NCBI GenBank assembly: GCA_037833965.1 | Contig: AP031358.1 | Location: forward strand, 7,758,001 to 7,822,000 | Length of the DNA stretch: 64,000 nucleotides | Reading direction: 5' to 3' | Source: Marchantia polymorpha subsp. ruderalis | Lineage: Eukaryota > Streptophyta > Marchantiopsida > Marchantiales > Marchantiaceae | Part shown: piece after piece, positions 1-64,000 of the stretch | Position numbering within the stretch: the first letter of the stretch is position 1 | How the letters are laid out: each line of letters begins with the position of its first letter | Position numbers and translations under genes: made by a program | The notes under the pieces: model-generated | Seen by the model: the letters and a program-made list of their open reading frames with translations, nothing else | Database searches by the model: none | What the model was told of the DNA's origin: nothing

Positions 1-2236
1 GAAGAATGTCATGGGAATGATCACACCGCAGGTTGTGCTATCCTGGCTGCAGTAGATCATCTGACGGATCCGCTTTGATCGTAGATGCAACTACTGTCGA
101 CTGCTCCATCCCAACATCACGACGAAGCACGTTATACTTGGTCTACGGCGTAGGTGGTCCTAAGGCCAGAGTGATAAACCGGTCACCAGACAGATACGGA
201 CCGCATGAAATGCTTGTCATCCTGTCGCTACGAGATCCTATAGTCCAAGGGATACAATCGTTAGGTGGTGAATGAAAGCTTCGTTGGTTCGGGCAGGTTC
301 GGGACGAGATCCGAATGAAAGCCAAGACGACGCTCGCTATTTTGTCGCGCTCAGGCAATTAAAACAACCGGCAGAAGCGAATGGCAGCGACTGGCAGGAG
401 CGGGTGATTGGCCGAGAAGGCAAACGGCGAGCTCGGTCGCCTCATCTACGAAGGTCGTGGACCATGTGTGTTACGACCAGCAACGGAGGGCGAGGGATGG
501 CGCACGGATCTTGAGGTGGATGTCGAGCGATCGACGACGTTCTGAAAGCTGACAGCGATTTCCGGCTGGTAGCCTCGTCGTCGAAGGCCTGTGCGCTTTT
601 CTTATCTCTTCCCCGCGCTCCGCTTCCCTGCGCCCTCCACGTCTACCTCCGCTCTGAGTCCACGTAAGCGCGATCGACAGCCTCGAAACTAGATTCGTCC
701 CGAATCTCTGGCGCTGTACCTTTCCCGATTCCGACTTTCTCTCGCAGTGATTGCACTTTCCCTTGAGCTTAGAATGACGGATCCTCCTCAAATGTGTGCT
801 TGAACGAGAGCCGCAAGGCCTGCTGCGTAAAAGCCACCCTTTGCTGGCTAAGATGTTCTTTATTTGTAATAAGCGCAGCATTTTAGTTCCTAAGGTAAGT
901 TATGGACAGTGTTCTTTACACATTTTTCCGCAATTTTCATACTCTTGCTATCGTAATTTGTGTTCATTAATTGTAAAACTCGACAGTAAGAACAGGGGAA
1001 AACGATAATGATTACTTTCTTGCCAATTTTTATAAAAAAAATAAAATTAAGATTTCCTGGAACTTTTGGACAATCCTTAGTCATTACCTGCATATCAACT
1101 ATTCGTCTTCAGAAGGTGGAAACGGATAGTGGTGGGAATTTGAGAGCCCACTGATCAATTTTCCTCGAAATTGTAGGCAGACTTCCATTCTTATCCATGC
1201 TTATGAGTTACTAGTAATCTAATGTTAAAGAAAGGATTACACTATTTATCTTCCCAATGCTGATCCTAAGCTGTGTAATCTGGTGGTACGAGCCTTCCAA
1301 TCGTAAAGTGGCCTGACATTGATCGATGTTTTCAATCAAATCATTCTGTGATACGTTATGGATAAATTACATTTACAAATTGAAATTAAAATATTAATAA
1401 ATATACAAAGGATAAGGTTTGAGATTGTTTTAGTTAAGGGATGGGCTAATTTATCGATTGGGAAATATACTATATAGTAGTAGATGGTTTATTTCGAATA
1501 ATATATTCACTTTTATTAACATGTGCGTTTTAGATAAGGTATCATATTAAGTGAAGAATAGAAAATAATATATATATATGAGTAAAAGTCCAAAATAAGA
1601 ATTTAAGTTTTATAATCGATTATTTGAAGATACTGTGCATAATTTTCATTCACACGTAGCTGTGGATAAAAGTACACTGTTCTTTCGTTCATAATTTTCT
1701 GTTTTACACAATGCGCGGTGAGTTTGAGGTTTGCCTGCCAGTTATGATAACACAAATAAGTACTAAATACTAACTCGTTTCCTGAACACATATTTTTTTT
1801 GACCAATTCCCACTGCTGTTTCCTTTGGCTTCGGTTTCAAAATCCGTTTGCAATTGATTCATGTACATCGATTTGGGACAAGAACAAGCCCCTCCAACAA
1901 GTCTTGTGGAAAATTGCAAGTTTACTGTCATACATATGTTACAAATGATCTCCCGCTTTGCGTACTTCGAGATCGACAGACATCGGGACACCGACAACGT
2001 ACTCTACCATGGAGATTTGATAATTGTAATCTCAACGTAAATTTTGAGTTTCCATGCACTCTGCTACAGCTACATTCCACACAGCGTGAGGCTAGGGAAT
2101 CTTCAAAATCTGAATGACGGTGATTTCAGCTAAATAATTCGTATTTGCAGCTCCGCAATGAAATTATCAACAAATTTCTAAAACCAAGTCAAGTCCTAGA
2201 GGGAAAAAGTGAGGTTACGCAAAATCCATTTCCACT
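1..2236. other. No recognised gene; 3' flank of PSBS
   Basis: No open frame here resembles a known protein. The stretch from about 540 to 890 is GC-richer than its surroundings and is followed at 893/894 by a consensus plant 5' splice site (CTAAG then GTAAGT), which could mark the first exon of an unrecognised plus-strand transcript. From about 1,000 to 1,800 the DNA is AT-rich and looks like ordinary intergenic sequence. The last part, just before 2237, should contain the 3' UTR of the minus-strand PSBS gene. Confidence 0.4.
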
Positions 2237-3743
2237 TTACTCTTCGATGTCATCGTCGTTGATGAACTTCCCGGTACCAGGGTTGATAGCAGCAAGGAAA
2301 AAGAAGATAACGTTGAACAGGATCAGGGGCTCGAGCTCAGTGATCGGCAGACCAGTCTCGATGTTCAATTGTGCCAAAGTACCCTTTCCTGTGATGATCT
2401 CACCAATGATAGAGAAGGCAATTCCAAGCTGTGCAAGACGTCCGACGAAGAGTTCGTTTGCCTTGGTGAAACCGAAGGTGGGTCCTGCACATTCACAAAT
2501 GATGTTAGAATACTTTACTTCAACTTCATTTCGGAGAGATCAGCAGCGAGAATAAGCGGTATACGCACGACACGAGGATGTCACGTACCCTTCTGATTCA
2601 GTCCCAAAGCAGCCTTGAATCCCTTTCCGGGGGGGATCACTCCTCCAGTGTTAGCTTCGTCGACGTCGTCGTCAACGAACTTTCCTCGGTCGCCGAGAGC
2701 TCCAATTGCTCCCAACAAAGTGAACAGAATGAAGAACAGCAACAGTGGCTCGGTCTCGTTCAAGGGAATACCGGTCTCAACGTCGAACTGGGCAAGGGTA
2801 CCCTTTCCGGTAAGAGCCTCTCCAAGGATGGAGGCCTACACAAACAGAGATCTTCAAGTCAGCTACATGCCCGCATTGTATCAGCTGGAAACTTTCTGTT
2901 ACATATTGTTATTGCCTATACTCCGACAACACATATAACCACTGGCAAATAAGGTAGCACAAGTACTTACAGAGAAACCAAGCATAGCTACACGTCCAAC
3001 GAAAAGCTCGTTAGCCTTGGTGAAACCGATTCCTCCTGAGGTTCCGAAGATACCATCCTCAGTCGATGACTTCACAGGCTTCTTGTCCTGCTGAAAACAA
3101 CGGAAATACGTAGTGAGAAACGAACCTCTCAGGAAAAGCGTACGAGGAAGACCAACCGGCAGAGTTATTGTTTGACACAAAGGATACCAGTGTCAACGTG
3201 AAGCTGACTCCCTAATATTACTGACGTTAATCCTTAGCAACAATACCCAAATTTCTAGACCCTTGCAGAGACGACGTACCGGAAGAGTACAAAACTAACC
3301 TACATTATCAGTTTGTAAACGAATAGTGCAGTTGCAGTGGACGACAGATAGGATACAGAAGTTAACTATCACTGTTTCGATTTTCATAACCAAGATAATG
3401 CTCCGCTTCCATTCATTCTCGTCACAAAAGCCTAGTCGATGTATATGAACGAGGCAAATGCAGAATGGCGGAAATAACGGACAGTATCAGGAGATCAGAG
3501 ATGGCAAACCTTCTTTGGTGCTTCCTTCTTGGCGCTCTTGAACAGGGCGAACACCTTTCCAGAACGAGCAACTCCGACCTGGCTTGCGCTTCCGGCTGCG
3601 AAAGAAGACACCGACGAACCGTGGAGAGAAGACAGCTGCCTCGCGGAGAACGGCTGGACCTTCAAGCTGCTCTCGGAAACCTGCACATTCCTGCTCAGCG
3701 CGACGGTGGCCAGGCTGCGAGCCAACATGGTAGCTTGGGCCAT
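2237..3743 (-). CDS. PSBS: Photosystem II 22 kDa protein PsbS (NPQ4), 4 exons
   Basis: Thylakoid membrane protein of the light-harvesting superfamily. It senses low lumenal pH and triggers energy-dependent quenching (qE) of excess light energy in photosystem II antenna; it is not a stable pigment carrier. Exons read on the minus strand: 3743-3510, 3090-2971, 2835-2589, 2484-2237, all with GT-AG introns (419, 135 and 104 nt; phases 0, 0, 1), giving 282 residues. Residues 1 to about 75 are a Ser/Ala-rich chloroplast transit peptide; the start chosen is the Met of MAQATMLARS, in good context. The mature part shows the two repeated halves typical of PsbS: GFTKANELFVGRVAMLGFS plus EPLLLFFILFTLLGAIGALG, then GFTKANELFVGRLAQLGIAF plus EPLILFNVIFFFLAAINPG, four membrane helices in total. 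Each half keeps the lumenal acidic loop (ETGIPLNETEP, ETGLPITELEP) holding the pH-sensing glutamates. It looks intact. I see no clear TATA box upstream. Confidence 0.96.
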
Positions 3744-4800
3744 AATTGCGATCTTGTGGAGTCTACACAAAATCGATGTGCTGGGCGCGAGGTATCGAGA
3801 GAACTCGCAGGCTGCGCTGTTCGAGTTTGGTCGAGGTCGAGTTGTGAAGAGAGTACCGAGTGAGGGGCCACTTAATGATCGTCCAGCTTTCCTACGACGT
3901 CTGCCGTAAAATGGTGCATTGCGAAGAAATTACTCCGTTCAAGGAACTTCGACCGTCGGATCGCACAGTGGACAGCGGCGATTGGTTTGGACCACTCGGC
4001 GACCGGGACGACTCGGCAAGGAACAGGGGCGTTGCACGGGAGGTCCAGGGTCTTTCACTCAATGTAGGGCCCCAGTGAATTCCAGCCTCGGCTCCAGGCC
4101 AATCTCTTCATTGCGAGGCTGCCCCGAGCGTGACTGAGCCACCCGATTTCAATCTTTGCGGCTGCCAGTTGTTCACATCTCATGTCGCCGCGTGGCCTCC
4201 CGGTTGAGCCTCAAGCTAGTTCGGCCTTCAGTTCCTCGCTTCTCACTTCCACGAGGCTTGTAGGAACTTAGAAACCAACCAATAAGCCCGTCAAAGCAGA
4301 CAAGAAGCCTCCAAGAGCACCGGATCCTGCTGGTGCTGCTGTAGGAGCATGAATCTCCCCACATCACTCATCGCGTGACGTGGTTTTCTCGAATCTTCAG
4401 CGGGCACCTACTACGCTGCACAGTAAATCGACCATCGCAGTAGGCAGGAGCATGAACCTTCAAGTGTCTTTTTTAGCCCCGGCTGCCTCAAAGCAAGTAC
4501 ATTCAGTTGCAGTCGTCGATCGGATGGAGTAATCGAGCCCTGGAAATCTACAAAAGTTGCTCTGTTAGTTAAGGATCAAGAACTTTCTATTGAATGTACT
4601 GGACCAAGCAGGTGAGAAGTCTAGAACGTACCAGGGCCGACCCGCCCTCTAGGGAGATATTCTGCAAAAGTCGCTTTGCTACATGTCTTGTTTTGGGTGG
4701 AACCAATATCAAACAAAGACAGGGACACACAAAAGCAACATACACTTCTGAGGAACAGTTTACTTCTTTTGTAGGAAGATGATATTACATATAAGGACTA
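3744..4800. other. 5' flank of PSBS, promoter/5' UTR region
   Basis: Moderately GC-rich sequence upstream of the minus-strand PSBS start, expected to hold its promoter and 5' UTR. No TATA box or recognised light-response element could be fixed with confidence. Short frames on both strands resemble nothing known. Confidence 0.4.
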
Positions 4801-7800
4801 CAGCACGTCGGACACAATCTCTTCCTGGAGTTTGACGTTACAGTCTGATCAGTACATGAGGAAAATGGCAGCATATTGCTCGTTAAGAATCATACTAAAT
4901 GACTTCCTTGGGAGACTTAAGAGTGCGAATATGCTCTTTGTGCATCATAAGCCAGGATGAAGACACTTCCAGCAGTGTGTCACCTTGTCATTCTTAGGGT
5001 GGACATGATAAACATGTTATCATTTCCAAGAGGAAAAAAACTCTAATAATGAAGGAAAAGTGAAATGAGTTGCAGAAAGGTGTATATTATCACATCAAGG
5101 TATACAATATATAAGATGAGTAATCTAAACAAGTTAAGATTGTAAGCATGATCCAAGCATGTTGAGTTCTTCCTGATTCTTGTAGCAGAGATCTTATGCA
5201 TGTGCTGGTATTATGGGTAATGGGTTTAGGGGAGTACTGATAACTTTTTAGCAATACGTGAGGCTCAATTGAGGATCACTTTTGAAGCCATGGATCTACT
5301 TGCCATATATAATATGCTTCATTGTCGTTTTGGCATTGTTGGATCTTGGTGTCTACTACGTTGAACCTGCCACGAGTTGTTCAATACCATCAGAATTTTT
5401 TGTATGTGTCTCTTATATGGTAGTATTCGTTTAACACTAACCATTGAGTTTTCTTACACGGATTTCTCATACAAACCATGATCGATGGTAAATAGATCAA
5501 GCCTATGGGACCCAAAAGTCTGAAAACCACAATACAAACAATCCAACTCCAATCATGTACAATCTTCTTCACGCGTTTGTATGCCATGTGGTGAATTGTT
5601 TGCTTTCTCGTGGGATAGACGTGAGAAATCCTTTATATATATAATAGTTATAGATGCATCCGGATTATAGAGTTATTTGGAGAAAGATATTACATCCATG
5701 TTCTTATGCATTTGGTCAATCTGATCTAGAGCTCCCATCTGTATATGTGCAGACAAGGAAATCGGCTATTTATTAATATTGAAAACCCTATCTTGTGTGT
5801 TTGCATAACACATATCACATTCATCATACTGATGTAGTTATGAATGAATCATTAGTCTCCAGTTTTGTCACTTACGAGTGTTGTGGCAATCTAGGTGAAT
5901 TTAAGACAAAATTTGGCATGTTTCCGTTTTCTCTTCAATGAAGATTTTTTCGTGCATTTTGGACACTAAATACTCACATGCATTACAATCATTGTGTTGT
6001 ACATGCTAATATAGTTGCTTTTTGAAAGGAGTTTCGATTGATGTGAAAAAAATACACAATTCTAATAAAACCCATAACACCAATTTTGTTCCTTTCATTT
6101 GATGATTTCAAATTTTATTTTTTCTATTGCTGAGCTTGTAATTACTGGTCCGATTCAAAACACTATATTCGTTTTGATGTCCTTGGACATGTGGTAGTGT
6201 TTTTTTTTTTTCATGATACACATATTGATGCACATTCATATTCTTCTATTTCATTTAGACAACTTTTATTTAGGCGATATTTTAGTATTTTATACAACAT
6301 TTATTCTTTGAAAATATGTGATACACATGAGCAATCACAATGATGAATTTTTGACTTTGTCATAACATTCTTAGTATTTGGTTTTAACAAAAGTCTTAAA
6401 TAATAGCTTAGATAGTTGATGTTTGTTCTGAAATTCTATTTATCATCCGTCTTCAATTCCTACATGTAGAAGATCTAATTGGCGTGATTGCGGAGATTAT
6501 GATTTATCACACTATATAAGCTGGCTGTTTCTCTTTTGAATCTCTTGTTGATTCTTTCCCATCCGGTTCGATATTCCATTTAAATATTTTTCAAGATTTG
6601 AAAAATAATAATTTAATTTAATATTAAAATAAATAAATAAATAGAAATAGATAAAAAAATTATTTGGATTTACAGAACTTATTATTTTTATTTTTATGAA
6701 ATTTAAATATTTCTAAAATCAAATAATCAAGAAAACATTTTTTTCCAATTGATTGGTAGTAAGCAATTTTATATAATTCATATTTTTTCTACTGGAAGGG
6801 TAAAAAAAAATTATTTTGATGAATTAAATGCATTTTCTTCACGTTGACATCGAGATAATATTATTGTTTCAAAGATAAATAACTTATGATTCACCAACGT
6901 ATATAGGAAAATATTCTTGAAATTTCCAAAAATTCAGATTTTTAAAAATTTACTAAGAAAAAATACTAAGAATTGGATTCATTTGTGCTCATGATGTTAT
7001 TTTGTAAAGTATATAAAAAATGCTGACATACAGTCTAGATGTAACATAGGTTAAGTCTAAATTAAGTTCTCATTGAACATATTCAAAATATTTTGTTTTC
7101 TGTCTTTATATATCCTATACTCTCTTCAGATATGGTCTTATAATGTTAATTTTTGTCCAGTCCATTATTTTTGTTAATTTTAAAAATTCGTATAAACGAA
7201 GATGACCTACCAATGTACTTTCTCAATCTTTTGCCGCTAACGGGGCTGGAGATTCAAAAGGAATATGGAGTGACTATACGGCACCTATCGCGTTTTTCTC
7301 CATGTCTTCATGTTGTTTAAATTGATCTCTGGGTTAACAACAAATACTTCAATTGGTGCGGTCTACTTCATCTTCTTGGTCCACTGCACAGGTCTTGCTG
7401 GAAACTCTTTCAAGCAGTGCACAAGCTTTAACAACGGACAGAAAAGAGTTTACCTATGGTGCCCGAAGGGGAATTTACCTATCTGCAGTGTCGTATGTCT
7501 CTGAAAAAGTTACGTCGTTTCGTCCTGTACGTGGTTCGTTCATGAGTATATTTTACACTGGTTCAGCCTTGGCGCCAAAGTCCTCCTTAAACTTGATATC
7601 GACAATATTCACGAATTCCATCGAATTTTTAATGTTGCTTTTTTCCAAATTCTATATGTAAGGTTCAGACGAGGTCATACAAAGTGAAACTTTCGTTTTC
7701 CTACATCCGACGCTTTCATCATCACCGTATAAACAAGAGGATATGGTTCACAGAAGAGTACAGACACTGACAACGTTTGTACGAACGGTCCGGGGAGACC

Positions 7801-9096
7801 GACGAACAGACAGATGTGAGTTGATTGCCTTTTGTTTGAGAGACCCTCAGTGCGCAGTCCATGTCTGTCACACAACAGGTTCTTGCAGTGCATGCCAGGC
7901 TATAATTTAACTTCAGAATATTCTTTGCTTCTAGCTTGCACCAGACGCGCTTCTTGTCCAGAGCGCGCGCAGATGCTGCAACTAGTTCCTGTTTTGAATG
8001 AAGCGGACCGGCCGCGGGCTTCCCTTCGCTCAACAACGAGATTGGCAACTCGGCCTTCGTCTTTGAAATAGAGTTGTTCAAATAATTGAGCCCTGAGTTT
8101 CTTGGCAGAACAAAATCTTCTCGTACCTCTTTCTGGCACGTGTCCTAGTAAACAGGAAAGAGACGCTACTGCTGGTCATGGTACGACGCAGAGGTCGGAA
8201 GACGAAGTTCATTCTCAGACTGGTCTGTTGCATTGTGCGTTGAAAAACTCTTGAGCTCGATGTGTGAAGGTCGAACTCGAATTAGTAATCCTTCTTCATA
8301 TCTTGCAGCAGTGTTCTCGTTCGAAAGTGTGTAGACAAGGAGGAATCCTGGATCTCCACAGTTCTGGTCCTTCGGTCAGAGGTTTGTCTTTCAGATCTGT
8401 CACTTTGTTGCACTCCAAGAATCTCCTTGCGTTTTGTTTTCTACAAACTGGTGTTTAGCATCATACTAATCTGGATCTTCCTTAAATTTATTGGCTAGTC
8501 TTTGCGCATTTTCTTCCAACTCAGAGGGTTATATGAGGCATAGAGAAGCGTACATCCGAGTGCAGAACGTTACGACGTCAACTTGAGATTTTTTACTCTT
8601 CTAAAATTTACACCATATATTTGTTTCATGAGTTTGGATTGTCTACCCGTCTCTGACGTGACGTGATGTTCGTTCAGATTTTCCAAAGTTGCTGAAGAGT
8701 TTATGCTTTGGGGCTATCGAAGCTGGTAAGGCATGTACTGGACACGATTGAGATGGTTTCTGATTTGACCAGTTGGGTGTCACTCTTTCATTTTTCGTTG
8801 ATGAACTAGGAAGTGAAGCTAACAGTAATTAGAGATTCATAGTCCATTTCTTCTCACAAACGTATGGGATATGGTATAAAGGTTATATACATCTATCCGT
8901 ACATGACTAATCACTGAATTTTCAGTGCACAGTCTGAGGACCTGAGCCTTCAAATAAGACTTACATAGATCTATCTATACAAATGCTATGGATATTCAAC
9001 GTTTGGAACAACCTTTGAGTGTTCAGATTGCGAATGTTCAAAGGAAGTCAATTGCTGCCAAATATTGCATCGGTGTCGGGATAGTGTTTCAAAATT
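4801..9096. other. Gene-poor intergenic DNA
   Basis: From 4.8 to 7.3 kb the DNA is strongly AT-rich, with poly-A/poly-T runs and only short frames, and looks like decayed repeats. From 7.3 to 9.1 kb composition is more balanced. A short minus-strand frame near 7,900-8,139 is open but resembles nothing I know and has no clear gene structure. No RNA gene was seen. Confidence 0.4.
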
Positions 9097-9130
9097 AACT
9101 ATGTGATTTCAAAATTGAAATCACATAGTT
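9097..9130. repeat. Perfect 16-bp inverted repeat
   Basis: AACTATGTGATTTCAA at 9097-9112 is followed, after a 2-nt spacer, by its exact reverse complement at 9115-9130. It lies about 440 bp upstream of the first recognised SHOC1 exon. It could be a cruciform or transcript hairpin, or the relic of a small terminal-inverted-repeat element. Confidence 0.85.
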
Positions 9131-9569
9131 TATACAAGGGAAATACAATTCAGAATTTCTTTACCAGTGAGTGCTTCTTATGGTTGAAAAACTAGGCCGA
9201 CATATTATCTTGATGCAGATTGGATGTGAACTGTTGCAGATTGTGCAGAGGATGATGCAAAGTTTAGTCTCGTGTCAAACGAGGCGTTGAATTTGACCAG
9301 CTGAACACTTAAATTCTCCATGACTGTCTTCGACCATCGACAGAAGTTTTAATGTCTTCTCGTCGATTTCTTATCGGCTGCGAACAAGCTCTGGGCCTAC
9401 TTGTTTATATCTTCGTTGAAGCAACAAATAATCAAGAAAGGAGAATCTTCTCTCCTTATCATGACCGGAACATCGACAGGAATCTCTGATCCAGCTACTT
9501 TTTACTTATCGTGATGTCTTTCTACAGGAAGTTTCCCTTGTTATTTGAAAGATAACGTCGAGAAAAACT

Positions 9570-12500
9570 ATGAAAGAAAGGTTCTTGGCTGACGTATTTC
9601 CACAGAAGATTGAACATCGTGATGTACATTCCGCTGGCCTAACAGCAGATCAAGTGCCTTCAACATTGCCTTCTTGCCATCAAGCTGAAGCCCCAAACCA
9701 GCATCTGATTGAAGGGTTTCAGACAATGCATTTCAGTGTATCAGATTCCAGAAATGGTGTTCACGTGATAAAGCTCGGGGATCATCTACAGGCAAATATG
9801 CATGAGGAAAGTGGTCTGGCTCCCAATCATAATAAGGGATTGGACAATCGAAAATTGACGCGTACCATCAAGTCCTTGGACGTGCCACTTCTTCAAGAAT
9901 ATATCCAGAACTATGTATGTACCTCGTCTTACTACATTTTCGAACTTTGAGAATGATTACATGTTGTACCACAGTGCACATGTACCACGGAACTCAGATG
10001 GATGTAAACTCACCTCCGACTTATTAACATTCTAATTGACTTATTGAAATAAAATGAGAGATAAGTTGACAGTTTGAAGTTCCAGGAGGAGCCTTTCACT
10101 CAATTTTTTGGCAAATTGACGAGACATTTAAAGAGAAATTTTCCCATTCTTGATGACGGTCTACATTGAGCAAACTTTTATGAGACCGATATTCAGGACA
10201 GAGGATACCTTCCGAAACCAGCAAGTGGTTCTTCTCACGTTAACGTGGTTCTTTATCAGTCTAAATCTTGGTGCATAGCGTCTCTTACTCAGTTCTCTAA
10301 CCACATGGAGGTGGAGTTCAGTGCATTCGTTCAATGTGTCGCTAAATCACTAGATTTGAGTATGTATCATGTTTAAGGAGTCAGTGGTCATTGTCTCCTG
10401 TAACCAAAGCTAACGAATTCTCATTCCAGGATTTGTCTGAAGTCCTATCAGCGCTTGATTGTAAGCAATCAAGAACTGTACAAGAACCCGGCATTGAGCT
10501 CAATATTCTGGAGGTGGAATTCATTCTTCTCCTCACTTAGAGATTAATCTTCAATTTTCTCTTACTCGATCAATTATGAGTACATTACCGCGAATCGTCA
10601 CATTTCTCTTGCATCAAAGTTTAGAAATGTCTTTGTTACCTCCCCCAGTGAGCATGAATCGAGCTTAAAGTTTCAAAATAGTCAAGAGTTTTGTTAGATA
10701 GAAATCAAAAGTCTCTGCTGTAGACTGAGCATTTTAATTGGATCTTGACTATTCATTTTGACAGAGCTGGTTCGGCATTTCTACTTCTAAACACTTCTCA
10801 GAATTTGACGACAAATCACATTATAAACCCAAGGTGATACTTTTGTCTACATGGGGAAGTCATATCTTTCAAGTGTTTAAGTTATTCGATTATTTGATGC
10901 GTTGTGATACTAGCTAGCCATGCGCTTCTTACAACTTCTGATATCGTGATTTTGGGGTGTATCAGGAAAAGGTCAAAACTATTTCTGAATTGATGTGGAG
11001 TTACAATCCATGCGGTGAATTTTACCCCAAACACGATGATAACTTGGAGACAAAACTTTTGGAAATTTTTGAACCCACAGAGATGCTGGAGTGTGAGTAT
11101 CCTCCTTCAAATCACGAGGGTCTTGAAAAGCTGACCTCTTTTCTTCATACGTCCATTCTGGATTATATCGCACCCCATCACAGCCCTGTTGAAAGAGAGA
11201 CTGCTTTTGACTTACCCGTTGACTTGGTGGTCATGACAAAGCTCTATATCTCGAGAATTGAGTATGATAGCCTGCTACCCTGCCCAAATCAGTCTATTCG
11301 TGATATCTTGGACAAAGAAATCATTACTGAAATTCATTCTTGCTCCAGCATTCATGAAACATCAAAGCCAGACAGAGTAATTCGTAGCTTTGAACTACCT
11401 TTGTTTTTCTTCCCCTCATGTGCATATCCTACTACTTGCGCTAATGATATTTCTCCAGCAATTATGCCATTGGAAACTCTCCCGGACGGACTGTCTGCAG
11501 ACTGCTTCGAAAGCTTGATTGTAATGCCTGAGCTGAAGTTAGATGACCAACAGTTTCAGTCTCTTCCTACACCTTCAATCACCGAATTGTCGATGGACGC
11601 ACTTCTTGAATCCGTTATAAAATGCGTGTCTCTGAACTGCAGTCTGGCCCCTGAGACAGCAACTGACTGGCTCTACTTAGATTGGCATTTAGCGCATGGC
11701 ATGGCCTGCAACGATGCTGCATGCTTTAAGCAACACGCGAAGTTGAAAGAGAGCTATGAACCAACCTGTGGCTTCACCACCATCAGGATGAGTTCTTCCA
11801 CACATTGGTCCAAAATTGCCCTCAAGCTAGTTCGATTAGAGGATGATTCTAATTGCGATATACTTGGCACTTCCCACGAGAAAACGACTGGGGACGAGAC
11901 AGATGTGATAGACTCTGCGCGCCAAGCCTCAGTGCTCAATGAGGATGGAGAGGACGAATCTACGAGACTCTGGCAAAATATCAGGACACGAGATGAAAAG
12001 CAAAGAATGTACGAGAACAGATTGCAATCGCGCACGCTAGAGGCGAATCTAGAAGCGAGACATTTGAAGATCCCTGCGATGCAGACCGACTCTTCCGCTG
12101 GAAAAACTTCATGTCAGGGCAGGACATTGCGAGAAAGTGGAGACACTCTTCAAACCTCTCACTCGATCTACCCTATCGCTGAGGTCGTATTGAGAGAGGA
12201 AGACCTCACAACCCAGCCGAGGGCGCTGAGAGAAACGAGAAGCCCAAGTGAGAAAGGACCTGGGTCTATATCTACGTTAGATGATTTGGCATTCTTTGTT
12301 CAGGCAAGAAAAGGTGTATGTCGAGATAACGATGTTGTCGACAATTATCAGAACTCTGACAATAAGCCACAAGAGATGATGGAACAGGTCGTATCGGTTC
12401 CTCATGCCACAGCCCGGTTTGATGATGAGGGGAAACAATATTCAATATTTGGTCCTCATGAGCACACGGTATTGTTGTCTAAGGAGATCCGAAACCTGAT

Positions 12501-15500
12501 GACTACACTTGCGACAGATTACCGCGGACTCTTGGTTGTTCAGGATATATTTGGGAAAGAAACAATAGAAAAGCTTGACGTTCCAGGGCAACTCGGTTAT
12601 GATAGCCAAGGCAATTCCTTAATTATGAATCTTATGAAAAGATCAGCCTCCGAACCGCCCACTCAAGGCAGGCAACTTCTGTTGAGAGGTTTGACCGCCC
12701 TCCATGCTTTACGATATACTGCTCTTAATCTATGCACCTACGGTATACAGGTAGCCCATCTATACCTGGAAAATCTTTTTCATAGAATCAGCTTCCTAGA
12801 AGAACTGATTCTAAATTCTCGAGTTGAGCTTGAAGATGCATATAACAAAGTTGAGAGAGGGATATACCAAGATCATCCAAAGTTGGAGCATCTTGAAAAG
12901 ATACTGAAAGAGCGAGGGCCATCCCATAAAATTCTATTGGTCGCTGACAGAAGAGCATTTTTTACTCTTTTCAGAAAGCTCCTGTCATCAGGCTGCAATC
13001 CCTATCAAATTGATCGTAAAGAACAGTATCTCCTGAGAGGAAAACTCCATCCGGACTTCAAGACGAAGCTGACAGAAGAAATTAATGACTCGTTACGATT
13101 CTCCAACTGTCTTCTTGTTCCTTGCGCGTAAGTGCTTACTCGTTGTGCTCTCATTGGTTCTGTCATTGGTCACCACTTCTATCGCTCATCTATTCTGTTC
13201 ATACGAAATATACATGCCATGCTTTGAAGTGACTATCTGGGTTGTTTCCAACTTGGCTGGGTTGAAAACACTCAAAAAATTTCTTAGAGGATTCATCAAA
13301 ACCAGTTGTTCTATGAAGTTTCCTTCATTGTTCTCTCCTTCACTCATAGTTTCATAAAGAATTATCTGTAAAATTTTAATAACAGGCGATGTAAACTCAT
13401 GTGTGTGTCCAGAGTGGTTGTGAGACAAACTTTACTTTGACCCAACATAAACATGTTTTGGTTTCAACACCCTCTCTCAACAAGTCTTGATCTGTTTGCA
13501 GATACATTACAGACTCCTTCCCAATAGAAAATTTTACAATGGTCATACAGTACGCGGGTTGTGCAAACGATGCGTCAGTTGAAGATGTCTTGAGGAGGGG
13601 AAATTGTGAGCAACACATTTTAGAGGTTCATCTGTATCCTGATGAAGTGAAATTTGCGATTATCCACGGAACAGCTCCTATCGCGGATGACGGGAACCAC
13701 CAAGCGCAGGTATTGATTGTATTTTTCTACCTCCCCATCATTAATTTCGGTCTTTTTTGACTTCAGTGTTCATCTTCGAAATTCTCAAATAGCGTTCAGG
13801 ATGTGTCACCTGTCTCTAGAAACCTTTAGTCACCTAGGAGACTGTAAGTGGATGAATGAGTGATCCTTTTCTATAGCACAAGTGCAAGTAAGATGGTTTA
13901 AGTGCCATTTTCTCCTGATGGACGACCGTAAACATGGTGTCGAAATCTTCTTCATATTTCAATGCCTCTGCCGGGCCAAGCGTCATAGAGTAAAACTTAT
14001 CCCCATCTCACGAGGACCTGGAGAAAAACCATTAGCCAATAACAGACCATTGGTTCCTCTCTTCAGAACGATTGTTGACTACATATGCTGACGGAAGTAC
14101 TGTGTTTGCGGTTCTGCTCTAGATTCTCTCTTCCAATGGACCGAAACCATTCTTTCGTACAGAAAGTAGATATGAGCTGTGAGTGCTTGATCACGATATT
14201 TTTTCTCCGAACCTATTCCCAGAAATGACCAGGAGCCCCTGCTGCATCTTGACTTCAGCCAGGATGTAGATGCATCCTTCTTGTGACAGATCACCAAAGA
14301 AAGTCACACCTTTGTATACTGTATTGTTGAAATACCATAAGAGCCTGATGTAAAAAGAACCTGATGAGCTGGCAACGCGATTGATTAGCGTCTCCTAGCA
14401 GAATGAGAAAAACATACATGTATTCTTATCCCAACGGACTGATTGTGAAATCGATGAGGATTACTCCCCTTTAAATGAACCTGAATTGCTCACGTTTTGA
14501 CAAATCATTCTTGCATATTTGTGATCTCTCAGGATCGCTTGTCTGAGAAGATTTTGAAGATCCTCGAACCGACCGACAATTCTCCTTATCAGTCAGATTC
14601 AGGTTTAGCCAAAATGTCAGAAGTATCACCAAATGCAAACGACGTTACAGCCTGCAATGTCAAAGTGGAGGCAACACCGTGTTCATCCATAAATGGATAC
14701 GTTACCCAGGACAACAGAAATTCTAACGAAAGCGGTCAACCTACAAGGAGAGAATGTGACATGACCATTGTTGCCAACGTTTCTGAACAAAGTGAGCACA
14801 AGCTGGCAGAAAGAAGGGGCTTATATCAGAAGATTCTGTGTCTTGAAAAAAACAACATACAATTCGTAGAGAGAGAGTTCCGACTACCTGTCGACCTTGT
14901 GCTGAGCCCTGCGACTTGTCTCGTCATATATACATGGCAAATTCTTCAGAAGCTGGTGCAGAAAGTCGACAGCAAACAGATCTCACTACGCAATGAGATC
15001 GAGACGATCCTGAAAGCAATCAGTTTTTCCTACCAAAATTGCATACTGGTAAGTTGGACTCGAAAACATACCTCAGTTAAAAATACAAAGCTCATTGTTA
15101 CATTGAATAACCTTCGTCCCTCATTTATGGATGACAAGTAGACCTTCTCAGCTTATATGCTCGAGCGTTGACTTGTAGACCGGAGCAATATATGATGTAT
15201 GATACTCCTTTTGGTGGAATCCAGATTTTCGAAGGGCCCACAGATTTCACGTCAGCAGTTCTGGATGTTTTATGTGACATTCAGGCTATTGCAATTTTTT
15301 TTGGTCTGCATGTTCAGTGGTTTACATCAGACGGGTTGGAAGTCACAGACAAGATCGTCATGAAGAGTATCGAGGCTGCCCGCCAGTCTAAGCTCTTGGA
15401 AGCATATCCGGCCATGACTGAGGCACCAACCATAGCCGAAGCCTTCTTGACAGAGTTTCCGTCTGTAAATCCGCTGACCGCTCATGCTGTACTTTCCTCC

Positions 15501-16975
15501 GGTTGCCCACTGAGGACATTCTTCTCAGTGACCCTCGACCAACAATTTGCTCTTGTAGAGGGTTTTGGTGTTCCGAAGCACAGCTTGGAGCTGTTTAAGG
15601 CTCAGTGCGTTTTCAGAGAGGTTGGTACTCCTGATCGCTCAAATTGGCTGCGAATTTCCTCCCAGACCAACCAAAAGAAGGTTACACATGATGATCTGAA
15701 AGACGTTGGGATGTCGGATCGTCAGAGAAATGTCCCTCTTACAAGCGATTTTACTGGGATTACAAATCTCCTAACTTATAAAGAGCCAGACATAGATCTT
15801 GACATTTACAGTCCCCTGTCTGACCGTGAGAAGGACTTTGAATCTTGGAGAAGAAATCTTGAGTTACCAAATATCTTTGAAGAAGACGGTGACGCTCGAA
15901 TGGAGAAATCAAGGAAAACTGTGTCGTTTTCTGAAACAACTCTTTTTCGTGAGTTTCCTCCTGCGTCTGAAGTAACCGGAGACCCGAAGCCGACAGCTAT
16001 GGACTTTGAACTCAAGGAAGATTACTTGCCTCCAAAGTGCAACAATGTTGGCCATCGATCTCACGAATTTGTGGATCAAGAGTCATTCCGGTCAGAGGAA
16101 GAACCGGTCGGACTTTCTACTCCATTTGATGACATCTTATCCTTCCTTCAACCAACGCATCGTGAAGAGGGTAGGTTCGTACCGTCTCGTCACAAGTTGG
16201 GAACTTCTCTAAGCACCTGGGGTGAAGATGGAAGCGGCAGAAGAATGTTTTACAGCACGAACGACAAGAACATCGAACAATCTACTGGAAGTGTTGACAG
16301 CGAAAGTCCTCTGACTCCAAATACGTTTTCAGCTTTTGAGGACTTTTTTATTTCTACGGACAAGCAAGGCAGCCAGAATGGAAAACCTCAATCCTCAATC
16401 CCATCGTCACCGTGCAGTTCCAAACCTGCCAGTAAAAAACAGCTATCACAAACTTCGCTGGATAGGTTTCGATACCAAGCTCAAGATTCGAAGATATCGA
16501 GGAGCTCGAAGACAGCACCAAGGTTTTCGAAGAATTATCCTCGTGACAAAGAAAGAAATTTGTGCACCCCTCGGTCGTCTCTAGTCCGCAGCTACGTTCC
16601 AGCTGATAAGAAATCAAAGAAGGTAAACTCGCAGGTTTTTCATCTTTGAGGCCGATAGAACTTTACTGCTAGATTTCGTGTGCTGACACTTCTAAGGCTC
16701 TATGTCGATTGACCAGCTTCTTTAGATTTTCTATGAACAAACTTGCACATGCTCTTCTATGTACTTTTCGTGCTTCGCGAACAAATGAGACCTCCTACGA
16801 GACCACATGCAGCTGTATGGTTTCTATTTTCCGAGCAATGCTAATCTGTCCTGTGTGTTGATGCGTCCAGCTTTTGGGACTCACAAGACGAGGCAGCGAT
16901 GTCCAACAACGCCTTGTTTGGATAAACAGGAATAACAAAAGTCATGACACATCGAAGCGGCAGAGGACAGATTAG
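9570..16975 (+). CDS. SHOC1: SHOC1/ZIP2-type meiotic crossover protein (XPF-like), at least 8 exons
   Basis: Orthologue of SHORTAGE IN CHIASMATA 1, the XPF-like ZMM protein that with PTD promotes class I meiotic crossovers. Exons supported: 9570-9914, 10430-10513, 10765-10833, 10966-13127, 13502-13709, 14533-15048, 15225-16622, 16871-16975. All have GT-AG borders; frames agree throughout (one phase-2 intron after exon 4, the rest phase 0), giving about 1,628 residues, close to flowering-plant SHOC1. Hallmarks: FLADVFPQKIEHRDV near the N-terminus, SLPTPSITEL, LDDLAFFVQARKG, YGIQVAHLYLENLF, YITDSFPIENFTMVIQYAG, EREFRLPVDLVLSPATCL and AESFL-like AEAFLTEFPSVNPLTAHAV. The last small exon ends in VQQRLVWINR, matching the family's C-terminal KLVW tail. 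The true start is unresolved: one or more short upstream exons are expected before 9570. The 9914-10430 gap could hide another exon. Looks functional. Confidence 0.9.
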
Positions 16976-19900
16976 CGTGCAGCATATGTGCTAATCATGG
17001 TGGTTTATGACCATGAATGATGCAAAATTACCTGTCTTACGGTACAAGGCCGTGCTCCTATTGTCTATGTCATTGCTTTTGCAATTCCGATGAGCCTCGT
17101 ACACAGCGAGGGATCTCCTTAAATCCTCTCTTGTCCTGCAGCGGCGAAGCACACAGAGGTATGTACTGTGAAGACGAACGCAGAGCCCATTTCCGAACAC
17201 ACTAGAGTTCTTGGGCGTCTATCAAGAGACAAGTAGTACACTGTAGATATTGATGTTCGATGTTCTTCATTTTCGATACCTCAAAGTTATCTGTCCATTT
17301 CCAAACTCCAGGTGTGCATGTTGCAGCCACAGATTTTGCCTCCCCAGGACCCACACTTTGATCTCATCAAGGCCTACGCATGGTATGCTAATTTGACTGA
17401 GGTTGTAGCCCCATGATCCGCCCATTGCTTTCGTCTTTCTACGGTACCGTAAGAGTCCTACAGATGTGTATGCCGTACTATGACAGCTGTGTTCAATTCC
17501 AGTCTAGTGAATTCTTTCTAGACAAAATATAGTGAGTGGGATCTCTTCTTCCTCCGGGACGTACAGATGTGTATGTCCCGGAGGAAGTACATATATGTAT
17601 TCTATATATGTGTCATGCTTTGCGAGACGTCTCGTCAGTTCCTATCTTCTGGAGGGTTCCAGGACGGAGACTAAATAGTGTAAGTATCCTTGGGCCACAT
17701 CGTCGTCGAGTTCATGTCTGTATCAAGACAGAAAAGAATACATCCTGGACACAAAAAGTCTCCCATCAGATGATGATGGTGTCAAGCATTCGTCACTTCA
17801 CGTGGGCGTGGGCTACCACAGTAAAGTAGAACTTTTGGCAAAACTTGTGACTTCAGGCGAAATTCATCGTCAGGAGTTTCGCGTATTGCAATAACTAACG
17901 GCCATTCTACTTATGGCCAAGTGAAAGGAAGTCTCAAACCTGAGAGCTGTGGTAGAGGAGAAGACCTGAACGGTACGGTACCATACTCGAGAATCGAAGA
18001 GTGGTCGCAGTTTAATTTGGCCACAATCATCTTCATAGCTGGATAGTGGATTTATGTTGGATAATCCTTGAAAAGGTTGAATTTTGAGATACGGGTTCTT
18101 TCCATCGATCACTTACCACTCATTGAAAAACAAAGAATATGTTCGAAAAAGTGCGCCGTAGGTCTTTATCATCATAGTGTCGGGGATAACGAGGAATTAT
18201 GACAGCACATTCTTAAAAAGTGAAGCCTTGCTCACGAATCAAGCCCAAGTCATGCTAACAAACACCATCATGCACCGTGTACTTTTTGGCCGGTGAAATC
18301 AGAGATTCAATAACATCAGAATAGCATACTCTAGAACAATGTATAAAGACATTGTAGAAGGGGGGAGTTTTTTCACAAACTGACCGTTCATTCTTCAAAT
18401 GCCATAAATTGTTGTGGCGCGACAGAGTTTTTCACAATACTCAGAGTGTGTGCACGGCACGCTTAATTTGGTGAAACAGTTAGATTCCATCACCCGAAGA
18501 AAGAGTTTTTTACGTTCTGACTTTCACCGTCACTTTTACTTTTGCCTCTCCAGAAGAAGCTGAGTAGTTGGAGGGGGCACACGCAAAACGCAGCTCTTCT
18601 TATAATTAGCCTCCTACGGATGTGTCTCAACCTTACTGCGTTCTGAATCCTGCTAGTTGACAAGAGGTAAGTGCTGCTTTGATACTGACTTCGTACACCG
18701 AAAAATTTATCACGAAAAGCATGGGAAGTACCCGTCTGGATGCTGCTGGTACTTCAAATTCTTCTCTTTCATTCGTAAACAACGTTGACCAGATATCATA
18801 GTGACGCTCGTTAGTCCAAATTCTTGCAGCCAATTCTAAATTCTAATGGGATATCTTCATACGTTTCTACAGACGTGAAGCCCTTGACCTAGAGAAGAAC
18901 CTCGTAAGAGCTACCCACCTGCAAACAACAGACTTTTGTAATCCTTTGTCTGTTGACAATGCTCCGAACAGTTCAGTCAAAAGGATGTACTCGGTGAGAG
19001 GGCTTACCAGGAAGAGTGTTGCCTGCTTTCGAATTTAGCTGAAACAACGCATAACTGGATTCAGTTATTTGAGTGTTTAGTATTCCGATCGTGCAAGATT
19101 TGAGTGCTCTCCTCGAATCCATCTCTTATCGCTGGAGGAAGCGTTGACTCGCAGATCCGAATTCGCCCTCCCCCCGAGCGAGAGAATATTCACGGGCATT
19201 TGCTAGGATACTGTAGCAATTGGTGAGACCTCCGTGGTTCGCGGAAGAGAACAGGAGAATGACAATAGTGAACAATAGTGAAAGACAATTTAGCTTCGCC
19301 CGCGATCACTGTCCTGTACGCCCACAACGAGTGACCTCGTGGCAACGTACGATAGGATCGGCCAACAAGTATTCCGAGGATAAGGCCCACCATGGGGTGA
19401 GCTATTAAACCTGAGCAAGGGGACTTGGGAATGAAGCACCCAGCTGCAACTGATGAGGCTCCGAACAGTCTAAACTCCACCGATCACGACTGTTCTTGGC
19501 AGCAATTTGGCTCCTGTGCATCCATGGTAACAGGATGACGAAATGCGCTCATTCTGCCGGATAAGTGGAAGAGACAGGGATGATTACTCTCTTGACCCCA
19601 TCATTAGAGTTGGACTCAATGCCGCTGATGGGCACTGTAATTAACTTTGTGGCGCTGGTTTTGTCTGGCTGACTCTGGAGCTTGCGGTCATGCGGTTCGC
19701 TTTTGACGATTGTGAAGGGCTCTCCTTCACGGAGGGGTTTCTTCTGGGATTTAAACGCTCCTGGATGACGGAGATGAGAGCTGTTCAGAATTGCGTCTTT
19801 TTATCGTAAGTCGTAGCGGAGCTTCAGTGGATTGCATATCTATCAGCCGTATTGTCGTAAAGAGCATCATCCTGACATTCAACTGATATCCAACCGAGAA

Positions 19901-20673
19901 CCCTGGGTCGTAGAAATGTAGAAAGGCGGATAATCACCAAACTAGAAAATGTACTGCTTCAGCACTATCTCTGAAACAGTATGCACTACGGATCTGTCAA
20001 GCTTTTCAATGTCATAACAATATACCACCCGTAGCGCTTGGAAGAGGACGACGTAACAGCAGTGTAGGACCCTTGGACTGAATCGAGTTTTATTATCCTG
20101 GAGCTCAGGAGGATTCAGCTCCCACGAGGAACCAGAGGAGGAGAATAATACTGTAGCTAAGGCCGAGAAACTGCGTTGGCTGTATTTCGAAAGCATGAAG
20201 CATGAGAAATATAGTTGCTGAACAAACCACAAGGACTTGCCATGATATGTAAGACATCTCACGACCTTATGTCAAGACGTCCTCTTCAGCTTCTTTGACA
20301 TTCTCATCTGTGGGACCCTTTCGTGTCTGTCTTGCTTTATATGCCTCGGCTGCTGGCCATATCAATATCCCTAAGATTCCCACCGATGATCAGAACGGGA
20401 CCTTCCTTATCCACGGATTCATTCACGTGGAGCACTTTTTGTTCCCGACCTGCCGAAGCTAATGCTAGTATTTCTAGCCAAATAAACCGGGAGGTGCAAG
20501 TGTACAATGATATTACTATAATTGATTCTTGTAATATTGTCATGAATATAACTTCGGAACCAAGCTTTTAAACTCTCATACTTGCATGATGGATTTCTAA
20601 AGACGATAATATAAGAGTTTGTTTTACTTGAGTCTCTAGTACTTGTAAACCAAAAATGTAGTATATAAGAATC

Positions 20674-20676
<3 letters not shown>
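16976..20676. other. No recognised gene
   Basis: Ordinary-composition DNA downstream of SHOC1, with only short unrelated frames on both strands. A minus-strand stretch at about 20,275-20,543 stays open in overlapping frames and reads protein-like (LALASAGREQKVLHVNESV in one frame, AAEAYKARQTRKG in another), but I cannot assign it or fix exon borders. Confidence 0.35.
17548..17587. repeat. 17-bp inverted repeat (one mismatch), 6-nt loop
   Basis: CTTCCTCCGGGACGTAC at 17548-17564 pairs with GTATGTCCCGGAGGAAG at 17571-17587 with one mismatch. The arms are GC-rich, so a transcript across it would form a stable stem-loop. Confidence 0.8.

Positions 20677-20715
<39 letters not shown>
20677..20715. 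repeat. (TA)n microsatellite
   Basis: Uninterrupted TA dinucleotide run of about 39 bp. It marks the passage from host-type sequence into the AT-rich Copia fossil on the right. Confidence 0.95.
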
Positions 20716-20717
<2 letters not shown>

Positions 20718-20739
20718 AAAATATCAAAATAATGTTTTA

Positions 20740-23700
20740 TTTCAAACTTCATCTGTTCTAGAGTCCAAATATATAGTAGTTGTTAGTCTTTGTGTCATCA
20801 ACTTGATAGTAAACAATGTTGGAGTGAAGTCATAGTATGATATGTTTAGAGAAGCTTCTCAAACAATGTTTTAAAGATATCACATTTGAGTCAATTCCTT
20901 TTTTAGAAGTATTCATACCAATACTTGTCTTGTGACTAAAAGATTTTCTTTTCAAAATCATATTGAACAACTTTCTTCTCATCTTTGTTTTTCAAAATTT
21001 TTTGAAACTAGTTAAATGTTCAGTTGATTAGATCTCTAAATAATGCATCTACCATCAAGTGTAAATATATACCAAACTATAGATTTTCTCTTGTCCATTA
21101 TTCAATGTAATCTTGCAAAATTTTGTCATTGTCTTATAATCCATTAAAAAAAAAACCATATCCTTAGTATTCTTTAGGTATTGCCAAAATCCATTTCACT
21201 TTTCTCTAATATACTTTCCTTGGATTCGACATGTGGCTTCTCACCTTGCCCATCACTTGTATCAAACCCAATATCAAACCTTGTGCATAACATCAAATAT
21301 TTGAGGTTATAAATAATTTTGTCATAAGAAATTCACGACATTTTTTTCTTTTCAATGATTTTGATTGGATAGTGAGCTAGAGAAAGTTTGAAATGTGTTA
21401 CCAAAGTAATTCATACTTCTTTGAAATTTGCCATATTAAAATTGTCAATTACATATTAACGTACTTGACTTGACTAAATCATAGTCATTTTTACATCAAA
21501 TTCCTATGGATATACATCCCTACTACTCTTGGACATTCTCAAATTTTTTATCTTGAGTGCATTTGAATATCTTGAAAATTTTGCTAGTTATTGCATTTGT
21601 CAACATATGATAGATTTTTTGTCAAGATGAGCATGTCAACCACGTATATTACTAAAATAATAAGATTAAATATCTCATTATTTACCTTTTTAATGTATAT
21701 ACAATGATCATACACACTTCGTAAAAAAGCTTGTGCTTTCGTAAACTCATAAAATCTCACAAATCACTATTTAGGAGTTTGCTTAAATTCATATAATGGT
21801 CTTATTAATCTACAAAAAAGTTTTTCTTAATCTTTCTTGTCATATAAACTACTTGTTTCAGGTGAATCGATCACAATCCGTAAAAAATTTTGTGATTACA
21901 TTCATCTGATTCATAATCAGACTAAATTTTGCAGTAAATGCACATAATAAATAAATTGTAGCATATTTTGTTTTAGGTGAAAATAATTCGTTGTAGATCA
22001 TATTAATCTACTCTTCTGTGAAAACTTTAGTCACCAATCTAGCTTTGAAAATAGTTTTATCGTAATCTGTTGGATAGTCTTTCAATTTATACATTCAATT
22101 GCAATCAATCAAAGCTTAGTTTCTTTATAGCTTCATTAGCTCCAGGATTTTGTTATCCATCATTGCACGCTTCGTAGTAGCAATTCACTCAAGTTTATTG
22201 ACATAAACTTGAGCTCTTTTACATGAAGAAGGTCTTACTCTTCCAAGATCAATGCAATATCATCATGATATTCTCTATTGATATCATGATCTTCAAACAT
22301 GTATGAATCAGCACATAATCCTTATCTTGAAGGAGCCATAAATTCCAATGCGATGATCTCCTTGTACACAATTTTTCTTCCTCTCTATATTTTGATGTAG
22401 GCTCACAAATGATTGATTGTTTCTCTAATTGCTGCTCTGAAGTAATTTGCTTCATATGTATTGGATTTTTTTTTTTCGCATCATTAATCTTATAATGATC
22501 AATACTATGAGTAAAAATTTTTCCTTGTCATTAGAGGAAGACTGAGAGTTCTTTCTCTTTCAATGATATGAACTCATTAAAAAATATATTTCTCCTGACA
22601 ATAATTTTACACAATATTAGGTTTCATAATCTAAAACTCTTTATATCACAAGCATGTAAAAAAAACACAATTTTGGGTAATAAATTTAGCCAAGCTATAC
22701 AATTTAGCCAAACATCTAGCCAAGCTATACAACTAAACATTGTCAAACGATCATAATCAAATATCTGTTTCAACTGCAATTTAATTAACGTCAAAAACTT
22801 AATTGCAATAGAAAGAAATTAGTTTACCAAAAAAATTGGGATCTTAACAACTTCAACTCAAAACACAAATGATAAATCAAATTGGCTCAACATAATACAC
22901 ACTTTCTCGAACATTGTTTGATTAAGCATAAAAAAAAAATAAAAATTTGGTGGAGAGTAGAAATTGTGGTGAGATGATGAGTAATTTTTTTACTTTTCGC
23001 AGTACTTGCAAAAATATCCAAAACTTCACTCCCCGCCATTATTCTAAATTCATATCTAAATATCTCACATTGTGTACACTGAGAGTTTCATCTTGTATAT
23101 TTCAAATCTCAAAAATTATAAACATCTCATATTTGTGTGAGATTATAAGCTCACATCAATCTTGAGTAATCATTAATAAATAATACAATGATATATAGTA
23201 AAATTTTTCAGAGAATGAGTTTTTGGAAGAGGGTTATGACATCACACATCACTATGTACGTACTCAAATAACTCCTTGAAAGTGTGAGTTCTAACACCAA
23301 ATACTTGTCTATGATGCTTGCGCATAATTTAATATTTGCAAATATGTAAATCAACTAAATCAATTTTCTTTTGTCTAGGAAAGATATGTATCTATTATTC
23401 ATTTGTCATGGCCTAGAATGCAACACATGGGTTATCTCAGCTCAACATTCAATAAAGTTGACTTCATCACAAATTATAGTGTTTTGAAGCAGATATAGAT
23501 TGTGGTGCTTATGAACTTTAAACATAATTTATTTACTACTCTCATCTCAAACATTGCTTTTTCTCCCTTCATTTAAGACTTTTTGAATCTAACATTTCCA
23601 GAAAGATCCATTTTTTTCTTATATCAGATATAAATCTAACTTGAGTCAATATATGTTGTACTCTTTAAAAAATTTAAGTCTTAATAAATCCAATACACTC

Positions 23701-24069
23701 AATCCTACAAGATGATCATTATTCATATGAACTGAAAGGTTCAATACTAAAACAGTACATAATAACACTCTAACGTAATATATTTGATAAAAATAAACAT
23801 TATCAAGAATCCATACATCAACTGCAACCTTTCTAAATTGCACATTGCATACCTTTGGCATCATAGTCCATCGTCCAACAAATCATACTCCTCGTGTCAA
23901 ACTTTGAAGCCACTTGGGCTAAAAGAGTATTAGCAATTTTGGTCTTCACATGGCGGTTCTTCTTGATGTGGTCAATTTTGCCACATTTCCAACACAACAT
24001 TTTTTTTTCTAAGAAAGTACTTATTTCAAGACTTGACCTATACTTGGATACAAGAAGTTTTTGTCCTTG
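20740..24069 (-). mobile_element. Ty1/Copia fossil, heavily decayed
   Basis: Read on the minus strand, pieces occur in Copia order. Near 23.83-24.08 kb is a gag zinc knuckle (CWKCGKIDHIKKN) preceded by MVTQGQK. At about 22.06-21.62 kb is reverse transcriptase, with KARLVTKVF-type, FSP-type and a YVDDMLI-like active-site segment. AT-rich remnants continue left. It carries many breaks and is clearly old. The left border is uncertain, and the right border abuts a Copia-type LTR fragment at 24,070. Confidence 0.75.
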
Positions 24070-24268
24070 TGTAACCATCTTTAGTTAGTTGGAACTAAAG
24101 TAGAGGTTACTCAAAATGTTTAACTAGTTACTTTAATGTGCATTAGTCATAGATGATATGTCAGCAATCCGCGAGCTTGGTAGGTGGAGAGTAAGTGTGT
24201 TAGTTGATAGTGACACGTCAGTGATCCGTATGCTTGTTAGGTAAGGATTGAATGTGTTGGTTACAAGC
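24070..24268 (+). repeat. Copia-type LTR fragment (family shared with 55,801)
   Basis: Begins TGTAACCATCTTTAGTTAG and matches the start of the LTR-like unit at 55,801 for about 170 bp, including two repeats of a 'GT(C/T)AGxxATCCG' segment. It is cut off on the right by the Gypsy-B LTR that begins at 24,269. Confidence 0.6.
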
Positions 24269-24666
24269 TGTAAGACCGGTTGTATGTATGTGTATTAGAA
24301 ATAGCCAAGGAGTGGAGTATGATTAGCATAGACATAGCTAAGTCTAGCTAGTTTTGATTAAGTCGAGCTAGTTATAACTAAGTTTATTAAGTTATAATTA
24401 TGTTTAGCTATAACTATACTATAAACTTGACGAAATAACGAGAGAAGTTCTAAAAGATTTGAATGAGCATTTTTATTTTATCTTGAACAAATGTCCAAAT
24501 TCCAAGAGAAAGAACTTTTGATGTGATGTTTAATCATGATTACTTTGACTAGGTAATGAGAAGTTCATTGGCTAGACTAAGTCTAATGTTGACTTAGAGG
24601 CAAGTGGAGGTTCTAGAAGTTGGAAAGTCACAAATGACATGTCGCCACCTCAATCTAGAGATTACC
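24269..24666 (+). repeat. Gypsy-B LTR fragment (first half)
   Basis: Starts TGTAAGACCGG and follows, with clear divergence, the first ~400 bp of the Gypsy-B LTRs at 45,488 and 52,400, including the AGCTAGTT-rich subrepeats and the CTAGACTAAGTCTAATGTTG block. It stops exactly where the LTR of A-old begins, so A-old inserted into this older LTR. The other half is not recognised in the window. Confidence 0.8.
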
Positions 24667-25038
24667 TGTGGGGCATACTTTTTTGTTTTTCTTTAAAACT
24701 TAACAAAAACATAAACATATTTGTGTAGAAGATAGTTATATGAGTTGGAAAGAGTAGATTTATAGGAGTTATGATAGGATTAGTTAGAATTTGTCCACGT
24801 CCGAAGATCTTTGGGTCTGCGGCGTAGTCTTTCAAGGACGTACGAAGAGCTGCGTTTTCGGCGAAGACATCGGAACCAATTTCAAATCATGCAACGGGCC
24901 GGACGATGTTCGCACGCGTTGGGAGTTCTACGAGGCGCGGGAGAGGCAATGTTAGAGCTTCAAGGGTAAAGGCAGTACGAGGAGACTTCGCGCTGACTTT
25001 GCGATATCAAGCAAGAACGAGCGAGAGAGAGAGAGGAA

Positions 25039-25713
25039 TTGCAATCGAGCCAACTCACGATTAGCGAAACGCAAATTGAAGACATGACGCCCAAGAAGAG
25101 TGAGAAGGTGAGGATGTTGGTTCCCTTGAAGGTGCCTTACGAGGAATTGAGACCTTTCAGACACGAGCTGAGAGAACTGCGGCTTGAATTCCTTTTGTGG
25201 AATTGGAATTGCGTCTCAACGAGTATCTGCAAGGAAATTATGGACAAGAGCGCGACCGAAGGCGAGGAGCTCTGCGGTAATCCCATGCTGTGGACCATCG
25301 AGCATTGGACAAAAGTAATGGAACCGTGTGCGGGCAGCGAAGGAGACCTGCTATTTGAGAAAAATAGCGTAGGACTTACGCGCAGCGAGGAATTCTCTTA
25401 CGGGACTCTCTTTGAGACTGGAAGACAGGGAACGAATGGATGGAAGATTGTAGATTACAAAGATCCGAAGAGAAGGGCAATCGCGTTGGGGATCATGCAC
25501 ATCTTACGGCCGACGCGCACGACTTATGTGACGGCCTGGCAAGTAGGGTTCTTCGAATGCATTTTGAAGGGACGGCGCGTACATTGGGCAAGGATCTTTT
25601 ACGATCTTGTCTGGGTGAATGCGTCTGGTCGATGGACGGTATCTATGACCAATCATCTTACTCCCTTTCTGGTGAATTTCTATCGAGGGATGGGATTGCT
25701 TACGAGGGAGTAG
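25039..25713 (+). pseudogene. LTR-borne protein of A-old, N-terminal part
   Basis: A 224-residue frame homologous to the first ~225 residues of the 857-residue protein in the A-young LTR. Shared blocks include FLLWxWN, CAGxEGDLLFExxSV, an ExSYxxLF segment, DYKDxxRR, ILxPTxTxYxxxWQV, VHWAR and NHLxPxLxxFYRxMGxLT. Rough identity by eye is about 40%, so the two are different subfamilies. It belongs to a fossil element and is separated from its C-terminal counterpart by the A-young insertion. Confidence 0.75.
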
Positions 25714-25992
25714 AAGAGACGATTTCCGAGAGAGCGGAAGTTCCTGACGGCTGAGTCCAATGAAGGGACTGAAGACGAGACCCGACTTCCCTCAATTCCA
25801 ACACACACCACCGCTCGAGGACCAGTGTAGGTGGACGTGGTTCACAGGCAGGAGCAGTCAGAGAGACGAGTGGCAAAGAGAAGGAAGGTCGTGAGTGATG
25901 ACGAGGAGGAATTGGCCCACGTGGTAAGAAGGATGGATATGGATGTAAGTGGAGCCAAGCAGCATAAAGCTCGCGCAAGACCAAAGAAGAGG

Positions 25993-25997
25993 GCGAA
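25993..25997. repeat. Target-site duplication GCGAA (left)
   Basis: Five bases directly left of A-young, identical to 41,526-41,530 on its right side. Confidence 0.95.
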
Positions 25998-28900
25998 TGT
26001 AATAACCCACCAAAGGCTAAAACTGCAGTATGGTGGTAAAAAGATCGAACCCACAGGGACAGAGGCAACACACAGAGTAAAAGTGTCACATTTAACAGAC
26101 TTTTGGTAGAGTTTGAATTCTAGGCGACTGTCACTCCCAGAAATACTGCAGTGCTCGACTCGGAGGCTCGACTCGGAGGAGGATCTCAACTCGGAGGATG
26201 CTCGGAGGATGCACGGTACAGCTTGGTCACTCAACACACACACACACACCTGAAACTGGCAAAAAGCACAACTCGGAGGTCGGTCAGGACCTCCGCTTCG
26301 GATTTCAGGAGGAAAGTGTCTCGCAAGTTCACTCAGAGGTTCTGCAGGAAGTGCCTCCCACTCCGGCTTTTACTGCCCTTCCGCCAGGAACTAGCGGGGG
26401 TACCCGGACTGGACTTCTCACTTCGGAACGAAGCCTCTACGTACGCCGTGGACGTCACCCTCGACTATCACACAAAACGCAGGGAGTGCAGACCCGACTG
26501 AGAACTTACTGAAAACACGATCCAGTAACACACACACAACCTGAATTACAAACCAAGGTTTACACGAAGTAATGAAACTTCACATTGGCATTCAGGGGAA
26601 ACTTCCCGTAGGAGTACAATCAGGATATGTCACTCGAAGGAGTAAGGGGGAACTGTTCAAGTATCTAACTCGCAGCCGGCTCTGAGTATCAGAAATCACC
26701 CGCAGGTGCAGATCCGCACTACTCAAGTCTCTAACCGGGTACTAGCTCTGAACATTCAGCCGAAGGCCTTCAACTACAACATACGGTAACTTCGCTATGC
26801 TGCAGCTTCTCTACGTGGTGCCAGGACCAAAATGCACAAACACGCCAAGAAAGTGAGTTCCTGATCTGCACTTCCGAAACTGGAAGAGTCCCAAGGCAAA
26901 ACGCCTTGATCTACTTTATACTCTCAAAAGATCCTAACTAGCACTACGCTATCCTATCTACCACTCGCAGTATCTGCGCGAAACCAAACTACTCTACTGC
27001 ACTCAGCAGATCCGGTGCTGCGCCTCCTGCGCGCCGGACTGCTCCGCTTACTGTCTCTACCTTGCCAGTCTTCCGACCGGCTGCGTAACCCCAGGCGTCG
27101 GAGCGCTGCAGTGACTTCCGACTGCAAGTGCGCCATAGTGTCGCGCGCACCCGACAAGAAAGTTTCTAATTTTCTTGCCACTCGCCGCCGACTCCGACTG
27201 TCACCTTCCGTCAAGGCCGCCGCCCGAAGCTCGAACTCCCTGAGTGTGATCCTCTCTTGAGCTGCCACCTCCCAATGGGTGTATCCGTTTAGACAACGAG
27301 TCACCCGTGCCGCCAACTCTCCTCGTGCCCTGCAGCTGCTCTCCACCTCTGCCAGCTGCATTTCTAAATCCGCACGTTGTGCCCTCAAATCCGAGCACTC
27401 GGTTTGCAAGTTGCACAACAACTCCTCATCCTCCTTGCGGGCTCTTTGACTTTCCTCTATGGCGCGCGTCTGGCGCGCAAGCTCGGCTGCTAGGACTTTG
27501 TTCTGTCTCCGCTCCTCCTGCAGTTCCGACTCGATCTTTGCCCGTATTAGTTCGGCCTCCGCCTGACTCTTCGTTGCCGCATCCTCCTTCTGCTGCTGCA
27601 AGGCTTGGTACAGCTTCTGGGTGACCGCCAGGTGTTGTCTGAGGGCGGTGTTCCTTTCCACATATACTTGGCAACTAGAGGCCCACTTTGCCACCTTGAT
27701 CCTCGTCCTTCGCCTGATAGTCTCCACATAAGACTGCGGTTTTAAGGCACTTCCGTATTTGGATGTCTTGCGATCCAGATATCGCAGGAGTGGAACTATC
27801 TGTTCGCACAGCACCCCTGTTGGCGTTTTCTGCACCGAATCCTCTTCTTGCTCTTCCGAGCTCGTCTCATCCTCAGTCTCGAGGATCTCAGTCGCCACCG
27901 AATCCCTTGGCGACTCCCTGGAACTGTGGCGCGCAGCAGCTTCCGCTGCGACTGCTGCTCCACTGCCTGCTAAAATATCCAGGGCAGTGGGAGATCCCAC
28001 TGCTTGAGCCCCTGTTCCGGCTCGATCTTCGGTTTGTGAAGGGGTCGACGCCGCAGTGACTTTTGTCACTCTTGCACCGCCCGCTTCTGTTGCCTGTCCT
28101 TCCGGCGCCATCTGCGCGGAAGGTGTCCTTGCTGAAGGTGCGTCCGCCGAAGGCGTCCGCACACTGGTCGTTGGCCCCATCCGTCTCGCAGTCGGCGAAT
28201 CCGGCTGACTCTCTGTTGTCCGACTCGCAGTCGGCCGACCAGCAGTTGTCCGACTGGGAGTCGGATACACCCTGCGCGTCTTGACTCCACTTGGCCTGCT
28301 TGTTGGTGGCGTTCTTCCAGAAGTGCCTTCCGCCGAAGACGACCCTCTGAGGATTGTTGGCTCGTCAGCCAAACTCTCTTCTGCTTCCGGCCTGCTGTCT
28401 GGTTCAACGCGCCGTTCACTTGGCCTTCCTTCCGCTTGTCGACCTTCAGTCATCCGACTCGCAGTCGGACGATCGTCAGTCCGTCCATCTCCTCCCGAAG
28501 GCCGTGGTGCCTTCTGTGCAGAGGTTTCTGCCGTCTTCCCTAGGACCTGAGCAATTATCTCTTCCTGTGTGAGATTCCGCCGGGTCGGAGTTCGCCTGGT
28601 CTCCTCAGTAACAGTTGGCATTCTGCGTGCCCTCTGTTTTGGTCGACTATGAGGCTCGGGGGTGGGCCGACCACGAGTCGGCGCAGCTGGTACTTCCGGC
28701 TGCCTGTCCTCAGGTCTCTCATCCCACTTCCGCTTGCGCGGAATGCGCTCACTTCGACGTTCTTCTGCTGCTCTGGCTGGAGCCGGAGCCGGAGGCGTAC
28801 TGGCAGGTTCCTCGTCCGGATCCGTGTCTACTTCGGCCTCCCTCGAATATCTACCTGGATAAGACCGGCTCAGCTGCGGAAACCGAGTTTTCTCAGCATT

Positions 28901-30866
28901 CGTCAAACATCCCATCGCCCGGTAAAACACGATTAAGTAAGGCGATAGATGATTGAGCGTTCCTCCCCTCTCTTCTTGCGCATGTTGGCGCGTCACCTTC
29001 CACAGGAGCCGTGCCCAATGCACCGGAGCTCCTGACAACACTAGCTCCACGAACTCTACCTGCCAACCATGCATGTAGGCGGTCTTGGTCGGCTGCAATA
29101 TCTGCAGCAATGCTGTCGCGACATTTCTCCGCAATCGATCCTTGTAATCCCGAGTCCGGAAACCGTTCTTGGGATGTCTAGCCACCTTGAAGAGCTCATT
29201 GTAAGAGACTTCTTCCTCCTGGGACACTTTCACGCTGTCGGCCTCGAAGAGGAGATCCCCTTCCTCGCCGGCACACCTGCCCAACACCTGCGCCCAATTG
29301 CAAATTTCCCATCTCTCTGGGTGTGGGCGAAATCCGCGAGAAGGCTTGTGTCTCTCTTGCAGATACTCGCGCACCATCTCCGGACACGTCCAATTCCACC
29401 CCCAGAGGAGAAAATCGAGCTTCAGCCTCGTCAGCACATCTTGAAATGCGCGTAGACCGATCTGCGGCACCCTGAGTGGAGACACTCGCAGTTGGGGAAC
29501 CTTCGACATTGCGTTGCCTGCACACACAAACGTTCTCCCTTTCGCTCACTCTCTCACAATCGCCACTGCGCGTCGGCCACTCAAGCACTGACTGCTCACT
29601 CTCTCTGCGCTCGTTCAAGATCGCTACTCCCAATTCTTTCAAGGTCCGCCAAGATCCTTGTGCAACTCGTCTCCGCACTCTCTACTCTCACTGCAGGTCG
29701 CTCCGCCCTTGCGCGTAATCTTGGAACTGGAAATTGCAAAGTCAAGAATGAGAGAATGAGACTGGAGCGCAGTCTTTTCTTCTCCGATTTCAAGAACGTC
29801 CAACGTTCTTACTGGTTGCAACGTACGCAGCCGGCTATACGGCTTAACGGTTCGCCCTTTGCATGCGCGAATTCACGTCTCCGCATTGCGCGCATTCGCA
29901 TGCTTAAACGTTGAATTCTCCCGCCGCCGCCACCTTCCGGACTCGAGTCCGCTGCAGGGTATACGTCGGCCCTGTTGTCTTTTCCTAACCCGCCCTTCTC
30001 CGGAGGCGTGTCGCCGCTGGTGCGTTCATTATCCGTCGGCGCCTTGCTGGAGGCGCACATCCAGCCGGAGCGAATTACGCCGGCGCGCAGTCGTACCGCC
30101 TATTTTGTCCTTTATGCCTCGTCCGTTGCTGCCAGCGCATCCGGCCGTCAGCGCAACTCATGCCAGCGCATCCGGCCGTCAGCGCCACGTCGGAGGCGTA
30201 CATCTGACCGGCGCTTTCCTTCCATGAACAGCCGCCAAGGGCGCTTCCGACTCTGAGTTGGTTTCCTCCTGTGAGCGCGTGATTCCGCCGAAGGCGCATC
30301 GCCGAGGGCGTACGGGAATCCTTTCCGGCTGTGAACCCTAGCGCGAACGGCGCATGTCCGGCTACGAGTTTTCCGACGCTCATAACTTCTCCATTCCTGA
30401 TCCATCTCCGGCGCTCTTGGACTCGTTAGAACGAGCGTCCCGAGCTCTTTCTAATGCAACTTCAACCAACTGGATCTACCGTGTATCCCGATTGTTATGA
30501 AGGTTTTCCCTTTCCGCGCTAGCGGCGCTTCGCCGAAGGCGCACTCATGGTCGGATGCCTTTAGAGGTCCGGGCCCTTCTCCTGACGTCTTTAGCAAAAC
30601 CTCCTCCTGAGGTGTCTGCGCCGGAAGCGTAGCTTCCTTATACGCTAGAGGCGCGTGAGTAGAGACACCTCAAAAATGAGTCTTTGCCGAAGGCGCCGAA
30701 GACGTTGGCGTTGGTACATCCGACTACGTGATTCTTGGTGCCCTCGTGACGATCTCATCAATCCACTCTATTTAGCGTACCCTTCTCTAGCTACAAACAC
30801 TGCTTTGGTACTAGTTTTCTAAAATTGTTTAAATTCTGCAAAAAAAACAAAAAGTGTGTTACCACA
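25998..30866 (-). repeat. A-young 3' LTR (4,869 bp)
   Basis: Read on the minus strand it begins TGTGGTAACAC and ends GGGTTATTACA. It carries the same 857-residue sense frame as the 5' LTR. Near the LTR's own 3' end there are CA-repeat and CTCGGAGG-type short repeats (about 26.15-26.30 kb). Confidence 0.95.
26954..29527 (-). CDS. LTR-borne protein, 857 aa (3' LTR copy)
   Basis: Sense-strand frame lying wholly inside the 3' LTR. Function unknown. Residues about 10-225 form a conserved Trp-rich block (FLLWGWNW, CAGEEGDLLFEADSV, HGWQVEFVELVLSG, VHWARLLW, NHLSPYLIVFYRAMG). About 230-560 is a long Ser/Thr/Arg/Pro-rich, probably disordered linker with repeated TASRTTE-like units. About 565-590 is acidic. 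About 592-640 is a second conserved block (QIVPLLRYLDRKTSKYG). About 645-830 is Glu/Gln/Arg-rich, probably coiled coil, ending in RLGLRSR. It differs from the 5' LTR copy at only two residues near the middle of the coiled coil. The N-terminal block recalls, weakly, the plant transposon-protein domains found in Athila-type elements; I cannot confirm that without a profile search. Confidence 0.8.
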   Translation of the reverse strand: MCAGNAMSKVPQLRVSPLRVPQIGLRAFQDVLTRLKLDFLLWGWNWTCPEMVREYLQERHKPSRGFRPHPERWEICNWAQVLGRCAGEEGDLLFEADSVKVSQEEEVSYNELFKVARHPKNGFRTRDYKDRLRRNVATALLQILQPTKTAYMHGWQVEFVELVLSGAPVHWARLLWKVTRQHAQEERGGTLNHLSPYLIVFYRAMGCLTNAEKTRFPQLSRSYPGRYSREAEVDTDPDEEPASTPPAPAPARAAEERRSERIPRKRKWDERPEDRQPEVPAAPTRGRPTPEPHSRPKQRARRMPTVTEETRRTPTRRNLTQEEIIAQVLGKTAETSAQKAPRPSGGDGRTDDRPTASRMTEGRQAEGRPSERRVEPDSRPEAEESLADEPTILRGSSSAEGTSGRTPPTSRPSGVKTRRVYPTPSRTTAGRPTASRTTESQPDSPTARRMGPTTSVRTPSADAPSARTPSAQMAPEGQATEAGGARVTKVTAASTPSQTEDRAGTGAQAVGSPTALDILAGSGAAVAAEAAARHSSRESPRDSVATEILETEDETSSEEQEEDSVQKTPTGVLCEQIVPLLRYLDRKTSKYGSALKPQSYVETIRRRTRIKVAKWASSCQVYVERNTALRQHLAVTQKLYQALQQQKEDAATKSQAEAELIRAKIESELQEERRQNKVLAAELARQTRAIEESQRARKEDEELLCNLQTECSDLRAQRADLEMQLAEVESSCRARGELAARVTRCLNGYTHWEVAAQERITLREFELRAAALTEGDSRSRRRVARKLETFLSGARDTMAHLQSEVTAALRRLGLRSRSEDWQGRDSKRSSPARRRRSTGSAECSRVVWFRADTASGR

Positions 30867-30880
30867 TGCCCCCCTCCTCA
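30867..30880 (-). other. Polypurine tract of A-young
   Basis: On the minus strand TGAGGAGGGGGGCA lies directly before the 3' LTR, the expected place for plus-strand priming in reverse transcription. Confidence 0.85.
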
Positions 30881-30903
30881 ATTGTGAGCGCCCACGCGAA
30901 CAT

Positions 30904-33645
30904 TTACACGTGGTATTTCTTCAGACGCCATCCGTTCACGCGGGTGCCTAACCATTCTCCCGTGAGTTCTGCGAGTTGGATGGATCCATTTGGGAAAACT
31001 TCTATCACCTTGTAAGGTCCCATCCACCTCAAGTGGAGCTTGCCTGGAAATCTAGCATGTCTGCTATCGTATAGCAGAGCCAAGTCGCCCTTCTCCAGCA
31101 GTACTGGTTTGAGCCTTCGATCGTACTTCTCCTTCCGCCTGAGTTGTAATTGCTTTGTCCGATCTTCGGCCTCTTGACGTCTTTCCTCCAGTGCCATTAC
31201 CTCTTGCAGTCGATATGCCTGACTTTCTTCCGCGTCCAGCCTTCTCTGATCTAAGGTCCTCTTGGTAGGTATCTCGAATTCGATGGGTAAGATCGGATGC
31301 TGCCCATAAACTAGGAAGTAAGGTGTTTGCCTGGTGGTGACTTTTTCTGCCGTTCTATATGCCCATAAGGCGGCCGGTAGCTTGGTGTCCCAGTCATGAG
31401 CATGGTTTACAGTTACCTTGAGGAGTATCTTACAGAGTAATCCATTGGACTTCTCTGTCAGACCATTTGCCTTGGGGTTGTATGGAGTAGTCTTCCGATG
31501 CTTAATCTGGAAGTGCCGCGTCAAACTTTCTATCACCTGATTCAGAAAGTGCGTTCCTCTGTCACTGACTATTTCTAGGGGGCACCCGTAGCGTGTGATG
31601 ATGGATTCGAATAGGAACCGTGCTACTGCGGCTGCGTCGTCGTGCCTTGTGGCTTCTGCCTCCACCATCTTGGTCGCATAGTCTGTTGCTACCAATATGT
31701 AGCGCCTGCGCGTGCCTTTAGTGACAGGTTGTATTGGTCCCACGAAGTCGATCCCCCATTTTTCAAATGGTGCCAATGGCATGATTGGTGTAAGAGGCCA
31801 TCTCGTGGTCGGAGTCGGCCTTCCCGTCCTCTGGCAGCTGTCGCATTTGCGAACGTAGTCGTGTACATCTTTGAACATCGTCGGCCACCAGTATCCTGCA
31901 TTCACAATTTTGGTCACTGTATTTCTGGTGGCGTAGTGACCACCAGCGTCTTCTGTGTGCATGGCTTTGACAACTCGCGGTACTTCAGACTCCTCTAGAC
32001 ATCTGCACAACCTCTCGTCTGCCATTTTCTTGAACAAGACCCCCTGTTGAAGCTGGTAAGGTCCCGCTTTATGAACGAAGACTGTGCGCTGCTCTGCATC
32101 CAATCCTTCCGGACATTGGAGTGTGAGCAGGAACCTGTATAAGTCCGCGTACCTGGACTCATGGCTGGCGGACAACTGAAAAAGTTGTTCGTCGGGAAAA
32201 TCATCCACTACTTCCTCCTCTATGGGTTCGGTCCATAGTCGGGAGAGGTAGTCCGCGTTCTCATGGTGAACGCCTTTCCGTGTCTGTACAGTATAGGTGA
32301 ATTCCTGTAGCAGTAGCACCCACCTGGCAATTCGTCCGGACAGATCCGCCTTCTTCACCAGGTGCTGTAAGGCGTAATGATCTACATGAAACACGAACTC
32401 ATAGCAGATCAAATAATGTCGGAACTTCTTGCAGGAGTACACCATTCCCAACGCCTCCCTCTTAGTTGTCGTGTATTTCTTCTCTGCTGCTGACAACTGA
32501 CGACTCGCGAAGTAAATCGGGTAGTCTTTCTTGTTGTCGTCCTTCTGACTGAGAACCACTCCGATTGCAAACGCCGACGTGTCTACATAGACATGGAAAG
32601 GTCTGTTCCAATCCGGACTTCTCAGAACCGGAGCAGTCGTCAGTTTGGCTTTGAGCGTTTCAAAGGCCAGCTGTTGCTCCTTGCCCCACACATAGGGTTC
32701 ATCCTTCTTAAGCAGCTTCGTCAGATCGGCTGCCAAGATGGCATACATATTTATGAACCTTCTGTAATAACCTACATGACCAAGGAAGGCCCTCAACTCA
32801 CGCAGATTCGTTGGCGGCTGCAGTTCGAGAATAATCTTCACCTTCTCTACATCCACTGCAATGCCATCGGACGAAACTCGGTGCCCTAGCAGGATTCCGC
32901 TGGTCATGAAGAAAAAACATTTCTCAGGGTGTAAGGACAAGCTGCTTTCCCTACACCTGTCGAACGTTTGCCGAAGATGGTTAAGGTGCTCCGACCTCTT
33001 ACCGAAGACACAAAAGTCGTCGATGAAAATTTCTAGGAACTTCCTCAGGTGCTCTTGGAAGATGTTTGTCATCATCCGCTGGAACGTCGCTGGCGCGTTG
33101 CACAGACCGAACGGCATCTTGTGATAAGCATAGGTCCCCCAGTCGGTCGTGAAGGTTGTTTTGTCCTTGTCCTGTTCCCTGATGGACACCTGGTTGTAGC
33201 CGGAGAATCCGTCTAGGAAACTGTAGCATTCATGCCCTGCTACATGGTCCAGAATAGAGTCCGTGAAAGGAAGAGGGTGATGGTCCTTCCGCGTTGCTGC
33301 GTTCAGCTTCCTGAAGTCCTGACACACCCGGATCTTACCCGTCAGTTTCTTGGGCACGATCACGATAGGCGACACCCACTCGCTACTAAGTACCGGGTAG
33401 ATGATTCCTGCGCTCAGGTACTTATCGATTTCGTCCTTCACCAATAGTGAATATTTTGGGTTGAGCCTGTATTGGCGTTGGCGAACCGGAACTGCCTCGT
33501 CCAACAAGTCGATCCTGTGTTCTCCATACCTTGCAGGTATGCCTTTCATGTCTTCAATCTTCCATGCGAAGACATCCTCATACTGGCGAAGAAACGCCTG
33601 TACCCTGTTCAACTCTTCTCCTTGTACCTGGCTTGACACCTTCAA
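30904..33645 (-). CDS. pol: A-young pol: reverse transcriptase, RNase H, integrase
   Basis: Polyprotein of 913 residues that copies the element's RNA into DNA and inserts it. RT covers about residues 45-240, with WVSPIVIVPKK, FLDGFSGYNQV and the active site FIDDF, a variant of the usual YxDD. RNase H follows (VYVDTSAFAIGVVLSQ, TTTKREALGMVYSCKKFRHYL, HHENADYLSRL). Integrase comes last, with an HHCC zinc part (CDSCQRTGRP) and a catalytic core with WGIDFVGP and VSDRGTHF. The C-terminal tail has GPYKVIEVFPNGSIQL but no chromodomain. It lies downstream of gag-protease in the same frame; see the boundary entry. It looks intact. Confidence 0.93.
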   Translation of the reverse strand: MKVSSQVQGEELNRVQAFLRQYEDVFAWKIEDMKGIPARYGEHRIDLLDEAVPVRQRQYRLNPKYSLLVKDEIDKYLSAGIIYPVLSSEWVSPIVIVPKKLTGKIRVCQDFRKLNAATRKDHHPLPFTDSILDHVAGHECYSFLDGFSGYNQVSIREQDKDKTTFTTDWGTYAYHKMPFGLCNAPATFQRMMTNIFQEHLRKFLEIFIDDFCVFGKRSEHLNHLRQTFDRCRESSLSLHPEKCFFFMTSGILLGHRVSSDGIAVDVEKVKIILELQPPTNLRELRAFLGHVGYYRRFINMYAILAADLTKLLKKDEPYVWGKEQQLAFETLKAKLTTAPVLRSPDWNRPFHVYVDTSAFAIGVVLSQKDDNKKDYPIYFASRQLSAAEKKYTTTKREALGMVYSCKKFRHYLICYEFVFHVDHYALQHLVKKADLSGRIARWVLLLQEFTYTVQTRKGVHHENADYLSRLWTEPIEEEVVDDFPDEQLFQLSASHESRYADLYRFLLTLQCPEGLDAEQRTVFVHKAGPYQLQQGVLFKKMADERLCRCLEESEVPRVVKAMHTEDAGGHYATRNTVTKIVNAGYWWPTMFKDVHDYVRKCDSCQRTGRPTPTTRWPLTPIMPLAPFEKWGIDFVGPIQPVTKGTRRRYILVATDYATKMVEAEATRHDDAAAVARFLFESIITRYGCPLEIVSDRGTHFLNQVIESLTRHFQIKHRKTTPYNPKANGLTEKSNGLLCKILLKVTVNHAHDWDTKLPAALWAYRTAEKVTTRQTPYFLVYGQHPILPIEFEIPTKRTLDQRRLDAEESQAYRLQEVMALEERRQEAEDRTKQLQLRRKEKYDRRLKPVLLEKGDLALLYDSRHARFPGKLHLRWMGPYKVIEVFPNGSIQLAELTGEWLGTRVNGWRLKKYHV

Positions 33646-33760
33646 GCCTTTACCTGGACTGAGCTGCAGTTCGCAGCAATCACTCGGGTCAACAATCCCC
33701 TCTGTGTGACTGATCTCGCTTCTGCCCAGTCCGGCTGCTAGTTGCTATTCCTCATCCGGA
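33646..33760 (-). promoter_or_regulatory. gag-pol read-through boundary of A-young
   Basis: The gag-protease and pol frames are in the same register and meet at an amber codon whose downstream context fits the tobamovirus-type read-through consensus (UAG-CAR-YYA). Suppression at the gag-pol border is a known strategy of gammaretroviruses and has been reported for some plant LTR elements. It would keep pol scarce relative to gag. No experimental support is available here. Confidence 0.55.
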
Positions 33761-36573
33761 TACACCTCGTCTCCTTCCTCCTCAATGGAGCAGCAAGTGA
33801 CGTAGCCCACAAAGTCCTCTGACGTTTCGGTCTCTGAAGTGCATGATGAGCTGGTCTCCCCTCCGGTTGTGTAACCGGAGGTGGTGGAAGGTGTTTCGCC
33901 CTCATGGGGTACCTTGGTCCACGGTACGGTAATGACAGTCGGAGGGTCCGCAGGGCTACGGAACTGTAATCTCTTCCTACTCCAGTCACACCTTGCTTTG
34001 GCATCGTATAGCCACGGTCGGCCAAGCAGCACATCATAACCTTTCTTCATCAGAGGTTGCAGTATTATGTAGGACAGTTGAAAGTCCACTCCTCCAATGT
34101 TGGTTCTCACATTGCTCAACATTCCTAGTGGCATTCTGCGTGTTTGATCGGCCAGTCGCAATACTCGGGATGTAGGCTCGAAGGTCTGGAACCCCAAGGA
34201 GTTCGCTGTCTCCTCGGTCATGATATTCACGCCCGAGCCGGAGTCCACTGGTACCTTCTGAATGACGCAGCCTCCGATCTCTACTTCGATCTCTGGAGGT
34301 CCCAGGTCTCCTCCTTCCACTCTGTACACAGCCGGAAGTTTCTCTTTTCGGGGTTTGCGTGGTCGGCGCAACGAAAGCATCAGCATCCTCCTGTACGTCT
34401 TATTGTCTTCCAACAACTGGTGGAAGGAAATATTTGCCCTCTGGCTCCCCATGTCTTTCACTATGTCGTAGGGAGTGTTGGAAGTCACAGCCGGAAGTTT
34501 CCCTGTACTCGCGGTCGGAAGGGGTGTAGGGGGCCTAACCTCCTTCCGGTCGTCGGATGTCATTCCGGCGCCCAGTGCTTCCTTGATGAGGTGACTCACC
34601 TCATCTTTGATGTCCGGAAGGTAATCTCGAGTCCGGAACTCTTCTGAATACCTGTCCGCCTTTTCTGAGTTCTGCTCCGGCTGGGTGTTTCTCATAGCCG
34701 GAGGTGTACCCGGCCTTCTCCTCGGGCCTTCTCTAACTTCTTTAGACTTCCTCCTCTCTTCCCTACGCTCGAGGCGGCGAGTGTCCTCGTGGCCTTCTCC
34801 TTTCCTCTTCGAACTTCGGGTTTCTACCCGACCGCACATTACTTCTTCCTCTGGCCATACTTCGTCTCCTTCAGCTGGGTCCAGGCTCAGTTCTACCTGG
34901 TTGACTTGCACTTCTTCCTTGCCAGGTGTTGATACGAAACGCACGGCTGGCCTAGGGATTTGGGGCTGGTCACATTCAGCTGCTGTATGTCCGGACTTCT
35001 TGCAATTGCTGCACAATGGTGCATACCCCATTGGCCTCCTCGGGTGGGGACAACTTGGCGCGTAATGCCCCATGTCTCCGCAGTTGTTGCAACCATCGAA
35101 TTGTGGTCGAGGTCGGTTGTGATTGCCTGGAGGTGCCATGCGTCTTGGTGGGAGTGTACCCGCCATTTCCCTCGGAACAAAGCGCGGTATATGCACCGGT
35201 GGGTTCGGAGTTGTAGCTGGAGCTGTCTGTACCGAGTAGGCGGTGTCCTCAACCTGCTCAGCATAATACATAGGCGGCTCAGCATAATACATGGGGTTCT
35301 CCCACTGTGGTGCCCATTCGACCGCATTCACTGGGTAAGATGGCCTCGCGGACATGCACTCCGTGTTGGCATGTCCCACCTGTCCGCACGTAGTACACCA
35401 GAGATTCGCTCGTTGTCTTGCAGGTGATTTACGTCGGTCTTGGCCTCCCACTACATGAACTTTCAGGTCCGCAAAATTCTTCACCAGGTTGTCTACCTTG
35501 GCTGCGATGTCCCCTTGAGTCTTCACTGGGATTCCCTTGCCTCGATCCTTCTTCTTGATCGCACTGCGTTTCTTCTTCCGTCTTTCTTCTTCTGAAGATG
35601 ACGAGTCCTCTTCCTCTTCCGAGGAAGAACTTGATTCGGAGGAGCTTGATTCTTCTGTCGAGGAAGGCGAGTTCCTTCTCTTCCGACGTCCGCCTTGCGA
35701 CTTCTTCTTCGTCGACCGTCGGTCGCGTCTTCGAGTGTCAAGGGTTGACGTCTCAAAGGTCTCCGCGGAAGCTATCACATCTTGGATTGTGTCAGTCTTG
35801 CCTCTCCTACAGAAGGTCTCCATTTCTCTTGAGAGCCCTGTCACATACCAATCCACTGCCTGTTGTACCGAATACGGTTCTCCCGGGCCTGTCTTCGGAA
35901 TTCGATCTAGGAGGTCTTGGAATCTCTCAGTGTAGTCTCGAAGATTCTCCTTCCGCTCGCGTCGAAGATTTCGAAGCCGGGTCAGAACTCGACTGTCATA
36001 TCCGAGTTCGCGGAACCGCCTCAGAAATTTTTCCTTGAGCTGAGCCCAGGTCCGGATGCCAGTGGGGTCGGTGCTCTCATGGTTGTACCAGCTACGCGCT
36101 CGTTTGCGTAGCAGGCTAGGAAAGATTCGTAATCTGTCTTCATCACTGGTCTCACGATTGGCGATGGAGACAGACTCGAAGAGCTTTATGTATGAATCTG
36201 CATCATCGTCGTCGCCCGTTCCCGTGTATCTTGGATACGAATGTTTGGTGGTAGGTTGGGAAAACACCGGGCGGAGATTGGCTTGATGTTCTGCCATCGG
36301 TGATCCTGTCGACGGACTGATCCTAGGTTGGCCAAACTCAGGAAGAGTTCCTGTCGGAGGGATGTCCAATAGAACTGTTAGCTCAATGCTCTCGGTAGGT
36401 GAACTGGAACGCCTTTGTCTTCCAGTAGTCGGTGATGGCGACCTTTCTGCAGAGTCCTCACCGGGAGTCTTCTTTTTAGTTCGCCGTTTTGTTTCCACGG
36501 CTTTTTCTGAATCTCGACGGAGTTTCCGTGTGGCTCTCGCACTCAGGTTTCCCACACTATCGCTCGTCGACAT
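33745..36573 (-). CDS. gag: A-young gag-protease, 942 aa
   Basis: Structural protein of the virus-like particle followed by an aspartic protease. Residues 1-90 are basic and disordered. About 110-265 is the plant Gypsy gag core (HSYPRYTGTGDD, RARSWYNHES, LKEKFLRRFRELGYD, ERKENLRDYTERFQDLLDRI). About 295-345 is a Ser/Glu-rich stretch, then a basic patch. Three CCHC zinc knuckles follow: CTTCGQVGHANTEC, CNNCGDMGHYAPSC and CSNCKKSGHTAAEC. The protease near residue 775 has the active site VPVDSGSGVNIM. The start codon is only about 84 nt after the 5' LTR. It looks intact. Confidence 0.92.
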   Translation of the reverse strand: MSTSDSVGNLSARATRKLRRDSEKAVETKRRTKKKTPGEDSAERSPSPTTGRQRRSSSPTESIELTVLLDIPPTGTLPEFGQPRISPSTGSPMAEHQANLRPVFSQPTTKHSYPRYTGTGDDDDADSYIKLFESVSIANRETSDEDRLRIFPSLLRKRARSWYNHESTDPTGIRTWAQLKEKFLRRFRELGYDSRVLTRLRNLRRERKENLRDYTERFQDLLDRIPKTGPGEPYSVQQAVDWYVTGLSREMETFCRRGKTDTIQDVIASAETFETSTLDTRRRDRRSTKKKSQGGRRKRRNSPSSTEESSSSESSSSSEEEEDSSSSEEERRKKKRSAIKKKDRGKGIPVKTQGDIAAKVDNLVKNFADLKVHVVGGQDRRKSPARQRANLWCTTCGQVGHANTECMSARPSYPVNAVEWAPQWENPMYYAEPPMYYAEQVEDTAYSVQTAPATTPNPPVHIPRFVPREMAGTLPPRRMAPPGNHNRPRPQFDGCNNCGDMGHYAPSCPHPRRPMGYAPLCSNCKKSGHTAAECDQPQIPRPAVRFVSTPGKEEVQVNQVELSLDPAEGDEVWPEEEVMCGRVETRSSKRKGEGHEDTRRLERREERRKSKEVREGPRRRPGTPPAMRNTQPEQNSEKADRYSEEFRTRDYLPDIKDEVSHLIKEALGAGMTSDDRKEVRPPTPLPTASTGKLPAVTSNTPYDIVKDMGSQRANISFHQLLEDNKTYRRMLMLSLRRPRKPRKEKLPAVYRVEGGDLGPPEIEVEIGGCVIQKVPVDSGSGVNIMTEETANSLGFQTFEPTSRVLRLADQTRRMPLGMLSNVRTNIGGVDFQLSYIILQPLMKKGYDVLLGRPWLYDAKARCDWSRKRLQFRSPADPPTVITVPWTKVPHEGETPSTTSGYTTGGETSSSCTSETETSEDFVGYVTCCSIEEEGDEVYPDEE

Positions 36574-36616
36574 TCACCGAGCATTGCTGCTCAAGGTTTC
36601 TGGTGTTGACGCACTG

Positions 36617-36634
36617 TCCCCGGCAGCGGCGCCA
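36617..36634 (-). other. Primer-binding site of A-young (tRNA-Asp type)
   Basis: On the minus strand TGGCGCCGCTGCCGGGGA, 22 nt after the 5' LTR. It complements the 3' end of plant tRNA-Asp as I recall it, with one mismatch, as in Athila-type elements. Confidence 0.75.
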
Positions 36635-36656
36635 AAAAGAAGTTGTCGGCTCCTTA

Positions 36657-39600
36657 TGTAATAACCCACCAAAGGCTAAAACTGCAGTATGGTGGTAAAA
36701 AGATCGAACCCACAGGGACAGAGGCAACACACAGAGTAAAAGTGTCACATTTAACAGACTTTTGGTAGAGTTTGAATTCTAGGCGACTGTCACTCCCAGA
36801 AATACTGCAGTGCTCGACTCGGAGGCTCGACTCGGAGGAGGATCTCAACTCGGAGGATGCTCGGAGGATGCACGGTACAGCTTGGTCACTCAACACACAC
36901 ACACACACCTGAAACTGGCAAAAAGCACAACTCGGAGGTCGGTCAGGACCTCCGCTTCGGATTTCAGGAGGAAAGTGTCTCGCAAGTTCACTCAGAGGTT
37001 CTGCAGGAAGTGCCTCCCACTCCGGCTTTTACTGCCCTTCCGCCAGGAACTAGCGGGGGTACCCGGACTGGACTTCTCACTTCGGAACGAAGCCTCTACG
37101 TACGCCGTGGACGTCACCCTCGACTATCACACAAAACGCAGGGAGTGCAGACCCGACTGAGAACTTACTGAAAACACGATCCAGTAACACACACACAACC
37201 TGAATTACAAACCAAGGTTTACACGAAGTAATGAAACTTCACATTGGCATTCAGGGGAAACTTCCCGTAGGAGTACAATCAGGATATGTCACTCGAAGGA
37301 GTAAGGGGGAACTGTTCAAGTATCTAACTCGCAGCCGGCTCTGAGTATCAGAAATCACCCGCAGGTGCAGATCCGCACTACTCAAGTCTCTAACCGGGTA
37401 CTAGCTCTGAACATTCAGCCGAAGGCCTTCAACTACAACATACGGTAACTTCGCTATGCTGCAGCTTCTCTACGTGGTGCCAGGACCAAAATGCACAAAC
37501 ACGCCAAGAAAGTGAGTTCCTGATCTGCACTTCCGAAACTGGAAGAGTCCCAAGGCAAAACGCCTTGATCTACTTTATACTCTCAAAAGATCCTAACTAG
37601 CACTACGCTATCCTATCTACCACTCGCAGTATCTGCGCGAAACCAAACTACTCTACTGCACTCAGCAGATCCGGTGCTGCGCCTCCTGCGCGCCGGACTG
37701 CTCCGCTTACTGTCTCTACCTTGCCAGTCTTCCGACCGGCTGCGTAACCCCAGGCGTCGGAGCGCTGCAGTGACTTCCGACTGCAAGTGCGCCATAGTGT
37801 CGCGCGCACCCGACAAGAAAGTTTCTAATTTTCTTGCCACTCGCCGCCGACTCCGACTGTCACCTTCCGTCAAGGCCGCCGCCCGAAGCTCGAACTCCCT
37901 GAGTGTGATCCTCTCTTGAGCTGCCACCTCCCAATGGGTGTATCCGTTTAGACAACGAGTCACCCGTGCCGCCAACTCTCCTCGTGCCCTGCAGCTGCTC
38001 TCCACCTCTGCCAGCTGCATTTCTAAATCCGCACGTTGTGCCCTCAAATCCGAGCACTCGGTTTGCAAGTTGCACAACAACTCCTCATCCTCCTTGCGGG
38101 CTCTTTGACTTTCCTCTAAGGTGCGCGTCTGGCGCGCAAGCTCGGCTGCTAGGACTTTGTTCTGTCTCCGCTCCTCCTGCAGTTCCGACTCGATCTTTGC
38201 CCGTATTAGTTCGGCCTCCGCCTGACTCTTCGTCGCCGCATCCTCCTTCTGCTGCTGCAAGGCTTGGTACAGCTTCTGGGTGACCGCCAGGTGTTGTCTG
38301 AGGGCGGTGTTCCTTTCCACATATACTTGGCAACTAGAGGCCCACTTTGCCACCTTGATCCTCGTCCTTCGCCTGATAGTCTCCACATAAGACTGCGGTT
38401 TTAAGGCACTTCCGTATTTGGATGTCTTGCGATCCAGATATCGCAGGAGTGGAACTATCTGTTCGCACAGCACCCCTGTTGGCGTTTTCTGCACCGAATC
38501 CTCTTCTTGCTCTTCCGAGCTCGTCTCATCCTCAGTCTCGAGGATCTCAGTCGCCACCGAATCCCTTGGCGACTCCCTGGAACTGTGGCGCGCAGCAGCT
38601 TCCGCTGCGACTGCTGCTCCACTGCCTGCTAAAATATCCAGGGCAGTGGGAGATCCCACTGCTTGAGCCCCTGTTCCGGCTCGATCTTCGGTTTGTGAAG
38701 GGGTCGACGCCGCAGTGACTTTTGTCACTCTTGCACCGCCCGCTTCTGTTGCCTGTCCTTCCGGCGCCATCTGCGCGGAAGGTGTCCTTGCTGAAGGTGC
38801 GTCCGCCGAAGGCGTCCGCACACTGGTCGTTGGCCCCATCCGTCTCGCAGTCGGCGAATCCGGCTGACTCTCTGTTGTCCGACTCGCAGTCGGCCGACCA
38901 GCAGTTGTCCGACTGGGAGTCGGATACACCCTGCGCGTCTTGACTCCACTTGGCCTGCTTGTTGGTGGCGTTCTTCCAGAAGTGCCTTCCGCCGAAGACG
39001 ACCCTCTGAGGATTGTTGGCTCGTCAGCCAAACTCTCTTCTGCTTCCGGCCTGCTGTCTGGTTCAACGCGCCGTTCACTTGGCCTTCCTTCCGCTTGTCG
39101 ACCTTCAGTCATCCGACTCGCAGTCGGACGATCGTCAGTCCGTCCATCTCCTCCCGAAGGCCGTGGTGCCTTCTGTGCAGAGGTTTCTGCCGTCTTCCCT
39201 AGGACCTGAGCAATTATCTCTTCCTGTGTGAGATTCCGCCGGGTCGGAGTTCGCCTGGTCTCCTCAGTAACAGTTGGCATTCTGCGTGCCCTCTGTTTTG
39301 GTCGACTATGAGGCTCGGGGGTGGGCCGACCACGAGTCGGCGCAGCTGGTACTTCCGGCTGCCTGTCCTCAGGTCTCTCATCCCACTTCCGCTTGCGCGG
39401 AATGCGCTCACTTCGACGTTCTTCTGCTGCTCTGGCTGGAGCCGGAGCCGGAGGCGTACTGGCAGGTTCCTCGTCCGGATCCGTGTCTACTTCGGCCTCC
39501 CTCGAATATCTACCTGGATAAGACCGGCTCAGCTGCGGAAACCGAGTTTTCTCAGCATTCGTCAAACATCCCATCGCCCGGTAAAACACGATTAAGTAAG

Positions 39601-41525
39601 GCGATAGATGATTGAGCGTTCCTCCCCTCTCTTCTTGCGCATGTTGGCGCGTCACCTTCCACAGGAGCCGTGCCCAATGCACCGGAGCTCCTGACAACAC
39701 TAGCTCCACGAACTCTACCTGCCAACCATGCATGTAGGCGGTCTTGGTCGGCTGCAATATCTGCAGCAATGCTGTCGCGACATTTCTCCGCAATCGATCC
39801 TTGTAATCCCGAGTCCGGAAACCGTTCTTGGGATGTCTAGCCACCTTGAAGAGCTCATTGTAAGAGACTTCTTCCTCCTGGGACACTTTCACGCTGTCGG
39901 CCTCGAAGAGGAGATCCCCTTCCTCGCCGGCACACCTGCCCAACACCTGCGCCCAATTGCAAATTTCCCATCTCTCTGGGTGTGGGCGAAATCCGCGAGA
40001 AGGCTTGTGTCTCTCTTGCAGATACTCGCGCACCATCTCCGGACACGTCCAATTCCACCCCCAGAGGAGAAAATCGAGCTTCAGCCTCGTCAGCACATCT
40101 TGAAATGCGCGTAGACCGATCTGCGGCACCCTGAGTGGAGACACTCGCAGTTGGGGAACCTTCGACATTGCGTTGCCTGCACACACAAACGTTCTCCCTT
40201 TCGCTCACTCTCTCACAATCGCCACTGCGCGTCGGCCACTCAAGCACTGACTGCTCACTCTCTCTGCGCTCGTTCAAGATCGCTACTCCCAATTCTTTCA
40301 AGGTCCGCCAAGATCCTTGTGCAACTCGTCTCCGCACTCTCTACTCTCACTGCAGGTCGCTCCGCCCTTGCGCGTAATCTTGGAACTGGAAATTGCAAAG
40401 TCAAGAATGAGAGAATGAGACTGGAGCGCAGTCTTTTCTTCTCCGATTTCAAGAACGTCCAACGTTCTTACTGGTTGCAACGTACGCAGCCGGCTATACG
40501 GCTTAACGGTTCGCCCTTTGCATGCGCGAATTCACGTCTCCGCATTGCGCGCATTCGCATGCTTAAACGTTGAATTCTCCCGCCGCCGCCACCTTCCGGA
40601 CTCGAGTCCGCTGCAGGGTATACGTCGGCCCTGTTGTCTTTTCCTAACCCGCCCTTCTCCGGAGGCGTGTCGCCGCTGGTGCGTTCATTATCCGTCGGCG
40701 CCTTGCTGGAGGCGCACATCCAGCCGGAGCGAATTACGCCGGCGCGCAGTCGTACCGCCTATTTTGTCCTTTATGCCTCGTCCGTTGCTGCCAGCGCATC
40801 CGGCCGTCAGCGCAACTCATGCCAGCGCATCCGGCCGTCAGCGCCACGTCGGAGGCGTACATCTGACCGGCGCTTTCCTTCCATGAACAGCCGCCAAGGG
40901 CGCTTCCGACTCTGAGTTGGTTTCCTCCTGTGAGCGCGTGATTCCGCCGAAGGCGCATCGCCGAGGGCGTACGGGAATCCTTTCCGGCTGTGAACCCTAG
41001 CGCGAACGGCGCATGTCCGGCTACGAGTTTTCCGACGCTCATAACTTCTCCATTCCTGATCCATCTCCGGCGCTCTTGGACTCGTTAGAACGAGCGTCCC
41101 GAGCTCTTTCTAATGCAACTTCAACCAACTGGATCTACCGTGTATCCCGATTGTTATGAAGGTTTTCCCTTTCCGCGCTAGCGGCGCTTCGCCGAAGGCG
41201 CACTCATGGTCGGATGCCTTTAGAGGTCCGGGCCCTTCTCCTGACGTCTTTAGCAAAACCTCCTCCTGAGGTGTCTGCGCCGGAAGCGTAGCTTCCTTAT
41301 ACGCTAGAGGCGCGTGAGTAGAGACACCTCAAAAATGAGTCTTTGCCGAAGGCGCCGAAGACGTTGGCGTTGGTACATCCGACTACGTGATTCTTGGTGC
41401 CCTCGTGACGATCTCATCAATCCACTCTATTTAGCGTACCCTTCTCTAGCTACAAACACTGCTTTGGTACTAGTTTTCTAAAATTGTTTAAATTCTGCAA
41501 AAAAAACAAAAAGTGTGTTACCACA
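36657..41525 (-). repeat. A-young 5' LTR (4,869 bp)
   Basis: Near-identical to 25,998-30,866 (about three substitutions seen, no length change). It must contain the element's promoter; I did not fix a TATA box or transcript start. Confidence 0.95.
37613..40186 (-). CDS. LTR-borne protein, 857 aa (5' LTR copy)
   Basis: Same protein as at 26,954-29,527 apart from two residues. Its position matters: the frame lies between the LTR start and the gag gene on the sense strand, so a transcript starting in the first ~1.3 kb of the 5' LTR would carry this frame ahead of gag-pol. The alternative is expression from the 3' LTR, as the sag gene of mouse mammary tumour virus is. Neither can be decided from sequence alone. 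A diverged homologue in A-old argues that the frame is maintained. Confidence 0.8.
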   Translation of the reverse strand: MCAGNAMSKVPQLRVSPLRVPQIGLRAFQDVLTRLKLDFLLWGWNWTCPEMVREYLQERHKPSRGFRPHPERWEICNWAQVLGRCAGEEGDLLFEADSVKVSQEEEVSYNELFKVARHPKNGFRTRDYKDRLRRNVATALLQILQPTKTAYMHGWQVEFVELVLSGAPVHWARLLWKVTRQHAQEERGGTLNHLSPYLIVFYRAMGCLTNAEKTRFPQLSRSYPGRYSREAEVDTDPDEEPASTPPAPAPARAAEERRSERIPRKRKWDERPEDRQPEVPAAPTRGRPTPEPHSRPKQRARRMPTVTEETRRTPTRRNLTQEEIIAQVLGKTAETSAQKAPRPSGGDGRTDDRPTASRMTEGRQAEGRPSERRVEPDSRPEAEESLADEPTILRGSSSAEGTSGRTPPTSRPSGVKTRRVYPTPSRTTAGRPTASRTTESQPDSPTARRMGPTTSVRTPSADAPSARTPSAQMAPEGQATEAGGARVTKVTAASTPSQTEDRAGTGAQAVGSPTALDILAGSGAAVAAEAAARHSSRESPRDSVATEILETEDETSSEEQEEDSVQKTPTGVLCEQIVPLLRYLDRKTSKYGSALKPQSYVETIRRRTRIKVAKWASSCQVYVERNTALRQHLAVTQKLYQALQQQKEDAATKSQAEAELIRAKIESELQEERRQNKVLAAELARQTRTLEESQRARKEDEELLCNLQTECSDLRAQRADLEMQLAEVESSCRARGELAARVTRCLNGYTHWEVAAQERITLREFELRAAALTEGDSRSRRRVARKLETFLSGARDTMAHLQSEVTAALRRLGLRSRSEDWQGRDSKRSSPARRRRSTGSAECSRVVWFRADTASGR

Positions 41526-41530
41526 GCGAA
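41526..41530. repeat. Target-site duplication GCGAA (right)
   Basis: Identical to 25,993-25,997. Together they show a simple integration of A-young into the A-old LTR. Confidence 0.95.
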
Positions 41531-43128
41531 ACGGAGGATGGTGACAGTTGAGGTGTCAGACAGCAGTGTGGAGAAGACGGTGGCTTCAATTGTAAACACA
41601 TCCGAAGTCACAGCTAGCGAGGTAATGCGACCTGTGGAGATAGGAGTACCTTCGGAGGTGTCAATCGAAGTTCCGGCAGAACCTTTGAAGGAGGGAACGG
41701 AATTGGTAAGTCCGATTTCTCTGTCTTCGGAGCGGACACCGTCTGTGCAAGGCGAAGAGACACCACACATGAAGATGAACGAGGACTTGGAGAAGGAGTT
41801 TACTTTGAGCGAAGAGATTCTGGAACAGGTTGTCGCAAGGGTAGGAGGTACGGTGGTAGAAGCCGAGGTCATTACACTGCTGACATCTCCGGTGGAAGAG
41901 GTGAGATCCGAACAAGGAGAGAAGACTTCGGGTCAAGATGTGAAGACAATAGAAATTACATTTCTTGAATTCTTGCAGGATAGTGTAGTTCCATTGTTGA
42001 AGTACTTGGACGGGAAGAGAGGAAAGTATGCTGTAACGGAGGAGCCAAGATTTTATGTACCTATGATTAGGAATAGGACGAAGCTCAAGAGAGCAGTTGC
42101 AGTAAAGAGGGAGTGGGAGTCCGCAACTGCACTGGTGCGAGAGCGAGAAGCCCAGCTTCAGGAGAAGGAAACTAAGTGCAAAGTACTGCAGCAGAACTTA
42201 GAGAAGGAATCCGGACGCTGTGAAGAGTTGGAGGAGGCCTGTAGAGGACTTCGTATCTCCAATGAGAATGTCCAGAAAGTAACAATGGATTTGGTAGCGA
42301 GACTGAGAAATCCAGGGAAGCTTACAGGGTGGCAAGCAAAAGATCGGAGTGGCTAATCATTACAGCGGAGAAGCGAGAGAAGATGCACATCGAGGAACTT
42401 GCCAAGTTGGAAGCCCGAAGAGCCGAAGAAGCTCATATCGCCGAAGAACTTCGGGGCAAGCTCGCAGATACGAAGACGGCGGAGGAAGATCTTCGTAGGA
42501 AAATCTCGAAGATTGAAGCGAAGTATGAGATGGAATTTTGACGTGCGGAGGAGGTATTAGCAAGTCTGTCGGCGGGAAACCAGAAGCATGAGGAAGAATT
42601 GAAGTATTGGGCCAAGAAATTAGCAAATTGCGAGTCGGCCAAGACTTCGGAGGTCGAATGTAGATTAAAGGGTGAGACTGATTGTCGACGGTTACAGGAG
42701 CAGTTAGGGAAGGCGGAAATGAGATCGGAAGAGTCGCAAAGGAGAATGCAAAAGGCAGAGGATGCCTTCCGTCAGCTGCGGGAGGATTCAACCGACATGT
42801 TGAGATTGCGGTTAGAGAAGTGTTTGAACGGGTTCACGATGTGGGGATTGGATTCAGTGAAGTGGATAAAGCTAGATCTGCTCGAGCGACGGCTGATGAG
42901 CACGAAGACCAGCGGATCCGCAGGCACAAACAGATTGTAGAGTTAGTTAATTCATTTTCAGAGGAATTGAATGAGGCGCGCCAAAATGTAGAGGTAGAGA
43001 TTGTAAATGTGTTGCGTAGATTAGGAGTAAAGAGTAGTTCAGACGATGCTGTAACCGTTACATCAAACGGCAAAGTCCCTGAGGCCGATTCGTCTCAGAC
43101 GATTGATATCCCATATTTGACATTGTGA
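41531..43128 (+). pseudogene. LTR-borne protein of A-old, C-terminal part
   Basis: Plus-strand remains homologous to the C-terminal half of the 857-residue A-young protein: a Ser/Glu-rich linker, then VVPLLKYLDGKRGKY followed by a NRTKLKRAV segment (A-young: IVPLLRYLDRKTSKYG, then RRTRIKVAK), a long Glu/Arg-rich coiled-coil region, KCLNGFTMW-like and RRLGVKSSSD at the end (A-young: RCLNGYTHW, RRLGLRSRSE). It belongs to a fossil element and is damaged in a few places. Confidence 0.72.
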
Positions 43129-43665
43129 ATAAAGAGGTCCAAGGCTCTTTCCTTGGGGGGCTTTTTTGTCTATTGACTTGTCTCAACTGTCATTCTGTCT
43201 TCGCTGTGTGTCTATGTGCTGGTGTGTGATCCAGGCATTGAGCACAGGGCGCTCCTAGTTGTTGAAATTACCGCATCGTGAGTTGTGAGTATTCAGCTTG
43301 GATGTCTTGGGTAGCCTGGGGTTACTGCGGGATTTAAGCAAGTTCAGGTAAGAGTATTTGGATCAGTGTGTTGAGATGTATGCAGTGCTGGGAAGTTTTC
43401 CCCCTGAAATATAAGTGTGGGATCGCTTGTGATTCTCACAGGTTTTGATTGGAAAAGGTCCAGGTTGTGAATACGGTTTTGCACTACCCTGTGAGTCTTC
43501 GGCTCTAGCTGAGTAGTGTCTTCTAGGAGTAGCATTGGCCTAAGAAGTAAAACTTCGCTATAGACTGCTATCTTGTGACAAATCGTGACTTTTGTGTTTG
43601 TTTTTGTCCTCGTGGGAACAGATCTGTACCATTATGCTCTATTTTGGTATTTATCTGTCATTACA
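43129..43665 (+). repeat. Terminal part of A-old 5' LTR, non-coding
   Basis: No coding potential. It includes the tail GTCCTCGTGGGAAC...CATTACA typical of the 3' end of Athila/Tat-type LTRs, and an AATAAAG signal-like motif near 43,130 with a GGGGGGC stretch after it. Confidence 0.6.
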
Positions 43666-43683
43666 TAGATAAATTTTTCTTTT

Positions 43684-43701
43684 TGGCGGCACTGCCGGGG
43701 A
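43684..43701 (+). other. Primer-binding site of A-old
   Basis: TGGCGGCACTGCCGGGGA, 18 nt after the LTR end. It aligns with the A-young site with two differences, so the family has kept a tRNA-Asp-type primer. Confidence 0.7.
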
Positions 43702-43746
43702 CAGAGCGTCAAACACAGAAGTTGCGTGTGCAGCAATGCACGATGA

Positions 43747-45487
43747 ATGTCGACGAGAGATGATTTCAAGAAGGTAAGCGATCGATCTGCGCGATATCTC
43801 TGTCGAGAAGAAAAGAAGGAAGATCCCGAAGATCCACAAGAACGGGATCAAAGGAAAGGAAAGGGGAAAGGGAAGAGATCAATTCCCCTTCTGCCTGTGA
43901 TTGCACCCCCGCAAACGAGGCGACCTGCGAATTCCCCATCTACGCACGAAGCCTACGTCCGGGAGATGTTGGCATCAATTCTGATCGATGCACGCCTCTT
44001 ATCCCTTGATGAGTTGACGGCTGTAGAAGATCCAAGTTCACCTCGGTTGTACTCTTCACCACTCTTCGGCATACCGGGTGACGCCAGAATCTTCCATACG
44101 CTGTTGGATTTACCGATCGAAGACACGGCTCGAGTGCAGACTGTGATGCATAACTACGAAGATCTTTTTACTAACGCGTCGACATCACGTGTTCGGCCTA
44201 CGACCTTACTAAGGGATTTGAATTTTGTAAGATCTTCCGGAGGCACTTCAAGAGGTGGAAGCAGTGGTGGCGAATCCCCATCTCCACCAGGCTCGCCGAG
44301 AGGAGGACCACCCTTTCCACCAAACCCACCAGGCGGCGGAGGAGGCGGAGGCGGGGGTCCACCAGATCGACCGATGGAAGATCAGCAAGGAAATCGTCAT
44401 CTCTTTACTAAACACTCATACCCCAAATATAAGGGTAGAGGAGATGACGATGCAGATGCCTACATCAAATTATTCGAGTCGGTCTCCATCACCAATAAGG
44501 AAGACAATGAAGCGGATAGATTGCGCATATTCCCCAACGTGCTCTGGAAGAAAGCCCGAAGTTGGTACAACCACGAGAGCACGATTCCCACGGGAATTGA
44601 TACGTGGGCTAAACTCCGAGAGAAGTTCTTGAAGTAGTTCCGGGAACTGGGATATGATAGTTGAGTGTTAACGAAGTTGCGAAACCTGCACAGGGAGCGC
44701 AAGGAGAACCTGAGAGACTATACCGAGAGATTTCAAGATCTCTTGGATCGCATCCCGAAAACCGGAGGAGTGCCTTATTCCACTGAACAAGCCATCGATG
44801 GGTATGTAACGGGCTTGCCAATGGAAATAGAGACCTACTGCCGACGCTGTAGGTGTGATACTATTGACGAGATGATTACCTCCGCCGAGGCCTTTGAGAC
44901 ATCTACCCAAAACAAGCGTCCAAAAGGCCGGGTACAAGACGAGCGATAATCTAAAAGCAGTCGGCGGAAGAGACGGGCTGCTTCATCTTCGTCCTGTGAG
45001 TCTTCTGCATCCTCAGAGTCGAGCGAATCAGAAGACTCATCCTCTTCTGAGGACGAGAGGAAGCCGAAGAAAGAAAGTAAGAAGAAGAACCGGTGGATGG
45101 CCGCCGCCGAGAAAGGCACCACCTCTATAGTATCTAAGGTGGATGCCTTAGTAAAGGACTTTGCTACCTTAAAGGTTCATGTTGTAGGGAGCCGAGATAA
45201 GAGGAAGTCCCTCATAGGGGCAAGGCTCAACCTCTAGTGTACGAATTGTGGCAAAGTAAGCCACGCGAACGTCGAATGCCGGACATACCTAGTCAATGCA
45301 GTGGTGTGGGTACCCGCATGAGAAGCGGGGGGATATTACACAGAGGCCCACGAAGAAGCTGCCTATGCCGTACAGGAAGGGCCTCCGACAACACCCATCC
45401 AGCCCGCCCATATAACGCGTTTTGTGCCCAAGGAGGTGGCTACTACGGTGCCACAACAAAGATTGGCACCGCCTATTGTAGCTGGAC
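43747..45487 (+). pseudogene. A-old gag remnants (left of B insertion)
   Basis: Gag-core homology to A-young (FTKHSYPKYKGRGDDDADAY, ARSWYNHES, ERKENLRDYTERFQDLLDRI), preceded by a Gly/Pro-rich segment not found in A-young and followed by a Ser/Glu-rich and Lys-rich part and the first zinc-knuckle region. Fossil, with several breaks. Interrupted at 45,488 by element B. Confidence 0.8.
45484..45487. repeat. Target-site duplication GGAC (left of B)
   Basis: Four bases before the B element, repeated at 53,171-53,174. Four rather than the usual five for Gypsy. Confidence 0.75.
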
Positions 45488-46258
45488 TGTAAGACCAGAT
45501 ATTGCATGTGTGAAATAAAACTAGAATTAGCCAAGGAGTTAATCATGGTTAAGATAGTTATGACTAAATCTAGCTAGTTATGACTAAGTCTAGCTAGTTT
45601 AGCTATAATGTCTATACTTGGCGGAATAACTAGAGAAGTTCTAGAAGATTTGAGTGAGCACTTCTATTTTGTCTTGTACAAAAGTCTAGATTCCAAGAGA
45701 AAAGACTTTTGGACTTCATGTTTAGTTTTGATTGGTTTGACTAAAGTAAGAAGTATTCTATTGGTTAGACTAAGTCTAATGTTGACTTGGTGGAAAGTGG
45801 AAGTTCTAGAAGTTGGAAAGGCACAAATGGCATGTCGCTTCCTCAATCTAGGGATTAGTAAACATCTAGAAGGTTTAGGGGGCCAATGGCATGTTGCCAC
45901 ATATTGATAACTAGTCAACTTTACTATGGTTTATCTTTGTAAAAGTAAGTTAGATAGAAATTACCATTTGTTACTATGGTAAATTCTCAAGTAGTATATA
46001 TAGAGAGGTAGGGAAGAGCCTCTCAAGCAAGTTTGGAGAGTTCATATGTAGAGACTTGTTTCATATATGAAAGAGTGACGAATTTTCAGTACCTTGGAGT
46101 GTTGATGAGTGTATGAGTTGGAGTGATACCTTGAGAGATTGTGTGAGAGGGTGTTTAGCTTAGGAGTATGATGCGGAATCCTAGTCTTCTAGAATCATGA
46201 TGAGCTACCGAAAAGCCATCTGAGGTAAACCTGAGTGAGAGTCAGCCCGGAGGTTGCA
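45488..46258 (+). repeat. B 5' LTR (771 bp)
   Basis: TGTAAGACC...GGTTGCA. Contains a ~20-bp tandem subrepeat (TTATGACTAAGTCTAGCTAG type) around 45.56-45.60 kb, and TATATATAGAGAGG near 45,997 as a probable TATA region. Confidence 0.93.
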
Positions 46259-46262
46259 TTTT

Positions 46263-46280
46263 TGGTTCCGTTGCTGGGAC
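46263..46280 (+). other. Primer-binding site of B
   Basis: TGGTTCCGTTGCTGGGAC, 4 nt after the LTR. It begins TGG as expected for the CCA end of a tRNA. I do not recognise the exact tRNA. Confidence 0.55.
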
Positions 46281-46936
46281 CTCAATCTAGAAGGCGGAAT
46301 GTTTAGGATTCGATTTCTAGCGAGAGAGAAAGTATCCATGAGGGATCACTTGGTGTTAACATTGGGGAATGAAAGAGCGAAGAGTGTGCTTGAGAGCAAA
46401 AATCCCTTTGTTTATCCAATAGTCTCATATGATAGCCTAGAAGTGATTTTGTACGTTTTGTACACGTAAATAGGTCTTTTTGAGAGAAAAGTGATCTTAG
46501 ACACCGAAAAAATATTTTTGAAGGTATTTTTCAAAGTTTTTATTGATTTTAGAGTGGAAGATAGAAAACATTTACGTTTTTGTTTCAGGCCCAGATCATG
46601 TGTTAACAGAAAGATATGAGAGTTAGAAGTTGAGGGGGTTTTCACGGGTACCAAAAGTTTGCTCTCTGGAAAGTTTGTACAGAGAAAATTACTTTTCTTG
46701 TATTTCAAATTAGGCTTTGAAACTTCTTACGCGTGTGTATTGGAAGATAAGCTACGTGCAAGTCAAAATTTCACTGAGAGATCACGGCTAGAAAAGAAGT
46801 TATGATGATTTGAAGTTCAGGGGGTACAAAATCAGGATTAGAGAGCAGAAGTTTTGGGTTTCTTTATTCGCAATTTTGGCCTAGTAGATAACGTTTTTGG
46901 GAGAGACCTTTTGAGTGGTCTCCATCTTATGGAAAA

Positions 46937-47380
46937 ATGAGTGATCAAGGGGGCTGGAAGGTTAGGTTATCCAAAGTACCTCAAGGCTTGGATGTTATAG
47001 TGTCTTTAGACTCCAATACAAGAGAATTCAAGGTGGAGTTTGAAGAAAGAGTAGTTAGTCAATCCCCAAGAGTGAAACGTGAGACTTGCTTTTATTGTGG
47101 AGAGGAGGGACATAAGGTTGTCAATTGTTCACTGCGGAACAAGGATAGAAGATTGAAGAGCAAGAGAACCTTGGGAGATTTGAAACTTCACTTGGGACCA
47201 TCATCGCCACATGAATCCCAAAGTGCAACCTTTTGTGACAATTGTGGAGTGATTGGACTACCGGCGGGACACGAATGCAGCGGAGTGAAGGCGCTTCTAG
47301 AATCACTTGTGGAAGGGTTTGACGGCAAACTAAGTGCTGAAACGGAGAAAGTGACCTCAGCGGGTTCAAGCTCAAACTGA
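46937..47380 (+). CDS. B small zinc-knuckle protein, 147 aa
   Basis: Separate frame between the 5' LTR and gag. Residues about 57-73 are a CCHC knuckle (CFYCGEEGHKVVNC), followed by a basic stretch. A second cysteine/histidine cluster lies near residues 98-112 (CDNCGVIGLPAGHEC). Zinc knuckles bind nucleic acid; a separate small knuckle protein ahead of gag is not part of the standard Gypsy plan. Function unknown. It could be a captured or duplicated gag piece. Confidence 0.6.
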   Translation: MSDQGGWKVRLSKVPQGLDVIVSLDSNTREFKVEFEERVVSQSPRVKRETCFYCGEEGHKVVNCSLRNKDRRLKSKRTLGDLKLHLGPSSPHESQSATFCDNCGVIGLPAGHECSGVKALLESLVEGFDGKLSAETEKVTSAGSSSN

Positions 47381-47603
47381 AGATGGAGATCATCATTCGG
47401 ATGATGGAGAAGATGATGATGAGGGTAAGACTCATCGTATGCCTAGGAGAGGAGAGAGCTTTGGCTATCTTGGAACAACCAATTCCTTTTGTGTTTCCTT
47501 TGATGAATTACTCAAGGATGGAGTTAGTGTTGTTTATTTTGTATTAAGAAGCCCCATATAAATTTCCAATAGAATAGAAGAAAAAAAAAGAAAAAAAAAT
47601 TAG

Positions 47604-50600
47604 TTGGAAATGGGGAAGCTTCAGGTATTTTATGGGAGGGAGAATGAGGATGTAGAAGCTTTTGTTGGGGACTTCAAGAGGGCTTGCATAGGAAACAATG
47701 AGAGGAAGAAAGACGAGTGGGCTATGCTTTTGCCGGATTTCTTGGAGGATTCTGCTCTCAAGTGGTACAAGGAGTACAAGAGGGAGCATTCAGAGGACGA
47801 CACGTGGGAGACATTAACGGAGAACCTGATCGAAAACTTTCTTCCCAGTGAAAGTTATGAAAAGTTGATGTGTGAGGTCACCTTCTTGAAACAAGGAGAG
47901 AACGAGAAGGTGAGGACCTATGTGGAGAGAACCGAGAAGTTGGAATCTAGATTCCACGTGGTGTTGAGGAAGGGCGGAGACGAAGTGGATGCTACAATGG
48001 TGGGGATAAGGGCGATGCTCATGAAGAACTTCGTTGGAGGTTTGAGACCTGAGATTCGAAGTAAGGTGAGATACGAGAAGCCCTCTTTTAAGGCTGAAGC
48101 CATTCGAATTGCTATTAGAATGGAGGAGAGCTTAGAAGATGATGATTCTAGCTTGGTGGCTAGAGAAGTAGCTCCACCGGTTGTAGGAAGGTACATTGTT
48201 TCAAACCCTTCTACTTCATCCACGATAGCGAATCCTAGTGTGGATTTTCAAAATGAGTTGAAATCTATCACGGAGACTCTAGCAGATCTCAAGATCAATG
48301 TAGTGCAGTTGTGGGAGAAGAGGAATCAGAACGTAGGAGGAGGCTCTAGGGGGTATGGAAATTATCCTCCAAGAGGAAATCCACCTTCAGGAAACTTTGC
48401 GGTTTCTTGCTTTTCTTGTGGAGGTCCTCATTTTCAGAGGAATTGTCCTAACCCTCGACAACATGATGGAGTTCGGCACAACAACAATGCACCGGCCACG
48501 CAACAAGCCAAGGATAAGGGAGTAGCATCCATTGATGTATTCCCTCATCAATGCACTTTTGAGAAAGGGGAGAGCTCGAAATCGAAAGTGGATATCCTTG
48601 CTCATGAGAAGAAGCGTGCCCGATTTGCGGACGAGTCGATTTTCATGGAGGACAAGCCAAGTCGAAGTACACGGTCAAGTGGAGTGAGTCAACCAAGAGT
48701 ACCAAGGAAGAAGTTGGGCATGGATGACTTTTCCATTTCATCTTCTCAAGCTAAGTATGACGTGGTGGAGGATGTAGGAAATCAGAAGGCCAATATAACA
48801 GTTGGTCAGCTGATTGCCTTGAATCCAGCCATTCGGAAGGAGTTAAGAGGAGGTCTTAGCTCCACAAGGACCAAGAAGCGGAAATCTAAAGTGAAGGCTC
48901 ACATGACCAATGTGGGAGTTGGGGTGGTGGATGCGGCTGCTTCGGAGGTATGTACACATGCTTCAAAGATCGAAGTGAGGATCAATGGACATGATGTATC
49001 AGATGTGTTGGTTGATGGTGGATCGGCTGTGAATGCCATGTCTGAGAGGTTGATGCAGAAGTTGGGTATGCAACCTTCTAGACCTTCTAGCATAATTGTT
49101 GGTATGGCCAACAAACAGAAGGTAAGACCACTGGGGGTGGTAGATAAAGTTGTGGTTAGTGTGAGGGGAGTGCAAACTTTGCTTTCCTTCCAAATTCTCA
49201 AGGAAGCTAGTTACGACTTGCTGTTGGGACGTCCTTGGTTGAGGGCGGTAAGGACTACGGACCGATGGCACAAGGGCTATTTGAGGATAGGCCCAAAGAA
49301 CCATCGAGTTAAGGTTCCTTTGACGAGAGGAGGGGAATCCACCACTGACTCAGATAGACCAACTGACGAGTATTGGGAATCTGAGAGTGAAGAGAGTGGT
49401 AGCTTTTCAGAAGTTGACACAGACATCTCAACTTCTGATCAAGAAACATCATCGGAGTACTCTTCTGATGATAATGTTCAAGTACAAGTCATTGATGCCA
49501 TTGAGTTGTTGCCTAGGCCTGGAGTGAAGAAAGATCATGACAAAGTGGAGATGAGCAAAGAGGAGGTGTGTCGACGACTGTCCACTCTCAGGTTTGGTCC
49601 CAAGGTTACCAAGGAGGAAAAGGCAAAGTTTCTGGATATATTTCGCAAATATATTTATGTTTTTGCCTTTAGTTACAAGGATCTTAAGCATGTGACGTTG
49701 GAGACTCATCGCATCGAGTTGGAGGAGAAAGCTCGTCCTATTCGGCAAAAGCAACGCCGAATAAATCCACATACGGCTCTTGTGGTGAAGAAGGAGATCG
49801 ACAAGCTCAAGGAGGCTGGCTTCATCTACGAGGTAGAAATTTTTGAATGGGTGTCTCCAATTGTGATAGTGAAGAAGAAGAATGGTAAGCTACGAGTGTG
49901 CGTAGATTACAAAAAGTTGAATGCTATCACAAAGAAAGACTACTATCCCTTGCCTTTCATAGATGAGATTCTAGAGGAGGTTGCTGGCCATGAGTGGTAT
50001 AGTTTTGGAGATGGTTATAGTGGCTATAACCAAATCCAAATTGCCTTAGAAGACCAACTCAAAACAACTTTTACCACTCCATGGGGAACCTTCGCTTTTA
50101 GAGTGATGCCGTTTGGTCTATGTAACGCTCCTGCCACTTTTCAAAGGTTCATGAATAGAGTGTTTGAACCTTTCATTGGAAAGTTTGTAAGGGATTTCAT
50201 AGATGATTTTTGTGTTTACGGGAGGAAAGCGGATCATTTTGATCATTTGATCCAAATACTCCAACGTTTGGAGGAAGACAAAGCTTCACTCAATCCAGAA
50301 AAATGCATTTTTGGATGTGAGGAAGGCTTATTGTTGGGGCACATCATTTTCAAGAATGGTATAGCTGTGGATCCAGAGAAGGTGACGAGGATCATGGAGT
50401 TACCTTTTCCGGTAACGTTGACCAAGTTGAGACAATTCCTTGGTATGGTGGGGTACTATCGGAGGTTCATCTTGTCCTTCTCCAACAAAGCTCATGCATT
50501 GACGAGTTACATGAAGAAGGGGACCGAATACGAGCTCATCTTCAAGGATGAAGAGGCGAAGTTGGCGTTTGAGGCACTCAAGAAGGCGTTGGTGACAGCT

Positions 50601-52109
50601 CCAATTTTGGCGAAACCTGATTGGGGTAAACCTTTTCTTCTGTATACAGATGCATCAAATATTGCTGTAGGATGCACCTTGAGTCAATTTGATGATGAAA
50701 AGCATGATCATCCAATTGCCTTTGCTAGTAGACAGATGGTACAAGCAGAGAAGAATTATTCAGTGACCGAAAGGGAGGCTTTAGCTGTCATCTTTTCACT
50801 TAAGAAGTTTCGACACTATCTTTTGGGTGGAAAATTCACTATAGTGACTGATCATAAGGCCTTGAAATATATTTTCAACAAGCCTAATGCTAAGGGGAGG
50901 ATAGCTAGATGGAAACTACTACTAGCGGAATTTGATTATACGATTGAGGATCGACCGGGAAAGAAGCATGCTAATGCGGATTTGTTGTCAAGAGCTTATG
51001 ATGAGGGAGGAGATCAATCTGTGGATGACACTTTCCCGGACGAAGAATTGTTGGTCATGGACACGGTGACATTGGTACCAGAGGAGTCCAAGGAGATTTG
51101 GGAGTTCATTTCCAAAGGAGAATTTCCTCAAGATATGCATTCAAGAGAAAGGAATGCATTGGTAAAAAGATGTCAACCCTATATGATCATTGAGAAGGTG
51201 TTATTTCATCAAGGAGCTGACGGTCTGCTACGACGAGCTGTTGGAAGAGGCGAAGCATTGCAACTCATGAAGGAGTTTCACGACGGTGCCGTGTGTGGAG
51301 GACATTTTGCGGGGAAGGTAACAGCCTTCAAGATCCTTGATGCTGGATATCATTGGAAGGGTATTTTCAAAGATTGTGTGGAATTTTGCAAGAGTTGTGA
51401 TGTGTGTCAAGCTTTTGCTAAAAAGTCCATGAAAACCCCTCCTTTGATTTCAGTTCCAATGTTAGGTCCTTTTGAAAAATGGGGGATAGATTTTGTAGGT
51501 CCTTTGAATCTTACTCCTCGGAGAAATAAGTTCATTGTGATAGCTATAGATTATCTTACCAAGTGGGTAGAGGCAAGGCCACTAAAATCTACTAATGAGA
51601 AGGAGGTTGGTAGGTTTTTGTATGAGAGAATCATAACCAGATTTGGTTGTCCTTTGGAGTTAGTGTCAGATAGAGGAGGAGAGTTTGTGGGAAGTATGAT
51701 CCAAGCAATGTTAGATCATTTTTCCATCAAGTCTAGAGTGACTACTTCCTACAAACCCAATGCTAATGGGTTGGCGGAGCGGACCAACTACACTCTTTGT
51801 ATGATGTTGGCCAAGGATGCAGACATGGACGGGAGCAAGCAAAACTGGGACAAGAGGTTGCATGCTATCTTGTGGGAGTATCGAACGACTTGGAAAACAT
51901 CTACCAGATATTCACCTTTTCGGATGGTGTATGGAGTTGAGTCAAAGCTCCCAATACAATTTGACTTGACTACTTTCATGACAATCCAACAAAGGTTGAA
52001 GAAATCAAATGGAGCTGAAGCCATCAAGTCTCGCCAACAACAATTGATGGAGTTGGAGGAAGCTCGAGCACTAGCCATGGTACGAGTGGAGCGGGCTCAA
52101 CAGTTGTAG
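47604..52109 (+). CDS. gag-pol: B gag-pol polyprotein, 1,501 aa
   Basis: Single long frame. Gag core at about 20-200 (ALKWYKEYKREHSED, LIENFLPSESYEKL), one zinc knuckle near 272 (CFSCGGPHFQRNC), protease near 470 with VLVDGGSAVNAM, reverse transcriptase about 745-910 (WVSPIVIVKKKNGKLRVCVD, FGDGYSGYNQIQ, FIDDFCVYG), RNase H about 1010-1130 (LLYTDASNIAVGCTLSQ, HANADLLSRA), integrase about 1215-1440 (CDVCQAFAKK, WGIDFVGPLN, VSDRGGEFVG). The FIDDF active site is shared with family A. Gag and pol are in one frame here, unlike A-young. Confidence 0.93.
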   Translation: MEMGKLQVFYGRENEDVEAFVGDFKRACIGNNERKKDEWAMLLPDFLEDSALKWYKEYKREHSEDDTWETLTENLIENFLPSESYEKLMCEVTFLKQGENEKVRTYVERTEKLESRFHVVLRKGGDEVDATMVGIRAMLMKNFVGGLRPEIRSKVRYEKPSFKAEAIRIAIRMEESLEDDDSSLVAREVAPPVVGRYIVSNPSTSSTIANPSVDFQNELKSITETLADLKINVVQLWEKRNQNVGGGSRGYGNYPPRGNPPSGNFAVSCFSCGGPHFQRNCPNPRQHDGVRHNNNAPATQQAKDKGVASIDVFPHQCTFEKGESSKSKVDILAHEKKRARFADESIFMEDKPSRSTRSSGVSQPRVPRKKLGMDDFSISSSQAKYDVVEDVGNQKANITVGQLIALNPAIRKELRGGLSSTRTKKRKSKVKAHMTNVGVGVVDAAASEVCTHASKIEVRINGHDVSDVLVDGGSAVNAMSERLMQKLGMQPSRPSSIIVGMANKQKVRPLGVVDKVVVSVRGVQTLLSFQILKEASYDLLLGRPWLRAVRTTDRWHKGYLRIGPKNHRVKVPLTRGGESTTDSDRPTDEYWESESEESGSFSEVDTDISTSDQETSSEYSSDDNVQVQVIDAIELLPRPGVKKDHDKVEMSKEEVCRRLSTLRFGPKVTKEEKAKFLDIFRKYIYVFAFSYKDLKHVTLETHRIELEEKARPIRQKQRRINPHTALVVKKEIDKLKEAGFIYEVEIFEWVSPIVIVKKKNGKLRVCVDYKKLNAITKKDYYPLPFIDEILEEVAGHEWYSFGDGYSGYNQIQIALEDQLKTTFTTPWGTFAFRVMPFGLCNAPATFQRFMNRVFEPFIGKFVRDFIDDFCVYGRKADHFDHLIQILQRLEEDKASLNPEKCIFGCEEGLLLGHIIFKNGIAVDPEKVTRIMELPFPVTLTKLRQFLGMVGYYRRFILSFSNKAHALTSYMKKGTEYELIFKDEEAKLAFEALKKALVTAPILAKPDWGKPFLLYTDASNIAVGCTLSQFDDEKHDHPIAFASRQMVQAEKNYSVTEREALAVIFSLKKFRHYLLGGKFTIVTDHKALKYIFNKPNAKGRIARWKLLLAEFDYTIEDRPGKKHANADLLSRAYDEGGDQSVDDTFPDEELLVMDTVTLVPEESKEIWEFISKGEFPQDMHSRERNALVKRCQPYMIIEKVLFHQGADGLLRRAVGRGEALQLMKEFHDGAVCGGHFAGKVTAFKILDAGYHWKGIFKDCVEFCKSCDVCQAFAKKSMKTPPLISVPMLGPFEKWGIDFVGPLNLTPRRNKFIVIAIDYLTKWVEARPLKSTNEKEVGRFLYERIITRFGCPLELVSDRGGEFVGSMIQAMLDHFSIKSRVTTSYKPNANGLAERTNYTLCMMLAKDADMDGSKQNWDKRLHAILWEYRTTWKTSTRYSPFRMVYGVESKLPIQFDLTTFMTIQQRLKKSNGAEAIKSRQQQLMELEEARALAMVRVERAQQL

Positions 52110-52376
52110 AAGAAGTATCACGACAAACGAAGTGGAAACCAGAACTTGAAGCCATTCAAGGAAGGTGATTGGGTGATGCTCTTTGATGCAATTAGATACA
52201 AGAGAGCTAGGAAAAAGTTTCTTCCTAAGTATTTTGGACCTTTCATAGTTGAGAAGGTGTGGGGAAACTTTACTTATGATATCAAGGAGTTAGGAGGACG
52301 TCACTTCGATCGAGTCAACCACGACAAATTGAAATTATTCCATCGAAGATCAGATTCTTTCACTCCGAGGGCGTAG
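52110..52376 (+). pseudogene. B integrase C-terminal region
   Basis: Encodes a GPY/F-like integrase tail (KFLPKYFGPFIVEKVWGN, then HFDRVNHDKLKLFH). Part of the B fossil; no chromodomain follows before the polypurine tract. Confidence 0.75.
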
Positions 52377-52387
52377 TGAAATCTTGG

Positions 52388-52399
52388 TCCGGGGGTAAA
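52388..52399 (+). other. Polypurine tract of B
   Basis: CCGGGGGTAAA immediately before the 3' LTR; short and only partly purine. Confidence 0.6.
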
Positions 52400-53170
52400 T
52401 GTAAGACCAGACATTGCATGTGTGAAATAAAACTAGAATTAGCCAAGGAGTTAATCATGGTTAAGATAGTTATGACTAAATCTAGCTAGTTATGACTAAG
52501 TCTAGCTAGTTTAGCTATAATGTCTATACTTGGCGGAATAACTAGAGAAGTTCTAGAAGATTTGAGTGAGCACTTCTATTTTGTCTTGTACAAAAGTCTA
52601 GATTCCAAGAGAAAAGACTTTTGGACTTCATGTTTAGTTTTGATTGGTTTGACTAAAGTAAGAAGTATTCTATTGGTTAGACTAAGTCTAATGTTGACTT
52701 GGTGGAAAGTGGAAGTTCTAGAAGTTGGAAAGGCACAAATGGCATGTCGCCTCCTCAATCTAGGGATTAGTAAACATCTAGAAGGTTTAGGGGGCCAATG
52801 GCATGTTGCCACATATTGATAACTAGTCAACTTTACTATGGTTTATCTTTGTAAAAGTAAGTTAGATAGAAATTACCATTTGTTACTATGGTAAATTCTC
52901 AAGTAGTATATATAGAGAGGTAGGGAAGAGCCTCTCAAGCAAGTTTGGAGAGTTCATATGTAGAGACTTGTTTCATATATGAAAGAGTGACGAATTTTCA
53001 GTACCTTGGAGTGTTGATGAGTGTATGAGTTGGAGTGATACCTTGAGAGATTGTGTGAGAGGGTGTTTAGCTTAGGAGTATGATGCGGAATCCTAGTCTT
53101 CTAGAATCATGATGAGCTACCGAAAAGCCATCTGAGGTAAACCTGAGTGAGAGTTAGCCCGGAGGTTGCA
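52400..53170 (+). repeat. B 3' LTR (771 bp)
   Basis: Same length as the 5' LTR, about three substitutions apart. Followed by GGAC, the target duplication. Confidence 0.93.
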
Positions 53171-53471
53171 GGACCACCTACTCCGAACGCTTATTTCAAC
53201 TATGGTGATGTCGGGCATTTTGCTCCTAATTGTTCGCATCCTCGAAAGCCAAGAGATTATATCCCTCTATGTGCTAATTGCCGGCAGCAAGGGCATACTG
53301 CAGTAGAATGTAATCAACCTTGAGTGGCAAGACAACAAGTGCAATTCGTCTCACCGCCGCCGAAGGAGGACGCACAAGTCAACCAAGTAGAACTAAGTTC
53401 GGAGGAACAAGACGATGAAAATCGATGGCCGGACGAAGAGACTATGGTTGGACGGGTGGAAACCCGAACCC
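53171..53471 (+). pseudogene. A-old gag remnant (right of B insertion)
   Basis: Resumes A-old: zinc knuckles homologous to the second and third of A-young (GDVGHFAPNC, CANCRQQGHTAVEC), then VNQVELS and GRVETR segments also present in A-young. It ends where a minus-oriented B LTR begins. Confidence 0.8.
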
Positions 53472-54072
53472 ACACACTCATCGAAACTCCAAGGTATTGA
53501 AAATCTTCACTCTTTTATATATGAAACAAATCTCTACATATGAACTCTCCAAATTTGCTTGAGAGGTTCTTCCCTACCTCTCTACATAAAGTACTTGAGA
53601 ATTTACTCTATTAACAAATGGTAATTCCTATCTACTCTATTTTTACAAAGATAAATCATAGTAAGATTGACTAGTTATCAATATGTGGTAATATGCCATT
53701 GGCCTCCTAAACTTTCTAGATGTTTACTAATACCTAGATTGAGGTATGCTGTGAACATGATGTTTGTGACTTTCTAACTTCTAGAAACTCCACTTGCCCA
53801 TAAGTCAACATTAGATTTAGTAATAAATTTTACTTGAAATCTAGACTTTGTACAAGACAAATTAGAAATGCTCACTCAAATCTTCTAGAACTTCTTTGCT
53901 TATTCCGCCAAGTATAGACATTATAGCTAAACATAGTTATAACTAGCTAGACTTAGTAATAACTAGCTAGACTTAGTAATAAATAGCTATACATAGTCAT
54001 AACTATCATAACCATGATTAAATCTTTGGTTACTTATGGTTTTATTTCACACATACAACATCCGATCTTACA
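53472..54072 (-). repeat. Truncated B-family LTR, minus orientation
   Basis: Reverse complement of the B LTR from roughly position 1 to 600. Its far end (the LTR's 3' end, at the left) is missing. It ends at 54,072 with CCGATCTTACA, the reverse of TGTAAGATCGG. More diverged than the 45,488/52,400 pair. The left border is approximate because short matches blend into A-old. Confidence 0.8.
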
Positions 54073-54076
54073 GACC

Positions 54077-54903
54077 TGCAACCTCCGGGCTGACTCTCAC
54101 TCAGGTTTACCTCTGATGGCTTTGTGGTAGCGCATCATGGTTCTAGAAGACTAGGATTCATCCTCTCACTCATTATCCAAACACCTTCTTTCACAAACTC
54201 TCCATGTATCACTCCAACTCACACACAAAGTCTCCTCACATCACTCTCTTCACATAAACGCAAACACATGTCGATACTCCAAGATACTCAAAAACTCCAC
54301 TACTTCATTACTGAAACAAGTCCTCACACATGCTCTCCAAACTTGCTTCAGAGGTGCTACTCTACCTCTCTATTTATACTACTTGAGAAGTTACCGTAGT
54401 AACATGTGGTAATTTCTCCTAACTTACTTTTACCTATGTAAGTTTGACTAACCCCTATACGCTGCAATATGCCATTGGCCTACCTAAACCTTCTAGAAGC
54501 TTCCGGAATTCAAAGTTGAGGTGGCGACATGCTATTGGAAGCTTTTAAACTTCTACAAGCTTCTTAGCCACTAAGTCAACACTAGTCTTAGTCTAGTCAA
54601 TCATCTTTCATACATTTTAGTCTAACCAATCAAATCCAAGCTTTAAGTCAAATATCTAATCCCTTAGAATCTATAACTTTTGTATAAGACAAAATAGAAG
54701 TGCTCACTCCACTCTTATAGAACTCCGCTACTTAATCCGCCAACTATAGACATTGTAGCCAAACTTAATCATGACTAGATAATTTTAGTTATAACTAACT
54801 AGTTTAGTCATAACTTGCTAGACTTAGCTATGCCTTGGCTAATCGTACTTAATCACTTGACCACTTCTAGTACTTAGTACATATGTGCAACAGCCGGTCT
54901 TAC
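54077..54903 (-). repeat. B-family solo LTR, minus orientation, 4-bp duplication GACC
   Basis: Full-length reversed LTR from TGCAACCTCCGGG to CCGGTCTTACA, 827 bp, flanked by GACC at 54,073-54,076 and 54,904-54,907. No internal region attached, so probably a solo LTR left by LTR-LTR recombination. Clearly diverged from the B LTRs at 45,488 and 52,400. Confidence 0.82.
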
Positions 54904-54974
54904 AGACCGGAGTGCATGCACGTTGACTTTGTGAAGCTTGGGGAGTAGTTTGTACATTTTGATGTGCAAGTCCC

Positions 54975-55800
54975 ATCATCCATACAAGTAGACATACAAA
55001 AGATGGACATTGATTGTAATGAAACATTTGCGCGGATTGTTTGCTGATCAACCTAGCGTGCGTTAACCTCACTCTCAATAGCACTTGGGTAGAAATTACA
55101 TCATATGGATGTAAATATTGTGTTTCTTAATGGAAAATTGAAGAAGCTCACCCTAAACAACCTTCCAGTTTTGAAGTCGAAGGCAAGGAAGAATTGGTAT
55201 GTCTTCTTAAAAGATCAATTTATGGACTAAAGCAATCATTGAGGCAATGGTTAAAAAAACTTGACATCCATCTCAGATTTATTCGCTAAAGTCAAAGTCA
55301 ACTCAATCCCAATATGTACTTACTCTATGAGGCTAGCACCATTACAATGCTATTAATGTATGTTCATGATTTATTACTGCTCGATATCATACATGCTAGA
55401 ATTGCCAAAATCAAAACTCAAAATGATCACCAGTACAAGATGAAAGATCTTGTTCCCGTCTCGCATAATTTTAGTGTGGATTTTTATAGCACACCTGGAA
55501 GTAATATGTTTCTTCATCAACAACAATATACTGCAGAGCTCTTTGAGAAATGCAAAGTTAATTCTACTATGACTGAGTTCGTGACTCTCATAGTAGATCA
55601 CGTACTTGAAGTTGACACAGGTAGCCCACTAGTTGACGTCTTGATTTACTACCATATTGTAGGAAAAATAATCTTTTTATGTCACACTAGATCAAATATG
55701 TCCAATGTAGTTGGAATGATCAGTTGATACATGCATTCATCTTAACAAGTCCACTAGAATTGTGTTTATCATATATTTTGACACATCAATTTCATTCAAG
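54975..55800 (+). mobile_element. Ty1/Copia fossil, reverse transcriptase part
   Basis: Plus-strand remains of Copia RT: NETFARIV-like, HQMDVNIVFLNGKL, LYGLKQS-like, a degenerate VDDLLL-like active-site region (YVHDLLLLD), YKMKDLVPVSHN, MFLHQQQYTAELFEKCK, and VGKIIFLCHTRSNMS. Heavily broken and old. Confidence 0.82.
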
Positions 55801-56236
55801 TGTAACCATCTTTATTTAGTTAGAACTAAAGTAGAGGTTATAGATATAGATACTTTAGTGTGCACTAGTCATAGTTGCCACGTTAGCGATCCGCGCACTT
55901 GGAAGGTACAGAGTGGATGTGTTAGTTGACATTGCCACGTTAGCAATCCGTGTGCTTGTTAGGTTTATCCGCCACGTCATCCATCCACTAGGAGTGGGAT
56001 GGATGATGGGGATAAGATCTTATTTCCTTGTACTTGTTGGTGAGAGCTATATAAGGGAAAGGAGAACTATTGTTGGTATTTCTCATCTTCAGAGTTTACG
56101 TTTTTATCTTCGAGTGAGCTTCTCTCTAAACCCTAGTGTTACATCAAGACTTCGATATACTCACATCTCTTCACGGATTTTCAAACGCCAATCACTTGAG
56201 CTGCCACAACACCCGTTGATCTATTGGTTCTTACTT
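55801..56236 (+). repeat. Copia-type solo LTR-like unit
   Basis: Begins TGTAACCATC, carries CTATATAAGGG near 56,048 as a TATA box and CTCTCTAAACCCTAGTG after it. Flanked by ATTCAAG at 55,794-55,800 and 56,237-56,243. It shares its first ~170 bp with 24,070. The right end is not a clean CA, so that border is uncertain. Confidence 0.6.
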
Positions 56237-56710
56237 ATTCAAGTTGGCTAATAGTCTCATCTTTTGATTTTAAAGAAGCAACCTATTGTCATAGACTGTA
56301 CAACAGAAGCTGAGTACAATGCTTTGTCTTAGTCAACTAAAAAGGACGTTTACATGCGACAGTTGATGGTAGAGCTCCAATCAATATGCAAGCTTCAAAG
56401 TTCATTGCATGTCAAGACTACAAAATACAAGCTGACATGAAGCATATCAACACTCCAACCTTGGCCAAATTAAATTTGTTTTGTGACAATCAAGGTACCG
56501 TAAAACTGTCTCACAACTCTATTTTTACGGAGAGACAAAGCATATTGAGTCCAAACATTGCTTTGTGAGACAACAAGTTTTAGAGATGGAAATTTGACTT
56601 GATTACATACTTACAGATAACAATCTAATGAACATTTTCATAAAACTTCTACCACACCATAAGTTTAAAAAGCATATAGATTTTATTGCTCTACGTTAAT
56701 GAGTTAAAGT
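56237..56710 (+). mobile_element. Ty1/Copia fossil, RNase H part
   Basis: Continuation of the Copia fossil: KKQPIV, TTEAEYNALS, MRQLMVELQS, and a later FCDNQGTVKLS-type segment, the normal order of Copia RNase H after RT. Broken in several places. The stretch between RT and RNase H is shortened around the inserted LTR. Confidence 0.78.
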
Positions 56711-57113
56711 ACAAGCAAGTGTTGTAGCTTAAGATCAATAAGTGTCAGCTGTATCTTGACATATGTATCAAAGAATTTTATACATATATCCATCGAGCCA
56801 CATCAATACTATTGGACATCTACCTAGATAGTTATTCAAGGCTCATTTGAACGACTCCACACAAGAAGGCTAGCACTTTTATGACCACGCAGATACAAAC
56901 AACAATCATTCTCACCCTCTTTGGAGTAAACATTTTGGACAAGAATGTTTTGCTTGAGAAAGATGTTGTGAGATGTTGTTAGTGTCTCAGCGAGGAGAAC
57001 ATTAGCTGTATGGTTTAAAATGATACATCTAGATGTCTCTTGTTGTTTGTACTTAGTTTACGATCTTCATCAAGTCAATTTATTTTAGGTTGGATGCATC
57101 ACTGCACTCAACA
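56711..57113. other. No recognised gene
   Basis: AT-rich DNA after the Copia RNase H remnant; it may include decayed 3' Copia sequence. No clear LTR border seen. Confidence 0.35.
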
Positions 57114-57367
57114 TGTAACTAACAACAACTACACATTGCTTTCTTCTTAGTAAAATATTCAGATTGCTTTGTGTACTTTTTTTTCACTTCCTTGCTCGGT
57201 CTTTCATACACTCTCAAGCATTGTTATCTAGATTGCAACATGTAACTAACAACAACTACACATTGCTTTCTTCTTAGTAAAATATTCAGTTTGCTTTGTG
57301 TACTTTTTTTTCACTTCCTTGCTCGGTCTTTCATACACTCTCAAGCATTGTTATCTAGATTGCAACA
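57114..57367. repeat. Tandem duplication, two 127-bp units
   Basis: Units 57,114-57,240 and 57,241-57,367 are identical except for one base (CAGATTGC against CAGTTTGC). Each contains a T8 run and TTCCTTGCTCGGTC. The near identity indicates a recent duplication. Confidence 0.95.
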
Positions 57368-57738
57368 AGAAGTCATTTGTTATGAACACTTAATTTTACA
57401 TCATCAATGATTGTTTATAATTTTATTGTTTACATCAAGAATAATTTATCGTCAATGATTGTGTACAATTTTATTGTTTACATAACTTATAGGTTTTGTA
57501 GGCTTGGCAAGAGCAAGCGTGTTCATGCATCTAACAAAAATTTCATTGATCAATTCATCAAGTGATCAATCATTGCTCACTGAAACCTCATGCGCAAATC
57601 AGATGTCATAAAAATTTTGCAAAATGCTTGAAGCATCATTTGTAAAGCCAAACAGCTATGAAAAGTCCCCACCTTGCGAAACAATGTAAACCAGTCAACA
57701 ACTATGATCTTAACACAATCCAAGCTTTGCGAACCTTT

Positions 57739-57900
57739 GCTTTGATATCAATTGTAGAAACATACGAGATAATTTACACAAGAAACCACTAAAAGCTAAT
57801 GTGGTTCGTCTTTAGGCTAATCAGTGAACTTTAATAATACTGTTAAGGGTTCCTCTCAGTAATCATAACGGACCATCTGAACCCTAAAGCGCAAGCCTAT
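57739..57900 (-). mobile_element. Copia PBS and LTR edge, minus orientation
   Basis: GCTTTGATATCA at 57,739-57,750 is close to the reverse complement of the usual Copia initiator-Met primer site (GCTCTGATACCA), followed at 57,753 by TGTAGAAAC, which fits the 3' end of a minus-oriented LTR. ATGTGGTTCG near 57,800 recalls segments common in plant Copia LTRs. The far LTR end was not found. Confidence 0.45.
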
Positions 57901-60577
57901 CTTGTGTTAAACTTAACAATTTGTGATTGAGTATATTTTAGTCATGTTATAATTTTTTAAGTTATCTTTCAGTGAATGGTATTCAGATTGTTCATTAGAA
58001 TAAGTCATTTACATAGATGTTTGAACATTTACATTTTCAAGATTTCATCAGTTAATTTTTTAAACTATATATACAATTATTCAACGTAAAAAATGCTGCA
58101 TATAAGATTCAAATTTCCTGGTTTGTTGTATGGATAGCTGTGACAATGATACTTGCTCGACCAATTGGAGAGGGAGAGGAAAAAAGGCCCTTAGGGAGGC
58201 TGTCCATTCGGACCAAGACGCCCGGGAAAGCGGTTAGGTTTTTTCTAAAGCGAATAGTCGAAGAGAAGAAAATATGTTCATTTTCGGCCTCTTATATTCG
58301 TTCTCTTATTTTCACCAAAAAGTGAAATGTGGAACTTGATGTAGATTGGCGCTGAAATTATCTATTTTGAGAAAAAATAATTAATATCGACATTTGAGGT
58401 TATCAGAAATAACCATTCATGTTCTAGAGTAGTTTAGTGTGCGAAAAATTATTCATTTCAATATTGACATTTGAGTTCATCAGAAATAACCATACATGTT
58501 CTAGAGTAGGTTAGTGTGCGCTGAGGGATGGGCGATGTGCATCCACATAGTTCAGGGAAGGTTGATCTAATCTCGCTACTGTGAGCTCGCAAGAGACACA
58601 GTCCCCTTATTACTTCTTCGATATAACAGTACTCTCTCCGTCTTACAAAAGTAGTAAGCACGAGTAAGAGATTACAGAACATCCCAGTGCGGAGTCCGCT
58701 GACGGAGGCTTTTACATCGACTATAATATATGATGCATAAAACTTAATTACAGAAGCATGGGAACTTGGATCCGCTTAGCTCGAGCAACATCCAATCTGT
58801 CTAAACTGTCTCTTTGCACACTCCAAGGAACTGCAAGTACAGCTTTGACCGAACGGTTTATACTCCTGCAACAGCTAATTCTTTGGCGGACGAATATCAT
58901 CTTGTTGTTGTTGTTTTTTTAACCCCAGACAGTAGCTTTTTTTTTCTCCATCCACCTTCATCTGTCCCTACCATCCGTCAATGTGGGCAGAACACTGTAT
59001 TCTCAGTATATAATTGGCTATATCCTACATAATCTCTGCAGATGTTTGTTTAAGGACATTGCAATCGCACGTACACTTCACTAAATCCTGCTTTAAACAT
59101 CAGATGATTAGAACACAGAAGAGAATACTAAATTATGTGTGTTTAGTATCTAGTTAAAATGGCCAAAGGGAGAAATATTGTAGGTTATAAAATCTGGTCT
59201 CTAAAAGGTACACAGAAACAAACTGAATGTCCTAGTTTGAGAAATAAATTATGCACACTTCTAGACGTCATGCACAACTGTAAAGCTCTCACTTCTACCG
59301 GAGAGATGTACTTGTAAAATTCTCTCGAAACAGACGAGCTGAGAAAGGGCATGACTATGCAGTTCCATGTTCTTCTCCAACATGAGTGCGTCATTTAGCA
59401 TCTGTCGTTTGAGGAGGACGATATGAAAGTCGCTTGACCCGTCACTCTGATGTTTTATTCTTGCCCGAAAGATCAAGGACCGAACTTATTCACTCACCTC
59501 ATTTGGACAGCACGGAGCACAGCTGCCATAGTATCCAGCTAATCTCGCTTAAATGGTTCGAAATGTGTCTTTGTCTCCCTACATACATGCGAGATTTGCA
59601 CACACCCAGGCGTACAAAGATTTGCCTTTCCATCTTAGTCTTGTCTCTATTAGCGAGGACTGGAGCCAAAAATAGAACCGACACTGCAGAGTTAGTAAGC
59701 CTCTGGTTTCGTAAGGAGATACAAATAATTGAAATTCTCCTCCTTTCCGTCAGATCCGGTTGGAATGTAACCGGATGTCTGGTCGGCTTCAAAAAATGGA
59801 GAGGGTGGTGCATAAGGTCGCACTAAAATACACAGATTACCTTTGTTCTAGTGGCACACAGCTTATCAATCTTAAAAAGAAGAATTTCAAAAGGAAACAA
59901 AAGATGTAAAGTACACCAAGTAATATGGCTTACAGATGGAAATACCCCACCAAGACCATATAAATGAATCCAAAGGGGTAAAATAGGACTCGGCCCCAAT
60001 AGTATCAGAAAGTGACATATGTCCCATTGAGGGCAAAATTTTCAGGCTATATCTTTATTATAAAGTATACACACCACAAGAGCATCATATGATTGCTCTA
60101 AAGTTCACTTAGGCAAGCAATGAAAAAGTGTTGCTTACAGACTAGTTACCTTATAGTGACCGCTAGTGTGTTCTGTAGACTGATGTATATGTATTAATTG
60201 GTATGTGTACAATATGCTTAAAAGATGGAACTGCTTGTTAATTAGTGTGTAGTATCTTGAACACTCCTCGTAATAAAGTTCGTATGTCTATTGCTTCACG
60301 ACGTGATTCATTCCTTAAACGATGATAGACAGAATGTGGATCATGCAGACCATATAAAAGTCATGCTTTTTATCACCAAGTTTCATCTGGTAGGCTTTGA
60401 GAGTCTATATGTAAAAGTGCATGACATGGTCTTTTCTGGGCATCTCATCATATTTTGATAACAGGGAAATGTATAACACTCTGAAGCTACAAGGTAAAAT
60501 AACATCAATACAGTAGTAATAATATCAAAAATTCCCAAAATAAATTGAATTAATAACTATTGAGAACGAAACATCGT
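57901..60577. other. No recognised gene
   Basis: AT-rich at first, more balanced from 58.1 kb. A minus-strand frame at 59,261-59,476 (RQMLNDALMLEKNMELHSHA, LSQLVCFERILQ) has protein-like composition, as does 59,499-59,813 minus, but I recognise neither and see no linking splice sites. No RNA gene seen. Confidence 0.3.
58389..58520. repeat. Imperfect duplication of a 55-bp unit
   Basis: 58,389-58,443 and 58,466-58,520 both run from GACATTTGAG to TTAGTGTGCG with a few differences, separated by 22 bp. Both contain ATCAGAAATAACCAT. Confidence 0.85.
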
Positions 60578-60610
60578 ATAACATCGTATCCACATTGGAT
60601 ACGATGTTAT
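60578..60610. repeat. Perfect 15-bp inverted repeat, 3-nt spacer
   Basis: ATAACATCGTATCCA (60,578-60,592) and TGGATACGATGTTAT (60,596-60,610) are exact reverse complements. Pairing extends about six more bases with one mismatch. Surrounded by AT-rich DNA. Confidence 0.9.
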
Positions 60611-62581
60611 ATGATTTGATCTAATGCTTTAGTAATTGTCCATATTTAAAAGGAGTAGTTAACACAAATTGAAATCATCCCTAATATATTCATATGAACA
60701 ACTCTGAAAAACCACCAGAGGTATGAAGGAAACATAGAGTTAAATTTCACCACCAGATGTAAAGATGGTAGAGATGCTTACCAACCCCGATGTACATCCT
60801 AAGTAGTCTTTGTGATCCCAAAGCAACAAACAAATGTCAATGTGAACTTCCGCGAGAGTGCACTTCGCTCGCACATGGATATTTATGTAGTAGACAAAAC
60901 AAAAGCAGAGAAGGGATTAGGTAGAAAGGGAGTATTTGTACCAAGTTGCAACATGGTATCACAACCATTCACCCTTCCACCCAACGAACCTAACGGTGGC
61001 TCGATTGGCCCAGTCCGCTTGTGACTCGGGTTGGGCATTCCATCGCCCTTGCCACACACACATCAGAGCAACGCAGTTGCATGCCAAGTGCCGACACAGT
61101 ATAGGTCCGTCATGAGGAGACCCGAGGTCACCGGGTGGGAGGCTGGCCACGAACGTCCACGTCAGCCATCGGATGACAGGAGCCCCTAGGCATGTCTCGG
61201 GGTGGAAGTCGGAACACTGCTACCACTCATTGCAGCCGGTTACTGGCGGGCGCTAGGCCGGAGGCTACATGTTGCCTGGCTACTGGGCCCGAAGTCCCAG
61301 TAGACCGCGCTCCCGAGAAAAAGTACAGGTACCGAACTGGGATGGTGTGGCAAGAAACCGGCGAGCGGAGGTGGCGATGTCCAAGCCATGCAAGAAAGCG
61401 GGCACGCGAGAGAGCGAGCGCAGGGAAGCAGCACGGAGGCTCGAACCGCGCGTGTTGGGAACGGGCGGAGGCCGGGACAGGGCCAGGGACGCAGTAGGTT
61501 CCGCCCCCGCATAACGACCAGCTGTGAGATCAGCGCACTGTCGTCAAACTGCCCTCGGAGGGTCGGGGGAAGCAAATGTTCGCATATTTCGCTGCGAAGC
61601 TTCCGTGAGTCAGCAGGCGGGCAGGGCAGACAGATCGAGGCAAGGCGAGGCGAGGGGAGGGAGGCGACAGACGAGACGACACGGTGGCTGGCCCCGGCCC
61701 CAGGCAGAGCCACCGACTGGCTGAGGCCGCTGCCTGCCGGTGGTGGCGCAGCCCGGAACCACTCCGGTCCGACTTGGCGACGCTGGTTGGGCAGTTCCGC
61801 GCGAAGGGAGAGGGGCAGAGGGGCAGAGGGGGCAGGTCCGTGCTGGGGCGGGGGACGACGATCGAGCTCGAGCAGATTGATGCAGGCCGGGCCACAGCTA
61901 GAGCCACATGCGCGCTCTCGAGGCAGGCCGCAACCGACGATGCAGGCGGTCGCTCTTTGACGCACCCAGGGACCGGGAGCGCGAGCGCCCGAGGCATTCG
62001 AGCGAGAGAGCGAGCGAGCTAATCGCGATGGCCAACCCTAAACTTCGGTGTAATCCGTCGAGATCAGCGCGATCCGCAGCAGTGTGATCAATTGTGCGTC
62101 GGGGGCCTCGCCGAGGCGGAGGAGGTCGATGATGATGACGCGAGCCGCGCGCCCTCAGGACAAATCCCGGCACTGCTGCAGCGGAAAGCAGGAGGCGTGA
62201 GCGGAAGGCGGACGAAGGTTGTGGGGCAGGCGCGACATGTTGGGCACGAGCCGTCGTTGGTGTGCTTGAGTTTGCCGGCAGGCCGGGCAGGCAAAGGGAG
62301 GAGGAGCGCGAGCGCAGGCAGGTCGTTTCCGGGGTGGTGGTTTGTGTGCGCCTGTGCGCGAGCGACGACGCGAGCGCCCGCGAGGCCGTGAGATCTCCCG
62401 AGGCCGCAAGAGCTGTGGGGCTCCGTCTTTCTAATTGCGAGGGCTGCTTTCCTTTCCTGTCCAGGCCGGGAAGGGAGTGCGAGGGCGCGAGGCGGATCAG
62501 GCAGGCAGGCAGGCAGGCCGGCTGCAGGGGTGGTTGGGTCTCCCAGGAACATAGCAGGAGAAAACCGAAGGGTCGATAAAT
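60611..62581. promoter_or_regulatory. GC-rich promoter/5' UTR region of the CBC-type kinase
   Basis: Composition changes near 60.95 kb from AT-rich to strongly GC- and CpG-rich, continuing to the kinase start. Long frames on both strands here follow from lack of stop codons in GC-rich DNA and resemble no protein. Several ATGs lie upstream of 62,582 (for example a short frame at 62,029-62,085), so upstream reading frames may affect translation if the 5' UTR is long. A GCAG/GGCA run lies near 62,500. No TATA box is evident. Confidence 0.5.
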
Positions 62582-63943
62582 ATGGTGGCAGAAGGGGAGG
62601 AGTCGTCAGATTTGAAAGGCAAAGATGAGCAGGAAGAAGGAGTGCGGCCTCAACCTCAAGGGAATCAGGCGGTGCAGGTCGGTGTTGGACGTTCCGGACC
62701 CAAAATTGAGATGGAGAAGGACAAGGAGAAGGCCGTAGACGAGAATGGTGGTGGTGGAGCACCAGCAGCATCAGCGGCTGCGCGGAGTGGCGTCCCAAAA
62801 GCGAGCGGAGCAGCAGCAGCAGCAGCCGATCCCCCTGGGTCTGCGTTGGATCACTCACGATCCGGGAGCTCGAAGAATCCGAAATATGTGAGAGCAGATC
62901 TTCTGAATTTGGCGGACCTGGATGCCGCGCTGGCGATGCACAATCAATTTCGGAGCCGCTCCTCTGCACAGTCGGGTAGGAAGTTGAAGGAGTGGGAAAT
63001 TGATCCTAGCAAGTTGATTCTCAAGAATGTGATCGCCCAGGGCACTTATGGGACCGTTCATCGAGGAACTTACGATGGGAAGGACGTTGCGGTCAAATTG
63101 CTGGATTGGGGCGAGGAGGACACCATGTCTAGAGCTCAAATTGAAACATTTCGCAATGCTTTCAAGCAGGAGGTGGAAGTCTGGCACCAGCTGGACCATC
63201 CCAACGTAACGAAATTCATCGGGGCCTCCATGGGGAGCTCGAACTTGCAAATTCCCTCCTTCGAGAGAGGCTCGGACGGATTCGTTCACGTTGCATCTAA
63301 CATTTGCTGCGTGGTTGTGGAGTATCTTGCGGGTGGTACTCTGAAAGATTTTCTGATCCGACATCGGCGGAGAAAATTGGCTTTTAGAGTGGTCATTCAG
63401 CTGGCCTTGGATCTGTCGCGTGGACTAGAATATCTCCATTCGATGAAGATAGTGCACAGGGATGTGAAGAGTGAGAACATGCTACTAGACACCAAGAGAA
63501 ACGTCAAAATTGCTGATTTCGGTGTTGCTCGCGTGGAAGCCTCGAATCCCAAAGACATGACCGGAGAGACAGGTACTCTGGGCTACATGGCTCCGGAGGT
63601 GCTCGATGGAAAACCCTACAATCGGAAATGCGACGTGTACAGCTTCGGAATTTGTCTGTGGGAGATCTACTGCTGTGACATGCCGTATCCCGACCTCAGT
63701 TTTACGGAGATGACCCACGCCGTGGTTCATCAAAACTTGAGACCGACCATTCCCAGATGCTGTCCTAATGCTTTGGGGAATGTCATGAAGAAGTGCTGGG
63801 ATCCGAACCCAGACAAACGCCCGGAGATGGCGATTGCCGTGCAGTTGCTAGAGGCAATTGACACGAGCAAGGGAGGGGGCATGATTCCCACCGACTCTCA
63901 ACCTCGAAGTTGCTTCCCGTGGTCAAAATTCCGTGGCCCTTAG
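62582..63943 (+). CDS. Group C Raf-like protein kinase, CBC1/CBC2 type, 453 aa, single exon
   Basis: Ser/Thr kinase of the plant Raf-like MAPKKK group C. Flowering-plant CBC1/CBC2 act in guard cells in blue-light and CO2 signalling. Residues 1-95 are a low-complexity Glu-, Gly- and Ala-rich tail. KLKEWEIDPSKL at about 134-145 leads into the kinase domain: P-loop GTYGTV 154-159, VAVK lysine 172, HRD 292-294 with VKSEN after it, DFG 312-314, GTLGYMAPE 331-339, and CDVYSFGICLWEIYCCDMPY. The C-terminus AIDTSKGGGMIP and final RGP are signatures of this subgroup. All catalytic residues are present and the frame has no intron. The Met chosen begins the frame just after an ATAA context; a later start would remove only the disordered tail. 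If the organism lacks stomata, as liverworts do, its role must differ from guard-cell signalling (inference). Confidence 0.95.
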   Translation: MVAEGEESSDLKGKDEQEEGVRPQPQGNQAVQVGVGRSGPKIEMEKDKEKAVDENGGGGAPAASAAARSGVPKASGAAAAAADPPGSALDHSRSGSSKNPKYVRADLLNLADLDAALAMHNQFRSRSSAQSGRKLKEWEIDPSKLILKNVIAQGTYGTVHRGTYDGKDVAVKLLDWGEEDTMSRAQIETFRNAFKQEVEVWHQLDHPNVTKFIGASMGSSNLQIPSFERGSDGFVHVASNICCVVVEYLAGGTLKDFLIRHRRRKLAFRVVIQLALDLSRGLEYLHSMKIVHRDVKSENMLLDTKRNVKIADFGVARVEASNPKDMTGETGTLGYMAPEVLDGKPYNRKCDVYSFGICLWEIYCCDMPYPDLSFTEMTHAVVHQNLRPTIPRCCPNALGNVMKKCWDPNPDKRPEMAIAVQLLEAIDTSKGGGMIPTDSQPRSCFPWSKFRGP

Positions 63944-64000
63944 ACTTCGGGGGCCATCTTTTTTTAACTTTTGACTTGCAGCTGCTCTTAGCTGCCTTTG
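63944..64000 (+). other. 3' flank of the kinase gene
   Basis: Start of the 3' UTR; T-rich. The window ends before any poly-A signal can be judged. Confidence 0.5.

What the first reader, a model, noticed from the sequence alone, without database searches (positions are those of the whole stretch)
36657..41525. Giant LTR carrying a long sense-strand protein gene
Each 4,869-bp LTR of A-young contains an intact 857-residue frame in the sense direction, with two conserved blocks, a disordered linker and a coiled coil. The LTRs make up 63% of the element. LTRs normally hold only control sequence; the best-known LTR gene is sag of mouse mammary tumour virus. A plant Gypsy element that duplicates an accessory gene in both LTRs is, as far as I know, unusual.
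Basis: partly seen in the sequence, partly recalled or inferred. Interest (0 to 1): 0.88.

Follow-up and report, generated by a model that had tools for sequence, protein, structure and literature searches.

The report
Protein gene inside retrotransposon terminal repeats
A very common jumping element of a liverwort carries, inside both of its long end repeats, a gene for an 851-residue protein that natural selection has kept intact, whereas such repeats usually hold only control signals.

Summary
The element (window 25998-41525, minus strand, 15,528 bp) has two 4,869-bp LTRs with 3 mismatches, TG...CA ends, a 5-bp target duplication, PBS and PPT. Each LTR holds one sense frame: 857 codons from a GTG, 851 from the ATG that relatives share; shuffled LTRs never exceed 347. 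By protein matches the host is Marchantia polymorpha. Genome-wide pattern counts: 1,347 ORF starts, 1,260 LTR/PBS junctions. Of 20 copies picked by non-coding LTR DNA, 14 keep the full frame; pairwise pN/pS in 16 is 0.29, and 0.065 in the N-terminal domain; pol gives 0.027, the other sense frames 1.2-1.4. So this is a selected accessory gene carried in both LTRs and left intact in solo LTRs (4 of 4). An older family has it just inside its left terminus (27 of 30 copies). No Pfam, PDB or fold match. Function (nuclear helper, promoter inside the LTR) is inferred; there is no RNA evidence. My searches found no plant LTR-located gene; MMTV sag is the nearest analogue, from memory. New variant of a known kind.

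The parts
36657..41525 (-). 5' LTR of the young element, 4,869 bp
   Evidence: PBS follows it
25998..30866 (-). 3' LTR of the young element, 4,869 bp, 3 mismatches to the 5' LTR, all inside the ORF
   Evidence: PPT precedes it
37613..40168 (-). LTR gene in the 5' LTR, 851 aa from ATG (857 from the GTG at 40186)
26954..29509 (-). the same gene in the 3' LTR, also open
39527..40168 (-). conserved N-terminal domain (to residue 220 of the 857-codon count), the most constrained part
38567..39526 (-). variable basic, Pro/Ser/Thr-rich linker with PRKRKW patch
   Evidence: patch seen by eye
37616..38566 (-). C part: conserved LRYLDRK block, coiled-coil-like stretch, basic tail
40169..40519 (-). ATG-free stretch before the ORF's ATG (LTR 1007-1357): candidate leader
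37551..37579 (-). TATAAAG plus hairpin just after the ORF: candidate poly(A) or TATA signal
36617..36634 (-). primer binding site, 22 nt after the LTR (tRNA-Asp type by recall)
33745..36573 (-). gag-protease ORF, 942 aa, ends in TAG
30904..33744 (-). RT-RNase H-integrase, open in the same frame after the TAG
30867..30879 (-). polypurine tract GAGGAGGGGGGCA
41526..41530 (-). target site duplication TTCGC
25993..25997 (-). target site duplication TTCGC, other side
24667..25997 (+). A-old LTR, left piece (starts TGTGGGG), holding the N part of its gene at 24997-25713
41526..43665 (+). A-old LTR, right piece (ends TTACA), holding the C part of its gene, 41526-42356 and a weaker piece to about 42892
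43684..43701 (+). A-old primer binding site
43747..45474 (+). A-old gag, broken; continues at 53198-53470 beyond an inserted element

Best explanation
A high-copy Ty3/Gypsy retrotransposon of Marchantia, without chromodomain, whose LTRs each carry a complete accessory gene (851 aa: conserved N-terminal domain, basic linker, C block with coiled-coil-like part). SHOWN: the gene lies inside the LTR, is in both LTRs and in solo LTRs, is kept by selection on its protein, and lies in the same place in a second, older family. INFERRED: it is transcribed from a promoter inside the LTR upstream of the ORF, with an end signal just after the ORF, so that each LTR is close to a self-contained gene; the protein is a nuclear helper of the element's own cycle (transcription, release from silencing, or RNA handling). 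Being in the LTR doubles the gene per element and leaves a working gene behind when an element shrinks to a solo LTR. I hold the shown part at about 0.95, the LTR-internal promoter at about 0.55 and the nuclear helper role at about 0.5; the single figure below is for the whole reading.
For: Anatomy. Of the 20 best-scoring copies, 8 have a PBS downstream (one of them, L020, also a PPT upstream: the middle LTR of an array), 8 have a PPT upstream (L007 by my reading of its variant PPT and shared TSD), 4 are solo LTRs with 5-bp TSDs and open frames. 38 neighbouring ORF starts lie 10,595-10,672 bp apart among the 100 places listed of 1,347. Selection: pN/pS 0.288 in 16 copies, N part 0.065; other sense frames 1.41 and 1.23, pol 0.027; context-matched null: 78 non-synonymous of 179 distinct changes against 120.6 expected, 0 of 2000 runs as low. 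Second family. Promoter inside the LTR: 19 ATGs in LTR 1-1003, then none up to the gene's own ATG at 1358 (5.4 expected, P 0.004); ATAAAG plus hairpin after the ORF in 3 of 3 sequences that cover that place. Nuclear: PRKRKW-like patch kept in relatives, by eye.
Against: No RNA or protein evidence. The ATG-free leader is not mirrored in A-old-type LTRs (mean 5.1 ATGs before the matched stretch against 7.3 expected). No localisation program was run. The structure model is poor (mean pLDDT 50). Constraint is about nine times weaker than in pol of the same elements (0.247 against 0.027), so the gene may help without being essential. The antisense frame that shares the ORF's third positions also gives a low ratio, 0.34, as expected from the overlap. 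The automatic gene model P0080 joins integrase to the LTR gene, which fits the sag-like rival better.
Confidence: 0.6

Rival explanations
1. Sag-like layout: the ORF is in U3. The promoter lies after the ORF (TATAAAG at LTR 3947), genomic RNA starts there, and the protein is made from the 3' LTR copy, perhaps by splicing.
For: TATAAAG just after the ORF; a splice-acceptor-like TTTGTGTGTGCAG just before the ORF, seen by eye; gene model P0080 joins integrase to the LTR gene.
Against: At the same place A-old and L081 have AATAAAG, a poor TATA box; the ATG-free stretch before the ORF suggests a leader; gene model P0010 joins the LTR gene to gag, the 5' LTR order.
Confidence: 0.25
2. The LTR gene is the first exon of a longer Gag: transcripts start before the ORF in the 5' LTR and splice into gag, so the protein is mainly a Gag extension.
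For: Gene model P0010 (619 aa) joins an 86%-identical C part of the LTR protein to gag; the gene lies upstream of gag in sense in both families.
Against: The ORF has its own stop codon in 14 of 20 DNA-picked copies at the same place, and solo LTRs keep it open without gag. One automatic, partial model only.
Confidence: 0.08
3. Captured host gene riding along (transduction), of no use to the element.
For: Extra genes in plant elements can arise by capture (PMC7264820, read in part).
Against: No named homologue outside Marchantia element-like proteins in three capped searches; present in at least two diverged families; purifying selection among copies.
Confidence: 0.03
4. Chance open frame in G+C-rich DNA.
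For: The LTR is G+C-rich for this window (about 0.53-0.58).
Against: 863 against at most 347 stop-free codons in 500 shuffles; pN/pS 0.29 against 1.2-1.4 in the other sense frames.
Confidence: 0.01
5. Not an LTR: a segmental direct duplication around gag-pol.
For: None beyond the large size of the repeat.
Against: TG...CA ends, TSD, PBS and PPT; solo LTRs with their own TSDs; many pairs 10.6 kb apart.
Confidence: 0.01

Closest known systems
Mouse mammary tumour virus sag (recalled; from no call)
   Same: A sense-strand protein gene wholly inside the LTR, hence present twice per element.
   Different: Unrelated host and element. The gene here is about 2.6 kb in a 4.9-kb LTR. No sequence comparison was made. 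Whether it lies in U3 here is unknown.
Extra ORFs (eORF/aORF) of plant Athila, Ogre, Retand and Tekay elements (PMC6317226 section 13 and passages; PMC7264820 parts 1-2; PMC11728184 passages)
   Same: Conserved element-borne accessory protein; some of those described have long disordered regions, helices and predicted nuclear signals, function unknown.
   Different: Those described lie between the LTRs, upstream or downstream of gag-pol. This one lies in the LTRs and has no match to PF10536, PF04195 or PF03078.
VANC anti-silencing proteins of VANDAL DNA transposons (described in PMC12844716, passages)
   Same: A possible functional parallel: an accessory protein acting on the element's own non-coding DNA.
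   Different: DNA transposons; no sequence relation tested; no convincing repeated motif found in this LTR.
Cer1 CERV protein (PMC10309623, title and start of abstract in the listing)
   Same: Accessory protein of an LTR retrotransposon needed for nuclear export of genomic RNA.
   Different: Worm element; the comparison is of possible function only.

Membership tests
Ty3/Gypsy LTR retrotransposon | gag, protease, RT, RNase H, then integrase, between LTRs | tested here: met
   Pfam hits in this order; LTRs, PBS, PPT, 5-bp TSD
Chromovirus clade | chromodomain after integrase | tested here: not met
   no chromodomain among Pfam hits at E<=1
Tat clade (Ogre, Retand) | additional RNase H domain | tested here: not met
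   one RNase H region only in the pol ORF, residues 320-449 by two overlapping models
Athila clade | place in an RT-RH-INT tree | not tested
   no reference set at hand
Plant eORF/aORF | ORF of at least 250 codons outside the polyprotein | tested here: met
   851 aa
Plant eORF/aORF | lies in the internal region | tested here: not met
   lies in both LTRs
Eorf proteins with plant mobile domain, Transposase_28 or Athila ORF-1 domain | Pfam match PF10536, PF04195 or PF03078 | tested here: not met
   no family at E<=1 for the window protein; none of the three among 13 members at E<=5. A distant relation is not excluded
MMTV sag-like LTR gene | protein gene within the LTR | tested here: met
MMTV sag-like LTR gene | gene in U3, before the transcription start | not testable with these tools
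   needs 5'-end reads
MMTV sag-like LTR gene | homology to the superantigen | not tested
   not compared; no Pfam or PDB sequence match of any kind at E<=1

The most novel reading that the evidence does not exclude
In these liverwort elements the LTR itself is the gene: promoter, 851-aa accessory protein and end signal form one cassette. The protein acts in trans on LTR DNA or RNA to keep the family active, and solo LTRs persist as free-standing helper genes, so that losing the body of an element does not lose the helper.
Probability: 0.35. Interest if true: 0.9.

Novelty: new variant of a known kind. Interest (0 to 1): 0.8.

Why it matters
LTRs are taken to be control DNA, and surveys look for accessory genes between them. 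A selected gene inside the LTRs of a family with over a thousand LTR/PBS junctions shows that in a plant the LTR can be the seat of a protein gene. It changes what a solo LTR is: possibly a working gene, not only a relic. It also offers a tractable model plant in which the role of plant retrotransposon accessory proteins, open in the papers read here, can be tested.

Tried and rejected
Searches without result: Pfam and PDB sequence searches of the LTR protein (one search gave only weak one- or two-member hits, the best being SKG6 0.0016 and CENP-K 0.0018, apart from gag in the fused model P0010). AlphaFold2 of the N-terminal domain is poor (pLDDT 50), and its PDB fold search gave 15 matches at E<=10, the best 2.8. 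A search for VANC-like repeated sites in the LTR: CA repeats up to 7 copies and CCGAAGGC 6 copies, against a maximum of 6 in 100 shuffles; not convincing. The promoter and terminator scan is built for bacteria and served only to read off a hairpin.

First selection estimate: (pN/pS 0.18) used the 20 best copies by protein score, which favours few amino-acid changes, and five pairs among them are the two LTRs of one element. I replaced it with places found by non-coding LTR DNA (40 scored, capped). I judged by spacing that the 40 places fall into 23 groups and took 20. Of those 20, three were truncated or rearranged (L059, L062, L063) and one had indels (L057): these four were left out of the count. 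Two of the 16 counted (L060, L061) have a premature stop.

Mixed result: six A-old-type right ends were fetched. L080 shows LTR end and PBS. L076 and L081 reach an LTR end with no PBS, and their flanks do not match as a TSD. L077, L078 and L079 were interrupted or gave no full match. P0003-type copies (82 scored) were not tested for LTR position. Twelve pol stretches were asked for and only five obtained.

Literature: 10 of 10 searches used, open-licence PMC papers only. Seen: PMC7264820 (parts 1-2 of 3); PMC6317226 (section 13 and passages); passages only of PMC9985172, PMC11963269, PMC5408684, PMC12844716, PMC11728184, PMC13317346, PMC11117352, PMC8775202. Older or subscription work on LTR ORFs may be missed.
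Full report
WHAT IS THERE. The window is C9:7758001-7822000 of a 241.5-Mb, nine-contig genome. All homologues that carry an organism name are Marchantia polymorpha proteins (6 of 47 and 11 of 81 rows in the last two carry no name), so the host is that liverwort or a very close relative. The young element runs on the minus strand: 5' LTR 36657-41525, internal part 30867-36656, 3' LTR 25998-30866. The LTRs are 4,869 bp and differ at 3 sites, all inside the ORF; BLAST gives 4,870 because one T after each LTR matches by chance. Ends are TG...CA, the target duplication is TTCGC, the PBS stands 22 nt after the LTR, and a purine tract abuts the 3' LTR. [quoted passage not shown]

THE LTR GENE. The sense frame in each LTR is 857 codons from a GTG, or 851 from the ATG at window 40168. 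Three related proteins start at the matching place. The longest stop-free frame in 500 shuffled LTRs is 347 codons, against 863 observed. The protein has a conserved first 220 residues, a variable linker with a basic PRKRKW patch, and a C part with a conserved LRYLDRK block, a coiled-coil-like stretch and a basic tail (by eye). No Pfam family at E<=1 and no PDB sequence at E<=1 matches it.

IT IS FAMILY-WIDE. A protein search of the genome scored 53 copies at 98-100% identity, a capped list; 48 of 53 have no stop. Pattern counts (up to 3 mismatches; reversed-pattern controls all 0) give 1,347 ORF starts, 1,260 LTR/PBS junctions, 961 PPT/LTR junctions and 1,198 LTR left ends. The patterns differ in tolerance, so these cannot be set against each other exactly, and an ORF start does not prove an open frame. 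Among the 100 ORF starts listed, 74 belong to pairs about 10.6 kb apart, the distance between the two LTRs of one element. Of the 20 best copies, 8 have a PBS downstream, 8 a PPT upstream and 4 are solo LTRs with their own 5-bp duplications; all four solo LTRs have the full open frame. LTR length could be measured in 18 of 20 and is 4,867-4,872 bp.

SELECTION. To avoid choosing copies by their protein I searched with 501 bases of LTR outside the ORF: 40 of 40 scored matches were 100% identical, a capped list of young copies. Of 20 ORF stretches taken, 14 have the full 857-codon frame, one has an 855-codon frame with indels, two have a premature stop and three are incomplete. In the 16 in-register copies pairwise pN/pS is 0.288: 0.065 for residues 1-220, 0.399 for 221-540, 0.332 for 541-857. 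Controls: the two other sense frames give 1.41 and 1.23; antisense frames give 0.99, 0.34 and 1.32, the 0.34 being the frame that shares the ORF's third positions; pol of five elements plus the window's gives 0.027, and the LTR gene of the same six 0.247. Placing the same 179 distinct changes at random in the same three-base context gives 120.6 non-synonymous on average against 78 seen, 0 of 2000 runs as low; for the N-terminal part 7 seen against 21.1. The protein is selected, strongly in its first domain, but less than pol.

A SECOND FAMILY. The young element sits inside an older, plus-strand relative (A-old) and splits that element's own copy of the gene: N part 24997-25713, C part 41526-42356. 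In A-old the gene is followed by an LTR end (TTACA), a PBS and a broken gag; its 3' LTR was not found in the window. In 27 of 30 A-old-type loci, homology between copies starts sharply at a TGT... terminus 310-360 bases before the matched stretch, with differing upstream flanks; the exceptions are L040, L048 and L049. L080, beside the copy L036, shows LTR end and PBS, and a gag match lies 0.7 kb further on. So in this family too the gene lies between the element's left terminus and its PBS. Two other right ends (L076, L081) have neither PBS nor a matching TSD. The A-old query matched 150 scored places, most with stops, and the P0003 query another 82, both capped. A codon model over the window gene and nine A-old-type copies without stops in this stretch gives omega 0.28, with a very long branch to the young gene, so it is a rough figure.

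HOW IT MAY WORK. Two layouts remain. (a) A promoter before the ORF: LTR 1-1003 has 19 ATGs, then none until the gene's own ATG at 1358 (5.4 expected, P 0.004 by composition), and ATAAAG with a hairpin stands just after the ORF in the young element (TATAAAG), A-old and L081 (AATAAAG), the three sequences covering that place. Against it, A-old-type LTRs show only slightly fewer ATGs than expected before the matched stretch (5.1 against 7.3). (b) A sag-like U3 gene made from the 3' LTR copy. Two automatic gene models point opposite ways: P0010 joins the LTR gene to gag, P0080 joins integrase to the LTR gene. I favour (a), moderately. The function, a nuclear accessory protein serving the element, is inferred from build and analogy. 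RNA data would decide.

NOVELTY. The review and survey read in part place extra ORFs of plant LTR elements between the LTRs (PMC7264820; PMC6317226); the domains they name (PF10536, PF04195, PF03078) do not match here. Ten literature searches listed no paper that I recognised as describing a plant LTR-located gene. MMTV sag is the analogue, by recall. I rate it a new variant of a known kind.

Noticed in passing
window 33739-33747, minus strand; L071-L075: gag-protease ends in TAG CAA CTA and pol continues in the same frame: the UAG-CAR-YYA context known (by recall) for stop-codon readthrough. The same in 5 of 5 other copies.
   Followed up: partly
window 45488-53170, plus strand: A second young element: 771-bp LTRs with 3 mismatches and one 1,501-aa gag-pol frame, inserted in the gag of A-old.
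   Followed up: partly
G000 C1 (5.59 Mb): 36 of the 150 A-old-type matches (capped list) lie on the smallest of the nine contigs, 2.3% of the genome; possibly a sex chromosome.
   Followed up: no
G000 C6:10772669-10815817; C9:5363403-5387291: Arrays of LTR-internal-LTR-internal units: five LTR matches 10,662 bp apart on C6, three ORF copies 10,659 bp apart on C9.
   Followed up: no
G000 C1:4123284 and 4127318; C3:17733773-17740187: LTR starts 4.0 kb apart and PBS junctions 3.2 kb apart suggest short derivative elements with the same termini.
   Followed up: no
L036, left flank: The A-old-type LTR start abuts what looks like another LTR end of the same family: adjacent or nested copies.
   Followed up: no
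window 62555-63943, plus strand: A protein-kinase-like open frame near the window end, recognised by eye only.
   Followed up: no
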